Positions 1-64,000 of a stretch of DNA of 64,000 nucleotides are shown here, one piece after another. Below the pieces are notes generated by a model that was not told the DNA's origin, made no database searches, and saw only the letters and a program-made list of their open reading frames with translations. Position 1 is the first letter of the stretch. Each line of letters begins with the position of its first letter. The DNA lies in the NCBI GenBank assembly GCA_037447655.1, contig JBBHKE010000726.1:99875-163874 (forward strand), in the 5' to 3' direction. Made by a program: the position numbers and the translations under genes. The stretch comes from Zygnema cylindricum. Its lineage: Eukaryota > Streptophyta > Zygnematophyceae > Zygnematales > Zygnemataceae.

Positions 1-870
1 CTCTCTCCCTCACCCTCCACACCCACTCCCTGTCGTCAAGATTGCCTTGCACCTAATTGCCTTTCGCCAACCTCTTCTTGCCTTCCCTCCTCTTTGACTG
101 TGTACCTCTGCATCCGTTAATCCACGTTCCGTTAGAACTGCTGTCCCTCACCCACACCTCCCACTCCCTCTCTCCTGCCCTCTCCCTCCCGTCCTCTCCC
201 TCTCGGCCCTCTCCTTGTCCCTCTCCGCCCCCTCTCTCTCAGCCCCCTGGTCGGGGGGAGGGGGTGATGGGAAGGGATGCTGACGTCGGCTAATTCGGCA
301 GTGTTTGGCGGAGACAGAGACGGCGTCGAATCGGAAGAGAGGAGAGGGAGAGGCTCGACCGAGAGTGTGGTCAGGGGAGTGGAGAGGGATGTGGAGGCCC
401 TGGGGGGAGAGGGAGAGGAGAGGGAGAGGGAGAGTGAGTAGGAGTGGGGAGAGGGGGGAGGGGAGAGGAGAGGGAGAGGAGAGTGAGAGGGAGCAGGACT
501 CGGTAGAGGGAGGAGCGGGAGGGGAGAGAGAGAGGGAGAGGCTCGACCAAGAGTGTGGTCGGGGGAGTGGAGAGGGATGTGGAGGCCCTCGGGGGAGAGT
601 GAAAGAGGGCGAGGGAGAGTGAGAGAGAGAGTATGAGTGGGCAGAGGGGGGGGGAGAGAGAAAGGGAGAGGGAGTAGGACTCGGGAGAGGGAGGAGGGGG
701 AGGGGAGAAGAAGAGGGAGAGGCTCGACCGAGTGTGGTCGGAGGAGTGGAGAGGGATGTGGAGGTCCTGGGGGGAGTGGGAGAGGAGAGGGAGAGGGATA
801 AAGGGGGGCGTAAAGGGGGAGAGGGGGAGAGGGGAAGAGAAGAGGATAGTTTTTGGCAATTAAATTGTAC
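1..870. repeat. CT/GA-rich satellite with ~185-bp tandem units
   Basis: Pyrimidine-rich on the left, then purine-rich on the plus strand. A higher-order unit beginning GGCTCGACC starts at 352, 540 and 721 (spacing 188 and 181). Each is followed by GTGTGGTC, GGGAGTGGAGAGGGATGTGG and a run of GAGAGGGA. Long open frames exist on both strands, but they are repetitive Pro/Ser/Leu or Gly/Arg/Glu translations of the satellite and are not called as genes. Confidence 0.85.
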
Positions 871-1175
871 AGAAGAGGATATTCCAAGTTTAAAAACCCT
901 AAAAAACCTTTTTTTTTTCTTTTTTTTCAAACTTTCTTTCTTTCTTTTTCCGCAACGTAATATAAATAAAAGTATAATGCCTAAAAACCCTAAAAATATC
1001 TTTAAAAATCCTAGAAAACCCAAAAAAACACTAAGAACCCTAAAAAATCCAAGAAAAAACCCTGAAACACCGAAAGAAAACAGTGAAAAAGACCTAAACA
1101 GCCCTAGTAGAAAAAACCATAATTCCTACATTCTTACCCTTTTCCTTCATGGTTGCCTGACAAAACACTAATTTT
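871..1175. other. AT-rich spacer, no gene seen
   Basis: Contains poly-T, poly-A and scattered AAACCCTAAAAA words. No convincing reading frame or RNA gene. Confidence 0.6.
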
Positions 1176-1385
1176 AACCCTAGTTAAAGGGTCCCATATT
1201 ATGTTAGCCCTAATTTTAACCCTGGTTGAAATTGCCCATACTACTCTTAACCCTAATTTTGACCCTAGTTCTCTAACCCTAGTTTTAACTCTATTTCTCT
1301 AACCCTACTTTCAACCGCAGTTCTCTGACCCTAATTTTAACCCTAGTTAAAACTAGGGTTAAAATTAGGGTTTAAATTAGGGTTA
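1176..1385. repeat. Degenerate telomere-like CCCTAA block with inverted junction
   Basis: Repeated CCCTAATTTTAACCCTAGTT-type words read in the C-rich direction up to about 1348, then switch to the G-rich complement. The switch is a perfect 20-bp inverted repeat (1329-1348 against 1351-1370) around two A bases. The units resemble, but are not, the plant CCCTAAA telomere repeat. It may be an old head-to-head telomere-type fusion or simply a local palindrome. Confidence 0.65.
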
Positions 1386-1519
1386 AGATCAGCTCCCCAC
1401 CTGCTTCTGCTGTTTCGCAATTTTCGAGATCGCGGTTAACACCCCCCATTGTCCGGGCGTGACAGGTGTCACAACCTCCTGAGCCAGCCGGGCTGCTTCC
1501 ATCCAGGGCGACAGAGGAA

Positions 1520-1605
1520 GCGCTGACGTGGCAGGTGCTGACGTGGCGGGTGCTGGGGTGGCAGGGTTTAAGGCCTGACACGTGGCAAGAGCTGACGTGG
1601 CAGGA
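1520..1605. repeat. TGACGTGGC motif array
   Basis: TGACGTGGC(A/G) occurs at 1524, 1539 and 1593, with degenerate versions near 1554 and 1576 (TGACACGTGGCA). The word contains the ACGTGG core bound by plant bZIP factors. The roughly 15-bp spacing fits a minisatellite as well as a regulatory cluster. A further TGACGTGGCA lies at about 16539. Confidence 0.55.
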
Positions 1606-1639
1606 TTTGAGGGGAGACAAGCGGCATCAGGGGCAGGAG

Positions 1640-1815
1640 GCGGATGGTGGGGGAAAGAGAAGGCAGACATGGGGATAGAGGGAGGGAGAGGGGGAGGGAG
1701 AGGGGGAAAGAGAGAGGAGGGAAGAGAGGAGGAAGAGAGGGAAGGGGTGGGAAGGGGGAGGGAGAGGAGGTGTACGGAGAACTGGAGAGGGGGAGCGGGT
1801 GAGGAAGAGAGGGAT
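1640..1815. repeat. GA-rich block at duplication edge
   Basis: GGGAGGGAGAGG-type repeats directly precede the point where similarity to the 21.7-kb region starts (about 1816). A similar GA block sits in the intron of the other copy at 21120-21385. Confidence 0.6.
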
Positions 1816-2273
1816 ACACAGTGTACGTATTTGGGATTGTGATATCCGCAAGGTTGTGATATTCGGGGCATATAAAAGTGAGAAATTTCTCCAAGTATGA
1901 ACTTTGCATCGTCAATATGGTGATGATTGTCTGTAATCAAAAAATGTGATGTGTTTCCACGATACGTGTACTCTATAGCAAAATAGGTTTTTCAAATTTG
2001 GTATGGTGTACAATACTACAGAACTACAATATTGTGCTAAAAGTGTTCTTTTACGGATAACAATACTCATTTACTATGCAAAAATCCTGCATGTGTGCAG
2101 AGAAAAAGAGCTTCAGAGGAGAAAAATGCCTTGAAATTTCCAAGTGATACTTGGTGGAGTCTGTTGCCTCTGAGTGTTGCGTTTCCCTGTTGCATAACAC
2201 ACTTTCCTTTGTGTAGACGGCACAGGTAGCCATAATGAATGTCTGACAGTATGAACGTTATGGTTTGTGGCAG

Positions 2274-3138
2274 GAGATAAAACCGATATTATGAAATTGA
2301 AAGAAGAACGTCTTCTTCGTCACTTGGAGCATCACCTGAGTGAGTTGGAGTTGGTGAACCCATGACTAAAATCTCATCTGAAACATTTACGCAGCTTGAT
2401 GTCCTTTTAATGAAGATTCACTTCAAAGTCAACATGTTCATGATTACTATCTTTTTGAGACCATCTCACTTATGAAACACCTCTCTTTTGTTCTTTAGGG
2501 TATCGACAACGCGGACATGGTTCTCCCGAAGGTGGAGGTGGCAATGCATGAAAAAGGTTGGTTTTTGCAGATCGACGGGACCTCAGAGGCCATGAAAGCC
2601 TCTTTGAAAGCGACCATGAAGAGCTTGTCGGCAAGAATCGAGTTCGCCAAAAGAAGCATTAAATTTCTAACATCCCGAGTCACAGCCTTGCAAGCGACTT
2701 TGGATCAATGGCAGACTGAAACCGCCAATAAGCAGCTCTATTACATCACTATTTTCACTTTTGTGTCTCTCCCTTTGACCATTATACTTGGACGTAAGCC
2801 TCTTTGAACCTGTCCTTTGATATGCTATTGCGCATGAAGTTATTTCAAATTCTGTAGAGTACATAGGGCTACGATAACATTTTCATCCACACTTATAATA
2901 ACTCGTGCTTTCTTTATTCGCAGTGTTCGGACTCAGTGTTGGAGGAGTTCCATGGACGTCGGAATCAGATGGCGATCCGATGGGATTTGCATATGTTGCA
3001 TTGATATGTACTTTTATAGCCGTACCCTTAATGCTACTTTTTCTCTGGGATGAGATCGTGTACTATCTTATGCTCATTCTGTTTGTGCCCTTAAATATAA
3101 TATGGATCCCGATGGCCATTCTCACAAATCGCCGTTGA
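2274..3138 (+). pseudogene. CorA-like divalent-metal transporter, 3' exons only (copy A)
   Basis: Three exons fit in phase: 2274-2353, 2499-2793 and 2924-3138. All have GT-AG borders (TTG|GTGAAC, GGAC|GTAAGC, TTTAG, TTCGCAG). They encode a charged helical segment with LTSRVTALQATLDQWQTE, then a first membrane helix ending SLPLTIILG. Across the splice follows LFGLSVGGVPW, then a second helix and a short tail. Helix, P-L-T, FGxxVGG-P loop and second helix is the C-terminal plan of CorA/ZntB-type Mg/Zn channels, in which GMN is usual; here that triplet reads GLS. The 5' exons present in the 20-kb copy are absent, because similarity stops at about 1816 inside the preceding intron. This is probably a truncated duplicate. 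The family call rests on motif pattern alone. Confidence 0.65.
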
Positions 3139-3710
3139 TGTATTTATAACTGTGTGCCCATAGCATTTATAGGTGAGTTTTTCTTTTGCGCACATGGAAG
3201 GAACCGTGAAGCCTTTGATTACAAGCTTGTAATTTTTTTTTTTTTTTTTTAGATTTGTTCTATAATCGCTGTCAAAGTCATCCGATTAACTAGTATATAG
3301 AAAATTATGTGAAGAGAAGAAGGAAAAAAATATCAGTAAACATAAGCTATGACATTATCAGGTATATGAGACAGATATAGATTATTATTTATTATTATTA
3401 TTATTTCATTTTTTTACATATATATTTAACTTACTCTTTTTAATGAATTTTGTTTCAACGGATTAATAATAATGAACTAAATGCTATCATGAGGGGGAGA
3501 AAGATAGATGCAACGATTTAGTTTTAGAGCTTATTCCGCTATTTGTATGCCATGGAGTTGATTACTCACTTTTGCTTTACTTTTCCCCTCCCTTTACTTC
3601 TTTACTTGTTTTCTTTGGTTTGTTTGTTTCTTAACTTCATTTGTCTTATTCATTTCATTTCTTTTTGAATTACGTTTTTGTTATGGTAGAACACACTAGA
3701 TAGGCATCCA
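3139..3710. other. 3' flank of CorA-like copy A, no gene seen
   Basis: AT-rich with poly-T and ATT repeats. It matches 23160-23714 of copy B. No coding signal. Confidence 0.6.
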
Positions 3711-4005
3711 ATGCCCAACATCAATGTTCAATATCCAATGCCCAATGTCCAATGTCCATTTTGCAATGTTCAATGTCCAATGTCCAATGTCCATTTTGCA
3801 ATGTCCAATGCCCAATGTCCAATGTCCATTTTGCAATGTTCAATGTCCAATTTCCAATGTCCATTTTGCAATGTCCAATGTCCATTGTCCAATGTCCATT
3901 TTGCAATGTCCAATGTCCAATGTCCATTTTGCAATTTCCAATGTCCATTTTGCAATGTTCAATATCCAATGTCCAATGCCCAACGCCAAATGATGCCCAA
4001 TTTTT
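3711..4005. repeat. TGTCCAA heptamer minisatellite (copy A)
   Basis: TGTCCAA, TGTCCAT and TTTGCAA heptamers alternate, often as a 21-28-bp higher-order unit. All six frames are open for long stretches because seven is not a multiple of three. The resulting Met-Ser-Asn-Val-Gln-Cys translations are artefacts. A diverged homologue lies at 23715-23945. Confidence 0.9.
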
Positions 4006-4475
4006 TATGTCCAATGATAAACTTATATGCTAAAACATTAAGTATTGTTATCCCTAGGAGGTTAAAATGAGAAGGAAATTGCATTTTCGAATGTCCAACA
4101 TGTTAATCCTATCATCAGCTAAAATTTACAAGACATACTAAACTTGGCAAAGAGTCTTTAAAACCAGCAAAGTAAGCTTATCCAAACCAGCAGCTAAACT
4201 TTGCATAAAAACTTGGTCAACAGTTCAATTAAGAGGAGGACAATCACATTCTGTGAGGTAGTAACAATTTAACTAATAACAATACCAACAAGGATGCAAT
4301 AAGAGAAGCTTGTTATCACTATAAAAGACCAAATTAATCGAATTTCACATTGAGGATGTCATGAAACTTAGAAAACTACGATAAGTGGAAGGCTACTTGA
4401 GTAAAAATTGACAAGGTCACACGTCGTCGACAAACAAACAGCTGGAGTTTGTGAAGTACTACTTTCTCTTTCGTA
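4006..4475. other. AT-rich non-coding, shared with copy B
   Basis: Matches about 23946-24415 closely. No open frame or RNA gene was recognised. Confidence 0.6.
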
Positions 4476-5049
4476 GGTTGAGGTATAGCTACACACACAA
4501 CAAAAAGGGAAGGGGGGATTACTTGGTTCTGATTGTGTTTATTAAGCGAGTAAGCTAAACTGTTCAGTCTCTCCTACCAATTACCTTATTCAGGTTTAAC
4601 ATTCACCACAGTCAAACCCTATCAAAGAAAATATGAATAGTAGTCAGATATAGCTCTGGATAATAATTAAAAAACACTGCCAAACACAATGACTTAACCT
4701 GTAACTAAATGTCGAAATGTCTAAACGTAAATGGATAAATATTCCAAAAAACAATATGTCTAAAAGTCAAAATCCTCAAAGGTTGAAATGTCTAAATAAG
4801 ATAAACACAGGATAAATTAAAAAGCACGATGGTAAACCATCTGAGTCTGGGGGTACAAAAGGGGTGGCATGGCCAAAACTGAAAAACTACAAGCAGGGCA
4901 ATAAAAAATAAAGAAAGCAACGGGAACAAAGAAAAATGGCAAATAGAATAAAAGCACTTAAACTCAAAATGAAAAGCACGACAGCCCACTAAACCAAAAC
5001 TACAACCCAAACCCCAACTCAATTAAATATATACGAAAAGCAACCCCGT
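4476..5049. repeat. 573-bp duplicated unit, first copy
   Basis: Nearly identical to 5971-6543. Both begin GGTTGAGGTATAGCTACAC and end near GAAAAGCAACCCCGT. The right part (from about 4792) is missing from copy B and so looks inserted. On the minus strand it is T/C-rich with a short open frame, reminiscent of a LINE 3' tail, but this is only a guess. Confidence 0.75.
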
Positions 5050-5394
5050 AAGTCCCCCCAGCCCGGGGGATCACGCTGAGGGAGTTCCGGAACACGTCGA
5101 CGATCCATAACCGCAATAGTTGATCGAAGGAGAATAGAAGCCTATGGTTTCGCCAGTGTTCATACGGTTGGCAGCGGCCGTAGGCCCGATCCACAGGTAC
5201 ATAGTGGCGCGAAGTAGGAAATGTCGCGTAGCGAGGAGGAGAACTGGAGTTTAGAACAGGTAGAATCAAATTAAACTACCACGAGAAACATGAGTATATC
5301 TATTGCCATAATTGTTCAAATCGCACGATTTTTTCATTTTTTCCGATTTTTACGTATTCTTCGTGACTTTTGAAAAAATCGCAAAAAAACGCGA
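5050..5394. other. Spacer between duplicated units, unclassified
   Basis: GC-richer than its surroundings. The minus strand has a short open frame (5000-5269, 89 codons) that I do not recognise. It may be further 5' sequence of the insert seen at 4792-5049. Confidence 0.35.
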
Positions 5395-5660
5395 TGTACT
5401 TTCTGTCCGGTAAACTGAACGGACAATTCAGGAAAACTGTACGGTATTTGCGGTAACTGTACGGTTTTGTACGAGAAATGTACGGACTTTGACGAGAAGA
5501 TACATTGCACTTCGTAGTACTTTCTGTCCGGTAAACTGAACAGAAATTTTACGGAAATGTACGGAATTGTACAGAAAATGTATGGACTATTACGAAAAGA
5601 GACAGAAATTGTACAGAAAATGTACAAACTTCAGTACATGTAAATTCATTTTTGACATGT
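5395..5660. repeat. GTACGG-rich dispersed repeat
   Basis: Two tandem units of about 123 bp, each beginning GTACTTTCTGTCCGGTAAAC (about 5396 and 5519) and followed by many TGTACGG words. The same double unit occurs at about 29284-29460 inside the hAT-like insertion in the copia LTR, so it travels with that element family. Confidence 0.7.
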
Positions 5661-5794
5661 ACGGAATAGTACGGATTCACAATCACTAACAATTTTTTCA
5701 AATCGACCTCTCCGATTCTACTTATTATTCGCGCATTTGTATCGTGAGTAAAATACGATTTGAACAACTATGTCTATTGCCCATGTTTTACTTA

Positions 5795-5970
5795 GGGTAC
5801 TTTCGCATGTGCTAAAGTTATAGTTATTTTCTGTCGTTTTCCTCTGTAACTTAGAAAAAAACGAGAAAATCTGCAGCCGTACCAAAAAAACGAAATTAAT
5901 ACCGTACGAATTGCAACTTTAAATGACCTGTAGTTTGTCGTTTAGGTCGATGCAGTTTGTCGTCTAGCGA
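5795..5970. repeat. PIF/Harbinger-like terminal repeat fragment
   Basis: Starts after a TTA trinucleotide with GGGTACTTTCGCATGTGC and contains TTTTCTGTCGTTTTCC. It is the inverted counterpart of 56025-56193 and related to the ends at 13237 and 14305. No matching second end was found nearby, so it is probably a solo end truncated by the tandem duplication. Confidence 0.55.
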
Positions 5971-6543
5971 GGTTGAGGTATAGCTACACACACAACAAAA
6001 AGGGAAGGGGGGATTACTTGGTTCTGATTGTGTTTATTAAGCGAGTAAGCTAAACTGTTCAGTCTCTCCTACCAATTACCTTATTCAGGTTTAACATTCA
6101 CCACAGTCAAACCCTATCAAAGAAAATATGAATAGTAGTCAGATATAGCTCTGGATAATAATTAAAAAACACTGCCAAACACAATGACTTAACCTGTAAC
6201 TAAATGTCGAAATGTCTAAACGTAAATGGATAAATATTCCAAAAAACAATATGTCTAAAAGTCAAAATCCTCAAAGGTTGAAATGTCTAAATAAGATAAA
6301 CACAGGATAAATTAAAAAGCACGATGGTAAACCATCTGAGTCTGGGGGTACAAAAGGGGTGGCATGGCCAAAACTGAAAAACTACAAGCAGGGCAATAAA
6401 AAACAAAGAAAGCAACGGGAACACAGAAAAATGGCAAATAGAATAAAAGCACTGAAACTCAAATGAAAAGCACAACAACCCACTAAACCAGAATAATGAC
6501 CCCAACCCCAACTCAATTAAATATCTACGAAAAGCAACCCCGT
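5971..6543. repeat. 573-bp duplicated unit, second copy
   Basis: Second copy of 4476-5049, offset by 1495 bp. After it the sequence rejoins the copy B order (TTAAGTTCTACATG), so the tandem duplication arose in copy A only. Confidence 0.75.
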
Positions 6544-7745
6544 TAAGTTCTACATGCGTAAATGTTTAATTCTTCAAACGTTTAAATGTCTGGATGTCAA
6601 AATGTCACATGTCTATAAGTTAAAACGTTTGAATGACCAAATGTCTTTATATCTTAAAATGTCGAATTGTGTAACTGTCTCTTTAAACGCCGAAATGTAT
6701 AAATGTCTAAGCGTTGCGGGTTTTCAATTGTGTATAGACCCAAGAAAAGAGTCTATCTCTGCTTGCCTCGGTAGAGAAACAATCTCCAGAAAATACGTCA
6801 GAGAATTTGTTACATTCACGACCAGATCTTTTATAATGTGACATCATACCGACTTTGTAAACACAAATTGATGGCCATCAGTTTTTTATTTTCTGTTGCC
6901 TGTTTTTCTAGTTTCTGTTTTTCTGTTTTTCTGGTTTCTGTTTTCTGTCTCTAATTCCTGTTTTCTGTTTTCTGGGGACTTTTTCTGAAGGGCCAACGCC
7001 TAGGAGAAGAGGAGAGGAGAGAGGAAATTGGAGTGGAAAGGAGAGTAACGAAAACATCCAATTTTTTTGAATTAAAACCAACTCTTTACCAAGTATAATT
7101 TAATTCAGAAAATATATGGGGTTTCTAGGTTTTCTAAGGATAGGAGAAGCTGGAACGAAAAGGTTCTGACAAGGATCCCTCCAACATTCTGAGAAAAAAA
7201 ACGAACAACTTTTTGAACTATGCTGTCTTTTTCTATGATTGATATCATGCAATATTATCTTAACAAATATTTATTTAAAAAATCAAACATATGTGATAAA
7301 ATTATCCCAAAAAATGATGATATAAACCTTTCTTCACATACAGCCAGACAAGATTTTAGTCATTATTGTCATTTTATTTTGTCAGTTTAGGCATTATCAA
7401 ATTTTCCATCAACAATGAAATTCCCAACCATAGGAAAGAAATAAATAAAAATAAAAATATCAAAGCTCCAATTCACTCACCGGAAACAAATCAAAAACTT
7501 TTTGGAAAAGTTTTCTGTTTATTATATTTTTTTTTCCCATCTGTTTTCTTCGTTTAACACAAATCCTACATTTTTTTTGCACAAGGTTTTGTACTTTGGC
7601 TTTTGCTAAAAAAAAAGCTCTGTAAAATACCGAACCTAAAAAAATAAAATTGCCTTCAAACTTTTGAAAACAACAAATCTATTCTAAAACTTCTAAAACT
7701 TCAAAGACTAAACAAAAAAATCTAAAAAAAAAAAAAAAAAAGTTA
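6544..7745. other. AT-rich, degenerate AAATGTCTA repeats, no gene seen
   Basis: 6550-6720 consists of loosely repeated AAATGTCTA-like words. 6890-6975 is TTTCTGTTTTCTG low complexity. The rest matches copies B and C and is probably the 3' flank of the minus-strand gene ending at 7749. Confidence 0.55.
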
Positions 7746-8621
7746 GCGTCAAAAAATCTCCCATCCAAGTTCTGAGTCAGCCGGAGAGGAGAGAGAGGGA
7801 GGAGGGAGAGGGGGGGAGGGGTATCGATCTGGTGATGTTGGCGGTTCTGGAGAGTTATAAATATTATCACTCCGAAAATAAATCCAATCTCTCACATACT
7901 TTGATTTATCTTGAGAATATTCATACTTTCTTTTTTCTTCAAAAACGTTATTTTTTTGAAGATCTATTTCGTCGTTCCATATCCATTGTTCTCTCACTCG
8001 CTCAGAAACTTGTTTCGGTTTCTCTCCCTCTACCCCTGGCTTCTTCTGCGCTTGAATCGATTCTTTGTCTCCACCCGGATTTCTCTTTCTCTCTCCCTCA
8101 AAACATTCTCTCTCTCCCCCCCCCTCAAAACATTGTTCGTCCTGCACCCTTCCTAACCAATTTCTTCTTTGCATTCCGTAAACTTCTTCATCCCAACTTC
8201 TTCTCTCTCTCTCTCCCCCCATATATTGGTTAGAATAGTTTCTTTCTAACCAATATCTTTTCTGCGAATCATTACCTTCTTCACTCCAATCCCAATTCCT
8301 TTCCCTCTCTCCCCCGCCCCGAATTTTCCCTTTCTGACCATTGTTTCCTCTGAAACTGCCACATTTCCTCATTCCACTTCCACCTCTCTCTTTCTCTCTC
8401 CGACTCGAAAAAGTAATTTAAATTGTTTCCGTTAGACCTATATCTCTTCTCCCTTTCCTCTCCTCCTCCTCCTCCTCTTCCCCCTCCTCCTCCTCCTCCT
8501 CTTCCTCCTCCTCCTCCATACCAATCCCAATTCCTCACTCCCTCCAGCCCACAAAAGTAACCCAAATTGTTTCCATTTGACCTATATCTCGTCTCCATTC
8601 CTCCTCCTCCCAATCCTCCTC

Positions 8622-8670
8622 CCCAATCCCAATCCCAATCCCAATCCCAATCACAATCCCAATTCCTCTC
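8622..8670. repeat. CCCAAT hexanucleotide repeat
   Basis: Six to seven CCCAAT/CCAATC units. On the minus strand they encode alternating Trp-Asp in the Trp-rich gene. The assembly gap in copy B falls in the same hexanucleotide repeat. Confidence 0.85.
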
Positions 8671-9443
8671 TCCACCTCGCTCTAAACATTCTCTCTCTCC
8701 CTCTCCCTCTCCCTCAAGACATAAGTCAAATTTGACTCCTTTTAACCCAAATTTTTTCTGCAACTCATTCGCTTCTTCATCCGCCTCTTCGGCCTCTTCT
8801 ATTAATAAGCTAACTTTATTTACTTTATCCTGTTTATATACCTTCATAGCCACTTTTATCACATTTTTTATTGCTCCGGCCAATAATCGCAAACTCTCAC
8901 ATCTCGTCATCGCCACTTCTCTCCCTATCTCTTTCAACTTCTTTTTTAAACGAATCTTTTCTTAGCCAGTCATCTTTTCTCAGCGAATTGTCGTTTTTTA
9001 GAGAGTCATTTTTTTTCAGAGAATCATTGTTTTTTAGCGATTCATCTTTTTCTAACGGATTTGTTTTTGACGAATCTTTCAAAGTTTTATTTTGGGATTT
9101 TTTTGTCGGAGCGGTGACATTGTTAAGCAGAAGTTTTCCTTCGCTTAAAAGAAAGAAAGCCCGTTTGATATTATTTGAGCTTAAAGCCCATTTCATATCC
9201 GTAATTAATTCGGAAAGTTGTTTTTTACACCAATCAAGTTGCTCTTGACTCGGAATTAGATCCAAAAAAAGTACTTCCTGCAAAACACATGTAAAACTTG
9301 AGAAAATATAAATTAAATTGAAGTAAAGAAAAGAAAAGAACGTAAAAAGGAAGGGAAAAAGAAAAGAAAAGAAGATTGAAATGCAACAAATGGAATGAAA
9401 AGAAAATAATAAAAAAAAAAAAAAAGAAAGAAATGAAATACAT

Positions 9444-9445
<2 letters not shown>

Positions 9446-9500
<55 letters not shown>
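9446..9500. repeat. TA dinucleotide microsatellite
   Basis: About 27 uninterrupted TA units, inside the intron (9278-10556) of the minus-strand pseudokinase gene. Confidence 0.95.
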
Positions 9501-9503
<3 letters not shown>

Positions 9504-11491
9504 ATGATAGGATCAAGGACAAGCAGAACAAAAAAACATAAGCAAAAACAGATAATAACTATTACATTTTCAATGTTTTGAAAGAAAAACATTATCTATC
9601 TTGAGGACAAAGGAAATAAAGCTAAATTTTAAGAGTAGCGTAAGAACAAACAAAAAAAAGGATAAAAACAAATAGTTAACTACTTTTATCACCTTTACGG
9701 GTTTGAATGCCTTAAAAGGAAAACGTAAAAAGAAAAAAAAAAGGAATTTGACATACATAGAGGGAAAAACTTAAGATTTTTTTTTTCTTCCCAATTTTTC
9801 CTTTCTAATTCTTTCTAATCCTTTTTGGATCCTTCTGGATCCCTTTTTCATCCTTTTTCTGATCCTTTTTTTTTCTTGTTTTTTTTCCTTTTTTTGTTTA
9901 TCCTTTTCCGAAGCCAATGAAGTCAAAAAATGATCAGACTCAAAATTTCAGAATGGTGCAATTAGAGCTAAAAATATAATTTTTAAAAGGAAATATAATG
10001 TCACTCTTTACAATTTGATTTTAAAAAAGTGAAAATCTTAGAACTTCCAAAAAAGACGCATATAAAACCTTCCTCTTTGAATCTTCCTTTCATTTACTCT
10101 TGTTAGTCCCTGGAAACCCTAAATTGTAATATTCTTTAAATTTTAGGAAAGAAAAAGAACATGTAAAAATATTGCTTATATATGCAATATTATATGCATT
10201 CATAACCCTTCTCCACTAGTTTCCTTTTTCAAGGGATTTCTTCCATGAATGAAAAAAAACAAAATGACCACCACAGTTTGCAAATTTACGAAACCTAAAA
10301 AAAAAAAAAAAACGAATTCTAAGACCATATCCTACTTTACAACTTATTAAACTCGTTCATTTTTTTCGATAACATCAAAAACCTCTTTTTTCTTAAAACA
10401 TCCTGAATTAGTGTGGACAAGACCTAATCTGGAAACAAATGAAACTTTGGAGAACAAATGAATATTCTTTTAAAAGAATTGAAAAAATGTGCGCACAACA
10501 AAAAAAAAAAAAGATCAAAACTCAGCAAGATCCACGCTAATTACGGTGAGGCTTACCTCCTGTACCGCCTGAACCCTAACTGTTTTCTGAGGAGAAGAAG
10601 AAGAAAGTTTCTTTTCTGTCCATATCTGCCGCAATTTCCGCGATTTGTGAGAGATCCGAAGCCATTTCCTCCAAAGAATAAAAATTGGACACGTCTAACG
10701 ATATTAAAATCACATCGATAAATTTTTCAATCAACTCTTCCGGCCATTTTCCGGACCGAAAATCCACTTTTTGCTTTAAAATTTCCGAAAAAATTTCTTT
10801 CTTGGGTAAATATTTACTGGTGGGTAAATTTTCATTTGTGGGTAAAATTTCATTTGTGGATAAATTTCCTTTTTGCAACTGTTTAATAATTTCGTCCACT
10901 TCTTGACTATTTCCAGTCAGCATTTCCACCAAAATCTGTCCAATGGAAAAAGTTTTCGTCTCGGTGCAGCTGCCCTGAGTAAAAATATATTTACTTTTCT
11001 CCGCGGAATTAAAGAAAATATCTTTGGAAAAAACAAAATTTGTAAAAAGTCCATCATTTGGCAAAAATTGAATTCCCCGAAACAATTTCTTTCGCTATTC
11101 GACAACGAACCCACCACTCCACTCCCTCCTCCACTAACTTTTTCTCCAAATTCCTTCTCTCTCCTACCTCTGCCACCATACTCCCTCCTCCCGGAAATTC
11201 CGGACACCAGGCGGTGACTTTTGCCACGTGGCAATGTCGCAGTCGATGCAATTTGGAGGCAATTTGCACGATACTGATTTCGGAACAATAAAGGACTAAA
11301 ACTATAACAGGAGTTATACCCAATTTTCCTTCATAGGCGGCCCATCCGGAATGCCATTTAATTTCTTCAAAAGTTTTTAGAGCGAGAATACTTTCTAGAA
11401 CGTCAGTAGGGAGAGAGAGAAGGTTCCCTCCGTACGGAATTTTGTCCTTTTTACTGTAATTTGTCGTATCCTCTACCCCTCTATCCATCTA

Positions 11492-11660
11492 TCCCTCTCT
11501 ATTCTCCATGAGACTTGGGGGGCGGAAGGAGTAACTCTATCCCTCTTTATTCCCCGTAAGCCTCGGGGGATGGAGAGAGTACCTCTATCCCTGTATCCCT
11601 GTATCCCCCTATCCCTGTATCCCTGTATCCCTCTGTCCGTGTATCCCTCTATCCCTCTCT
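11492..11660. repeat. Tandem copies of a gene's C-terminal codons
   Basis: Read on the minus strand, the last codons and stop of the neighbouring gene occur three times. GIELIPPPPEAYGE ends at the stop at 11659. GIEVLSPSPEAYGE ends at a stop at 11547, and GIELLLPPPKSHGE ends at a stop at 11499. A TATCCCTG variable repeat (11590-11660) separates copies one and two. Only the first lies in the spliced frame. Confidence 0.75.
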
Positions 11661-12806
11661 ATTCTCCATAAGCCTCGGGGGGTGGAGGGATCAATTCTAT
11701 CCCTCTCGTGTCTAGAACGGTGACTAGAATGAGGTAAGCAACCCCCAAAGCGATAGAAATGGCTCCGGTGACTATGGCCGTCAACTGCCCTCTCTCCCTC
11801 TCCTTCCTTGCACTCCCTGGACCACAAAAAGGGGTATAAAGGGTAATTGAAAGGGGTACAAAGGGGTATCTGAAAGGGATGTAAAGGAGTATTTGAACGG
11901 GGTATTTAGGGGTATAACGGTGTAGTTTGAAGGGGTACAATTATACAAGGGTCATAGAGGGGTATAAAAGGGTATAAAGGGGTGTAAGGGGGTGTAAAAG
12001 GTATTTTGAAGGGGTATTAAGAAGTTTTAAGGAAGATTTAAGGGATATTTCAAAAGGGACATTTCAAAAGGGGTTTTAAGGGGTTTTACAGTTTATAGGG
12101 TTTCATGTTTATTCAACATCTCTCAAAAATCCAAATCTACTGTTTCAAAAATTGCAAACAAACTCATTTTTTCTCCTTCATATTACCGCATTTTTAAAGT
12201 AGAAATTTCCTTAAAATTGCTCATTTTTATCCTTATTTGTTTTTTTACTCTTTTGTTTTCACCCATTTCTTTATAATTATCCTTTTCTTTACAAACGCCC
12301 CATATTCTTAGAATTACCCATTTACTAAAAAATAACTCATTTCCCTCTTTACTTATTTATTTACTTATTTTGATCTTCCCCATTTTTCAGCTTTTTTATT
12401 ATTTATTATTTCTCATCTATTTCTCTAGAATTATCCGTTTCTTTAAAATACCCATTTCCTAAAAAATCACCCATTTTTCTCTTTACTTTTTCATTTACTC
12501 GTTTTCACCTTACCCATTTATTGATTACTAAATAATTTTTTTCTTATTCATTGATTTTGTTCTCGCCCATTTCTTTGAAACAATCCATTTCTAAAAACTC
12601 TGATTTTCTTACAAATACGGATTTCTATCTTTACTTAATTCTTGAATTATTTTTTAGTATCACCCATTTTCCCTTTTTTTTTCTTACCCTTTTCTCTTCC
12701 TTTACCCCCTTTTTTCTCCTGGATTTTACTCACCTGTCTTCCCTTCTCCAGTTTCAGTTACAGTTTCCGTTTTAGTTACAGTTTTGTTTTCAGTTTCCTC
12801 TCCCAT
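11659..12806 (-). CDS. Small two-exon single-pass membrane protein (76 aa)
   Basis: Exon 1 is 12734-12806 (ATG at 12806, donor ACAG|GTGAGT). Exon 2 is 11659-11816 (acceptor GTCCAG). The phase is 1 on both sides and the spliced frame is fully open, which supports a real gene. The first 30 residues are hydrophilic and rich in Thr, Glu and Lys (MGEETENKTVTKTETV). There follow a basic stretch (SARKERERG) and one hydrophobic helix (LTAIVTGAISIALGVAYLIL). A short tail ends PPPPEAYGE. The helix-plus-PPPPEA ending reminds me of small plastid or thylakoid membrane proteins of plants, but I cannot name the family. A TGTAG just upstream could be a splice acceptor, so further 5' exons, for instance a transit peptide, are possible. 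It lies 170 bp upstream of the pseudokinase gene on the same strand. Confidence 0.65.
11825..12095. repeat. AGGGGTATA-type G-rich intronic repeat
   Basis: About twenty AGGGGTA(T/C)A-like units on the plus strand, spaced 10-20 bp, within the intron of the small membrane-protein gene. On the transcribed (minus) strand they read C-rich. The plus strand has many GGGG tracts, so G-quadruplex formation is possible. Confidence 0.75.
12096..12733. other. Rest of the 917-bp intron, AT/pyrimidine-rich
   Basis: Loosely repeated CCCATTTCTTTA words, no coding signal. It belongs to the intron 11817-12733. Confidence 0.55.
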
Positions 12807-13233
12807 AGCTCTGACTACATGTAAACTCCTCCTCAAGGAATTTCATTTCATGGATCGAATTTTCGCATTTTTAAACCCTATCATTGTACTCAACACCCTT
12901 TGATTTTTTCTTAAGACAGAGCCATCCTTGATAAACGACAAAGGAGTTAAAGAGAGTGGCGACAAAAGAGTAGTAGCCATATGTACGGAAATTCTCAAGT
13001 TCAATTGATTTAAATTCTTTCCCCTTTTGCTTTTCCTTTTCTTTTTTCTATTTCGAGTGGTTGGACGGTCAAAAACTTCAAAATTTAGTTCATTGAACTT
13101 TCCCTAACCTTGCTCCGGACTGTGCTGCAACAGTGCGATCGCACGATATGTTTTGATTCGTACTAAATTGGCAGTTCGTACAGTATTTCGTACGAGCTTT
13201 TATCTTGGTACATTGGTAAACTGCCCATCGTTC
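12807..13233. other. Upstream flank of the small membrane-protein gene
   Basis: No gene, TATA box or clear promoter motif was recognised. The minus-strand promoter of the 11659-12806 gene should lie here unless 5' exons are missing. Confidence 0.4.
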
Positions 13234-13236
13234 TTA

Positions 13237-13445
13237 GGCTGCGGCCCCATGTGGCTAAGTTCGGGTTTTTTTCTGTCGTTTTCCTATATAACTTAGCGCC
13301 GTACTGCCTAAGTTGCGACCGTACGAAGAAATTGCAAATTTGTAGAGTACAATTTGCGTCATTCTTGAACTTAGGATGTACGAAAATTTGTCGTGTTGCG
13401 TTTTTTCGACCCACTGTCACGTCATTTTCAAAATTATCATAAGCC
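13237..13445. repeat. PIF/Harbinger-like element end
   Basis: After a TTA comes GGCTGCGGCCCCATGTGGC, then about 200 bp closely matching 14308-14512 in the same orientation (TTTTTTCTGTCGTTTTCC, CCGTACGAAGAAAT, AATTTGCGTCATTCT). The partner end was not found. Confidence 0.6.
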
Positions 13446-14093
13446 GTACTGTTTTTTTTTTTTTTTTTTTCAAAAGATGTTTACTAAAAATTCGTTGAGA
13501 TTCTCCAGACTTCTTGGAGAGAACTATCACCGTCCGATTTTCAATTTTCGACGCAAATGCTTCTTGTTTCCAGTACGTAGCTAGTCTCCTCCAACTGTCC
13601 TCGGGAGGAGAGTTTGTGATTACTGGACGCGTGTTTTGGTCCACTTGTAAAGTCAGAGTCGATCCACGACAGACGTGAAGTAATAAACTTACATGTGGCA
13701 ATTGGAGTGTACCGTGTGACATGAAAGCCAGCCTGTTCGACGACAAAAAAGTCTTGGTTGTATGGTCGACGACAAAAAAAACTTTGTTTGTAGGACATCC
13801 TGTGACGTCTCCTTCATAAATGTGCGATACAGCGATTTACGTACAAATGGTACATCCTTGGACATTTGTACAAACTTTAATTTTGCAACGGTTTTCGTGG
13901 CCGTTGATACCACAACAACCCTAAGAACGTTCAGATTGTACATTAGCGTGACGCTACTAGATATTTTAATCGGCGTCCGCCCGTACACATACGCAGCTGC
14001 GATTTTGTCCTTTTGGAAATGATGATTATTCCTGGGCGGCTCAAAAGGTCCTACGTGGTACCAATCGCAATCTAACACCTCATTCACTGGCAC
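13417..14093 (-). other. Unidentified exon-like open frames inside a transposon nest
   Basis: The minus strand has a 134-codon open frame (14093-13689) that runs into a good donor (CCACAT|GTAAGTTT). An adjoining open frame contains SPPEDSWRRLATYWKQEA. The composition looks protein-like, and the position next to a PIF/Harbinger-like end suggests a captured gene fragment. I do not recognise a family. Confidence 0.3.
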
Positions 14094-14190
14094 GACCTGA
14101 TGGAAGGGTGCTACAAATTTTACTCCCAGTAAACGTGTTCGTACGATTACTGGGAACGCCTGATGGAAGGTTACCCTAACTTGGCGAACT

Positions 14191-14274
14191 TACTTTGTAT
14201 TGTATCGAAGATTATCCATACTTTGTATTGTATCGAAGATTATCCATACTTTGTATTGTATCGAAGATTATCCA
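14191..14274. repeat. 28-bp tandem repeat, three exact copies
   Basis: The unit TACTTTGTATTGTATCGAAG plus ATTATCCA is repeated three times with no change (14191-14218, 14219-14246, 14247-14274). Confidence 0.95.
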
Positions 14275-14304
14275 CACACGGTTTTTAAGCGTCCAAATGT
14301 GTAA

Positions 14305-15179
14305 GGGTACGGCCCCATGTGGTTAAGTTCTGGTTTTTTTCTGTCGTTTTCCTTTCAAACTTAGTGCCGTACTGCCAAAGTTGAAACCGTACGAAGAAAT
14401 CGCAAATTTGTAGAGTACAATTTGCGTCATTCTCGAACTTAGGAAGTACGAAAAATTGTTTTTTTGTGTTTTTTCGACCCAATGTCACGTCATCTTCAAA
14501 CTTATCATAAACCACATCTGCAATGTGTTTTAAGCAAAGTAAAACCGTTTACACAAATAGGAAAACATAAGTAAAACCGTTTACACAAATAGGAAAACAT
14601 ATTCCCAATTGTAAAAAGTTTTCAAAAGTTTTTGACAACTGAAAAAATTACAGGGTTGTTCGTTTTTGTCCGCATACACCTTGTACGGTTTTTTTTTTGC
14701 AGGGGTTTCGAGGATGCAGTGTCATGTCACGCAAAGTTGAAAAATCTGCGAAAGTGAAAAATCTGCGAAGTCATGGCGGCCGGATAGGAGAGGTTTACGC
14801 AAAGGCATGTTGCGAAAGTGAAAAATCTGCGAAGTCATGGCGGCCGGACAGGAGAGGTTTACGCAAAGTCATGTTGTACAGCCACGGATGTAAGGCTGTA
14901 CGTCTACGATGTCACGCAATGTCATGCGACATACCAAATCGTTTCAAAAATTACGATGTGTCTTGCGACGCTTCAAAAAGTTTCGAAAAAATAAGGTGCG
15001 GCAAAGACAAATTGTACACGGTGACAACCGTCACGAGTGTTGTCGAGGTATACAATCGTCACAAACTGAAGTAACAATTTTGAGTAAACACATAGAGACA
15101 CCTAAAATTCCGGGTTCGCTTGATCCGTGCTAAAATACAAAGTAAGTTAGCTAAGTTACAAGTACATGGGGTCGTACCC
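14305..15179. mobile_element. PIF/Harbinger-like MITE (875 bp)
   Basis: Left end GGGTACGGCCCCATGT and right end, read inverted, GGGTACGACCCCATGT differ at one of 16 positions. Both are flanked by TAA (14302-14304 and 15180-15182). A TAA/TTA target duplication with a GGG start is typical of PIF/Harbinger elements. No transposase is encoded. It contains two internal tandem repeats, at 14539-14601 (32 bp x2) and 14748-14875 (64 bp x2). Confidence 0.75.
14748..14875. repeat. 64-bp tandem duplication
   Basis: Two near-identical units beginning GCGAAAGTGAAAAATCTGCG (14748 and 14812), within the MITE at 14305-15179. Confidence 0.9.
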
Positions 15180-15182
15180 TAA

Positions 15183-15779
15183 CAACGAAATTGTTACTTA
15201 AAACTGTGATGATTGTATATGTCGACAATGCCCTTGACGGCATTCAACGTCGACTATTGTCTTTACACGCTTTTTTTTTTAACTTTTTTGTAAGACCCAA
15301 TACACATCATATTTTTTTTAACGTTTTGGTACGTCACATGTCTTTGCGTGACTTGATAGACTTACATCCTTCCACCTCGTGCTGTTAATGGTTGAACAAA
15401 ATGCTTTAGCGTTTGCATCTACTGTCCGGTCGCCATAAATAGACATATAATTCTTGAGGCCCCTACAAAACAAAAAACATTTTTTGGGGCGCGTTTGTCG
15501 GATTCTTCCCAGCGTGAGTTGGTTCGCGCACGCGTTGTAGCCCTCGGTATTGTGCCTGCCTCTAGTGATGCCGCAAAGTGGTGAAGTTTGGAGTGAAAGA
15601 GAGGCAGTGAGCAAGGTGAGAGAGGCGCGAGCTGCAATGGCACCTTCACAAATAGTTCACCTTTCCGTGAAATGGCATTGAAGCCTTGAGACCCCTGCAA
15701 AAAAAAAGTACAAAATGCAAGCTTAAAAAAAAAAAAAAACCGTGTGGAAAACGACTAAAAACACACAATAGTTTAACAC
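15183..15779. other. Spacer between transposon remnants, no gene seen
   Basis: Short open frames only. A segment around 15620-15700 resembles 55720-55790, so it is repeat-derived. Confidence 0.5.
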
Positions 15780-16745
15780 ACGGGCAAATACCCTAAGTTG
15801 TAGTAGTATTGTTAAAAGGGTTTTTACAAACTTTGGAACTTTGGGTTTTAGGGAAGATTCTCCGTAGTAATTTTTAGAGTGTTCCTATGTCCAATAACGA
15901 AATCGTAACTTTGAAATGTGACGATTGTAGACCCGGGTACAACTTGTGACGATTGAAGAGGACTACCAAACTTACGAAAATTGGTGACGTCTACAAAAAC
16001 AACGACGCTTGCAGACGTTTATTTTTTTGTGACTTCGTGGATATTTATAGTTTTGTGGCGTTGTGAAGTCATGCTCACTTGTGACGACATTAGGAGCAAA
16101 ATTTTACGCCATGGCTTCCTGGTTTTTTTATTTATCTTTTATCCTTCGATATGCCATCAAGCTACAACCAAAGGCATAAAAAAATATTTTTTTTTTCTTC
16201 ATTTCATACTATTATTGGTGTATATCATTCTGAAATTAGGGTGAGAGGAGCAGTAGAGTGAAAATGACGGGAAAGACCACGATGATGTAAATTTTTGATA
16301 AGGACCCATGAATGAGAGTGGTCCGAGACCCCTGCAAAATTTTTAGCGTACATGCTCGTCATTTTTCTACGTACATGCGCGTGACGAGCAGGGAAAAAAA
16401 TAGCGTGTACTCTCCCTCATGCAATTTTTTTCAAAGGCGTGTGACGCGTGAGAACATTTTCATATTCGTTGCTCAACTATTAATTTTAACAAAATCTACT
16501 CGCGAGTTGATTTTTTGAGGAGTTTGAAGATGAGCTGGCATGACGTGGCAGTGGGTCTAAAAGATAATAACGCCAAATTGGAGTACATTAGAAGTTTTAA
16601 GGTGACGCAAAATGTACTTTAGTTTTCACACATTTCTCGTACGGCGTGTGAATTTCTCGTTGCAGGTCACGATAAAAAAACCCTTATTTCAAATTTTCAA
16701 CCCATGGGCACACAGTCTAAGGGTGCCGTTATATCAGTTGTTTCT
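15780..16745. repeat. Diverged first copy of a ~1-kb repeat
   Basis: Parallels 16775-17690 in order: GTGTTCCTATGTC, GTGACGTCTACAAAAAC, CCATGGCTTCC, poly-T tract, CGTACATGC(T/G)CGT, AAAAATAGCGTGTACTCTCC. The second copy is bounded by clean inverted ends. This one has no clear terminal repeats. Confidence 0.7.
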
Positions 16746-16761
16746 GTTATCGTGCGGCTAA

Positions 16762-17834
16762 GGGCGTGTTCCCATGTAACAGAAACTTTGAATCATACTA
16801 TGGATTTTAGCGCAGATTTTACGGTGTACTTTTTAAAGTGTTCCTATGTCAATCATTACTTGCGCCTTCATTACTTCAAATATGTGACAGGTGTAGATGT
16901 CTACAAAATATGCGACAGCCTACGATGGCACCAAACGAAATGTAGGACTACGAAACTTCCTAAAATTAGTGACGTCTACAAAAACGGCGACGGTTGTAGA
17001 CGTCGAGTTTTTGTGACATTGTAGATGTTTAGGGTTTTGTGACATCGCGAAGTCATGCTACCTTATGACGTCATCAACACGTAAACTTTCCTCCATGGCT
17101 TCCCGATTTCTTTTTCTTACCATTTATAATTCTATGCGCCATCAAAATGAGACCAAAAATATATAAAAAAAAGAAAAAAATAATCTTTCATTTGATACTA
17201 TTATTGTTGCATTTCATTTAGATATGAGAGAAAGAGGAGCGGTCGAATGAAAAAGATAGGGAGAGACGAGGGCGTTGTAAGTTTTGCAAAAGACCCATGA
17301 TTGAAAGTGGAGGCCCGAGACCCCAACGATTTTTTTCCCGTACATGCTTGTCATTTTTGGACGTACATGCGCGTGACGAGCATGGAAAAAAATAGCGTGT
17401 ACTCTCCTTCGTTCAAAAATTTTCGAAGACGTTTCACGCGTGCAATACATGCTTTTTATTCGTCGATAGGGTGTTATTTTGGTTAAAATCAGATCGCGAT
17501 TTGATTCCAGTGCAAGTGTGAAGATGAGCTAGTGTGAAGATGAGCTGGAAGTGGGTCGCGATTTGATTCCAGTGCAAGTGTGAAGATGAGCTAGTGTGAA
17601 GATGAGCTGGAAGTGGGTCGCGATTTGATTCCAATGCAAGTGTGAAGATGAGCTGGAAGTGGGTCGCGATGATAATAACGCCAAATTGCCGTACCTTTCA
17701 AGTTCCAAGAGGACGCAAAATGTACTTGTGTTTTTGCCCATTTTTCGTACGGCGTAATATTTTCTCGTTGGAAGTCCCATTTTCTGTGAAAACGACGGAA
17801 AAAAACCCTTACTTGAACACATGGGAACACGCCC
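16762..17834. mobile_element. PIF/Harbinger-like MITE (1.07 kb)
   Basis: The perfect 16-bp terminal inverted repeat GGGCGTGTTCCCATGT starts at 16762 and ends inverted at 17834. Flanking triplets are TAA (left) and TAG (right), one base from a TAA duplication. No transposase is encoded. It is the same general family as 14305-15179, judged by the GGG...CCCATGT termini and the AAAACGACGGAAAAAAACC subterminal word. Confidence 0.7.
17494..17670. repeat. 62-bp minisatellite with 16-bp sub-repeat
   Basis: TCGCGATTTGATTCCA starts at 17494, 17556 and 17618 (62-bp spacing). A shortened unit, 46 bp on, lacks one AGTGTGAAGATGAGCT sub-repeat. It lies within the MITE at 16762-17834. Confidence 0.9.
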
Positions 17835-18495
17835 TAGCTCTACGGGTCGGGTTAATTGAGTTGATGTTCCATCACGTAGAGCTTGTAAACCACGTGTTCT
17901 AAATTGAGCGACACCACGTAAGCTACGATCCGATATTGGATATCCTTAAAAAATTTCGTTTTGACAAATTTTACGTCAAATCGTCACTTGCGTACCATGT
18001 ACCTGCGTTACCAAGTCATAATACGACATAACTTTTGTACTTTTTGCAAACGTCAGTCTTCTACGCCAGCTCATTTTTTTGCATTCTTGTTTTCAAACAT
18101 TACGAAAATCCTTTGTCGGAAATAGTGTGACGAAAGAGCGTTGCCAGAAATAGGTTGACGAAGGATCGTTTCGAGATGACTTTTTTTGTTTTCAGTTGCA
18201 TTGTGATTTTTCGTTGGTTCTCCATCGTGACACGTAGCTTTTTGTAGGTGAACAACCCACCTCTTACAGCAACGTTGTCATCTACAGAGAAAAATGAAGC
18301 GAACACCTCGCGAATGAATATCCGACGGTCAGTGTTACCTCCCAGAACTTCGGAGAGTATTGGCAAGATTCTTTGTAATATTGTTTTGCGCGTAAAAACA
18401 AAATAAGCGGTACATTCTGGTACCAATAGACGCGGATTTCTGTAAACTACCCCACTTTTCAAGTACTTGACCCTAACTCCGTGGCCTAAAATCAT
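17835..18495 (-). repeat. Dispersed repeat with a conserved open frame (copy 1)
   Basis: Matches 56820-57530 in the same orientation. On the minus strand 18495-18100 is open for 131 codons. About 65 codons stay open and conserved in the other copy (GVVY, TAYFVF, RILPILSE, LGGNT, ASFFSV). Conservation of frame with many substitutions suggests past coding selection. RILPILSE-LGGNT loosely recalls the kinesin motor SKLTRIL-LGGN motif, but this is weak. It may be a transposon-captured exon. Confidence 0.4.
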
Positions 18496-19044
18496 AAAAC
18501 AGTGTTACCACAATAATTTAGGGAAGTGGACTACAATCTGCCATCCTTGAACTATAATAATATTGTATTTTATACTTCCACACTAAAACTAATAAATCCT
18601 TTACGCTAATAGCGATAGACAGGTGCATTTCGCACCTGCGCGGCTCGGGGTGGGTGACCTGCGGGACGGCTCTTCAATATGCGAAATTCGCCGTAAGTCC
18701 CACCTTGGCGAGATACCTAACCGGAACTGCAAACTGTGCACAAGAAACGTCATCCTGGCTGTTTGGTACCACGGCCTGAATAAAACTCGTTCAAACGTAC
18801 GAGAGCAGTACTGTAGACTTTCGACGAATCAAGCAATAGATCCAAAAAGACATCTCGTACATGTCGTACCGTACCGTTTTTGCACTGCACACAATCCGTT
18901 AAAATGCAAACACTTCTCCCTACACTAAATAAAATGCATGTGGGACGGTTTTCTTATGCCCGGTTCTTTGTAATTGACTAATTGCACGCACTGACTCCAT
19001 TTCATATTTTCGCACGTGTAAAAATATTCAGAACCTTGTTAAAC
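18496..19044. other. No gene seen
   Basis: Unclassified sequence with a short hairpin word GGTGCATTTCGCACC near 18621. An open frame at 18623-18928 has no recognisable features. Confidence 0.4.
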
Positions 19045-19052
19045 GTGCAATC

Positions 19053-19693
19053 CATAGTTCAAAAGTAGGTGAAAGTAGGCCCATACAGTATGCCTATTGT
19101 ATGCAAAACATACAATATGCCCTTAAGACCCATATTGTATTGGTCGAAAAATGAAAAAAAAGGTTAAGAGGGTTGAGTTGCACATCGATCGATAGAGAAT
19201 TAAACGGCATGTCTAAATTTTGAAAAAAAATCGGACAAAAAATATTTTTTCTGTGAATTTTGAGGTGTTTTTTATTTCAACCGTCAGATTTGGACGATCG
19301 GACGGTCGCTGATCAAAGTAGCGATCTTAAGAAGATCACATGAAAAGCCCATAACACAACTTACGATAGGACTATTTGTCATATTAGCGTCTGTAATTTT
19401 GAAGGCCACACTAAATAAAGTCTCAAATTGACCAACCAGGTTGCCTGTCCGCGTTTTTTTTTTTTTTTTCCGGGTTTTTTTTCCGGCGGAATGTCATCCT
19501 ACGCCGCGTCAGTTCGCTAAAATATTTCGTCAGGTGGCGTGCGCTGTACTATGATCATACGTCATATTCGTACGATCGTAGAAGAGTGTCCGCAACTCAC
19601 ACCCATACAATATGCCTACTCTACGCGAGTTTAGTGCCAAGTTTTGTGCGCCTACCAAAGGCCTACCATAAAAACGCCTACTTTTGAACTATG
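19053..19693. mobile_element. hAT-like MITE with perfect 8-bp TSD (641 bp)
   Basis: Ends are CATAGTTCAAAAGTAGG and its exact inverted copy CCTACTTTTGAACTATG (17 bp). Flanks are GTGCAATC at 19045-19052 and again at 19694-19701. An 8-bp duplication and a CA-start inverted repeat fit the hAT superfamily. No transposase frame is inside, so it must be mobilised in trans. Intact ends and exact duplication indicate a fairly recent insertion. Confidence 0.85.
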
Positions 19694-19701
19694 GTGCAAT
19701 C

Positions 19702-20134
19702 TATTCGTCCGTTAGGTTTGACTCTGACTAAAACCGGCTCTCCAGGCGGTTTGACCTGCAGGGTGCTGAAAAGTCGACGAATATTATTTGATCGGAAGGG
19801 CCACACGGCATAGTTACAAACACTACACCGTGTTCCGCTATTAGTGTTGAGACTTTTTGCGCCACTTACAAGCTAAACCATATATTATCCGTACACACGT
19901 GTCTGATATCAGAAGGAGACCGCAAGGAAGATGAGAATATTGCGTTAAGTCGCAACCGTCAGATCCATAATGTTACAAACGCGTAAAGAGATGTTACAAA
20001 CGCGTAAAGAGAACATATGTTATAAGTGGCAAAAAAAACATATTAACACTACAGTACTGTACCGTAGTAGGCACTAGCGATAGACGGTTTACTATTGCCT
20101 CGTAAGCCATCCATTTCGAAAGGCTCTATTACTA
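19702..20134. other. Upstream region of CorA-like gene B
   Basis: Contains a short tandem repeat ATGTTACAAACGCGTAAAGAG (two copies near 19969-20010) and otherwise unremarkable sequence. No promoter motif could be assigned. Confidence 0.4.
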
Positions 20135-20985
20135 ATGGCTTCAACTCTAATGGATCCACTTCTAATGGATTCTGATGGCCACGTTACTGAGGAAAAAAGG
20201 AGAAATAAGCCTCCTAACGAGAGTCTATGTAAAATTTTACGGTCCAGTATGGAAGGTACTGCCGAAGTTAAAAAAATTGGGCTTGTAAAGAAGGCAACCA
20301 CGAAGGACATTCGAGAGTTACAAGAGTTACTCGGGAAAAGGGATAACCAGGATTTTTACTGGTACCATGTGGATATTCTCCCGGAGAACGAAAATATCGA
20401 TGAAATCAAAAACACCTACGGTGAAACCATAAAAGCTATGGCAGAAGATCTCATACCTCCCCTTCAAAACTCGGATTTTGCATCTCTTTTCAACGAGGAC
20501 TCTCACTGCAACAGCCTCGCAAATAGCGTACATTTTAACATTGGCTCCACTGGCCCTCTCCTCAGTCCCTATGCCATTAAGTTTCGGAGATCGAGTTTCT
20601 GCGAATCTCATTGTCAGTGTTGGTCTTCCTTATATGAAATTCCGACACTCGCACCCCCCCTCCCAGGCAGCTTATATCTCCACCTCTATCTCCACCTATA
20701 ACTCCTCCTGCCAGTCAATATGGACCTGCCAGTGGACCTTTCTCACCGGTGGGCAAAACTTCCCGTGGGAAAGCGTTTTTTAATGCCATCCGTACAATAT
20801 TTGCGGCTGCCACTAGACCACCTGTCTCACCGGTGCAGAATCACAAAAAAATGGGGAAGGATGCAGTCATAGTTGACATACCTACTCTTGAAGCCAGACT
20901 ATTTTTGGCGGAGTATCCGCTGCGAGTGGCGGCTAATTCCGTACCAAATAATGTCGGTGAGCTGCTAGTGTTGCTCCTGGAGCTT

Positions 20986-21028
20986 TTTTTTTCTCGCACA
21001 CAACATTTTTTTTCTCGCACACAACATA
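20986..21028 (+). repeat. 21-bp in-frame tandem duplication inside exon
   Basis: TTTTTTTTCTCGCACACAAC is repeated back to back with a 21-bp period. It duplicates SRTQHFF in the CorA-like protein without changing the frame. Confidence 0.85.
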
Positions 21029-21119
21029 TGCTGCAGGCTATAGAAAGATCGCTGTCCAAGATCAAAGCGAAAGTAAAAAAAGGTGAGTGATGAGTAATGG
21101 GGGATAGAACATAAGAAAT

Positions 21120-21385
21120 AGGATGGAGGGAGGATGGAGGGAAAGGATGGGAGGGAGAGGAGGGGAGGGGAGGGGAGGGGAGGGGAGGGGAGGGGAGGAA
21201 GGAGATGGAGGGGAAGGGAGGGGAGGGGAAGGAGGGGAGGGAGGGGAGGAAGAGAGAGAGAGGGGAGGGAGGGAAGGCAGGGTGTGGAAGGAGGAGAGGT
21301 ATAGGAGAGGAGGTGTGGGAGAGAGGGGAGGGAGGGATAGGGAGAGCGGTGGAGGAGGAGGGGAGTGAGGGGAGGAATAGATGTG
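21120..21385. repeat. GA-rich intronic microsatellite
   Basis: GGGAGGGGAGG-type repeats in the intron after the donor at 21082. This is the counterpart of the GA block at 1640-1815, where copy A starts, and so a plausible recombination site for the duplication. Confidence 0.8.
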
Positions 21386-22786
21386 GCACTGTCATCATAT
21401 TTGTGGTGATTGTTTCACCCAACCTTTCAAGTGACGGTGAGCTCGTGTTAGTGACCATGTGAAAAGTGTTCACGTATGGTTAGTTTTGTAGTAACACAGT
21501 GCATTGCTATTAGTGTTAATGTTTTTTCCGCCACCTAAAACATCTTTTCTCAGTGCACACACGTCCAGTTTTTGATCGAGAAGAAGGGAATCTTGCATTT
21601 TGATCGCAAACGGCGGATCAACAATCCAACAAGTATGCACGAAGAAAAGATGTTTTAATTGGCGCGAAAAACATTAAAACTAATAAAGATACACAGTGTA
21701 CTGTATTTGGGATTGCTATAAGAATCGATACTCGCAAGGTTGTGATTTTGGGGGCAAATAAAAGTGTGAAATTTCTCCAAAGTAGAACTTTGCATGGTCA
21801 ATGTGGTGATGATTGTCTGCAATAAAAAAATATGATGTGTTTCCACTATACGTTTACTCCATAGCAAAATAGGTTTTCCAAATTTGGTACGGTGTACAAT
21901 AGTAGAAAACTACAATGTTTTGCTGCAAATGTTCTTTTACCGATAACGTATGCACATTGTACAAAAATCCTGCATATGTGCGTAGGAAAAAAGAGCTTGA
22001 GAGAAGGAAAATGCCTTGAAATTTCCAAGCGATACATGGTGGATTTTTTTGCCTCAAAGTGTTGCATTTCCCAATTGTATAACACACTTTCCTCTATGTA
22101 GACGGCACAGCTAGCCATAACGAATGTCTGACTGTATGAACGTTATGGTTTGTGGCAGGAGGCAAAGGAAAAATTACGGAATTGATAAAAGACGGTCATG
22201 TTCATGCCTTAAAGCTTCACCTGAACGAGTTGCAGTTGGTGAACCCATGACTAAAATCCCATCTGAAGTGTTTAAGCAGCTTGATGTCAATTTTAATGAA
22301 GGTTCACTTCAAAGTCAATATGTTCATGATTACTATTTTTTTGTGACCATCTCACTTACGAAACACCTTTTCTTTTGTTCTTTAGGGTATCGCACCAAAG
22401 CCACTTTGAAAGCGACCATGGAAGACTTGTTGGCAAGAATTAAGTTTGCCAAAGAAAGAATTGGATTTCTAACATCTCGAGTTACAGCCTTGCAAGGGAA
22501 TTTGGACCAATGGCAGACTGAAACAACCAATCAGATGCTCTATTACATCGCTATTTACACTATTGTGTCTCTCCCTTTGACCATTATACTTGGACGTAAG
22601 CCTCTTTGAACCTGTCCCTTGATATGCTATTGCGCATGAAGTTATTTCAAATTCGCCAGAGTCGATAGGTGTACGATAACATTTTCATCCACAGTTATAA
22701 TAATTCGTGTTTTTTTTCTTGCAGTGTTCGGACTCAGTGTTGGAGGAGTTCCATGGACGTCTGAATCAGATGCCGATCCAAGGGGA

Positions 22787-23072
22787 TTAAAATATGTTTT
22801 GTTGTTTTGTGCCTGTGTACCCATACCCATATTGATACATTTTTTATGGAATGAGATATTTCATGCCGTAAAATTTCTTTGGAGATCCAGTATAAAATTA
22901 GAGATTCCTAAAGGAGTACCACTTGAGATTTAAATATGTTTTATTGTTTTGTGTCTGTGTACCCATACCCATATTGATACACTTTTTTTGGAATGAGATA
23001 TCTCAGGCCGTAAATTTTCTTTGGAGATCCAGTAAAAAATTAGAGATTCCTAAAGGAGTACCACTTGACTAG
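22787..23072 (+). repeat. 143-bp tandem duplication of the last exon
   Basis: The segment from AAATATGTTTT to GGAGTACCACTTGA occurs at about 22787-22929 and again at 22930-23072. The junction creates the TAA that ends the open frame at 22933. The second copy carries the second membrane helix again, followed by TAG. Confidence 0.85.
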
Positions 23073-23714
23073 AAAAACTCTAGGTTGATGGGAAGGTAAT
23101 TAATGACAGGTTCTTCTAAGCATTGCATATCCTTTTTTGATTTTTTTTTTTTTGAACAGCATTCTAGCAAATCTTTGTTGGTGTGTTTATAACTGTGTGC
23201 CCATAGCATGTATAGGTTTTTAGCGAGTTTGTAGGTTTTTAGCTAATTTTTATTTTGCCCACATGAAAGGAATATGAAGCCTTTGTTTATAAGCTAGTTA
23301 GGTTTTTCTATATTGACAGTCAAAGTCAACAGATTAACTAGTATTTAGAAAATTATGTAAATAGAAGAAGGAAAAAAAGATTATTAAATATAAACTCTGA
23401 CATGCAATATCATGTATACGATACATACATCTATATTTATCTTGCTCTTTTGAATAAATTTTGTTTCAACGGAAAACAATAGTGAACTGAATGTTATCAT
23501 GAGGGAGAGAAAGATTGATGCAATGATTTAGTTTTAAATAGAGCTTATTCTGTTGTTCGTATGCCATGGAGTTGATTTACTCATTTTTGCTTTAGTTTTT
23601 CCCTCTGTTAACTTCTTTTCTTTGATTTGTTCGTTTCTGAACTTCACTTGTTTTATTCATAACATTTCTTTTTGAATTACGTTTTTGCTATGGTAGAACA
23701 CACTACGAAGGCAT
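23073..23714. other. 3' flank of CorA-like copy B, no gene seen
   Basis: AT-rich, homologous to 3140-3710. Confidence 0.6.
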
Positions 23715-23945
23715 CCCAACATCAATGTTCAATATCCAATGTCCAATGTCGTTTGGCCAATGTTCAATGTCCAGTGTTCAACAATGTCTAATGTCCCATG
23801 TCCCATGGCCGATGTCCAATGTCCAATTGCAATGTTCAATGTCCAATGTCCGATGTCCAGTGTCCATTATCCGATGTTTGATGTCCAATGTCCAATCTCC
23901 AACGCCCAATGAATACTGCTAAATGAACAATGCTCAATGCCCAAC
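23715..23945. repeat. TGTCCAA heptamer minisatellite (copy B)
   Basis: A shorter and more diverged version of 3711-4005, with TGTCCAA/TGTCCCA/TGTCCGA units. Confidence 0.85.
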
Positions 23946-26061
23946 GATAAACATATATGCTTAAACATTACGTATTGTTAAACCTAGGAGGTTGAAATGT
24001 GAAGGAAATTGCATTTTCAAATGTCCAACATGTTAATCCTATCATCAGCTAAAATTTACAAGACATACTAAACTTGGCAAAGAGTCTTTAAAACCAGCAA
24101 AGTAAGCTGCCAAACTAGCAGCTAAACTTTGCACAAAAACTTGGTCGACAATTCAATAAAGAGGAGGACAATCACATTCTGTGATACCAAGAGATACTAA
24201 CAATGTAACTAATAACAATACCGACAAGGATGCAATAAAAAAAGGTTGTTATCACTATTAGAAGACCCAATTGACCAAATTTCACATTGAGAATGTCATG
24301 GAACTTAGAAAACTACGATAAGTGGAAGACTACTTAAGTAAAAATCGACAAGCTCACACGTCGTCGACAAACAAACATCTGGACTTTGTGAAGTACTTCT
24401 TTTTCTTTCGTAGTTGAGGTGTAGCTACACGGGGATTGCTTGGTTCTGCTTGTGTTTATTAAGCGAGTAAGCTAAACTGTACAGTCTCTCCTACCAATTC
24501 TCTTTTCAGATTTAACATTCACCACAGTCAAACCCTATCAAAAAAAATATGAAAAGTAGTCGGTTATAGCTCTGGATAATAATTGAAAAACACTGCCAAA
24601 CCGATTGCCTTGACCTGTAACTATATGTCGAAATGTCTAAAAGTAAAAATGGATAAATATTACTAATAACCATATGTTTAAAAGTCAAAATCCTGAAAGG
24701 TTGAAATGTCTAAATGAGTAAATATCTTAAGTTCTACATGTGTAAATGTTTAATTCTTCAAATTTTTAAATGTCTGTATGTCTAAATGTCTACATGTCTA
24801 CAAGTTTTAAATGTTTGAATGCCCAAATGTCTACATATCTTAAAATGTCGAATTGTGTAACTGTCTCTTTAACCGTCGAAACGTCGAAATGTATAAATGT
24901 CTAAGCGTTGCGGATTTTTCAATTGTATATAGACCCAAGAAATGAGTCTATCTCTGCTTGCCTCTGTAGAGACAAACAATCTCCAGAAAATACTTGGAGG
25001 TTTTGTTACATTCACGACCAGATCTTTTATAAGGTGACATCATACCGACTTACTTTGCAAATACAAATTGAAGGCCATCAGTTTTTTATTTTTTATTTCC
25101 TGTTCTTCTAGTTTCTCTTTTTCCGTTTTCTGTTTTTCTGGTTTCTGTTTTCCGTTTCTAATTCCTGTTTTCTGTTTTGCCCTGGGGGCTTTTTCTGAAG
25201 GGCCAACGCATAGGAGAAGAGGAGAGGAGAGAGGAAATTAGCGTGGAAAGGAGAGTAACAAAAACATCCAGAAAATTTTGAATTAAAACCAACTCCATAC
25301 CAACTATATTTTAATTTGAGAAAATATATGGGGTTTCTAGGTTTTCTAGGGATAGGAGAAGCTGGAACGAAAAGGTTCTGATAAGGATCCCTCGAACATT
25401 CTGAGGAAAAAAAAAAAAACTTTTGAACTATGCTGTCCTTTTCTATGATTGATATCATGCAATATTATCTTAAAAATTTTTATTCAAAAACTCAAACATA
25501 TGTGATAGAATTATTTCAAAAATGATGATGATATAAACCTGTCTTCACACAGACAGACAAGATTTTAGTCAATATTGTCATTTTATTTTTTTGTCAGTTT
25601 AGGCATTGTCAAATTTTCCATCAACAATGAAATTCCAAACCATAGGAAAAAAATAAAAATGAAAGTATAAAAGATCCTATTCACTCGAAAAGAACTTGAC
25701 TTACTGAAAACAAATCGAAAACTCTTTGAAAAAGTTTTCTGTTTATTTAGGTTTTTTCCTATCCGTTTTCTTCGTTTGACACAAATCCTACAATTTTTTT
25801 GCATAAGAATTTGTATTTTGGCTTTTGCTAAAAAAAAGCTCTGTAAAATACCTATCCTAAAAAACAAAATTGCCTTCAAATTTTTGAAAACAGCAAACCT
25901 AATTACTAAATCCTATAAACTAATCAACACTAAATTAACTCTGAAATTTTTCCCTAAAACCCTAACCCTAAAACTTTATTCTTAAACTTCTAAAACATCA
26001 AAAACTTCAAAAACTTAAAAAATTCAAAAAAAATGCACAAAAAAAGAAAAAAAAGTTAAAG
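23946..26061. other. Non-coding part of copy B
   Basis: Homologous to copy A 4006-4475 and 6544-7748. It includes degenerate AAATGTCTA words (24620-24905) and CTGTTTTCTG low complexity (25090-25190). No gene seen. Confidence 0.6.
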
Positions 26062-26906
26062 TCAAAAAATCTCCCATCCAAGTTCTGAGTCAGCCGAAGG
26101 GGTAGCGATCTGGTGATGTTGGCGGTTCTGGAGAGTTGTAAGTATTATCACTCCGAAAATAAATCCAATCCCTCACATACTTTGATTTATCTTGAAAATA
26201 TTCAAACTTCTTTTTTACTTCTAAAATGTTATTTTTTTGAAGATCTATTTCGTCGTTCCATATCCATTGTTCTCTCTCTCGCTCAGGAACTCGTTTCGGT
26301 TTCTCTCCCTCTACCCCTGGCTATTTCTGCGCTTGAATCGATTCTTTGTCCCCACCCGGATTTCTCTTTCTCTCTCCCTCAAAACATTCTCTCTCTCTCC
26401 ACCCCTCGAAACATTGTTCGTCCTGTACCCTTCCTAACCAAAATCTTCTTTGCATTCCATAAACTTCTTCATCCCAACTTCTTCTCTCTCTCTCTCTCTC
26501 CCCATATATTGGTTAGAATAGTATCTTTCTAACCAATATCTTTTCTGCAAATCATTATCTCCTTCACTCCAATCCCAATTCCTTTCCCTCTCTCCCCCCC
26601 AACATCTCCCCGAATTTTCCCTTTCTAACCATTGTTTCCTCTGAAACTGCCACATTTCCTCATTCCACTTCCACCTCTCTCTTTCTCTCTCCGACTCGAA
26701 AAAATAATTTAAATTGTTTCCGTTAGGCCCATATATCTTCTCCCTTTCCTCTCCTCCTCCTCCTCCTCTTCCTCCAGACCAATCCCAATTCCTCACTCCT
26801 TCCAGCCCACAATAATAACCCAAATTGTTTCCATTTGACCTACATCTCGTCTCCATTCCTCCTCCTCCCAATCCTCCTCCCCAATCCCAATCCCAATCCC
26901 AATCCC
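26062..26906 (-). pseudogene. Trp-rich gene fragment, copy B
   Basis: Minus-strand 3' part of the Trp/Glu/Arg-rich gene, matching 7749-8646 of copy A. It carries the MWQFQRKQWLEREN and ERNWDWSE units, then a frame change relative to copy C (GREREREEVGM in place of GGERERRSWDE). The 5' end is lost in the assembly gap within the CCCAAT repeat. Confidence 0.6.
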
Positions 26907-26917
26907 ANNNNNNNNNN
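26907..26917. other. Assembly gap (11 N)
   Basis: Eleven N directly after (CCCAAT)n. The sequence on the right does not continue copy A, so the join or its length is doubtful. Confidence 0.95.
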
Positions 26918-27235
26918 GGAGAGGAGAAGAGGATACGCAACCGGGACCTACAAAAGTGCGCGTAACAAAGGAATCCTAGTCTAGATTCTAACAAATGTAT
27001 GTAAGACAAAAGACTGGACCGTCGGCCAAAAGACTGGACCGACGGTCAAAGGACTTCTACGTAAAGGACTAGACCAACGTATGTAACGAAAAAGTACAAT
27101 TGACTGGACCGACGTATGGAAGTACGGACAGGACCAAAAGTGAGACGTCCGGATAAGTCGGTCAACAAGACTTGACCGACGTAAGAAAACGTACGGACAA
27201 GACAAAAATATCCTACGCTAAATGTCCCGTAACAC
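26918..27235. other. Unique insert with GGACCGACG words
   Basis: About 320 bp with repeated ACTGGACCGACG and GACGTAAG-type words and no counterpart in copies A or B. No gene seen; origin unknown. Confidence 0.5.
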
Positions 27236-27377
27236 GGCCAACGCATAGGAGAAGAGGAGAGGAGAGAGGAAATTAGCGTGGAAAGGAGAGTAACGAAAAC
27301 ATCCAGGGCCAACGCATAGGAGAAGAGGAGAGGAGAGAGGAAATTAGCGTGGAAAGGAGAGTAACGAAAACATCCAG
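27236..27377. repeat. 71-bp exact tandem duplication
   Basis: GGCCAACGCATAGGAGAAGA...CATCCAG occurs twice in a row (27236 and 27307). It marks the left edge of copy C and may be an assembly artefact next to the gap. Confidence 0.85.
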
Positions 27378-28159
27378 AAAATTTTGAATTAAAACCAACT
27401 CCATACCAACTATATTTTAATTTGAGAAAATCATGGGGTTTCTAGGTTTTCTAGGGATAGGAGAAGCTGGACGAAAAGGTTCTGACAAGGATCCCTCGAA
27501 CATTCTGAGGAAAAAAAAAAACTTTTTGAACTATGCTGTCTTTTTCTATGATTTATTGCATGCAATATTAGCTTAACAATTTTTTATTTAAAAACTCAAA
27601 CATATGTGATAAAATTATTTCAAAAATGATGATGATATAAACCTTTCTTCACATACAGACAGACAAGATTTTAGTCAATATTGTCATTTTTTTTTTTTTG
27701 TCAGTTTAGGCATTGTCAAATCTTCCATCAACAATGAAATTCCAAACCATAGGAAAAAAATAAAATGAAAGTATAAAAGATCCTATTCACTCGAAAAGAA
27801 CTTGACTTACTGAAAACAAATCGAAAACTCTCTGGAAAAGTTTTCTGTTTATTTGTTTTCTTCCTATCTGTTTTCTTCGTTTGACACAAATCCTACAATT
27901 TTTTTGCACAAGAATTTGTACTTTGGCTTTTGCTAAAAAAAAGCTCTGTAAAATACCTATCCTAAAAAAACAAAATTGCCTTAAATTTTTGAAAACAGCA
28001 AACCTAATAACTAAATGCTATAAACTAATCAACACTAAATTAACTCTGAAATTTTTCCCTAAAACCTCTAACCCTAAAACTTTATTCTTAAACTTCTAAA
28101 ACGTCAAAAACTTCAAAAACTCAAAAAAAATGCACAAAAAAAGAAAAAAAAGTTAAAAG

Positions 28160-28815
28160 TCAAAAAATCTCCCATCCAAGTTCTGAGTCAGCCGGAGAGG
28201 AGGGAGGGGGAGGAGGGAGAGGGGGGGAGGGGTAGCGATCTGGTGATGTTGGCGGTTCTGGAGAGTTATAAATATTATCACTCCGAAAATAAATCCAATC
28301 TCTCACATACTTTGATTTATCTTGAGAATATTCAAACTTCTTTTTTTCTTCTAAAACGTTATTTGTTTGAAGATCTATTTCGTCGTTCCATATCCATTGT
28401 TCTCTCTCTCGCTCAGGAACTTGTTTCGGTTTCTCTCCCTCTACCCCTGGCTTCTTCTGCGCTTGAATCGATTCTTTGTCCCCACCCGGATTTCTCTTTC
28501 TCTCTCCCTCAAAACATTCTCTCTCTCTCCCCCCCTCAAAACATTGTTCGTCCTGTACCCTTCCTAACCAAAATCTTCTTTGCATTCCGTAAACTTCTTC
28601 ATCCCAACTTCTTCTCTCTCTCTCTCCCCCCATATATTGGTTAGAATAGTTTCTTTCTAACCAATATCTTTTCTGCGAATCATTACCTCCTTCACTCCAA
28701 TCCCAATTCCTTTCCCTCTCTTCCCCCCAACATCTTCCCAAATTTTCCCTTTCTAACCATTGTTTCCTCTGAAACTGCCACATTTCCTCATTCCACTTCC
28801 ACCTCTCTGTCTCTC
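28160..28815 (-). pseudogene. Trp-rich gene fragment, copy C
   Basis: A 207-codon open frame (28783-28160) nearly identical to copy A 8372-7749. It stays in one frame through the region where copy A changes frame (WLERENLGRCWGEERERNWD). It carries the RERNWDWSE, RERRSWDEE and REQWIWNDE units and ends WEIF. A stop (TGA) lies just upstream at about 28818. The 5' exons are absent, so it is a fragment. Confidence 0.6.
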
Positions 28816-28903
28816 AGACCGGAAAAAATAATTCAAATTGTTTAAGGCATAAGAAAAGTGTCTTTTTTTTTCATTTCATATCATTATTGGTGCATATCAT
28901 TCC

Positions 28904-30236
28904 TGATAGATTCTTTGTGAAACGACGTATCAAATATGTTGAGCGTCGTAATATAATTTATGTAGTTGCGTGTGGCGTGGTGTGATTGGTTTAGTTGAAA
29001 TATTGTTTGGTTTTGGTTTTGCGTGCGTAGTACCTTGGTAACCTTAGTATTGTACGGCGGTATGTTTGTTTAGTACAGTACCGCGTACTTTATGTAGTTT
29101 CGGTAGTTCTTTGTTTTGATTGGTTCGCGCGTGTACTTTTGTATGACCTGGATTGTCCTGTACTTGTTAGTTTCGTGAGAAGGTATTTACGTAGTGTTGT
29201 GTATCGGTAAAAAACTTATCGCGATAACCCCGATACCGATAGTTATCGGTTATTGAACGGTCTGCGGTTCCGATATATTTGTACTTTCTGTACTTTCTGT
29301 CCGGAGTGCTTTCTGTCCGGTAAACTGAACGGTAAATTTACGAAAAATGTACGGTTGTTTACGGGAAATGTACGAAATTTGACTAAAAAATACGTTGCAC
29401 TTTGTAGTACTTTTTGGGCTGTTAACTGAACATAAATTTTACGGGAACGTACGGAATTGTACTGATAAACTGATTATCATAGAACGGTAAAAAGACGGCG
29501 GACACAAAGTAGAACGGATGCAAAATAACATTATGCACGCCGCCGGAATCGAACGGACGACATTCAATGAGAAAATACGAGCGGACGGTCAGCGTGAGCG
29601 CCAGCATCTCGGAATGGCTTTTTTGGCGGCTTTTGCCAAAAAAGCCGACGGATTGACACGTGGCAGGTTTCCAGTGGATCCCAGAAAATAAAGGGACAAA
29701 GCCACGACGTCGAATGTGAAAGGTACATCGTCTTAACTGGAGCCGTACTAAAGCCGTACACATCTTATGCCGGCTACTGTACTTTCTGCTTGTACAAATG
29801 ATCTGATTGGTAGGTACCTCAGGGGTTGTGAGTAGGGCGCGTCTGGGGAATAAGACGTACAGTTGAGTGTACATGCCGTACATATATCTGTACGGATCGT
29901 ACATTATCGTCGATAGTTATCGTTATCGGCATTATCGCCGATAAGTAGCCGATATTATCAGCTACTTATCGGCGATAAGACCGATAGCGATATATCCTAC
30001 CAATATATCGATTATCGGGTCCCCGAAAAAAGGCCCATATCGGTTATCGGCAAATCCTTACCGATACACAACACTAGTAATTAGGACTTAGTCGTTTGGG
30101 GGAAACTATCATCTTTGTAAGGGGAAACTTCCGGTGAAATATATTTGTCTTTTGCTGGAGTGTCTTCTTCTTCCTGTCTCTTCCTTCCGCACTATATTCT
30201 GTCTTTCATCTATTCTTGTGTGAATCGATCCTTACA
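28904..30236 (+). repeat. Copia 5' LTR, interrupted
   Basis: Starts TGATAGATTCTTTGTGAAAC, ends GATCCTTACA two bases before the PBS. Without the 885-bp insertion the LTR is about 450 bp. It matches 35182-35268 plus 42888-43289. Confidence 0.8.
29192..30076. mobile_element. hAT-like MITE inside the copia LTR
   Basis: Terminal inverted repeat TAGTGTTGTGTATCGGTAA, read inverted at the right end. Near-duplicate flanks are GTATTTAC and GTAATTAG, and the empty site in the other LTR reads GTATTTAG (about 43127). Subterminal CCGATAAC/GTTATCGG words recur, as at many hAT ends. No transposase. The interior holds the GTACGG-rich repeat also found at 5395-5660. Confidence 0.75.
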
Positions 30237-30238
30237 AG

Positions 30239-30250
30239 TGGTATCAAAGC
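30239..30250 (+). promoter_or_regulatory. Copia primer-binding site (tRNA-iMet type)
   Basis: TGGTATCAAAGC, two bases after the LTR end, differs at one base from the usual plant initiator-tRNA PBS TGGTATCAGAGC. Confidence 0.85.
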
Positions 30251-30277
30251 TAGCTTGCTCCATTAAGACTTCTCAAG

Positions 30278-33200
30278 GTGGCAAGTCTTGCCGCCATGGG
30301 GGGAAAGAAGAAGAAGTCCTCATCCACACCTTCTCCTATTGCGGCTCCTAATCCGGATCTACCGAATCTGCCGGATCTGGCCGATTCATCTCCAGATCAG
30401 AGTGTGAAAGATTTCGGCTTCGGAGGAGAGACTTTTGAAAAGGGTTCTCCCTCCAACCCACTTCCAAAAGGAGACGAAGAGAAGAAGGAAGGGGTAGTGC
30501 TAATCGAAGATAGCCTCAACGAGTTATTTGATGGCTTTCTCACTCTCGTAGATCAACGGATCTCGGATGCAAATCGAAAGGGGAAATTCAAGGTGGAGGA
30601 GGATCCTATCTTGGATTCTTTGGAGATCGCTTCGGATGGAGGGGTCGAGGATGACGATGTTTTGAGGGAGGCTCTCCGAAAGGGGAAATTTGTGATCGAT
30701 AATGATTCGGATCTAGAATATGAATCCGATGACGAGTTAACTATTCCTTCTATGCCGGGGAAGATCGTTCTTTTTAACGGATCTAACTACCAAATTTGGA
30801 AGAAGTACATCAAAGCTCAACTCATCCTCCGTCACCTTTGGAAGATCGTGAACGGGGAAGAAAAGATGTCGATCAACAATCCGAAGGCTCGCCGCCTTTA
30901 AAAGAAAAAAAATCTTGCCACAATCACCGGTCTCATGCAATCTTGTACCTCATTGTTGCATGATCATTTTCTTACCCGAGATACAGCGCATGAGTGTTGG
31001 AAGGCGCTCGAAGGCCAATTTGAGAAGGGACTCCAAAACAAGGGGCAATATGCTTACACGGACTTTATCCAATTTAAGATAAAGTCTAACGAATCGATTG
31101 ATGATGCGATCAAGCGATATAATATTATTGTGGAGCAACTCTCGAACAACGGTCGGATTATTATCGAGGAGGATAAAGTGATCGGTCTAATCAATGCGTT
31201 ACCCGACAATCTTACTTACCTTAAAGAAATACGTTGGGCGCAAACGAATCCGACTTATGAATTTATCGTGAATTATCTTAAAACCACCGAAAGTAATTGC
31301 AGAGGTCCTCCTAAAGCTTCGGCCTCGGGTGGATCTCTGAACGCATCCTCCGAAGAACCGGCGGATCTAAATTTTCTCCGTGGGGGAAGAGGGGGAAGGG
31401 GAAGAGGAGGCGAAACTAGGGGAAGGGGGAGAAGCACCTAAAGGAGAGGAAACTTTCTCGGGCAACCTCCTTTCCAAGACCAGCCTGCAGTGACATGTTT
31501 TCGCTGCAACAAGGCCGGCCATATGTCCTCATCATGCCCGGATAAGGAGAAATAATGCCACTATTGCGGGAGATGGGGACATATTAGTCCTCAATGTTAC
31601 GCGAGATCTGACGGCGGTGGCGGCCGCGGCGGTCGCGGCGGCGGCAACGACAGATTTAATGGACGTGGCGGTGGTCGATTTGATAGAGGGGGGCGCGGTG
31701 GACGTGGCGGCCGATTCGGCGGCCATGGACACTTCGTTGGGGAGAATGATGAACGAGACGAATGACCGATTACCTTTTCTACCCTAAGTGTCACCAATGA
31801 ATCTCCGTCCTTCGAAACGCAAAACGACAAAGAGTGGATCATTGACAACGGCGCTTCGCATCACGTATGTACGGACAACACACTTTTTGACGAAATGCGC
31901 ACGTTGACCGTACCGAAAATTATTACGGTCGCCAGTGGTCAAGTTATTTCTATTGGTACAGTTGGTACCTTACGACTTGACTTAATTTCGCTACATCTAA
32001 ATGGATTTGAGCGAATCTTTGAGATTCAACTCCTTAATTTACTTTATATTCTTGGTGACTCAGCGAATCTTTTATGCGTACCCCAAATCCAGAGATCTGG
32101 CGCGAGCGTGTACGCCTTGGGAGATTCTACAATCAAAATTGTACAACCTGATGGAATTACGATCGGAGAGGGGGAAATGTCTGACGCATTCCATAGTCGT
32201 GTTTTATGGAAGCGTCCAAAGCCAAAACGTCATGAAGACGGCATCATTGGACAGATCGTCGAAATCAAAGGGGATCTGACACCTTTGCACCATCAAATGT
32301 GCCATACGTCAGAACAAATTTTGAAACGTATGATCAAAGTCGGTTGCACGCGCGGCTTAGATCTGACGTCAGGAGAAAAAGTCAACGGCTGTGACAGATG
32401 TAGTCAAGGGCGTCAGATCCGCAAACCCCATCCTACTAAAGACGCGAATTTTCGGTGAACGCATCCACTTGAAAAAGTACACGTGGATCTTTGTGATGAC
32501 GTGAAGCCTGAAAGTTTGGGGGGGAATAAATATATAATGGTTATTGTCGACGATTATTCAAGATTCACATGGGTATATCTCCTTAAAAATAAATTCGATG
32601 CATCCGCAAAATTTGAAGAGTGGCATGTAATGGCCGAACGACAATGTGAGCGAAAATTAAAAGCGGTTCGATCGGACAATGGCGGAGAATTCAAGGCATT
32701 TGATTGCTATTGTAAGACATGGGGGATTCGGCAAGAATTTACGGCATCATACTCACCGGAATCAAATGGAATCGCCGAGCGCAAAAATCAAACACTTCAA
32801 GAAATGGTGCTCTCGATGATTCAAGGATCGAGAAGAAAATAGTATTTATTGGGAGATACAATCCTAACGACTAATTATACTTGTAATCGTCAAATCACCT
32901 CTATTTCGGGCGATAAGACTCCTCATGAACTTTGGTATGGTCAAAAACGCGCATTACATCATTTGCGAATTCGGGGGTGCCGTGCGACGGTGTACGTCGA
33001 ATCGGTAAAACGACGAGGTAAATTTTCTTTTCGTAGTTGGTCGAGAATGTTTGTGGGGTATAGCTCTAAAGGGAGTTTATACCGGGTTCATGATCCGATT
33101 CGTCATGTTATTGAAGAGAGTCGTAAAGTCAATTTTCATGAGGATCTCAAAGTTGCTATCTCTCGTTCCGAAAAATCCTCTACTAATCATGATTTTTTTG

Positions 33201-35150
33201 AAGTGAATGAATCTTTCTCTTTTCCTCATCTTGATGATTCAGATTCTGAATATGAGGCGGATCTGGTCGTCAACATTAAGAGGGGGAAAGCTAATTCCGA
33301 AATTCATCCGGAATTAATTAATTTTGACGAGATCCGAAGTGAAAAATCCCGAATGACTTCGGACATTCGCCGATCTAAAAGCTCTAAATCTCCGAGTGTT
33401 TCTTGCCACGAGGAAGAACCCGAAATTGAAAAATCCGCAAATGAGAAATAAAATGAAATGCCATTGAGAAAGAGTCAACGTGAGACAAAGGGGTAGAAGC
33501 CGGATCGACTATCATTTGATCGCAAAGGTGGAAATGTTGAAAATTCCAATTATTTTATTTAGGCCGCCTCAGAAGAGGCGTTTATTTTGTAGCAATCATT
33601 GACCGAGTATATGCCCAGCGATCCCCAATCTTACGCCGAGGCACGAAGTTCTATGGATTGGGAGGATAAGTGGAAACCGGCATGGGAGAGAGAATTGAAA
33701 TCCATTATCGATAATAAAACTTTTGAGGAGGTGAGTTTACGGAGGGGAAGAAGGCGATTGATGCTAAATAGATATTTACAACAAAAACTGGTGCTACAGG
33801 GGAGATTATTAAATATAAGGCTAGATTGCTGTGTAAGGGTGTTTAACAAGTAGAGGGGGTTGGTTATTCGGAAACTTATGCACCGGTTGTTAAGTTTGAT
33901 TCTTTGAGATTGATAATTGCTTTTGCGGCCGCGGGGAATAAACACATACATTAGATAGATGTAGAAACAACCTTTTTCAATGGAGAATTAGAAGAGGAGG
34001 TCTATATGAAGGTGCCCAAGGGTGTGCCTTCAAAGGGAGAAAAAGTATGGCGGCTGCAAAAATCCTTGTACGGATTAAAACAAGCGCCAAGGACATGGTA
34101 CCTTTGCCTTCATAAGGTACTTACTAATTATGGTTTTGTTTGTACAATTTCGGAACCGGAGTCGAAGTGAAATGAGAGGGAAAGGACCAAATTATTTTTT
34201 TTGTGTATGTCGATGACTTCCTAATGATTAGTGACACGTTGTCTGTTATTAATTAGTTAAAAGAGTACCTAAGCATGTATTTTAAAGTTACGGATCTTGG
34301 AGAAGTAAGGTACATTTTGGGGATAGAAGGCATAAGGTCCAACGAGAATGTAATTAAATTAAGTTTAGCTCAGTACTGTAGAGAGGTCTCGACTAGATTT
34401 GGTATGATTGGCGCGAAACCTGTCTCGACGCCATTAGATCCAAAAGTACCGTACAGAAAGTACGAAGAGGAAGAAAATGTTTTAGTACCATATCGTGAAG
34501 TAGTTGGTAGTTTGATGTATTTGAGTGTAGGCACGCGTCCGGATATTGCGGGGCCAGTGTCAGTTGTTAGTCGTTATTGTAACGCTCCAAAAAAAAATCA
34601 TTGGGAGGCAGTGAAACGAGTATTTCGCTACTTGGCAGGTACAATCGATTTTGGCCTGGTATATACTTCCAAACGAGACTCTTTGCACTGTATCGGTTAC
34701 TGCGACGCAAATTCGGGAGGAGATTTTGACAGTGGAAAATCCACGTCAGGATACGTTTTTATTTTGGGCGGCGCGGGAGTATCTTGGAGTTCGCGACTCC
34801 AACCTACAGTTGCGGTAAGTTCCACGCAATCTGAATATATGTCTGCGTGTCATACTTCGAAGGCGTCTGTATGAATCATGGAAATGCTTGGTGAGTTGGG
34901 CGTGTTGATTGGATGCATGCAAATTTTTATTAACAGCATGAGCTCCATGGCGCTCGTGAAAAATCTGGTCTTTCACAAACGTACAAAACATATACGCATC
35001 TAGTGGCACTTCGTACGAGATTTGGTTGCAGCGAAGGAGATAGAGTTTACGTACGTGTCGACTTTGGAGGAGACCGCAGATATGTTGACTAAAACGGGGG
35101 TTTATGACGTACTTTTACGTGGACGACCTAAGTTAGGATTGTTCTCATTT
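30278..35150 (+). pseudogene. Ty1/copia Gag-Pol remnant
   Basis: Visible domains: Gag (YQIWKKYIKAQLILRHLW near 30790; UBN2-type helices 30935-31300), a Gly/Arg-rich tail, and two zinc knuckles (CFRCNKAGHMSSSC and CHYCGRWGH, 31497-31600). Then come protease (WIIDNGASHH near 31840; the usual DSG reads DNG), a pre-integrase His/Cys segment (32285-32410), and the integrase triad (VDDYSRF, RSDNGGEF, NGIAERKN, 32483-32842). Reverse transcriptase (33599-34240, with YVDD) and RNase H (34275-35150) follow. From 30278 to about 33740 everything is in one frame, interrupted only by stops (30899, 31439, 31553, 32456, 32840, 33449 and more). Two frame changes follow, near 33740 and 34150. Not functional as it stands. 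Confidence 0.85.
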
Positions 35151-35151
35151 T

Positions 35152-35181
35152 AAGAGGGGGGTTTCACAATGAGAGGGGGAT
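35152..35181 (+). promoter_or_regulatory. Copia polypurine tract
   Basis: AAGAGGGGGG followed by GAGAGGGGGAT directly before the 3' LTR start TGTTAGATTC at 35182. Confidence 0.75.
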
Positions 35182-35268
35182 TGTTAGATTCATTGTGAAA
35201 CGGCGTCTCAGTTTGTTAAGCGCCGTACTATAGTTTATGTAGTTAGCGTGTGACGTAGTTTGGCGTGA
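35182..35268 (+). repeat. Copia 3' LTR, first part
   Basis: TGTTAGATTCATTGTGAAAC... up to GGCGTGA, matching the start of the 5' LTR. It is broken by the element at 35269 and continues at 42888. Confidence 0.75.
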
Positions 35269-35431
35269 TGTCGAGCCCATGGTTGTGATGCTTCATGCAA
35301 GAAGAATAATATATAAATTTGGCGACAAATAACACTCCACGTGTAGAATTCCATACGTCGGAATAGAATGATCATCCTGACAACATTAGTGTGGACATAT
35401 AAATGATAAAAACAATGAAAAGACAGAAAAG

Positions 35432-36665
35432 TTATCCACCCCGTCCCAATGTTGGGACCGTCGGGTTCACTCCTGAATCATTCTGTGTATTGGTGTCAAT
35501 AATCCTGCCAGGGGAACCTAAGCAATATGCATGGCTCCGGGGAAAAGAAACACGAGTGGGGAGTGCGCCTCTCGGCTGACCGGATTTGTTGGAGTCATAA
35601 AATGGTTGTCGAGGTGTAGACGTGACAGGAGTAGCTGTACGGCCTTTGTCCAAAATCTGATCGACGGTGAGGTTTGGAGGACGCTTTTGTAATCCCACGG
35701 CTGCTTTCAACAGTGAAAGAGGAGCAAGATTGGTCCAATACGAGCGAAGACGATAAGCACGAGACCCCATCTGAGCTGCATCAAACACCAAAGGCTCCCC
35801 TAAATAGTGAATTGTCTCTTGCCAAGCAGTAACTACCTTACTACGTTGATCCGCACCAGGAAAGACATTCTCCAACAAATATCCCAACGGTTTGTGCTGA
35901 TGTAGTTGCAAAAAGATTGAGAATAAAAACCATTTGATAGAATAAACGACTCCGACTGTCACAATTTCCCCTTCCCTTCCCTGCCTGAGAATACCCCTGA
36001 CAAGGCCAGCCGGCTATCACTAAATCTACCCCCCCCAAATCTCGGTTGTGTTGCGAGGTAATCAAGTCAACATTTTGTGGGAGTCGATGATGAGATTGTG
36101 AAATAGCAGAAACATGTAATTGGAGAGGGTACAATCGGTGAAGCTCTAATAGTCGAAATTCGCTCGCTGCCCGAGCTGAAGATGAAATTTCCACGGCCCA
36201 ATAACTTCTAATCTGGTGGTCGTTCATCAATAAATCTTCTAAATCCGTACTAATGCCAAAAAATAAGGAGACCACTGTTAACCCTGCCGGCTCCGGTGTC
36301 AAATCAACCACTTTCCGAGGAAGTGGCTTCAAAATTTGGCCCTGAATAAAATGTTGAAATTCGGTCCATCTTTTACATTCTTTTGTCGTAGAAGGCAATG
36401 TCTTCTCATCTATCAAAACCTTCAACACTTTTTCGTGACTTCGTCTCAAAGAAGCCGCTACCTCCAATCTGCGTTTGTGGGATTCCTCCCACTCAGCGGA
36501 GATCGGGAATTGGTATACAAACGGTGCAATGTCGGTGGATTCATCCTCCGATTCCATAGAAAATTTAGAAGAATGAATTGAGGACACATTGCTAGTGTAA
36601 ACGGGGGTAGCAGCCTGCTGCTGCCTGTTGGGAATGGTGACGTCCCCACAAGGTGAGAGGGACAA
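35432..36665 (-). CDS. Retroelement-encoded cytosine-5 DNA methyltransferase
   Basis: Two overlapping minus frames, 36665-35841 and 35962-35432, together carry the C5-MTase motifs in order. Motif I is VVSLFFGIS (residues 131-139, last Gly replaced by Ser) and motif II/III is YWAVEI (155-160). Motif IV is AGWPCQGYSQAGKG with the catalytic Cys (222), followed by DSRSRLFYQ. After a frame change near 35940 come motif VI LLENVFPG and motif VIII YRLRSYWTNL. Then a segment GALPTRVSFPRSHAY resembles the target-recognition end, after which the frame stops without clear motifs IX-X. PCQ (not PCN) argues against a DRM/DNMT3 origin. It overlaps the protease ORF by 74 nt in another frame, so expression may use frameshifting. 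The single-base frame break probably inactivates this copy, unless it is an assembly error. Confidence 0.75.
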
Positions 36666-37761
36666 AAACTCGGCGAGCCGGTGAAGTTGGCAAATCCCGA
36701 ATGCTGATTTGTTCGCTCCAAAAATCTACCATGGCTCCCAATCGGGTCCAAGTGTGTGTTCCCAATAAAATTTCAAACTGGTTGCCCTCGACCACGAGGA
36801 AAGGAAGGCGAATAGAAATCTTTTGACCTGCATCATCCCCAAATTCGATGTCCATGCCCTTCACCATACCAAAAACTGGTTGATTACCACTACTAACTGT
36901 ACTTAGGCACACCTTGCTTGGGAATACTTTCGGCCTGCAATTGGGTGGTAACTTCTCCAAAGCACTAGTAGATATAAGGTTAGGAAGGGCACCAGTATCA
37001 ACCACTGTCTGGAGAAAACCACCAAAACTATTGATCTTAAAGTGTCCAGTAGAATTTCCAATATATGCAACGGCTAAAGAGGAGTAATCCCTATCGGCGA
37101 TTGGCACCTTTGCCGAGCTAGCGAAACTGGAATCGGAAGATGAAATGGGTGCTCCAAAGGCATCTGTGGATGTCACCCTGCCGGTGATCTTAGATCCTAA
37201 TGCCGAAATGAGTTCCTCAACCGAAATTTGGTGGGAGTTAGCCAAAGTGCGAACTAACTCTATAGAGTGTGGGATGAGAAGATCCACCAACATGGCGGAG
37301 GGCCGAGAAGGTGGGACAGGCGGATTCGATACCGAAGTAGGATGAGATTCCACCTTAATGGTGAGAGGAGAAGTAGAGGATTTGTTCGATTTGTCTTCTA
37401 TTGTGTCTGGTGGGACTGGATCAGAGGTTGGATCAACAGAAGTGGTCATCTTTGGTGGAGGTGGTGGGGGAGAATCAGCCTTAACCCCCAAACCGACTTT
37501 CGTCTTCAAAAGGACTTGCCGAGGGGTAAAAGAAAGAATGTCAGATTGCCCCTTCCTCTCATGATCAATGGGTTTCGCTGGTAACTTGTCTTTCCTGTGA
37601 TCCTCAGTGGTTTTTCTTAATTGTCTCCTACTCTCTCCAATGCCAACATTAAACAAAATCGGATCACCTGCAAACAATCCACTTATCCGAGAGTGGTCTG
37701 AACTCTCCCATCCTTCCGGATCCTCCTCTGAATCTGAATCTTGTGTCTGTAAAGCTTCCAT
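36592..37761 (-). CDS. Retropepsin-like aspartic protease ORF
   Basis: 389 codons. The N-terminal 200 residues are low-complexity (PPPPPPKMTTS, Ser/Pro/Thr). The C-terminal half has the single-domain retroviral-type protease pattern, with TVVDTGALPNLIS (Asp-Thr-Gly active site) and later EILLGTHTWTRLGAMVDF (hydrophobic-hydrophobic-Gly strand). It is in the same frame as the Gag ORF and separated from it by one TAG (37765-37767) followed by CAA. That is the context of leaky stops in some retroviruses and plant RNA viruses. It likely processes the Gag/methyltransferase polyprotein. Confidence 0.75.
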   Translation of the reverse strand: MEALQTQDSDSEEDPEGWESSDHSRISGLFAGDPILFNVGIGESRRQLRKTTEDHRKDKLPAKPIDHERKGQSDILSFTPRQVLLKTKVGLGVKADSPPPPPPKMTTSVDPTSDPVPPDTIEDKSNKSSTSPLTIKVESHPTSVSNPPVPPSRPSAMLVDLLIPHSIELVRTLANSHQISVEELISALGSKITGRVTSTDAFGAPISSSDSSFASSAKVPIADRDYSSLAVAYIGNSTGHFKINSFGGFLQTVVDTGALPNLISTSALEKLPPNCRPKVFPSKVCLSTVSSGNQPVFGMVKGMDIEFGDDAGQKISIRLPFLVVEGNQFEILLGTHTWTRLGAMVDFWSEQISIRDLPTSPARRVFVPLTLWGRHHSQQAAAGCYPRLH

Positions 37762-37764
37762 TTG

Positions 37765-40371
37765 CTAAGTTAGGTAAGCCAATCGTGCCTCTTTCTCTAA
37801 TTTCTTGGTCGACTTTGAAGAAGAAGCACCTTTGCTTGCGTTCACTCTCATCAATAAATCAAGTTTGAGTTTAACTTCCGACAACTCTTTGTGTAATTTT
37901 GTTTCAAAAGTTGTTGGTTTTTCCAATTGTGCCCCCCAAACCGGATTTGGTTCATTCCTCTTCCCCTCGGGTTGAAATGTCCCACGAGGAAGATAAATCT
38001 GACAAAATGTCGGAAAACTCATAAATGCCTTCCCAGTAGCAGGATTAGTTTTCACATATTTAAGCAATTCTTTCGGAATCCCGTGTTTCCGAAAACATTG
38101 AGCCGCCGTATGGCTCTGATATCCACACGCCTCGCATGTGGTGTTGGGAGTAGAGAACTTTGCCCGCAAATCATCAGGAATGTTCCGATGGTCCAACTGA
38201 GGAAGCTTAATTCGACGAATTCTCTGAAATTCCACCTGCTGTGCATCTGATGTGTCACCTCCTTTCCCGTGATCTCGACCTCCACCTTCCTTTCCGTTTT
38301 TCTGATCACGAATTCCACGTGCCACATTCCGAGCATCTCGTTTGTCGTCAATCTTTGCCCTCTTTGCTGCTAACTCAACTGATAAAGGTCTCGGACATTT
38401 TTGCCACCCATGTCCAACTTGTCCACAATTGTTGCATGGGAATAAGATTTGTCTATCCGCTCCGTGAGCTTGCGGATTCGGTTCAGCCACTCCTTTCCCC
38501 TTCATTGCTCGAGATACGGCGGCATTTAATTCAGCAATGGTGACAAAAGGAGTGTTGGATCCAGCAAATGCTTCCTCTTTTCGAACTTTCCCTGTCATGG
38601 TCCTCTCTAGAGCTTCTCGATCTGCAAAATGATCATGGTATTTTTGAGCAACGGTAGCAAGATCAAAAGCAGTGATAGGATGTCCATTGAGAGCCTTTTG
38701 GGCTGTCCAATTCTCTAAATTTCGGGTCGTTTTCAGATCAAGGGATTTTGATAACGCATGTTCAAACTTAGCAATTATCAACGGATTCTTAATATTTTGC
38801 TGAGTCCGAACACAAAGATTAGCAAGGCGGTTGTACATAGTGAGAGGAGTTTCATCTGGCTTTCGTTTAAATTCATGGAACTCTCGCATGGAAGCCTCAT
38901 TTCGCTCGGTATACTGAGTCTCCCATATACCCAATAATGTGGTAGAAGGTTGGGAATTCGCCTACATCGTCGTAGCAGCAATTGCGGCATATTCTGATCT
39001 CTTCATCTGGGAGTAAGCCGATGTCTCATCACGTAACTTATCATCAAACGTGTACGTGGCTGAAATTGGGTGACGGATAGTTGCCTCTAGATCAGCAACC
39101 GCAGTAACATGGGCGTGGTCTAAGGTCGGATCTGAAATTTTGATGGTTGGAGAAGTTAAACTCGTCTTCCTCTCCATGTAATCCGATAAAGCCCCACCTG
39201 CCAATCGATCCACCATCATGGGAAATAACATCCGCTCTAAGTCTATCGGTACAACACCTCCTCGATACTTGTTAACTTCAGCGGCATAAAAAGACTCCCA
39301 TTGGAGTTTAAACAATGAAAAAGAAATGCCCGATGCATCCCCTGTAAATAACCTCGAGTTATCCCCCATCCGGAAACCGTCCTCAAACGGCAATCGAAAC
39401 CCCCTGGTTTCCCTGGTACTGGTATCAAAGATAGGAGAAAGGGGATTTCCAAAAGATGGCACACTCCCACTCGGTGAAAGAGGATCGGGTGGCCTTGAAG
39501 GGCTACAAGAATCAGGAACAACTGACGAGGATTTTGAAGAGGAAGGGGAAGAAGGGGTGGATGGTGAAGAAGGAGGGGAATGAGATGAAATTGATTTCTC
39601 TATGATTTTACCTCCATCACCCTGCCGGTGCACATGTTCCTCTTCCTCAATAGGTGGAGGATGGGAATGAGATGAGCTAAAGGTGGGATTGGGGTCTAAG
39701 TCACTAGTAGGCGGAATAGGAGAAATGGGTGAAGATGGTGCAGAAGACGAGGTGGAGGAGCTAGAGGGAGAAGGAGGTGAAGGAGAGGGGTTTGTTTTGA
39801 TATGGGGAATGATAAGGGATATAGTTACAGGAATGGGTGAGAGTTGTTGCGATCTAATTTCCAAATTTTCTTGTACTTTTTGAAAATTCTCCTTGAAAAT
39901 CACCCTTGGATCCACTCGAAGTCTAACTCTCCGATTGTCTGTTCCATTTGGTGATGAAATGTGTGTTGCTTCCGTCCCCGTCTTTTCCTGTACCAATGCA
40001 TCAGATCCAGAGAGAGTATCATCAGTCCCTCTAACCCCTTGTGGTCTTTTCCTAGACAATCGCCCAACCCCCAATGGTTTAGTTGTTGCCCTGGACGATT
40101 CCCCCACTTCCCTTCTAATTTTCGTGACCCTTTTAATCCCAATCTGTCCCTTTCCACTCTTCCCTAACCTTGTGGAAGCATCTCTCTCTACCCCAACGTT
40201 TAATTCCGCTTGAATGGCAGACATCAACCGAGTTAAATCAAACCGTTGGTGTCCAACGGAACGCATAATGGGAGGAAAAATAGGATCGATAGGGGGAGGA
40301 ATGGGAAGGAGATGCTCAAAATGTCGAGGAATGGGGGTCGAAATCTGATCTATATTCGGGACCTCCTCCAA
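37765..40371 (-). CDS. Gag polyprotein with two CCHC zinc knuckles, split by an amber codon
   Basis: Two same-frame open stretches, 40371-38962 and 38934-37765, are separated by TAG at 38962-38964. The first begins with low-complexity Pro/Ser/Arg sequence. It ends in a globular part (FKLQWESFYAAEVNKYRG, LERMLFPMMVDRLAGGAL). The second continues the capsid-like fold (MREFHEFKRKPDETPLTMYN). It has zinc knuckles CNNCGQVGHGWQKC (residue 167) and CEACGYQSHTAAQC (residue 267) and ends in a coiled, Lys-rich tail. It resembles Ty3-type Gag. It overlaps ORF1 by 22 nt in another frame. Confidence 0.7.
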
Positions 40372-41567
40372 AGGTGCTTCTCTGGATCAGGAGCCCCTGC
40401 AGATCTGTATCGAAAAAGGAGGGAGTTTAGTTCTGGATTGTTGGTCGGAGTAAGTACCAATGATGGAATAGGAAATAAGTCATCCCTTGGACCTGTTCCA
40501 CGTACGCCCAAATCCCCCTCCACTATAGGCTCAATCCCTGCCGATTTATTTGAGAAAAGACTCCAATCTCGTTGTTCAACCTTTGGTGTAGCATTTGCGC
40601 CCCCTTCCTCTACTTCCCCCAAAATTGGATCTCCGAGTGTTCCAATTTTTCCCTCTACCTCATGTAACTCTGGAATCTGGACCGGTAAATCAGGTTGTAC
40701 CCCTTCTACAACTAATTCCGAAATTACTCCTCCTTGCTCTTGATTCCCCCCCCCCCCCGTGGGTGAAGGAAAGTCAGCAATTTTCCCCTCTTTCGACGAA
40801 ACCTTGCCAAAATTGGGAGAAGGTGGTGAAGATGTGGGAAAATTCAATGTTGAGGAATCCCCTAGGTCCAATATAGGCCTCCTAGCTGTTAGATCCCTCG
40901 GGTTTTGTCTTCCATAACCGCTCCCCAAAGTAACGGATTCGGCGGTCGAAAAATCAGAATGTGGTAGCGGAGGAATCTTCGACTTTTCCTTCCCTTGGCT
41001 CCTCCATGATTCGGACACGTCTGCTCTCGACCTAGCTCCTCTATTAGTATCTTTAGGACCCCTTCGATCACGTGATTGTTGCCCATACAAAGCCCTAAGC
41101 TCGTTCCTCCCAACGATTTCCTGTAAGTCTGGTGGTGGAATTGGGAACTTAAGGTGAGGTTGCTTAGCACGGGTAGCTGGTCCAGTTATAGGAGAGTGAG
41201 TGGAAGCTGCCGAATAAGAAGAAGGAGAATGTGAAGCCCTCCTAATTGGTGGAAATGGCCGAGAAGCTCGTCTTCGCTCAACGGATTCTGCTAGAGTGGG
41301 GAAATCTTCAGTTGACATCCCAATGGGAGGAGTGGACGGAAGAGGAGAAATTGGGGAAGGACTTGGGAGATTTGGAGGGTCTTGTCCTCCACCTGTAGGA
41401 GAAACCGATGGCACCGATGGCTTCCCCGAATCTGCAGAAATTTGGCCAGCCCTCCGGGAAGAAGAACTAGTTTCACCCATTTCCGGGGTTCCAAACATGT
41501 CTCTACGAGGTGCCCCCCCACCTCCCCTACCATTCCAACATCCATCTATATTTTTTTTTTTTGACAT
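40350..41567 (-). CDS. Retroelement ORF1, Pro/Ser/Arg-rich, unknown function
   Basis: 405 codons beginning MSKKKNIDGCWNGRGGGGAP. It is highly disordered in appearance, with many SPS, PPS and GGG segments and basic patches (ERRRASRPFPPIRRAS). One less repetitive block, PPPDLQEIVGRNELRALYGQ, might fold. First ORF of the element; the region just upstream (41568-41700) is its likely leader. I recognise no family. It could be an N-terminal Gag extension read by frameshift into the 40371-38962 frame. Confidence 0.6.
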   Translation of the reverse strand: MSKKKNIDGCWNGRGGGGAPRRDMFGTPEMGETSSSSRRAGQISADSGKPSVPSVSPTGGGQDPPNLPSPSPISPLPSTPPIGMSTEDFPTLAESVERRRASRPFPPIRRASHSPSSYSAASTHSPITGPATRAKQPHLKFPIPPPDLQEIVGRNELRALYGQQSRDRRGPKDTNRGARSRADVSESWRSQGKEKSKIPPLPHSDFSTAESVTLGSGYGRQNPRDLTARRPILDLGDSSTLNFPTSSPPSPNFGKVSSKEGKIADFPSPTGGGGNQEQGGVISELVVEGVQPDLPVQIPELHEVEGKIGTLGDPILGEVEEGGANATPKVEQRDWSLFSNKSAGIEPIVEGDLGVRGTGPRDDLFPIPSLVLTPTNNPELNSLLFRYRSAGAPDPEKHLWRRSRI

Positions 41568-42887
41568 TTTAAATAAAATAAACTGAAATCAAAGACACAA
41601 GTGCACCTTATAAGAAATACAACAATGCACGGTCTCTCAGTTCTGTCTAACCGCGAGCTTTAATATCATCAAGCTCGGTGGGCTATGCTAACAACTTTAA
41701 ACAAAAGAAAGTCAACCATAACCCTAATCCTGGGAATTAACAAATCAAATCAAAATGGAAATAATTTAGACTGCCATAACATTTATGACAGTGATCTCTG
41801 CAGACTTAACAATATTGCCTCCTACCCTACTCAAACAGCAGCCATTCACCACAATACATAAACATATTCCAAATAATTAAGCACAAAATAAGTAACATTC
41901 AAGCGTCCCCAAATGCTAACTTAATAAGGGTTTTGACCCACCCAGAGGAGCAAACTGAGGCCACGGAAAAACTCCCGTGATCAGACTCCAAAGATCCCGA
42001 AACCCCACGGATCCCTCCAAATCAGGGATCCGTCCAACTCCCTCCTTTAGAATCCCAAGGACTATTGCAATCAAAAAGCCCCAAGCATCCTTGTTGCCAA
42101 ACAAGACACAAATTGACTAACTGGAAGGCAACTCCAACATGATCCAAAGATGGCAAAAGGGAGGCTGGCAAAATAGCTCTTTTCTGGTGAGTTAAGGTTT
42201 CGGAAGGCGACAGAACTGAGAGACAGTTCTGAGCCTTCATTTCCAAGGCAATATTGAGTTCCAACAACCTAAAACACTTAGAACTAATACTTAGCATCAA
42301 AAACTGACACTACGGGACTTATTCTATGTTTAATTCCCGAAAACGTCAGAACCTTTGACTTATGAACCGTCGGTTGGACAGCCTGTACCAATTTCCAACC
42401 GACAAAAGCAATCATTACTTCGAAAAGTCAGTAATTAACCTATATTATGCAGTTTACAGAAACTGCCATATCTCTCCAAATATCTATTTGATTAATACAA
42501 ACCAAATCTTATTGAAAAGGTATTAAAAAGTTCTATCTACCAATATAAAATACAGCGTATTTGAATGATCCGTTGCAAAGTTACTGTACATCAAAGTTTT
42601 CAAAAACTGTACCAAAAGACTACTTTGACCTAACATATCTCGTAGCCTAATTATCCAAATTAAGTAAAGTAAAGTTCTATCAGCTACGCTACATAGAATG
42701 TAATAGGACGTTTGATTCCAGATCAAAAAAATAAACGGTGGAGTCAAAATCGTCTCTCAAAAATAGCTTTTGGTGCCATGCCGGCCCAATAATAACTAAC
42801 TCCAAAATTGGTCCGAAACCGCATCCAATGAAGTCATAATAGGGTCGAAATTCCTCCATAGGCAATAAAATATAATCGTGCATGACA
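41568..42887 (-). other. 5' leader of the methyltransferase element
   Basis: About 1.3 kb without a convincing frame, between the element's right end (TGTCATGCACG read on the minus strand) and ORF1. No sequence shared with the 3' end (35269-35431) was seen, so LTRs are either absent, very short or too diverged to see. No primer-binding site was identified. Confidence 0.5.
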
Positions 42888-43289
42888 GTGATATGATTGG
42901 TTTGTCTTAAATATAGTTTGGTTTGGTTTTGCGAGCGTTGTACTTTAGATTCGTACGATAGTCGTATGTTTTTGTTTGGTACCTTATATTTATACACGCG
43001 GATATCATATTTTTGTATAGTACCGCATATAGTACTTTCGCTTTGTTGGTACTTTGTGTTGATTGGTTTGCGCGCGTACTTTTGTACGACATGTGATAGA
43101 GTAGTACCTTTGGTAGGAGTTTGGAGTATTTAGGACTTAGTCGTTTGGGGGAAAAGTATTCTTTTTGTAAGAGGGGGAAAACATCCGGTGAAATATATTT
43201 GTCTTTTGATGGATTGCTCTCTTTTTGTAGTCTCTTGCTTCCGCACTTCATTCATTCTTTCTTCTATCATATTGTGGTTTATTTTAACA
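42888..43289 (+). repeat. Copia 3' LTR, second part
   Basis: Continues the LTR (ATGATTGGTTTG, GGTTTTGCG, TTAGGACTTAGTCGTTTGGG, CTTCCGCAC...) and ends TTTTAACA. It contains the empty site GTATTTAG corresponding to the hAT-like insertion in the 5' LTR. Confidence 0.75.
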
Positions 43290-44090
43290 ATTCAACGGTA
43301 GTGCAGGCGGTCGTAGACCACCAAATGAGATTTATAAATATAAATTTGGGATCACCAAGGTCAATTCACGATTCAAGAATTTTTAGAAGATCAAAATTGG
43401 GGAAAATTTTTGAGAAAAAAATGCATGCAAGTGGTAGTGTTTTCAATGGGGAAGTACTGACGTTATTCTATACCTTATAGGGGATTCCGGCTACGCATTA
43501 CCCCCCAGTCTAATAGTGTCATACCCTTGTACACGACTAACTCCATTGCAAACGAAGTTTAATTTTCAACATGCATCACTTAAGATGGTAGTGGAGAGAG
43601 CTTTCGAGAAGTTGAAATGTCAATGGAGATTCCTTTTTAAAATATTGCATTCAAAAAAAAAATCGTTGTTGACATTCATTTTGGATGCTTCTGTCTTGCA
43701 TAATATCTCCATTGCACGGAATAAAACAAACATCGATTGGGAGCTTGAGTTTCGGAACGAGCAAGCGAAGAATGAAAGTGGCGTTTGACAAAGAGCCGCT
43801 CGAATCGCTAAGGCTCAAGAACAACAAGAATGACGCGTTCAATAAGGTAGAGAAGTGGAAAGAAGTATGGTTGGTCCTAAATCAACCATAATCCAGGTAT
43901 GAAAATAAGAGATATTTTATGTGACAATGTTACAAGGACATGGATGGGGGAACATGACAATGACGGTGTATACATCTCGGACATTGAAGTGAGGGATTTG
44001 GATATTGAAGTTGATGACGTTGGGCAAACGCTTCATCCTAGCAGTATCGAATATAATTTTGATGACATGGACCTTGATGAGTAACCATTT
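43290..44090 (+). pseudogene. PIF/Harbinger DDE transposase remnant
   Basis: AVVDHQMRFININLGSPRSIHDSRIF gives the first Asp and the usual G-SIHD block. After a frame change near 43465, GDSGYAL supplies the second Asp, and HASLKMVVERAFEKLKCQWR supplies the Glu. ASVLHNISI follows, then an acidic C-terminus ending MDLDE at 44084. This is the DDE_Tnp_4 pattern. The N-terminal third is missing, cut off by the end of the copia LTR at 43289, and there are several stops around 43790-43900. It could once have mobilised the PIF/Harbinger-like MITEs at 14.3 and 16.8 kb. Confidence 0.75.
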
Positions 44091-44309
44091 TGATATGTTG
44101 CATGTACAATGATGACGTTTAGTCTATTTTTTCTTAAGATTACACTTTTTTGTACAATTTTATCGTTTTTGGGTTTACAAAAATCACTTATACTGCAGAT
44201 GTCTAGTGTGATCTATAACATTTAAATTTCAGTCGAATAATATAGCCAACATTTTTGTTTTATGTTTTCTTAGATTTGGCTTACAATTTTTAGTGTTTTT
44301 GTTTTAATA

Positions 44310-44885
44310 TTTATTTTATTGCCATGTCTCTATCTTTTGTCTCTTGTGACAATTGTGCTCTATTGATCTCTTTCCCTAATTCTATCTTTTTATCTTTTTT
44401 CTACCTTTTGGCTTTCTGTCTCGCTGTCTCTCTCTTTGTCTCTCTGTTTTTGTGTCTCTGTCTTGTGAATCTCTGTCATGTCTCTTTGTTTGTCACGTAT
44501 CTCTGTCTGTGACGTATCTCATGTCTCTCTGTCTGTCACATATCTCTTTGTCTTGTCTCTCAATTCTTGTCTCTTTGTCTATGTCTCACTGTCTCTCTGT
44601 CTTTTATCTCTTTCTCTTTCTCTCATTCTCCTGTCTGTCTCTACCTCTCTCTCTTTCTCTCTTTTATTATGCTTTGTCTTTTTGTTTCTTTCTCTCTGTC
44701 TCTGCATGCGTCTCTTTTTTTATGTCTCTCTATGCGTCTTTTTTTTTCTGTCTTTTGGCTCCATATCCGTCTCTGTGTTTCTGTCTCTTTGTCTTGTGTC
44801 TCTTTGTCACTCTCTATCTCTCTCTGTCTCCGTTGCAATATCGTATGTCTTTGTCTCTTTGTCTCCTTTCTCTTGTTGTCTTACT
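44310..44885. repeat. TCTCTGTC/TTTGTCTC pyrimidine array
   Basis: Degenerate TCTCTGTCTCTTTGTC repeats. The long Leu/Ser/Cys/Phe frames on the plus strand are repeat translations, not genes. Confidence 0.85.
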
Positions 44886-45480
44886 GAGAACAAAGTTGAA
44901 GACACTCCACATCTTTCAATTCCATGTGTTATAAGTTACAAGTTTCAGCTACGGGTGTTCCCAGTTTCAGTTTTCACAGTTGTTCCCAGTTTTGTTTTGG
45001 TTTTCAGTGGATTCCAAGCTTCTTCTAGACAATCAATTTACATTTCAATGGGAACTACAGTGACTTTTAAGCCGTATCTTTCAACTACATGTGTTCTCAT
45101 TCCTAATTTTAGTTAACAATTTTGAGTAAGTGTTCAACTAACTTTGTCACTTACATCTTTCAACTGTTGAGGTCCTTTACCTTACTTGTTGAAATTGATC
45201 AATTTCCATGTTTGAGATATGTTCCAATATAGTGATGACTTAAATTTATCAATTCCAGTCGCGGTTCTCGATAACAACAATCAAATGCTTACCATCCTCG
45301 GTATAAAACTTAAGTGTATTGTTCTGTGAACAATAATACTCAGATTTAAGGATTCAAGTACGATAATCGTTTTAATGTGCTCTGCTGTAGAGCTCAGTTA
45401 CAATTAATAGATAGTTAATATAAACACTTGTTACAACAATAAGTAATAATGCTCACTACTTCAATTAGATGGTTTAAGTG
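44886..45480. other. Spacer between opposite arrays, no gene seen
   Basis: AT-rich unique sequence between the pyrimidine and purine arrays. Confidence 0.55.
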
Positions 45481-45509
45481 CGGAAATAAGCATTATAACA
45501 AGCCCAAAA

Positions 45510-47050
45510 ATACACAGGGACTATAAATAAGATACAAGAGACAGAGACAAAGATACGGAGACAAAGAGACGAAGAGATAAAGTAAGAAACAAGAGACAAG
45601 ATAGAAGATACACAGACAAGATACAAAGAAAAAGACAGAGACAAAGAAGATATAGAGACAAGATACAGAGACAGAGAAAGATAAGATACAAAGACAAAGA
45701 AACATAAGGCAGAGAGACATAAGACAAAGAGACAAAGAAAAGATATAGAGACAGAGACAAAGAAAGACAAGATACATAGACAAAGATATACATTAACAAA
45801 GAGAGAATGACAGAGGTAGCATAGACATAGACAATGAGACAAAGATAGAAATAGAGTCAGACTCACATAGAGAGAGACAGATAAAATTTAGACAGACAAG
45901 AGACAGAAAAACGTCAAAGACGAAGCAAAAACATAGTTAGCCTCACATAAGCTAAAGAGACAGAGATACAAAGGCAGGGAGAGACATACAAAGAGAGACA
46001 CAAGACAAAAAGACAGACAGAGAGACGGATAAAGAGAGACAGAGAGAAAAAGTAAGAAATGGGAGACAAGATATAAAGACAGGGACAGAGACAAGGGTAG
46101 ATATGATACAAAGACAGAGAAAGACAGAAATAGAGAAATACATAGACATAGACAAAGACACGGGGACAAAGACAAAGTCAGTCTCACACAGACAGAGATA
46201 AAGAAAAGAGAGAGGCATAGAAAAACAAGAGAAAAGATAGTGAAAAGAAAGGGACTGCAACATAGTTAGAATCACAAAGACAAAGACAGAGAAAAGACAA
46301 AGTCAAACTCACAGAGACAGAGAAAAGACAGAGAAAAGAGAGTTAAAGACAAAGACAACAACATAGTCAAACTCATAAAGATAGATACAAAGAAAAGAGA
46401 TGTTAGAGAAGAGACAGATGCTGACAGAGAGGCTGAGACTCAAAGATAGAGAGACATACAAAGAGAGAAACAAGACAAAAAGACAAAGACAGAGAAACAG
46501 ATATAGAGAGACAAAGAGAAAAAGTAAGAAATAGGAGATAAGATAAAAAGACACGAACAAAGACAGACAATATATAAAGACAGAGATAGACAGAAATAAA
46601 AAAATAGGCATATAGATACACAAAGAGACAGTGAAAAAGACATTATAAACATAGACAAAGAGACCGACAAAGAAACGAGAACAGAGACAGAATCAGACTC
46701 ACACGAACAAAAACAGGGAAAAAAGAGAGACAGAGGAAAGATAGGGAAAAGACAGGGATAGCAACAGAGACAGACAGACAAAAGAGACGTAATACAAGAG
46801 ATAGATACAATGGAAAAAACGGAGAGAAATAGAGAGAGTTGGAGCCAGAGTTAAACTCACAAAGACAGATATCAAAAGAGACGTCAGACAAGAGACAGAT
46901 AGAATGAAAAACAGGAAGAGACACAGAGAGAGTTGGAGCCAGAGTCAAACCCATAGAGACACAGACAAAAGAGACGTCAGACAAGAGAGAGATACAATAA
47001 AAAACACAGAGAGACATAGAGAGAGTTGGAGCCATGTTCAAACATAGATA
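45510..47050. repeat. GACAAAGAGACA purine array
   Basis: 1.5 kb of GAGACAAAGA/AGACAGAGA repeats, the complement of the 44310-44885 array. The two could pair into a long imperfect hairpin with a ~600-bp loop. A 110-120-bp higher-order unit containing GAGAGAGTTGGAGCC recurs at about 46840-47035. Confidence 0.85.
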
Positions 47051-47568
47051 GACATATTGGTTATCAAGAGACGAGAGAAAATAGAAAAAATATATTAAAT
47101 TTCATATTGATGTTTTTAAAGATTACATAATTCCCTGACTCACCCTTTTAGTTTTCCAAAGATAAAAGTATTGAAAATAGAGGAACCCACAAACATATTT
47201 TCAGAAAAAAGTTTAATCCTTTCCCAACCAAAAAAAATTAAATAAAACATACCTCAATAACATTATTTTCTGTCTTCTTTTTTTTCCGTAAACTAGTCAG
47301 AATTTGTTTTAATGTTACCTTATAAAAAATATAACACCTTCCTATGATTTTGGCATTCAAAGTTATTACATAACTTTTCTAGCTATAAAAATTCCTTGGA
47401 AGAAAGTTTACAAAAAAATAATTTTTAGTATACTTTCAATGGTTGCAACAATGGATGAGATCACTTGATTTACAATTCGGTCAAGGGTATTTTTGACCGA
47501 TCGAAGAAGCTCTCAATGTAATCCATGTTGGTCTTTGTTTGTTTCCTTCAACATTTCTCTAAGCTCTT
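47051..47568. other. AT-rich spacer, no gene seen
   Basis: No coding or RNA feature recognised. Confidence 0.55.
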
Positions 47569-48690
47569 TCACCAAATGCAAATGTGAAGAGCCTTCTTCC
47601 TAACCTTGCGTCCGTCCCGTTTACGTTTTCGCGTGGTTGTGAACTTCTCACTTTCGGTAGGTGACTGTTGCTCGGTAACCTTTTCTTCATTCTTATTGTC
47701 TTCTTTCCCGTTTTTGTTGTTATTGTAGACTCGTTTTTTTTTCATCGCTGCGGTTTTTCGGAAAACCTGTTGCCCGGTAACCTTTACTTCATTCTTGTTG
47801 TCTTCTTTCCCGTTTTTGTCGTTATTGTAGACTCGGTTTTTTTCATCGCCGCAGTTTTTGGAAAAACCTGTGCCCTCACTAGTTTTACCTCCACTAGTTT
47901 GATCTCCAGTGGCACTCCGTCCATTTGGGTTTCCTTCTAGAATGACTAAATCTTCTTCCTCTTTCAAAGGCCTAAAGGATCCATGACATCCCTTATAGGT
48001 AATCATAAATCCGTTTTATCGTATAATGATCTTGGAAAAGTACTCGGTAGCCCATTATTTGTTATTTCCTTTCATTGCATGCCAAAATATGATTGGGCAG
48101 CACTTTTACCTTCCTAATCTCTTATCTTTTTGAAATCGTTTGTAAGGTTGTTCCATTTTTTTTCACAATTGTTCCACGTCCTATTGAAACCAACGACTTT
48201 CGTCGCTTTTGCGATTTCTTCCCAATTTTTGACTCTACTTCCGAATTTTGCTTTCTTACTTATCTCAAAACTTCACATAAATTCTTGCATCTTCACTTCG
48301 TTCACATTCCATTTTAAACATGTCTCATTTTTCACTTCTATTTTTAGGTTTTTGAATTTTATTTACCTCAATACCTCCATGGTTTCCCATCAAGTCATTG
48401 CAATATGTGCGATTCTTTACATTATGCGGCGGCAAAGATTGTGCAGTGAATATTCGACCCCGGCTTGTAGGGCTCGTTACGCTTTTTGGCGGCGAATTTT
48501 GGGAAGCAACCACAAGACTAGAAGTCATAGGAGGAATTGTGCGTAGACCATGTGGACTACGGATTAAAAGCTCCTGTATGTTCTTCACGTTCGGAACGCA
48601 TGGATCCCGCATCACGTTATTCGACATGTTATCTACGAATTGAGTAAAAAACATGCAACAAGGAAATAGAAAAATAAATGACAAAAATTG
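47569..48690 (-). pseudogene. Myb/SANT-like (trihelix-type) protein remnant, probably Harbinger ORF
   Basis: Minus strand. Around 48311-48080 the frame reads KWNVNEVKMQEFM, KNWEEIAKATKVVGFNRTWNN and CEKKWNNLTNDFKKIRD. These are the three Trp-bearing helices of a Myb/SANT-like DNA-binding domain, with in-frame stops after EFM, IRD and GMQ. A 145-codon C-terminal frame (48006-47569) carries a 29-30-residue duplication (RVYNNDKNGKEDNKNE twice) and a basic end RKRKRDGRKVRKK. An N-terminal part may lie at 48684-48325. PIF/Harbinger elements usually encode such a protein beside the transposase. The transposase remnant at 43.3-44.1 kb faces this one tail to tail. Confidence 0.6.
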
Positions 48691-48769
48691 GCATAGATTA
48701 GGACAAGTTGGGGCAATTCTTGACAGATTAGGAAGGTTTGGGTCAGATTTTCAGAGTATAGGGATATAT

Positions 48770-49203
48770 TGATAAATATTAAGGATTTTTTTTAGAGAGA
48801 GAGAGAGGGTATATATATATGTCTGCCAAATGCATGCCCGTTAACTGCCTCACTACTTGCATGCCTCACTACTTGCCTGCCAACCGCCTGCCTACCTGCC
48901 TGCCACCCAACTACATACATATATATATATTTATACAGATGCAGACCAGCTAGCTATATATATTTACATATGGAGGAAGGGAGGGAGGGTGAGACCAGCC
49001 AACTATATATATTTACAGATGTAGACAGGCAGGCGGTTGGCAGACATATTACATATATATGTCTTTTTATATAAATATATATATATACATATATGTCCGC
49101 CAACTGCCTGCCTATATATATACATATAGAGATGAATACATATATATAGTGATGTACATATATATAGAGTTGTATATTTATATATGTATATAAAAAATGT
49201 GTA

Positions 49204-49256
<53 letters not shown>

Positions 49257-49282
49257 GTATATAGGCATGTCTATATGTATAT
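48770..49282. repeat. Mixed TA, TC and TGCCTGCC low-complexity
   Basis: GA and TA runs, TGCCTGCC words (48825-48910, also near 49030 and 49110), a (TC)n tract at about 49206-49250 and TATATA stretches. It is the target of the LTR element that follows. Confidence 0.85.
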
Positions 49283-50015
49283 TGATAGGATCGAATAATA
49301 AAACACGAGTACAAATGCCAGCGGAAGCATAAATGACAAAACACACACAAGAGAAATATAACCCCAAGAAAGTCAATATATTCCAAAGGGAAAATTTTCT
49401 TACATAATTTCCTCACACCCTCAAAATGCACTCACTTCTAACTCCTCTTAATCATATAAAAGATAATCTTCACTAACCTCCTCTAACTCCTCAAGAAACA
49501 CCAAAAAGCTATCAAACTCCCTTAACTCCTTGAACTCCCTCATAATCTATAAGGAGGATCAACTCTCGCCAAATTGATAAAAACCTCTCTCACTATGCCT
49601 CAATATACTCCTTCAAACATCACGTAACAATACCACGGTACACGATTAGAAACGCGTAAGAGTCAACGTGGTGAAAACATTCGATCGACAACTGCAAACC
49701 GACTTGAACTACACGGTACGACTAGACAAGTGAACCAGGAACCGACTTGAACCACACGGTACAACTAGAACTTTCGTGAACCGAAATGACCAAACATTTT
49801 CCACGTAACTTCAATAGTACGACTAGAACTTGCGTGAACGAAACGAACAAACAATTTCTACGTCACTTCAAATATCCAGCGAAAAAACTACTTCGTCGCT
49901 AACTTCTACGTCCCTTCAAATATCTAGCGACAAGACTACTTCGTCGCTGGTCGTCGCAACTTTATCTACGAGAATGTCTCGTCGGTAAATGAGTTTTCAG
50001 TTCTCAATCCTAACA
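49283..50015 (-). repeat. LTR (3' LTR of the minus-strand element)
   Basis: TGATAGGATCGAATAATAAA ... CTCAATCCTAACA; 733 bp. Confidence 0.85.
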
Positions 50016-50027
50016 TTCCCCCTCTAA
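50016..50027 (-). promoter_or_regulatory. Polypurine tract of the LTR element
   Basis: Minus strand AGAGGGGGAATG directly before the LTR. Confidence 0.75.
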
Positions 50028-53000
50028 TTGAGACACTCAAAGCCCCCTCTTACTCAATGCCTACTAATTTCTTTCCCATTTCATATACTTCTTTTGATGT
50101 TGTCAGTACACGCTCACAAGAACGTACGCAAACGTCAACCGGAAACTCCTGGACAAAGTGGAACAAATTCGGCCATACAAATGTACGCCGCAACCCAAAA
50201 AAATATCTACTCCTCGAATCAGAACAAAGACCACTACGATCACTATGACACAAAACCGTACAGTGACCAGGACCCTCCGTACATAAAATTAAAGTAAGAC
50301 AAGACACAAATAACTCTGACACACAAAATCAACATTTAAACTAAGCGTACAACGGTTGCTAAGCTGCCAACCGACGCTAACACAAATCCCACAACGTAAA
50401 ACCTAAAAATTCCCCTTTTAATGTGGGAATTATCGAACCACCACCTCAACTTCAAAATAACGTAAACGAACTTACACAAAATAACAAAAGACAAAATAGA
50501 CGACCGCGCTACAGACACGCGACGATCGATTACAAAATTGAGTCTAACAATCCCCCTCTCAAACTTGTAATCATTACACCAATCACAACTTAAAACTTCC
50601 CCTCCGTAAAACGTCATGAAGCAAACTTAAGCGACAAACTAAAACGCCGGATTAATGTACGAAACAAAGCATCAAATGTCTGACATAAGAAACACTTATA
50701 TCTCCTCGCGTTTTTTCCATAAGCGCCAAACCGAGTAATCCTCCAACAATCCTCGCAAACTTCAATCAACTCCAAATGTTGTAGCCCCCTTTGAAATGTT
50801 GCAACTTGATTGCGAATTTTTCCTCCAATCATCACTCAAAATTCATCCGTTACTTCGCGCGTCAAAAATCACGCATATGCCACATGGCTCTTCTCCATTT
50901 GTTCTTAGAATCTCAAAAGAAAACATATTGCCGCTCCTAACGAAAAAAAACGGTAACAGGGCGGTGAAATTTTGAAATCAAAATAAATGAAAATTCCACG
51001 CCGCAAATCCACGTCAAATAAATCTGCGTCACAACCTCTTTCAAAATTAGCACTTCGACATAATTATTTTCTGTCAACTGAAACCATAGTCACATCCACA
51101 AGGTACCAATAAGGTACGAGAAGATCCGCATAATTCCACTCGAATAACTCTGCGACCAAAAAAATCTGACGACGACCAAAAGCAATCGCCAAAACAATAT
51201 CTTGCAAGGAAATGTACTGTAATCTCCAAAGTACAAGGGGCATTAACGCCCTGTACGGAACGATCACTCCTCCTTCACAGATACCTCAAAATCAAATAAT
51301 GTAGATTAAACTCCATATCTCAACAACCAATAATAACTCACGTAGTGATTTAGGTGACCACCGTACCATTTGTAGGCTTCACTGTAACGGTCGAACAGAT
51401 TGCCGTACAAAACTTCACCTCAAAATTACACCACATTACAATGTTGTACCAAAAAAAAGATACCAACGAAAAAACTTAACGACCATACAAAAATTCGGTG
51501 TTTGACAAAGTTAGAAAATGACCGAAATAGCTGGCGAAATACTGGTCTAGTTCCAATATGGAACATCACTTCTTCTTCATCTTCTTTGTCATAAAATGAC
51601 CAATACAACCGGTAAAGATATCGGTCTTTGTTTCCAACACGGAACTCTTCCTCTTCTTCCTCTAATCATGGAACCATTAATACTTTACATCAACAAAATC
51701 CACAAAAAAAATGTGTCGCCACACGTTTCACCTCAATTCACTTCGATTCACTTCTTCAATACATAAATGTACAAAAGTACAAAATAAAACTCCCTCCAAA
51801 TATGGATCTTCAAAATGTCGAGATTCATTTTCAACTCACGACAACACGTTTACTTTCTTCTTCATAAAACACTCCTTTTCACCCAGTCGATATATCACAT
51901 TAACACAATTCATTCCTCCTTAAAAATTTTAATCTTCTTCTCTTCACTCTTTTTCCACTTCTACAACGTTGAAGCTTAATTGTGAACTCGATGCAAAACC
52001 TTGAAATTTCGTTGAATTGGAATCAGGATTCCCATCACACCAATTATCAATTTCAATTTCAATGTCACTCTTAATGTCACAACTTGTTCTATAATTTCTC
52101 CTTCGAATGTGGAAATGCTATTTCCCCTCCAATTCTAAGTTAGAAATGTCCAAGAAAATATAAATTTTCCTCTCATAAAAACTCAAAGTTTTCTTTCAAT
52201 TTCTCTTCTCCACTCATCGAATCAATCATTCACATAACCGAAATAAATTCCGAATTCACAAGCACCAATCAAAGCGGTGGCCTACACCGCGATCGCCTCG
52301 GTCGCCTTATGCACGACCTCTTCCTCCACCAAAATAATTTAAGTAACATTGGGAAATAATATATCCCAGAACTCCATAATGTCACCATTAATCCTCAAAA
52401 TTTTCCGTGACAGTTTACCTCTTCTCTTTCTCCTCTTTCTTCAAATAATTCTCTCCTCGACTCTCATCTTCATCTCTATCCAAATAGAGATCCACATAGA
52501 GATCCACATCATCCGGCAGATGTCTCTTCCCCTTTCTTTCTCTAATAGGACATCAATGTACCACATCAATTTGTCAAACACTTTCGGAAATTGATCTTCC
52601 AAATTACTCGGAAATCCATACATCCGAGATTCTTCCTCGAATTAAACTCCAAAAAAAACTGAATGGTTTCTCCAAAACAAAAAAATAAAGTCGCCATGGG
52701 GAAAACATTATATCTCTTCCTTCACAGAAAATAATCTCTCTCTTTCTCCTTTGCATCTCTACTCTTCTCTTCTTCTTTCAAACCGGAACAAGAATCCGAT
52801 TTCTCCTTTTTTCACCATCTTCTTCATCTTCGTCAATTCATTTTTTTCATCCTCCTTTTAATCCTCACTCTTTTCTCTCTCATCAAATCACTCTTCTTAA
52901 TACACTTCTCATCACACTTTTCTTCACTCTCTTCAATTATTGATTCACTCTTCTCTTCTTCGCCCTTCTTCGCCTTCTTTGACTTCTTCAACTTCTTCGT

Positions 53001-53495
53001 ACTCTTCTTCTTCAACTTCAAAATAAGTATCACCTCCATCCGGATCGGGATCCGGTTCATTCATCAAAGGATAAATGAATTTTCTTCCTCCCATCTCAAT
53101 CTGAATTTCCACATCGGATTGATTTTAATTCACTCTTCTCTTCTTCGCTTTCATCGCCTTCTTCGGCTTCTTCAACTTCTTTGGACTCTTCTTCTTCAAC
53201 GTCAAAATAAGTATCACCTCCATCCAGATTGGATCCGGTTCATTCATCAAGGGATAGATGTCTTTTCTTCTTCCCATCTCAATCTGAACTCTCACATCGA
53301 TATAAAGGGTAAATTTGTAGAACAAGTCATACAACACCTCCTCTGAACTTCTTTCACCTCCGAATCTAACTCGGCCAAAAGGACGAGTAGGAAGGGCTTC
53401 CTCATATTGAGCCCCTCTAAGCTTAAATGACGACAAATCCTCCTTCTTTCCTTCCGTCTCTCAATCATCCTAACACTCATGGAGTACTACATCCT
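50028..53495 (-). other. Internal region of the LTR element, no recognised protein
   Basis: Short frames only. One minus-strand frame (50835-50614) has CEDCWRITRFGAYGKN followed by KCFLC, a possible CxxC...CxxC zinc site. A ~188-bp tandem duplication at 52943-53305 encodes alternating acidic and basic low complexity. None of this is enough to name a product. Confidence 0.45.
52943..53305. repeat. ~188-bp tandem duplication in the LTR element
   Basis: CACTCTTCTCTTCTTCGC... through CATCTCAATCTGAA is repeated, first copy about 52943-53125, second about 53131-53305. Confidence 0.75.
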
Positions 53496-53507
53496 GCTCT
53501 GATACCA
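53496..53507 (-). promoter_or_regulatory. Primer-binding site of the LTR element
   Basis: GCTCTGATACCA on the plus strand, i.e. TGGTATCAGAGC on the minus strand, the standard initiator-Met tRNA PBS, two bases from the LTR. Confidence 0.9.
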
Positions 53508-53509
53508 AT

Positions 53510-54245
53510 TGATAGGATCGAAAAATAAAACACTTGAGTACAAATGCCAGCGGAAGCATAAATGATAAAACACACACAAGAGAAATATAACCCCAAGAAA
53601 GTCAATATATTCCAAAGGGATACTTTTCTTACATAATTTCTTCACACCCTCAAAATGCACTCAATTCTAACTCCTCTTAATCATAAAAAAGATAATTTTC
53701 ACTAACCTCCTCTAACTCCTCAAGAAACACCACAGAGCTATCAAACTCCCTTAACTCCTTGAACTCCCTCATAATCTACAAGGAGGATCAACTCTCGCCA
53801 AATTGATAAAAACCTCTCTCACTACGCCTCAATATACTCCTTCAAACGTCACGTAACAATACCACGGTACACGATTAGAAACGCGTAAGAGTCAACGTGG
53901 TGAAAACATCCGACCAACAATTGCAAACCGACTTGAACTACACGGTACGACTAGACAAGTCAACCACGAACCGACTTGAACCACACGGTACAACTAGACC
54001 TTACGTGAACCGAAACAACCAAACATTTTCCACGTCACTTCAATAGTACGACTAGAACTTGCTTGAAACGAAACGAACAAACAATCTTTACGTCACTTCA
54101 AATATCCAGCGACAAAACTACTTCGTCGCTAACTTCTACGTCACTTCAAATATCTAGCGACGAGACTACTTCGTCGCTGGTCGTCGCTACTTTAGCTACG
54201 AGAATGTCTCGTCGGTAAATGAGTTTTCAGTACTAAATCCTAACA
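53510..54245 (-). repeat. LTR (5' LTR of the minus-strand element)
   Basis: TGATAGGATCGAAAAATAAA ... CTAAATCCTAACA; 736 bp, the partner of 49283-50015. Confidence 0.85.
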
Positions 54246-54250
54246 TATAT

Positions 54251-55975
54251 AGACATCTATATATACACATATACACACACGCATAAATATGCAAAAATAC
54301 ACATGTTATTTTAGCAAGTTTTGAATTAGAAACATCAAAAAGCTACTACAAAACAAAGAAATCTAAAAAATCACACAAGATATGGAAAACTTTGAAAACC
54401 CTCAACACCTTAAAAAAGGAAAATGACTTATAAACTTGCCATGAAGACGTTAAAACCTTAAGCTTAAAAGCCTGAAACCCCTCAAAAAAAAAAAACAAAC
54501 TTGAAAACCAAACTACTACACCATGAATCGTTATTATTGTCAATAACTCTAATTTGGGTTCTTAAAATTTTGATTGGTTTTTTCAAATAGGATACACGAT
54601 TTTAATTTTTCCTTGACATTAATTAAGGTACCGTACAAAATAGCGTATAGCGCGAAAGTACATAAAATCTAAATAGTGTGGTGTACGGTCGATGTCAGAC
54701 CGTACATAAATGTACCTTTTCAAGTGAAAATTAAAAAAAAATGAATTAAATCAGAAGGGCACGCATAGGAACGTACGCTCAGAAAAATGGGATTAGTTTG
54801 ACACGTAATTTAGTATGGCATGTACGGATATTTTAAATTTGCGCCGGCGTACGATTTTTAATATTTTGTACAAATATATATATACATATATATATATATA
54901 TATTCATGTATATAATCGTACGACGAATATTCCATTTTTGCTGTTCCCACATTAGCATTAACGCCGAAATTAGAATACACATTAATTTTGAAAAATGTCA
55001 AATTCTTAATTAGCATCAAGTACAATAACTTTTCTTCAACACTATTTAAATTTTGACACTAATAACGGTTTGCAGTGTGGCAATTGTACACAATGTGAAT
55101 AAAATTATACATGTCAAAAAAATTATACTCTAACGGCCGACTTACCATTACACAGATGCTTTTGTGTCTCCAAAATAAAGAACGTGAACAATCGTCGACG
55201 GCTAACATAGAGACGAAAAACAAAAATAACTCTTATATATTAACAATTGTTTTTCTTCTTAAAATTTTGTTTTTTTATTTTTGCATGTTTATCACCCATG
55301 CAAAACGAGGAAACCAAGTAATCCACAATGGTTAGAATAACGACAGAAAAACTCAAAAAGTGTTTAAAAATGACACGAGAGAGGAGAAAAAGGAGAGGAG
55401 TACGAAGGGTGACTAGCGACTGGACATACTAAATAGATGGGATAGAGAGGAGATGACGGAATTGGATCTAAGTAAATTAAACAGAAAGATGGAAAAAATA
55501 TAGAACCTACAAAAATTAAGAATATGAAATTTGCTATTTATTATGAAGAAGCCATAAAATACCTTTCGCTGCCGCACATAAATGCGATTTCGGTTTTCGT
55601 CTTCCCACTTGCTGACAGGTGCCCAATGTTTTTCTACGCCGTATGTGTGAAGACATGTGTGTTTGAGAGAGAAGGCTTACGTAAAAAGAAGTTAAGGAAG
55701 GGTATGGGAGAGAATGAAAGAGGCACCTTCACGGATTTCACTTTTGCGAAATGGCGTCCGTTGGTCGAGACCCTTCCACGGTCCCTGTACGGAAATCAGC
55801 GCACGGAAAACAGAACGCACAGGCTGGAAACGTGCAATTGGGATTTTTTTTGGTACTCTCTGCTCAAAAATTGTAAAAACACTTAAACACGTGCGACAGC
55901 ATCTGCCTATTTGTTTACCTCATGGAACTTTATTTAAAATAGCCCCCCGAGGTGATTTTATATAAAGTTTGAAGA
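54251..55975. other. AT-rich region, no gene seen
   Basis: Includes a TA-rich tract near 54875-54905. 55524-55886 is open on the plus strand but part of it (about 55720-55790) resembles the repeat at 15620-15700. Not called as a gene. Confidence 0.5.
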
Positions 55976-56024
55976 TAATATAGAAGGACGCGAAAGTGGG
56001 TTGAAATGCGCCAAATGACAAACT

Positions 56025-56193
56025 GCTTCGCGCTAGACGACAAATTGCAGTACACATAAAGGTTCAAGGTAACGCAACTTGTACCGTGTTAATTTCAAAT
56101 TTTTGGTACGGCTGTTGATTTTATCGTTTTTTTTTAAGTTAGGAAGGAAAACGACAGAAAATAACTATAACTTAAGCACATGCAAAAGTACCC
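56025..56193. repeat. PIF/Harbinger-like terminal repeat, inverted
   Basis: The inverse of 5795-5970: CGCTAGACGACAAATTGCAG ... GGAAAACGACAGAAAATAAC ... GCACATGCAAAAGTACCC. The left partner end was not found. Confidence 0.6.
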
Positions 56194-56279
56194 TACGTTT
56201 TGGACTTTTTGGTGTCGGGATTTTTCCATGTTCCTTGGATCAAGGAAACTAACATTCTAGTAATGTACGTTACAGTACA

Positions 56280-56615
56280 TTAGTGTACGTACTGCCAAGG
56301 CAACATGACTGACATACGCGTCAATTCCGTACATTTATAAAATAATGGCCACTCAATGACATAAACGTCCGTCAGAATTTTCCCGGCGAATTGCGCACAA
56401 TCACGGTGAGTTTCCACCTGGGGAAAGGTGAGGTTGTTTACATATTTTCGTACTTTTTGGTACCATTCTGTACCTATTAACTTATCATTACAGAAGATCT
56501 TGGCAACATTATCCAGCGGTCCGCTTGGAAGCAATGACCGTTCGATCAATTTTGGGTCCTCATTCGCAAAGGAAATGATCCATCGGCCAAAACACACCGT
56601 GTAAAATTGCTCCAC
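56280..56615 (-). other. Unidentified 111-codon open frame
   Basis: Starts MEQFYTVCFGRWIISFANED and contains ETHRDCAQFAGKILTDVYV. The composition is protein-like, but there is no recognised family and no homologue within the window. It sits between two transposon-derived repeats and may be a captured fragment. Confidence 0.3.
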
Positions 56616-56814
56616 GTGGATGATATATTCTAGTGCGACGATTAACTACAAAACTGTACATAACATCGTGAATTGCTTATAGTGTTGAGAAATTATTACT
56701 GTAAATAAACAAATAGTGTTATTAATGCTATATTGTGTTTCTTGACGTCACGCCAACAAAACATTCACTCTATACATTTAACACTTTGGGTCAAGTTCCA
56801 ACAGTCGTTTCTGT

Positions 56815-57535
56815 AATCGTACGGCCAACTCTACAGGCCCGGTTGATGCAGTCGATGTTCCATCACGAAGAGTGTAAACCACGTGTTATACATTGAGTGG
56901 CACCACGTGGGTTTTGACCGGATATTTAAAATCTTTAAAAAATCTTCACAGCGACAAATTTCACTTCAAATCTTCACTTGCGGACCATATACTTGCGTAA
57001 CCAAGTCATAATACGACAAAACTTTTGCACATTTTGCAAACGCCAATCTTTTACGTTAGCTCATTTTTTAGGGTTCCTGTTTTTCGAACACGACGAAAAT
57101 CCTTTGCTGGAAAGTGTGACGAAAGAGCGTTGCCAGAAATAGCGCAACGAAAGATCGTTTCGGGATTACTTTTTTAATTTTCAGTTCCATTTTGCAAAGT
57201 ACATACCATGTGCAAATATCGTCAAATTTCGTTGGTTTTCCATCATGACACGTAGCTTATTCATCCAGCATGTCACTGTTAATTTTTTTCTGTATCAGCC
57301 AACCCACCTCCTACAGGTACGTTGGTAGTTACAGAAAAAAATGAAGCGAACGCCTCGGAGATGAACATCCAAAGGTGAGTATTACCTCCCAGACCTTCGG
57401 AGAGTATTGGCAAGATTCTAGGTAATGTTGTTTCGTGTATAAAAACAAAATAAGCGGTAGGGTTTGGTATGGATAATTGCAGATTTTTGTAAACTACCCC
57501 ACCTTTTCGATTGATGGAACTTGACCCTTAGTATA
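56815..57535 (-). repeat. Dispersed repeat with a conserved open frame (copy 2)
   Basis: Matches 17835-18495. On the minus strand about 57500-57300 reads GVVYKNLQLSIPNPTAYFVF, then RILPILSEGLGGNTHLWMF and ASFFSV, open throughout and parallel to copy 1. Confidence 0.45.
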
Positions 57536-57955
57536 AGACATTCCCATACGCTATCCCCTCCAACCTATATTCACATAGTCAACGTTTCAACATGTGAGAA
57601 CAAGTTCGAGTGACTTCGCCCGTCTTTATAAGTAGAATCAATTATGAGAGATCCCATGTCAACGCCACTTACTCTCTAGTCTCGACACTGTTATTTGACA
57701 CTTTTCATGTACATTTGTACCAAAAAACGAGCATTATTAGTACTGATTGGAACACTACACTATTCAAAAACCAACCAAATTAGAGTAAATGTCTAATAAA
57801 TCGTAACTATATTAAGGTAATCTATTATTACATATATATTTACGGTACACAAGCCTTGAAGCAAATTAGTCAAAAAGTAACAATACTCAGAAACTAAGTG
57901 TTGATGAGGTAACTTGTGGGAGCTTCATTGGGAGAATATTCAGAATGAACAGTTT
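57536..57955. other. No gene seen
   Basis: Unremarkable AT-rich sequence. Confidence 0.5.
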
Positions 57956-57959
57956 TGAA

Positions 57960-58495
57960 CTAGAAGAGGGGAGAGGGAGAGGGAGAGGGAGAGGGGAAGG
58001 AAGAGGGGGGGGAGAGGGGCAGGGAGAGGGAGGAGAGTGAGGGAGATGGAGAGGGAGAGGGAGTGGGAAGGAAAAAGAGAAGGAGAGGGAAAGGGAAAAG
58101 AGAGGGAGAGGGAGAGGGTGAGAGAGGAGAAGGGAGAGGGAGAGAGAGAGGGAAAGGGAAAGGGAGAGGGAAAGGGAGAGGAAGAAAGAGAGGGGGAGGG
58201 AGAGGGAGAGGGAGAGGGAGAGGGAGAGGGGGAGGGAGAGGGAGAGGGAGAGGGAGAGGGAGAGGGAGAGGGAGAGGGAGAGGGAGAGGGAGAGGGAGAG
58301 GGATAGGTAGTGGGAGAGGTAGTGGGTGGGAAAGGGAGATGGAGAGGGAGAGCCAGTGGGAGGGGTAGAGTTACTGTGATTGGGTGAGGGTGAGGGAGAG
58401 GGAGAGGGAGAGGGAGAGGGAGAGGGAGAGGGAGAGGGTGAGGGAGAGAGAGAGGGAGAGGCAGAGGGAGAGGGTGAGGGAGAGGCGGAGTTGAC
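57960..58495. repeat. GAGGGA hexanucleotide array
   Basis: Over 500 bp of GGGAGA/GGGAAA units, with an uninterrupted core at about 58198-58300 and a second at 58395-58440. The Glu/Gly/Arg and Pro/Ser frames here are repeat translations. Confidence 0.95.
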
Positions 58496-58965
58496 CCTGC
58501 TGACATTTTTATACGTTGCCGTGTGCGTTAGAGCTTCTAAAACCTAAGAATTTTTATTGAGGTCATCGAAGACTAGTCATTGTAGCTGATGAACCTTAGA
58601 TACAATTACATCTCATGTTATGCTGTTATAACATAGTGGGGAAGACGGTCTTCAAAGTATTCCAGTGGACAACTTGCCCTTACAATGGAAAATTTTGGAA
58701 ATTCAAATTAAGTGAAAATTCGACAAAGACAACTATCAAATTCTATTTTGTTGTTTGAATGATCATATGAACAGTATTGAAAAACTTTGGAGGTTTGATT
58801 GATAAATTTAGTGTAAATTTTGGAGGAAACATTTGATACAATGGCATGGAAAACTTGTATTGCCTTAAGATCTTTTCCAGCCATGGTAGTAACACAATCT
58901 TCCATGGATAAAATTAAAATGCCAATGTTTCACTACCAAGTATAAAACTAGATAGAAGAGAACAT
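58496..58965. other. 3' flank of the receptor-like gene
   Basis: Downstream of the TGA at 58966 on the minus strand. Probably 3' UTR and intergenic. No other feature. Confidence 0.5.
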
Positions 58966-61900
58966 TCAAATATATTTCTGGACATCCATGCGTGGCAGAA
59001 TATCCCTAAAACCTTCTCCTCCAATCACAGCACAACAATCTCGCATATCGGGTTGATCCTTGTTTTGATTGTCTATGCAAATAAATCCGAGACGCAACAA
59101 CCTTTCGAGGTAATCGAGCATTCCAGGAGAAACTCTTTCGGTTTGACTGACGTCCTTTCGAAGCACGTGGATTGCCTGCATTCAAGAGAATGAAGGAAAC
59201 TAAAGATTGAAATGAAATTAAAGAGTGGTGCTTCAAAAAAGCTATTGTCAAGATCGTTTCTCAGGAAACTTGGGACGGAAAATTACCCACTTGTCATGGC
59301 ATATCAAAACGAACAACTTGTTTGATGCTTAAGTCAATAATCAAAATATTATGAACCAAAATAAATGGATCGTGACCTTCGAATTTCTGTTTGTATACCA
59401 ACGCAAGAGGATTTTCAGCAATGGCAACATTCAAGTACGATACATCATTCATCTTTCATCATTTTTCTAGAATCGATAAGAGAGGAAAGAAAGACACACC
59501 CACTGTTGGAAAGTGAATGTATTGGGAATCTCTCTGACAAGCTCTGTAATGGACATGCCGATAAGAAGCTCAATCAATAATTCTCCATAGGAATATACAT
59601 CTGTCTCCCTAGGGGGAAGATTCACCGGCATCCGAAAATCTGAGAGATGGTTGAATTCAAACGCTGCCAATTTTCAATCTTCGTAAGTAAATTAGTTTTA
59701 GCTTTGAGCTTGAAACAAGTATAACTTACAGAATCTCACACTAGTTTATTTCACCTAAGCGAGCTACAAAACCTGTTGTTATGATGCATGTTCCCTTCTA
59801 TGTATTCTGACATGTTTATGTCAACATGGGATCCAATAATCGCCTTAAAGAGAGTGTCCCATTTTAAATCGATCTCTTCCAAATTCATCAAGGTTAAGTA
59901 AAACAAAAATAAATCTAAGCGGAAAGGCACAAGAGTTCTTACATTTGTTCAATCTTCGCATTTGGCTTGATCCAAATTTGGCAACCACTGGCTTCCAATC
60001 GTGTTCGAGAAACACAACATCAGCCTGTTAAGAATCCCATAGTTTTTGGTCTAATTATCGTTCAATGATATTTAGCCACAAATGCTTGCACAGACAAAAA
60101 AAATTATCTACAAAAATATCACAAGTCACTCACAACTGTACTTCTTTATTGGCTTTGCAGGTTAGAAAAAAACGTCACACACCCATCATTGAAACACCTT
60201 TGCAATCCAATTCTTTACACGCGTTAAAACTGCCTCATTTTAATGTCCAACTTCATGAATGAAGCCTACACTTATCTTTAGATGATTTAAATAATTGGTA
60301 GAGTTACAAGTCCTCACTTGGAGGTCGCGATGGAAAGTCGGGGGATCACATTCCCAGTGAAGGAAACTGATGACCGATGCCACCCCCTTAGCAATAATTG
60401 GCCTGTATTTGATGGGGATTGGTGGTAAAGGTCCTCCTGCTATGTCACACTCCATCTTAGTGAAATAAGAATTAATAAGTACACCCTAGTTAAGATATCA
60501 CATTCAGAATCTGTGACCACATCAACTAAGTCGTTTACTGTTGTAGAAATGAACTGTTATTATTTTTTATGAGAAGAAAGTTTTTCAAAGTATATGTGCC
60601 ATCTTTGACCATTCGGCTTTAAGGATTTCAAAGATGTTAAAGTATGTTGATGCCATTTTGAACACTAGGAGGCCTACCCCACATTTCCGATTAAGTCATG
60701 CATTTAATCAATGTCTAGATCCATGAAAAGAAAAATGATGAAAAATAGCAAGTAATTGTTTTAACTGAAAATGTAAACATGTTTCTTCTAAATCCCACGA
60801 ATTTTCAACAAAATGATAAAGGTATGAGAAGTAATATTTGTACACAAGATCAAGGTAATTCAGAAAATTGCGGGAACTCATTTAACACTTTTTCCTGGAT
60901 TGCCATACAACTCACCGTTCGAATGATAGATACAAATGTGGATGCAAACCTGGTGAGCATCTTATTGTTGTTTCCTAGGTGTTGACTATAAAGAGGGAAA
61001 GCAACAGAGGGCTGTGATTCAAGCAAAGGAATATCCTGACTTAATTCGCACTTAAGCACATTCCTCCAAACCACTAGTTGGAAAAAGAAATACCTCTTAG
61101 ATGGCTTGCCACAGAATCATTCGGTGGCATTGCATATAGCAAAACGCCCTCTTTTGGCTCTATGCATAACCCCTTTGCTTGGAGGAGATTGGGGTGACCC
61201 ATCCGAGTTGTGTCATCAAGTGCTTTCAAGAAGGGCTTTGACCCTCTAACGTTCGAATACTGCAAAAGAAAAAAATAAAAAATAAACAAAAGATAAATTC
61301 AAAATGCAGTTTCTAAGGGACGCAGACGAGTACGCCTGATTTTTAGGTTGGCAAATTGTAGCGTATCGTATAGAAGACAGAATCTCTGTTTGCTTCATGT
61401 GCAAAGTGCTTTTAGGCAATCATTACAAGCATTGTTATCAAATTAGATGAGCATTGTATAAACCAACAATCGAAATCTACAAAGCTTGCAAAAAAACCTA
61501 TGACAGGCTAGAATTGATTGAGGTCAAGCAGAACAACAAGCCAAAAAAAGATGTAAGGATTTTTATTCGAAGTTTTAACACCGGGTAAGATGCCGGCCAA
61601 AGAAAATCTGTTTTCATGGATAGGACTCCATAGTTATTGGTTAAAGTCCTCTTACATCGAAGCCGGAAAACATCATCCATAACAGATTCAAATGTTACTT
61701 GTTCTTATGACACTATTGTTAGTCCTATACAATAAAAGCTTGTAATGAAACATATATTTTAGCATATTTAGGTTCAGTTTTATCTACATATGTTAATTCA
61801 ATCCACAATAATGATTATGCAACAAAGTCAATGGTGACATCGCAAACATTCAGGAAAAAACCACGCAGATTGCTTGGAAGCGCAGGTCCCGGATTTAGAC

Positions 61901-63330
61901 AATTGAAATGAGATCTCATACCAGAATATAGATGCACGAAAAGAGAGGGAAGTTCTCACCTTAAACCAATTGACTAAAACTTGTTGCCCTTCATAACGAT
62001 CTTTGCAAACTACATAATTTTGTCCTTCTTTGAAAGGTAGAGAAGCTCGAAAAGGAGATATCTCTCGTGAAGAGAACTGATGTAACCCACCCAGAGTTTT
62101 TTCAGCTGCATTGAAAAAACAAATGATAAGCTCATTATCTCCTAGAAAGATGTACCACAAATGGCAGGTAGAAATTCCCTCCTATAAACTGGAAATCGTC
62201 AGCTGTCATTATCCAAATGTAGGTAATATCTGGGGCCTTCTGGGTTCCGCCTTCCGTTTTGTAGTGTATAAGAAACAATATAATCTCGGCATCAGCAAGG
62301 AAATCTTGTTTTCATCCAGCCAACAAAAGGTCTTCCATAATTACATCTTACTATTGGGTGTAACTTGTGTTAATGTCCTTTTTTTTTAGGTACATCTAGA
62401 AGCACTAGCAATTAATTTCACAATCTAGCATGTCCTTTCATCCAAAATTTCAGGTCGATATTCTCGTTTTATAATTGTATAACTTACATGGTGTCATGGA
62501 GTTTGCTTCAATGTGAAAACGTACAGACGAGTCTCGTGGACGCTGAGATGGTTTTTGGTAACAACAAATATAATAACAAAAACAGTATAAAAGTACGTAG
62601 AATGCCGTTGACGTGACAATGGGTAGAATGACGTTGATCAATACATTTCGTACTTTAGACTCTGCCAAAGCACAACAATTTGACTCCAAATTTAATCTAT
62701 GACAAATTAAACATGATGAATAATAGTACAAATCCCCATGTGTAATTTGTTCGACAAAAGAGTTATAGCATGTGTCTTATCACCGAAACCAGCTTGAAAT
62801 CCACACATTTCACAAACATGTGCCATCGGATCCAACTTGCAGTCTGCATAATTTTTTCCCAAACAATGTAATTCATATTTGCATTATTTGTTGTTTACAG
62901 TGTAGATGTTTTACACGTGACCTCTGATATGCACTATGAAAGATTCTTACGATTTATCTCTCCAACATTTTGAATGCTCTTGTATATCTTGACAGAAACG
63001 ATATAAACCTCACTATGCAAGGATATGCAAGATCCTGAAAAGAAAATCCAACCACCACCTGTAATTGTAACCAAGTTGCCACACACTTTCACTTTTAAAC
63101 TTGCATAAAAATTGAAATATGCTCTTTTATGCTCTTAATATGCTCTTATGGATATTAGTGTTATGAGATGAGACATTCTTGTTGTAATGGTGGGTGAGTT
63201 AACTTACCGCGTGAAGGTCGTGGCAGGCTTGCTATCGGCAATTCCAACAAAACACAAACAACAACATCAAGGGTCACGCGACTCAAACAAAACATAACCA
63301 TGCGATGGATTTCATGATAGGATGTTACCT
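58966..63330 (-). CDS. Receptor-like pseudokinase, multi-exon
   Basis: The exon chain on the minus strand has consistent phases: about 63328-63209, 63037-62949, 62847-62796, 62661-62488, 62105-61960, 61259-61094, 60436-60318, 60024-59943, 59663-59500, 59175-58966. The N-terminus has a hydrophobic stretch (VTLDVVVCVLLELPIASL), then a small Cys segment (HCKLDPMAHVCEMCGF). One membrane helix follows (NVLINVILPIVTSTAFYVLL), then a kinase-fold domain. HPNLLQAKGLCIEPKEGVLL, FLHWECDPPTFHRDLQ, TDVYSYGELLIELLIG and LLRLGFICIDNQ mark it. The Gly loop is absent, the VAVK Lys is replaced (VLVNWF), HRD is kept but the following Asn is lost, and DFG reads KFG. So it is probably catalytically dead but folded, acting at the plasma membrane by binding. 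No frame breaks. First exons least certain. Confidence 0.7.
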
Positions 63331-63599
63331 AAAAAAAATTTAATCTAAATGTAAATGGTGGCATCCTACATAAATAACACAACTTCACTATCAGTCTGTC
63401 CCGAGGCACATGTATAAAAGTAATAAACATACATAATTTGGGTTAACTACAAAACTTTTGTGAAACAAATAAGCCATAGTAGTCTAGTACCTAAAATTTC
63501 TCCTAATTTTAGGTAACGTTTCATGAAAGCAATTATTTTTTGTTCAGGAGAACATTACTACCATGTGAACAACAACTACCACGAGGGGTCTTCAGTTTC

Positions 63600-63865
63600 A
63601 CGAGACTGTACATCTGCATGTGTTTATGGGGTTGATGAGTTCATAGCCATTGTCGCATGTACACTCAGGTGTCATCCCGTCCGTGCCGTTGGAGCATGTG
63701 CCATGTCCTCCACAAGAACCACCAACTTGTGTGGTGTTGCAACCGTAAAATGAATCACATTCAGACCTAGTACGTTTTTCCTGGCACTTCGTAGATATGC
63801 AATTGTGAGATTTTTGGTAACATTGTCCGCCAATTTCCCCTATCAAGTAGTTATCGGAAACATTC
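63600..63865 (-). CDS. EGF-like exon, partial upstream coding sequence
   Basis: The acceptor TTGTGGCAG precedes 63865. The exon reads NVSDNYLIGEIGGQCYQKSH, then several Cys, then the EGF pattern GGSCGGHGTCSNG, ECTCDNGYELINPINTC. The donor is unclear (several GT within 63595-63625). It may be the ectodomain exon of the receptor-like pseudokinase gene, as in wall-associated-kinase-type receptors. Or it may be the end of a neighbouring gene that starts beyond the window. The 300-bp distance to the next exon favours one gene. Confidence 0.6.
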
Positions 63866-64000
63866 CTGCCACAAGTCGATCATAAATGAGATATACCGTT
63901 CAGAAAACGTGATAAAATTGTGGACTTTCACCCATTTGGAACAATATCCAATCATTACCCCAAACTTCTAAAAAATAGGAATTGAGAAGGTAAGCCAATT
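63866..64000 (-). other. Intron upstream of the EGF exon
   Basis: AT-rich, ends in an acceptor at 63866-63870. A preceding exon, if any, lies outside the window. Confidence 0.4.

Follow-up and report, generated by a model that had tools for sequence, protein, structure and literature searches.

A reverse transcriptase-less, probably rearranged copy within a Gypsy-type retrotransposon family carrying a Dnmt3-type methyltransferase in Zygnema cylindricum

A 64,000-nucleotide stretch of the streptophyte Zygnema cylindricum genome (assembly GCA_037447655.1, contig JBBHKE010000726.1, positions 99,875 to 163,874; hereafter the window) holds Gag, protease, and cytosine-5 DNA methyltransferase sequences side by side without a visible reverse transcriptase (RT). 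The initial annotation took them for one mobile unit of a distinct non-autonomous form, possibly methylating its own DNA and moved by the RT of a relative. Is this unit an element of its own kind, and if not, how did it come by its structure?

The unit is a single insert of 7,619 bp on the minus strand (35269–42887) containing Gag, protease, and C5 methyltransferase, with ends TGTC…GACA flanked by a 4-bp target duplication. It sits in the 3′ long terminal repeat (LTR) of a plus-strand copia element, the sister LTR of which carries the empty site. The first part of the interrupted LTR (35182–35268) ends with the target duplication GTGA (35265–35268) and its remainder (42888–43267) opens with it (42888–42891). 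The copia interior (30214–35181) has RVT_2 and SH3_retrovirus fragments in broken frames, and approximately 900 bp of the 5′ LTR region (29154–30075 of 28904–30213) are without counterpart in the 3′ LTR; self-BLAST paired 28904–28978 with 35182–35256, 29035–29153 with 42976–43097, and 30076–30213 with 43125–43267. Fused minus one GTGA, the flanks of the insert contain GGCGTGATATGATTGG, and the sister LTR has GGCGTGGTGTGATTGG at 28974–28989, 14 of 16 bases being identical in an ungapped comparison (two gapped alignments had taken out 5 or 0 bases). A T adjoins GTGA on both sides, so that the duplication in this copy is 4 or 5 bp. The borders are exact, in accord with the TG…CA ends and GTGA(T) duplication originally read from the sequence. 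No terminal direct repeat was detected in the unit (first 1,330 versus last 170 bases, score 37, equalled in 11 of 200 shuffles), and hidden LTRs were rejected. A DNA transposon with terminal inverted repeats was also rejected (inverted score 25, equalled in 88 of 200 shuffles; relatives have RT).

The window copy has the order A – Gag – protease – part of the methyltransferase – B, with one A and one B, all on the minus strand. The terminal block A (1,242 bp, 41646–42887) starts TGTCATGC and is followed by N-terminal Gag or leader ORFs (38965–41567, first ATG at 41567), the Gag part (37768–38961; at least 105 matches in the genome), a retropepsin-like protease domain with DTG (36757–37014; residues 251–336 of ORF 36592–37764), and a truncated Dnmt3-type C5 methyltransferase (35484–36283), which meets the 215-bp terminal block B (35269–35483, CTCGACA at its end) at a joint spanning 35481–35486. 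The domain assignments of the initial annotation were upheld for the methyltransferase, which scores above the Pfam cut-off (PF00145, E 3.1e-9), and in part for the protease, which lies below it (PF13650, E 0.003, 18.7 bits, cut-off 24.3); the two zinc-knuckle-like motifs of the Gag-like ORFs were recognized by eye, with no Pfam zinc-knuckle match among the window ORFs. RT, RNase H, and integrase gave no Pfam match either among the 16 ORFs scanned out of 70 of at least 45 aa, in agreement with the initial annotation. The coding frame is broken by two in-frame TAG codons and by frame breaks near 40370 (absent from the close relative C1515), 36640, and 35920. Reading TAG as an amino acid was rejected because these codons are not found in C1515 or a second close relative, C895. 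The methyltransferase reaches what we take to be motif VIII and ends before motifs IX and X (all motif numbers, including I, IV, and VI, being presumptive), of which relatives retain ERERAMGF and RLIGQAMDL.

Other searches added little. Neither tRNA nor Rfam searches of the window gave a match, and a protein search with its Gag returned 0 matches. Scans of viral_contigs with window pieces gave one match, an ordinary phage methyltransferase (L001), scans of viral_contigs and genome_contigs with P0001 gave none, and structure prediction of P0001 without an alignment reached a mean pLDDT of 34. The CpG observed/expected ratio is 0.68 in the unit, 0.82 in the rest of the window, and 1.22 in the copia interior; among relatives it is 0.68 in C895 and 0.85–0.92 in C1344.

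The genome search proposed at the outset did recover fuller relatives. Over Gag, protease, and methyltransferase, C895 and C1515 share 97.6% identity with the window copy (97–98% over the shared part). In the A blocks the identity is 98.5–98.8%, the window block corresponding to both A1 and A2 of these copies at 98–99%, and both copies run on into methyltransferase motifs IX–X, RT, RNase H, and integrase. Their order is A – Gag – protease – methyltransferase – RT – RNase H – integrase – B – A – B, so that the methyltransferase sits between protease and RT, and the 215-bp B follows the polypurine tract and comes again after the second A (A2). One C895 ORF (L024:3255–6524) matches RVT_1 (1.4e-29), RT_RNaseH (1.9e-35), and rve (5e-12), as well as PHD slightly below its cut-off (4.3e-5). 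Gypsy-type pol with RT, RNase H, and rve integrase is present in C895, C1374, C1344, and L008, the last being the only locus taken into the analysis from scans with A2 (six loci in viral_contigs, five in genome_contigs). Pfam identified rve and Integrase_H2C2 in relatives, with no phage-integrase (tyrosine recombinase) match in their scanned ORFs. Split repeats of the form A-coding-B-GC-A-B occur in C895, C1515, and the distant C1344, in which A1 equals A2 over 931 bp; these three start with A, finish with B, lack identical direct LTRs at both outer ends, and have outer ends TGTC…GACA with a 4-bp target duplication. In C1374, A/B repeats were not detected. In sum, this is a Gypsy retrotransposon family with a Dnmt3-type methyltransferase and with split repeats like those of DIRS elements.

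The Dnmt3-type assignment is a similarity ranking: a profile of six relatives matched DNMT3A/B/C chains at 5.5e-19 to 1.3e-14, ahead of HaeIII (4.1e-9), HhaI (5.7e-8), and more weakly DRM (1.3e-6) and DNMT2 (9.9e-5), and with the half-domain of the window alone HhaI (0.0013) ranks ahead of DNMT3B (0.064). The 352.8-Mb host genome contains at least 93 related methyltransferase stretches. Against C895, the methyltransferases of C412, C1735, and C1233 have dN/dS of 0.17, 0.22, and 0.25, indicating that the enzyme has been held under selection between three subfamilies; other comparisons, mainly of decayed or very close pairs, gave 0.27–1.02. Self-methylation by methyltransferase-bearing relatives is a hypothesis put forward in published work (PMC5890265), and by analogy the enzyme of intact copies probably methylates new element DNA. 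Self-methylation cannot be read from the window copy as had been suggested, its methyltransferase lacking motifs IX–X and having a dN/dS of 0.96 against C895. Selection on the enzyme bears on the question of whether elements profit from methylating DNA.

Taken as a whole, the unit is very probably a dead, internally rearranged copy of this multicopy Gypsy-type, methyltransferase-bearing retrotransposon. Its B is fused to the middle of the methyltransferase, which removed RT, RNase H, integrase, and either the first or the second B together with A2. Counting against this reading are the 6 of 16 copies described below without an exact duplication, the partly ascertained joints, the coding matches that stop short of B and the compound joint, the deletions in C359 and C398, the lack of detected A/B repeats in C1374, and the higher dN/dS values of the other comparisons.

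Of 66 B candidates, 40 were scored, a sample with too few heavily truncated B blocks, so that clustering of joints at the start of B is partly ascertained. B is preceded by the polypurine tract in 19 of the 40, by the end of A in 14, and by internal coding sequence in 7; the joints of these 7 all fall in the first 6 nt of B. The A/B joints are of eight kinds by eye (one seen five times, one three times, six once); two of them lie deeper in B, at nt 57 in C656 and nt 12 in C77. Four internal joints are forward (window, C2239, C1625, and C431) and three inverted (C2127, C375a, and C1851). C2239 joins protease to B and C2127 joins inverted Gag to B, both with an exact target duplication; the coding match stops short of B by 19 nt in C431 and by 7 nt in C2127 and C1851, and the C375a joint is compound. 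Of the 16 copies for which both ends were recovered, 10 are flanked by exact 4-bp duplications, as against 3 of 240 mispaired flanks; among the other six, C844b and C1100 match at 3 of 4 positions and C2012, C431, C2462, and C510 fall short of that. In 11 of 12 cases B and A form a palindrome around a 2-nt spacer.

If the window copy is a rearranged member of the family, the chances are roughly even, judging from sequence, that its joint formed before insertion. The element LTR would be B+A, and cDNA ends may be joined imprecisely into circles, at times to an internal site. A circle opened at the B/A palindrome GACAGCTGTC would then insert, the window unit being one such rearranged circle, A-coding-B an opened one-LTR circle, and A-coding-B-A-B an opened two-LTR circle with its A/B joint from end joining. 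We tentatively propose, at a little under an even chance, that methyltransferase-bearing Gypsy elements insert via their rve integrase from circles opened at the LTR palindrome GACA-GC-TGTC and not from linear cDNA ends. Insertion from opened circles would explain DIRS-like repeats in an integrase element. Its probability is lowered by C1374, which shows no such repeats, and by the close copies C359 and C398, in which most of pol is deleted clear of B, so ordinary deletion also occurs in the family.

Such deletion is the strongest rival, if itself rather unlikely: a full-length element inserted normally, and a later microhomology deletion removed about 5.0 kb (to the second B) or 3.6 kb (to the first), sizes taken from C895 (L024 2997 to 8035 or 6574). 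The window joint shares ACAGAA with the C895 A2/B2 joint and GAA with the first B, and the internal deletion of C359, which lies outside B, has 9 shared nt. Left unexplained are seven copies with different internal partners that enter B no more than 6 nt from its start, a list partly ascertained, and the three inverted joints. Those inverted joints, three of seven, also tell against template switching during reverse transcription, in which B and methyltransferase were fused in one cDNA that inserted by the usual route; the shared bases at the window joint fit this improbable explanation, yet simple same-strand switching does not yield inversions.

The distinct non-autonomous family first suggested, with Gag, protease, and methyltransferase mobilized by a relative's RT, is now very unlikely. 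In its favour, the window unit retains both termini and is flanked by a target duplication, and C2239 is a second unit whose Gag and protease lead directly into B, likewise within an exact duplication; however, the C2239 joint differs, the window methyltransferase is incomplete, close copies retain RT, and the window joint has a single genomic match at up to 3 mismatches in 32 bases, an argument that holds unless the assembly collapses copies or more than 3 of the 32 bases differ. That a host methyltransferase gene merely lies between separate, unrelated insertions of Gag and protease has next to no probability and no observation in its favour, as the single border pair with its sister-LTR empty site encloses all parts and Gag and methyltransferase adjoin on the same strand at no fewer than 22 further places (hand count among the matches listed), which bears out the original view of one unit.

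Elements of DIRS/PAT type have A-coding-B-A-B repeats, a proposed circular intermediate, a tyrosine recombinase, and no known target duplication; the present family shares the repeats and, as proposed here, a circular intermediate, but has an rve integrase and 4-bp duplications. With canonical LTR retrotransposons it shares TG…CA ends and a short target duplication (exact in 10 of 16 copies), but the window copy, C895, C1515, and C1344 have no identical direct LTRs at their outer ends. LARD and TR-GAG are names for non-autonomous LTR families; unlike these, many copies of one RT-less structure were not found, the window joint occurring once. Together, the variable A/B joints, the B/A palindrome, the internal and inverted joints at the start of B, and the 4-bp duplications trace in structure how DIRS-like split repeats may arise in an element with an integrase. 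An old retroviral idea holds the circle junction to be a possible integration substrate, and circle insertion, if true, would revive it in a living system where it is testable.

The methyltransferase-bearing family described here is a fresh example of the architecture published for Klebsormidium nitens, and brings in a large genome in which retrotransposons with their own Dnmt3-type enzyme abound. According to excerpts of de Mendoza et al. (2018, PMC5890265), KnitGypsy-Dnmt3 likewise combines Gypsy domain composition, a Dnmt3-type methyltransferase in the coding region, DIRS-like repeats, and purifying selection on the enzyme, the likeness resting on the described architecture. It differs in belonging to another genome, and the window copy lacks RT and is rearranged in a way of its own; the excerpted account makes no mention of target duplications, a B/A palindrome, or internal-site joints. 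The same excerpts describe SymbioLINE-Dnmt and SymbioDIRS-Dnmt3 of Symbiodinium, retrotransposons that similarly captured cytosine methyltransferases, but these are a LINE and a tyrosine-recombinase DIRS element, whereas the present family has an rve-type integrase and 4-bp duplications.

The unit at 35269-42887 runs on the minus strand from Gag-like ORFs through a DTG protease to a C5 methyltransferase, and sits within the 3' LTR of a copia element on the plus strand. Self-comparison of the window paired the copia LTRs as 28904-28978 with 35182-35256, 29035-29153 with 42976-43097, and 30076-30213 with 43125-43267. Joined minus one GTGA, the flanks of the unit (GGCGTGATATGATTGG) match the sister LTR (GGCGTGGTGTGATTGG) ungapped at 14 of 16 positions, so the borders and the 4-bp target duplication are real (5 bp is possible, with T next on either side). 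The single insert with Gag, protease, methyltransferase and a GTGA(T) duplication proposed in the initial annotation therefore holds against this empty site. No terminal direct repeat was found at the ends of the unit, which read TGTC...GACA. The copia element spans 28904-43267, its LTRs ~75-83% identical in pieces, the 3' one split by the unit and the 5' one with ~900 extra bp (29154-30075). Elsewhere in the window are long purine- and pyrimidine-rich repeats, inverted copies among them (44380-47101), and minus-strand ORF pieces (60243-63879) resembling, by eye, a plant-type receptor kinase with a cysteine-rich part, membrane span and HRD-like motif.

In a search of 352,776,454 bases in 2,689 contigs of the host genome, the Gag piece was matched at least 105 times (with 104 out of 1,167 candidates scored) and P0001, a protein relative of the window methyltransferase, at least 93 times (93 out of 1,703); the two lie on one strand, ~2.4-3.1 kb apart, at no fewer than 22 places counted by hand among the matches listed. 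Copies C895 and C1515 are 97.6% identical to the window over Gag-Pro-DNMT and, at the point where the window switches to terminal block B, run on into NERERAMGF...RLIGQAMDL and a 1,090-aa ORF whose domains are RT, RNase H, integrase and, marginally, a PHD finger. Absence of RT, initially put forward as defining a distinct form, is thus not a family trait. The pol domains of C895 recur in C1344, C1374 and the public contig L008, the PHD finger being clear in C1344 (2.5e-10) and L008 (4.3e-10) and sub-cut-off in C895 and C1374. The pol ORFs of C895 (L024:3255-6524) and C1515 (L021:3361-6630) are identical across 1,090 codons, unlike their Gag-Pro and DNMT (dS 0.011-0.013), reflecting recombination, conversion or an assembly effect. 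L008 (CADCWO010000201.1, 1-9285), filed under Synechococcales cyanobacterium, contains the whole Gag-Pro-DNMT-RT-RNase H-integrase-PHD element and is probably contaminating eukaryotic sequence; P0001, assigned to an Obscuribacterales bacterium, looks like a similar case.

The window copy comprises block A, coding sequence as far as mid-DNMT, then B, and relative to C895 is short of 3,578 bp (if to B1) or 5,039 bp (if to B2). A genome-wide search for its DNMT/B joint that tolerated up to 3 mismatches over 32 bases retrieved that joint alone. The coding frame of the window copy contains two TAG codons and is disrupted at three further points; the break near 40370 is not present in C1515, and further copies have their own. 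The methyltransferase is 43% identical to P0001 (455 aa) over 94% of the query region, the alignment ending just short of motif IX. By our own Nei-Gojobori script, with C895 as reference, window dN/dS is 0.81 for Gag-Pro and 0.96 for DNMT, in line with a dead copy. Values for C412, C1735 and C1233 are 0.17-0.25 (DNMT) and 0.18-0.22 (Gag-Pro), with pol at 0.15 in C1233 and 0.23 in C1735; decayed C182 and C1337 give 0.50-0.53, and the close pairs C1515, C398 and C359 give 0.27-1.02, resting on few changes.

C895 and C1515 share the plan A1 - coding - purine tract AAGAAGGGGGGG - B1 - GC - A2 - B2, with A1 and A2 identical at 1235/1242 and 1236/1242 positions, respectively, and B1 and B2 at 213/215. 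C1344 has the same plan (A1 = A2 along 931 bp); no A/B repeats were detected in C1374. The B1-A2 spacer is 2 nt in 11 of 12 cases, and GC in seven. GACAGCTGTC is found in L008 too, whose contig ends overlap by 127 bases, as expected from assembly of a circular or tandem repeat. A 564-bp A-block piece inside the element in C398 (L025 7936-8499, within coding) and C1735 (L034 8476-9038) is an unexplained rearrangement. At C1326:258513-260168, a second pol end, purine tract and B come after B1-GC-A2 in place of an A/B joint. Since the purine tract lies immediately 5' of B, and taking purine tract and LTR to have their general roles here, we suggest that, for reverse transcription, the LTR is B+A.

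The outer ends of insertions, A at the start and B at the end, are the TGTC and GACA halves of the internal B/A site (GACA-GC-TGTC). Sixteen copies were examined at both outer ends, and exact 4-bp target duplications flank 10 of them (window, C895, C1515, C398, C1344, C2603, C656, C1326, C2239 and C2127, and not C844b, C1100, C2012, C431, C2462 or C510), compared with agreement in 3/240 mispaired control flanks; outside this set were C859, C77, C1232 and C862 (no A start in the stretch examined) and C1625 (no B end). Upstream of 40 B copies, 32 of them read from 100 bases upstream, stand the purine tract (19), an A end (14) or internal coding sequence (7). Eight forms of A/B joint can be told apart by eye. 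No two of the seven internal-coding joints are alike; three of them are inverted, and the entry point into B lies at nt 1-6 in every one. Putative cDNA circles formed by end joining and then opened at the internal B/A site would yield split repeats and variable A/B joints, as well as units with internal or inverted joints, the window unit included. This reading is weakened by ascertainment of the B copies (40 of 66 candidates scored, badly truncated B being under-represented), by the C359 and C398 deletions, which lie away from B, and by the six copies without exact duplications; a later microhomology deletion is a fair rival explanation of the window copy.

A profile built from six relatives matched DNMT3 chains best (5.5e-19), then HaeIII (4.1e-9). 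The open-access literature searched contained nothing closer, on insertion mechanism or on more such elements, than the Klebsormidium nitens case. A 2025 survey reports DNMT3 members harboured by streptophyte and dinoflagellate retrotransposons, naming Copia and DIRS (PMC12344493). The combination of Gypsy, Dnmt3 and DIRS-like repeats is not new, such an element having already been published from K. nitens (PMC5890265).
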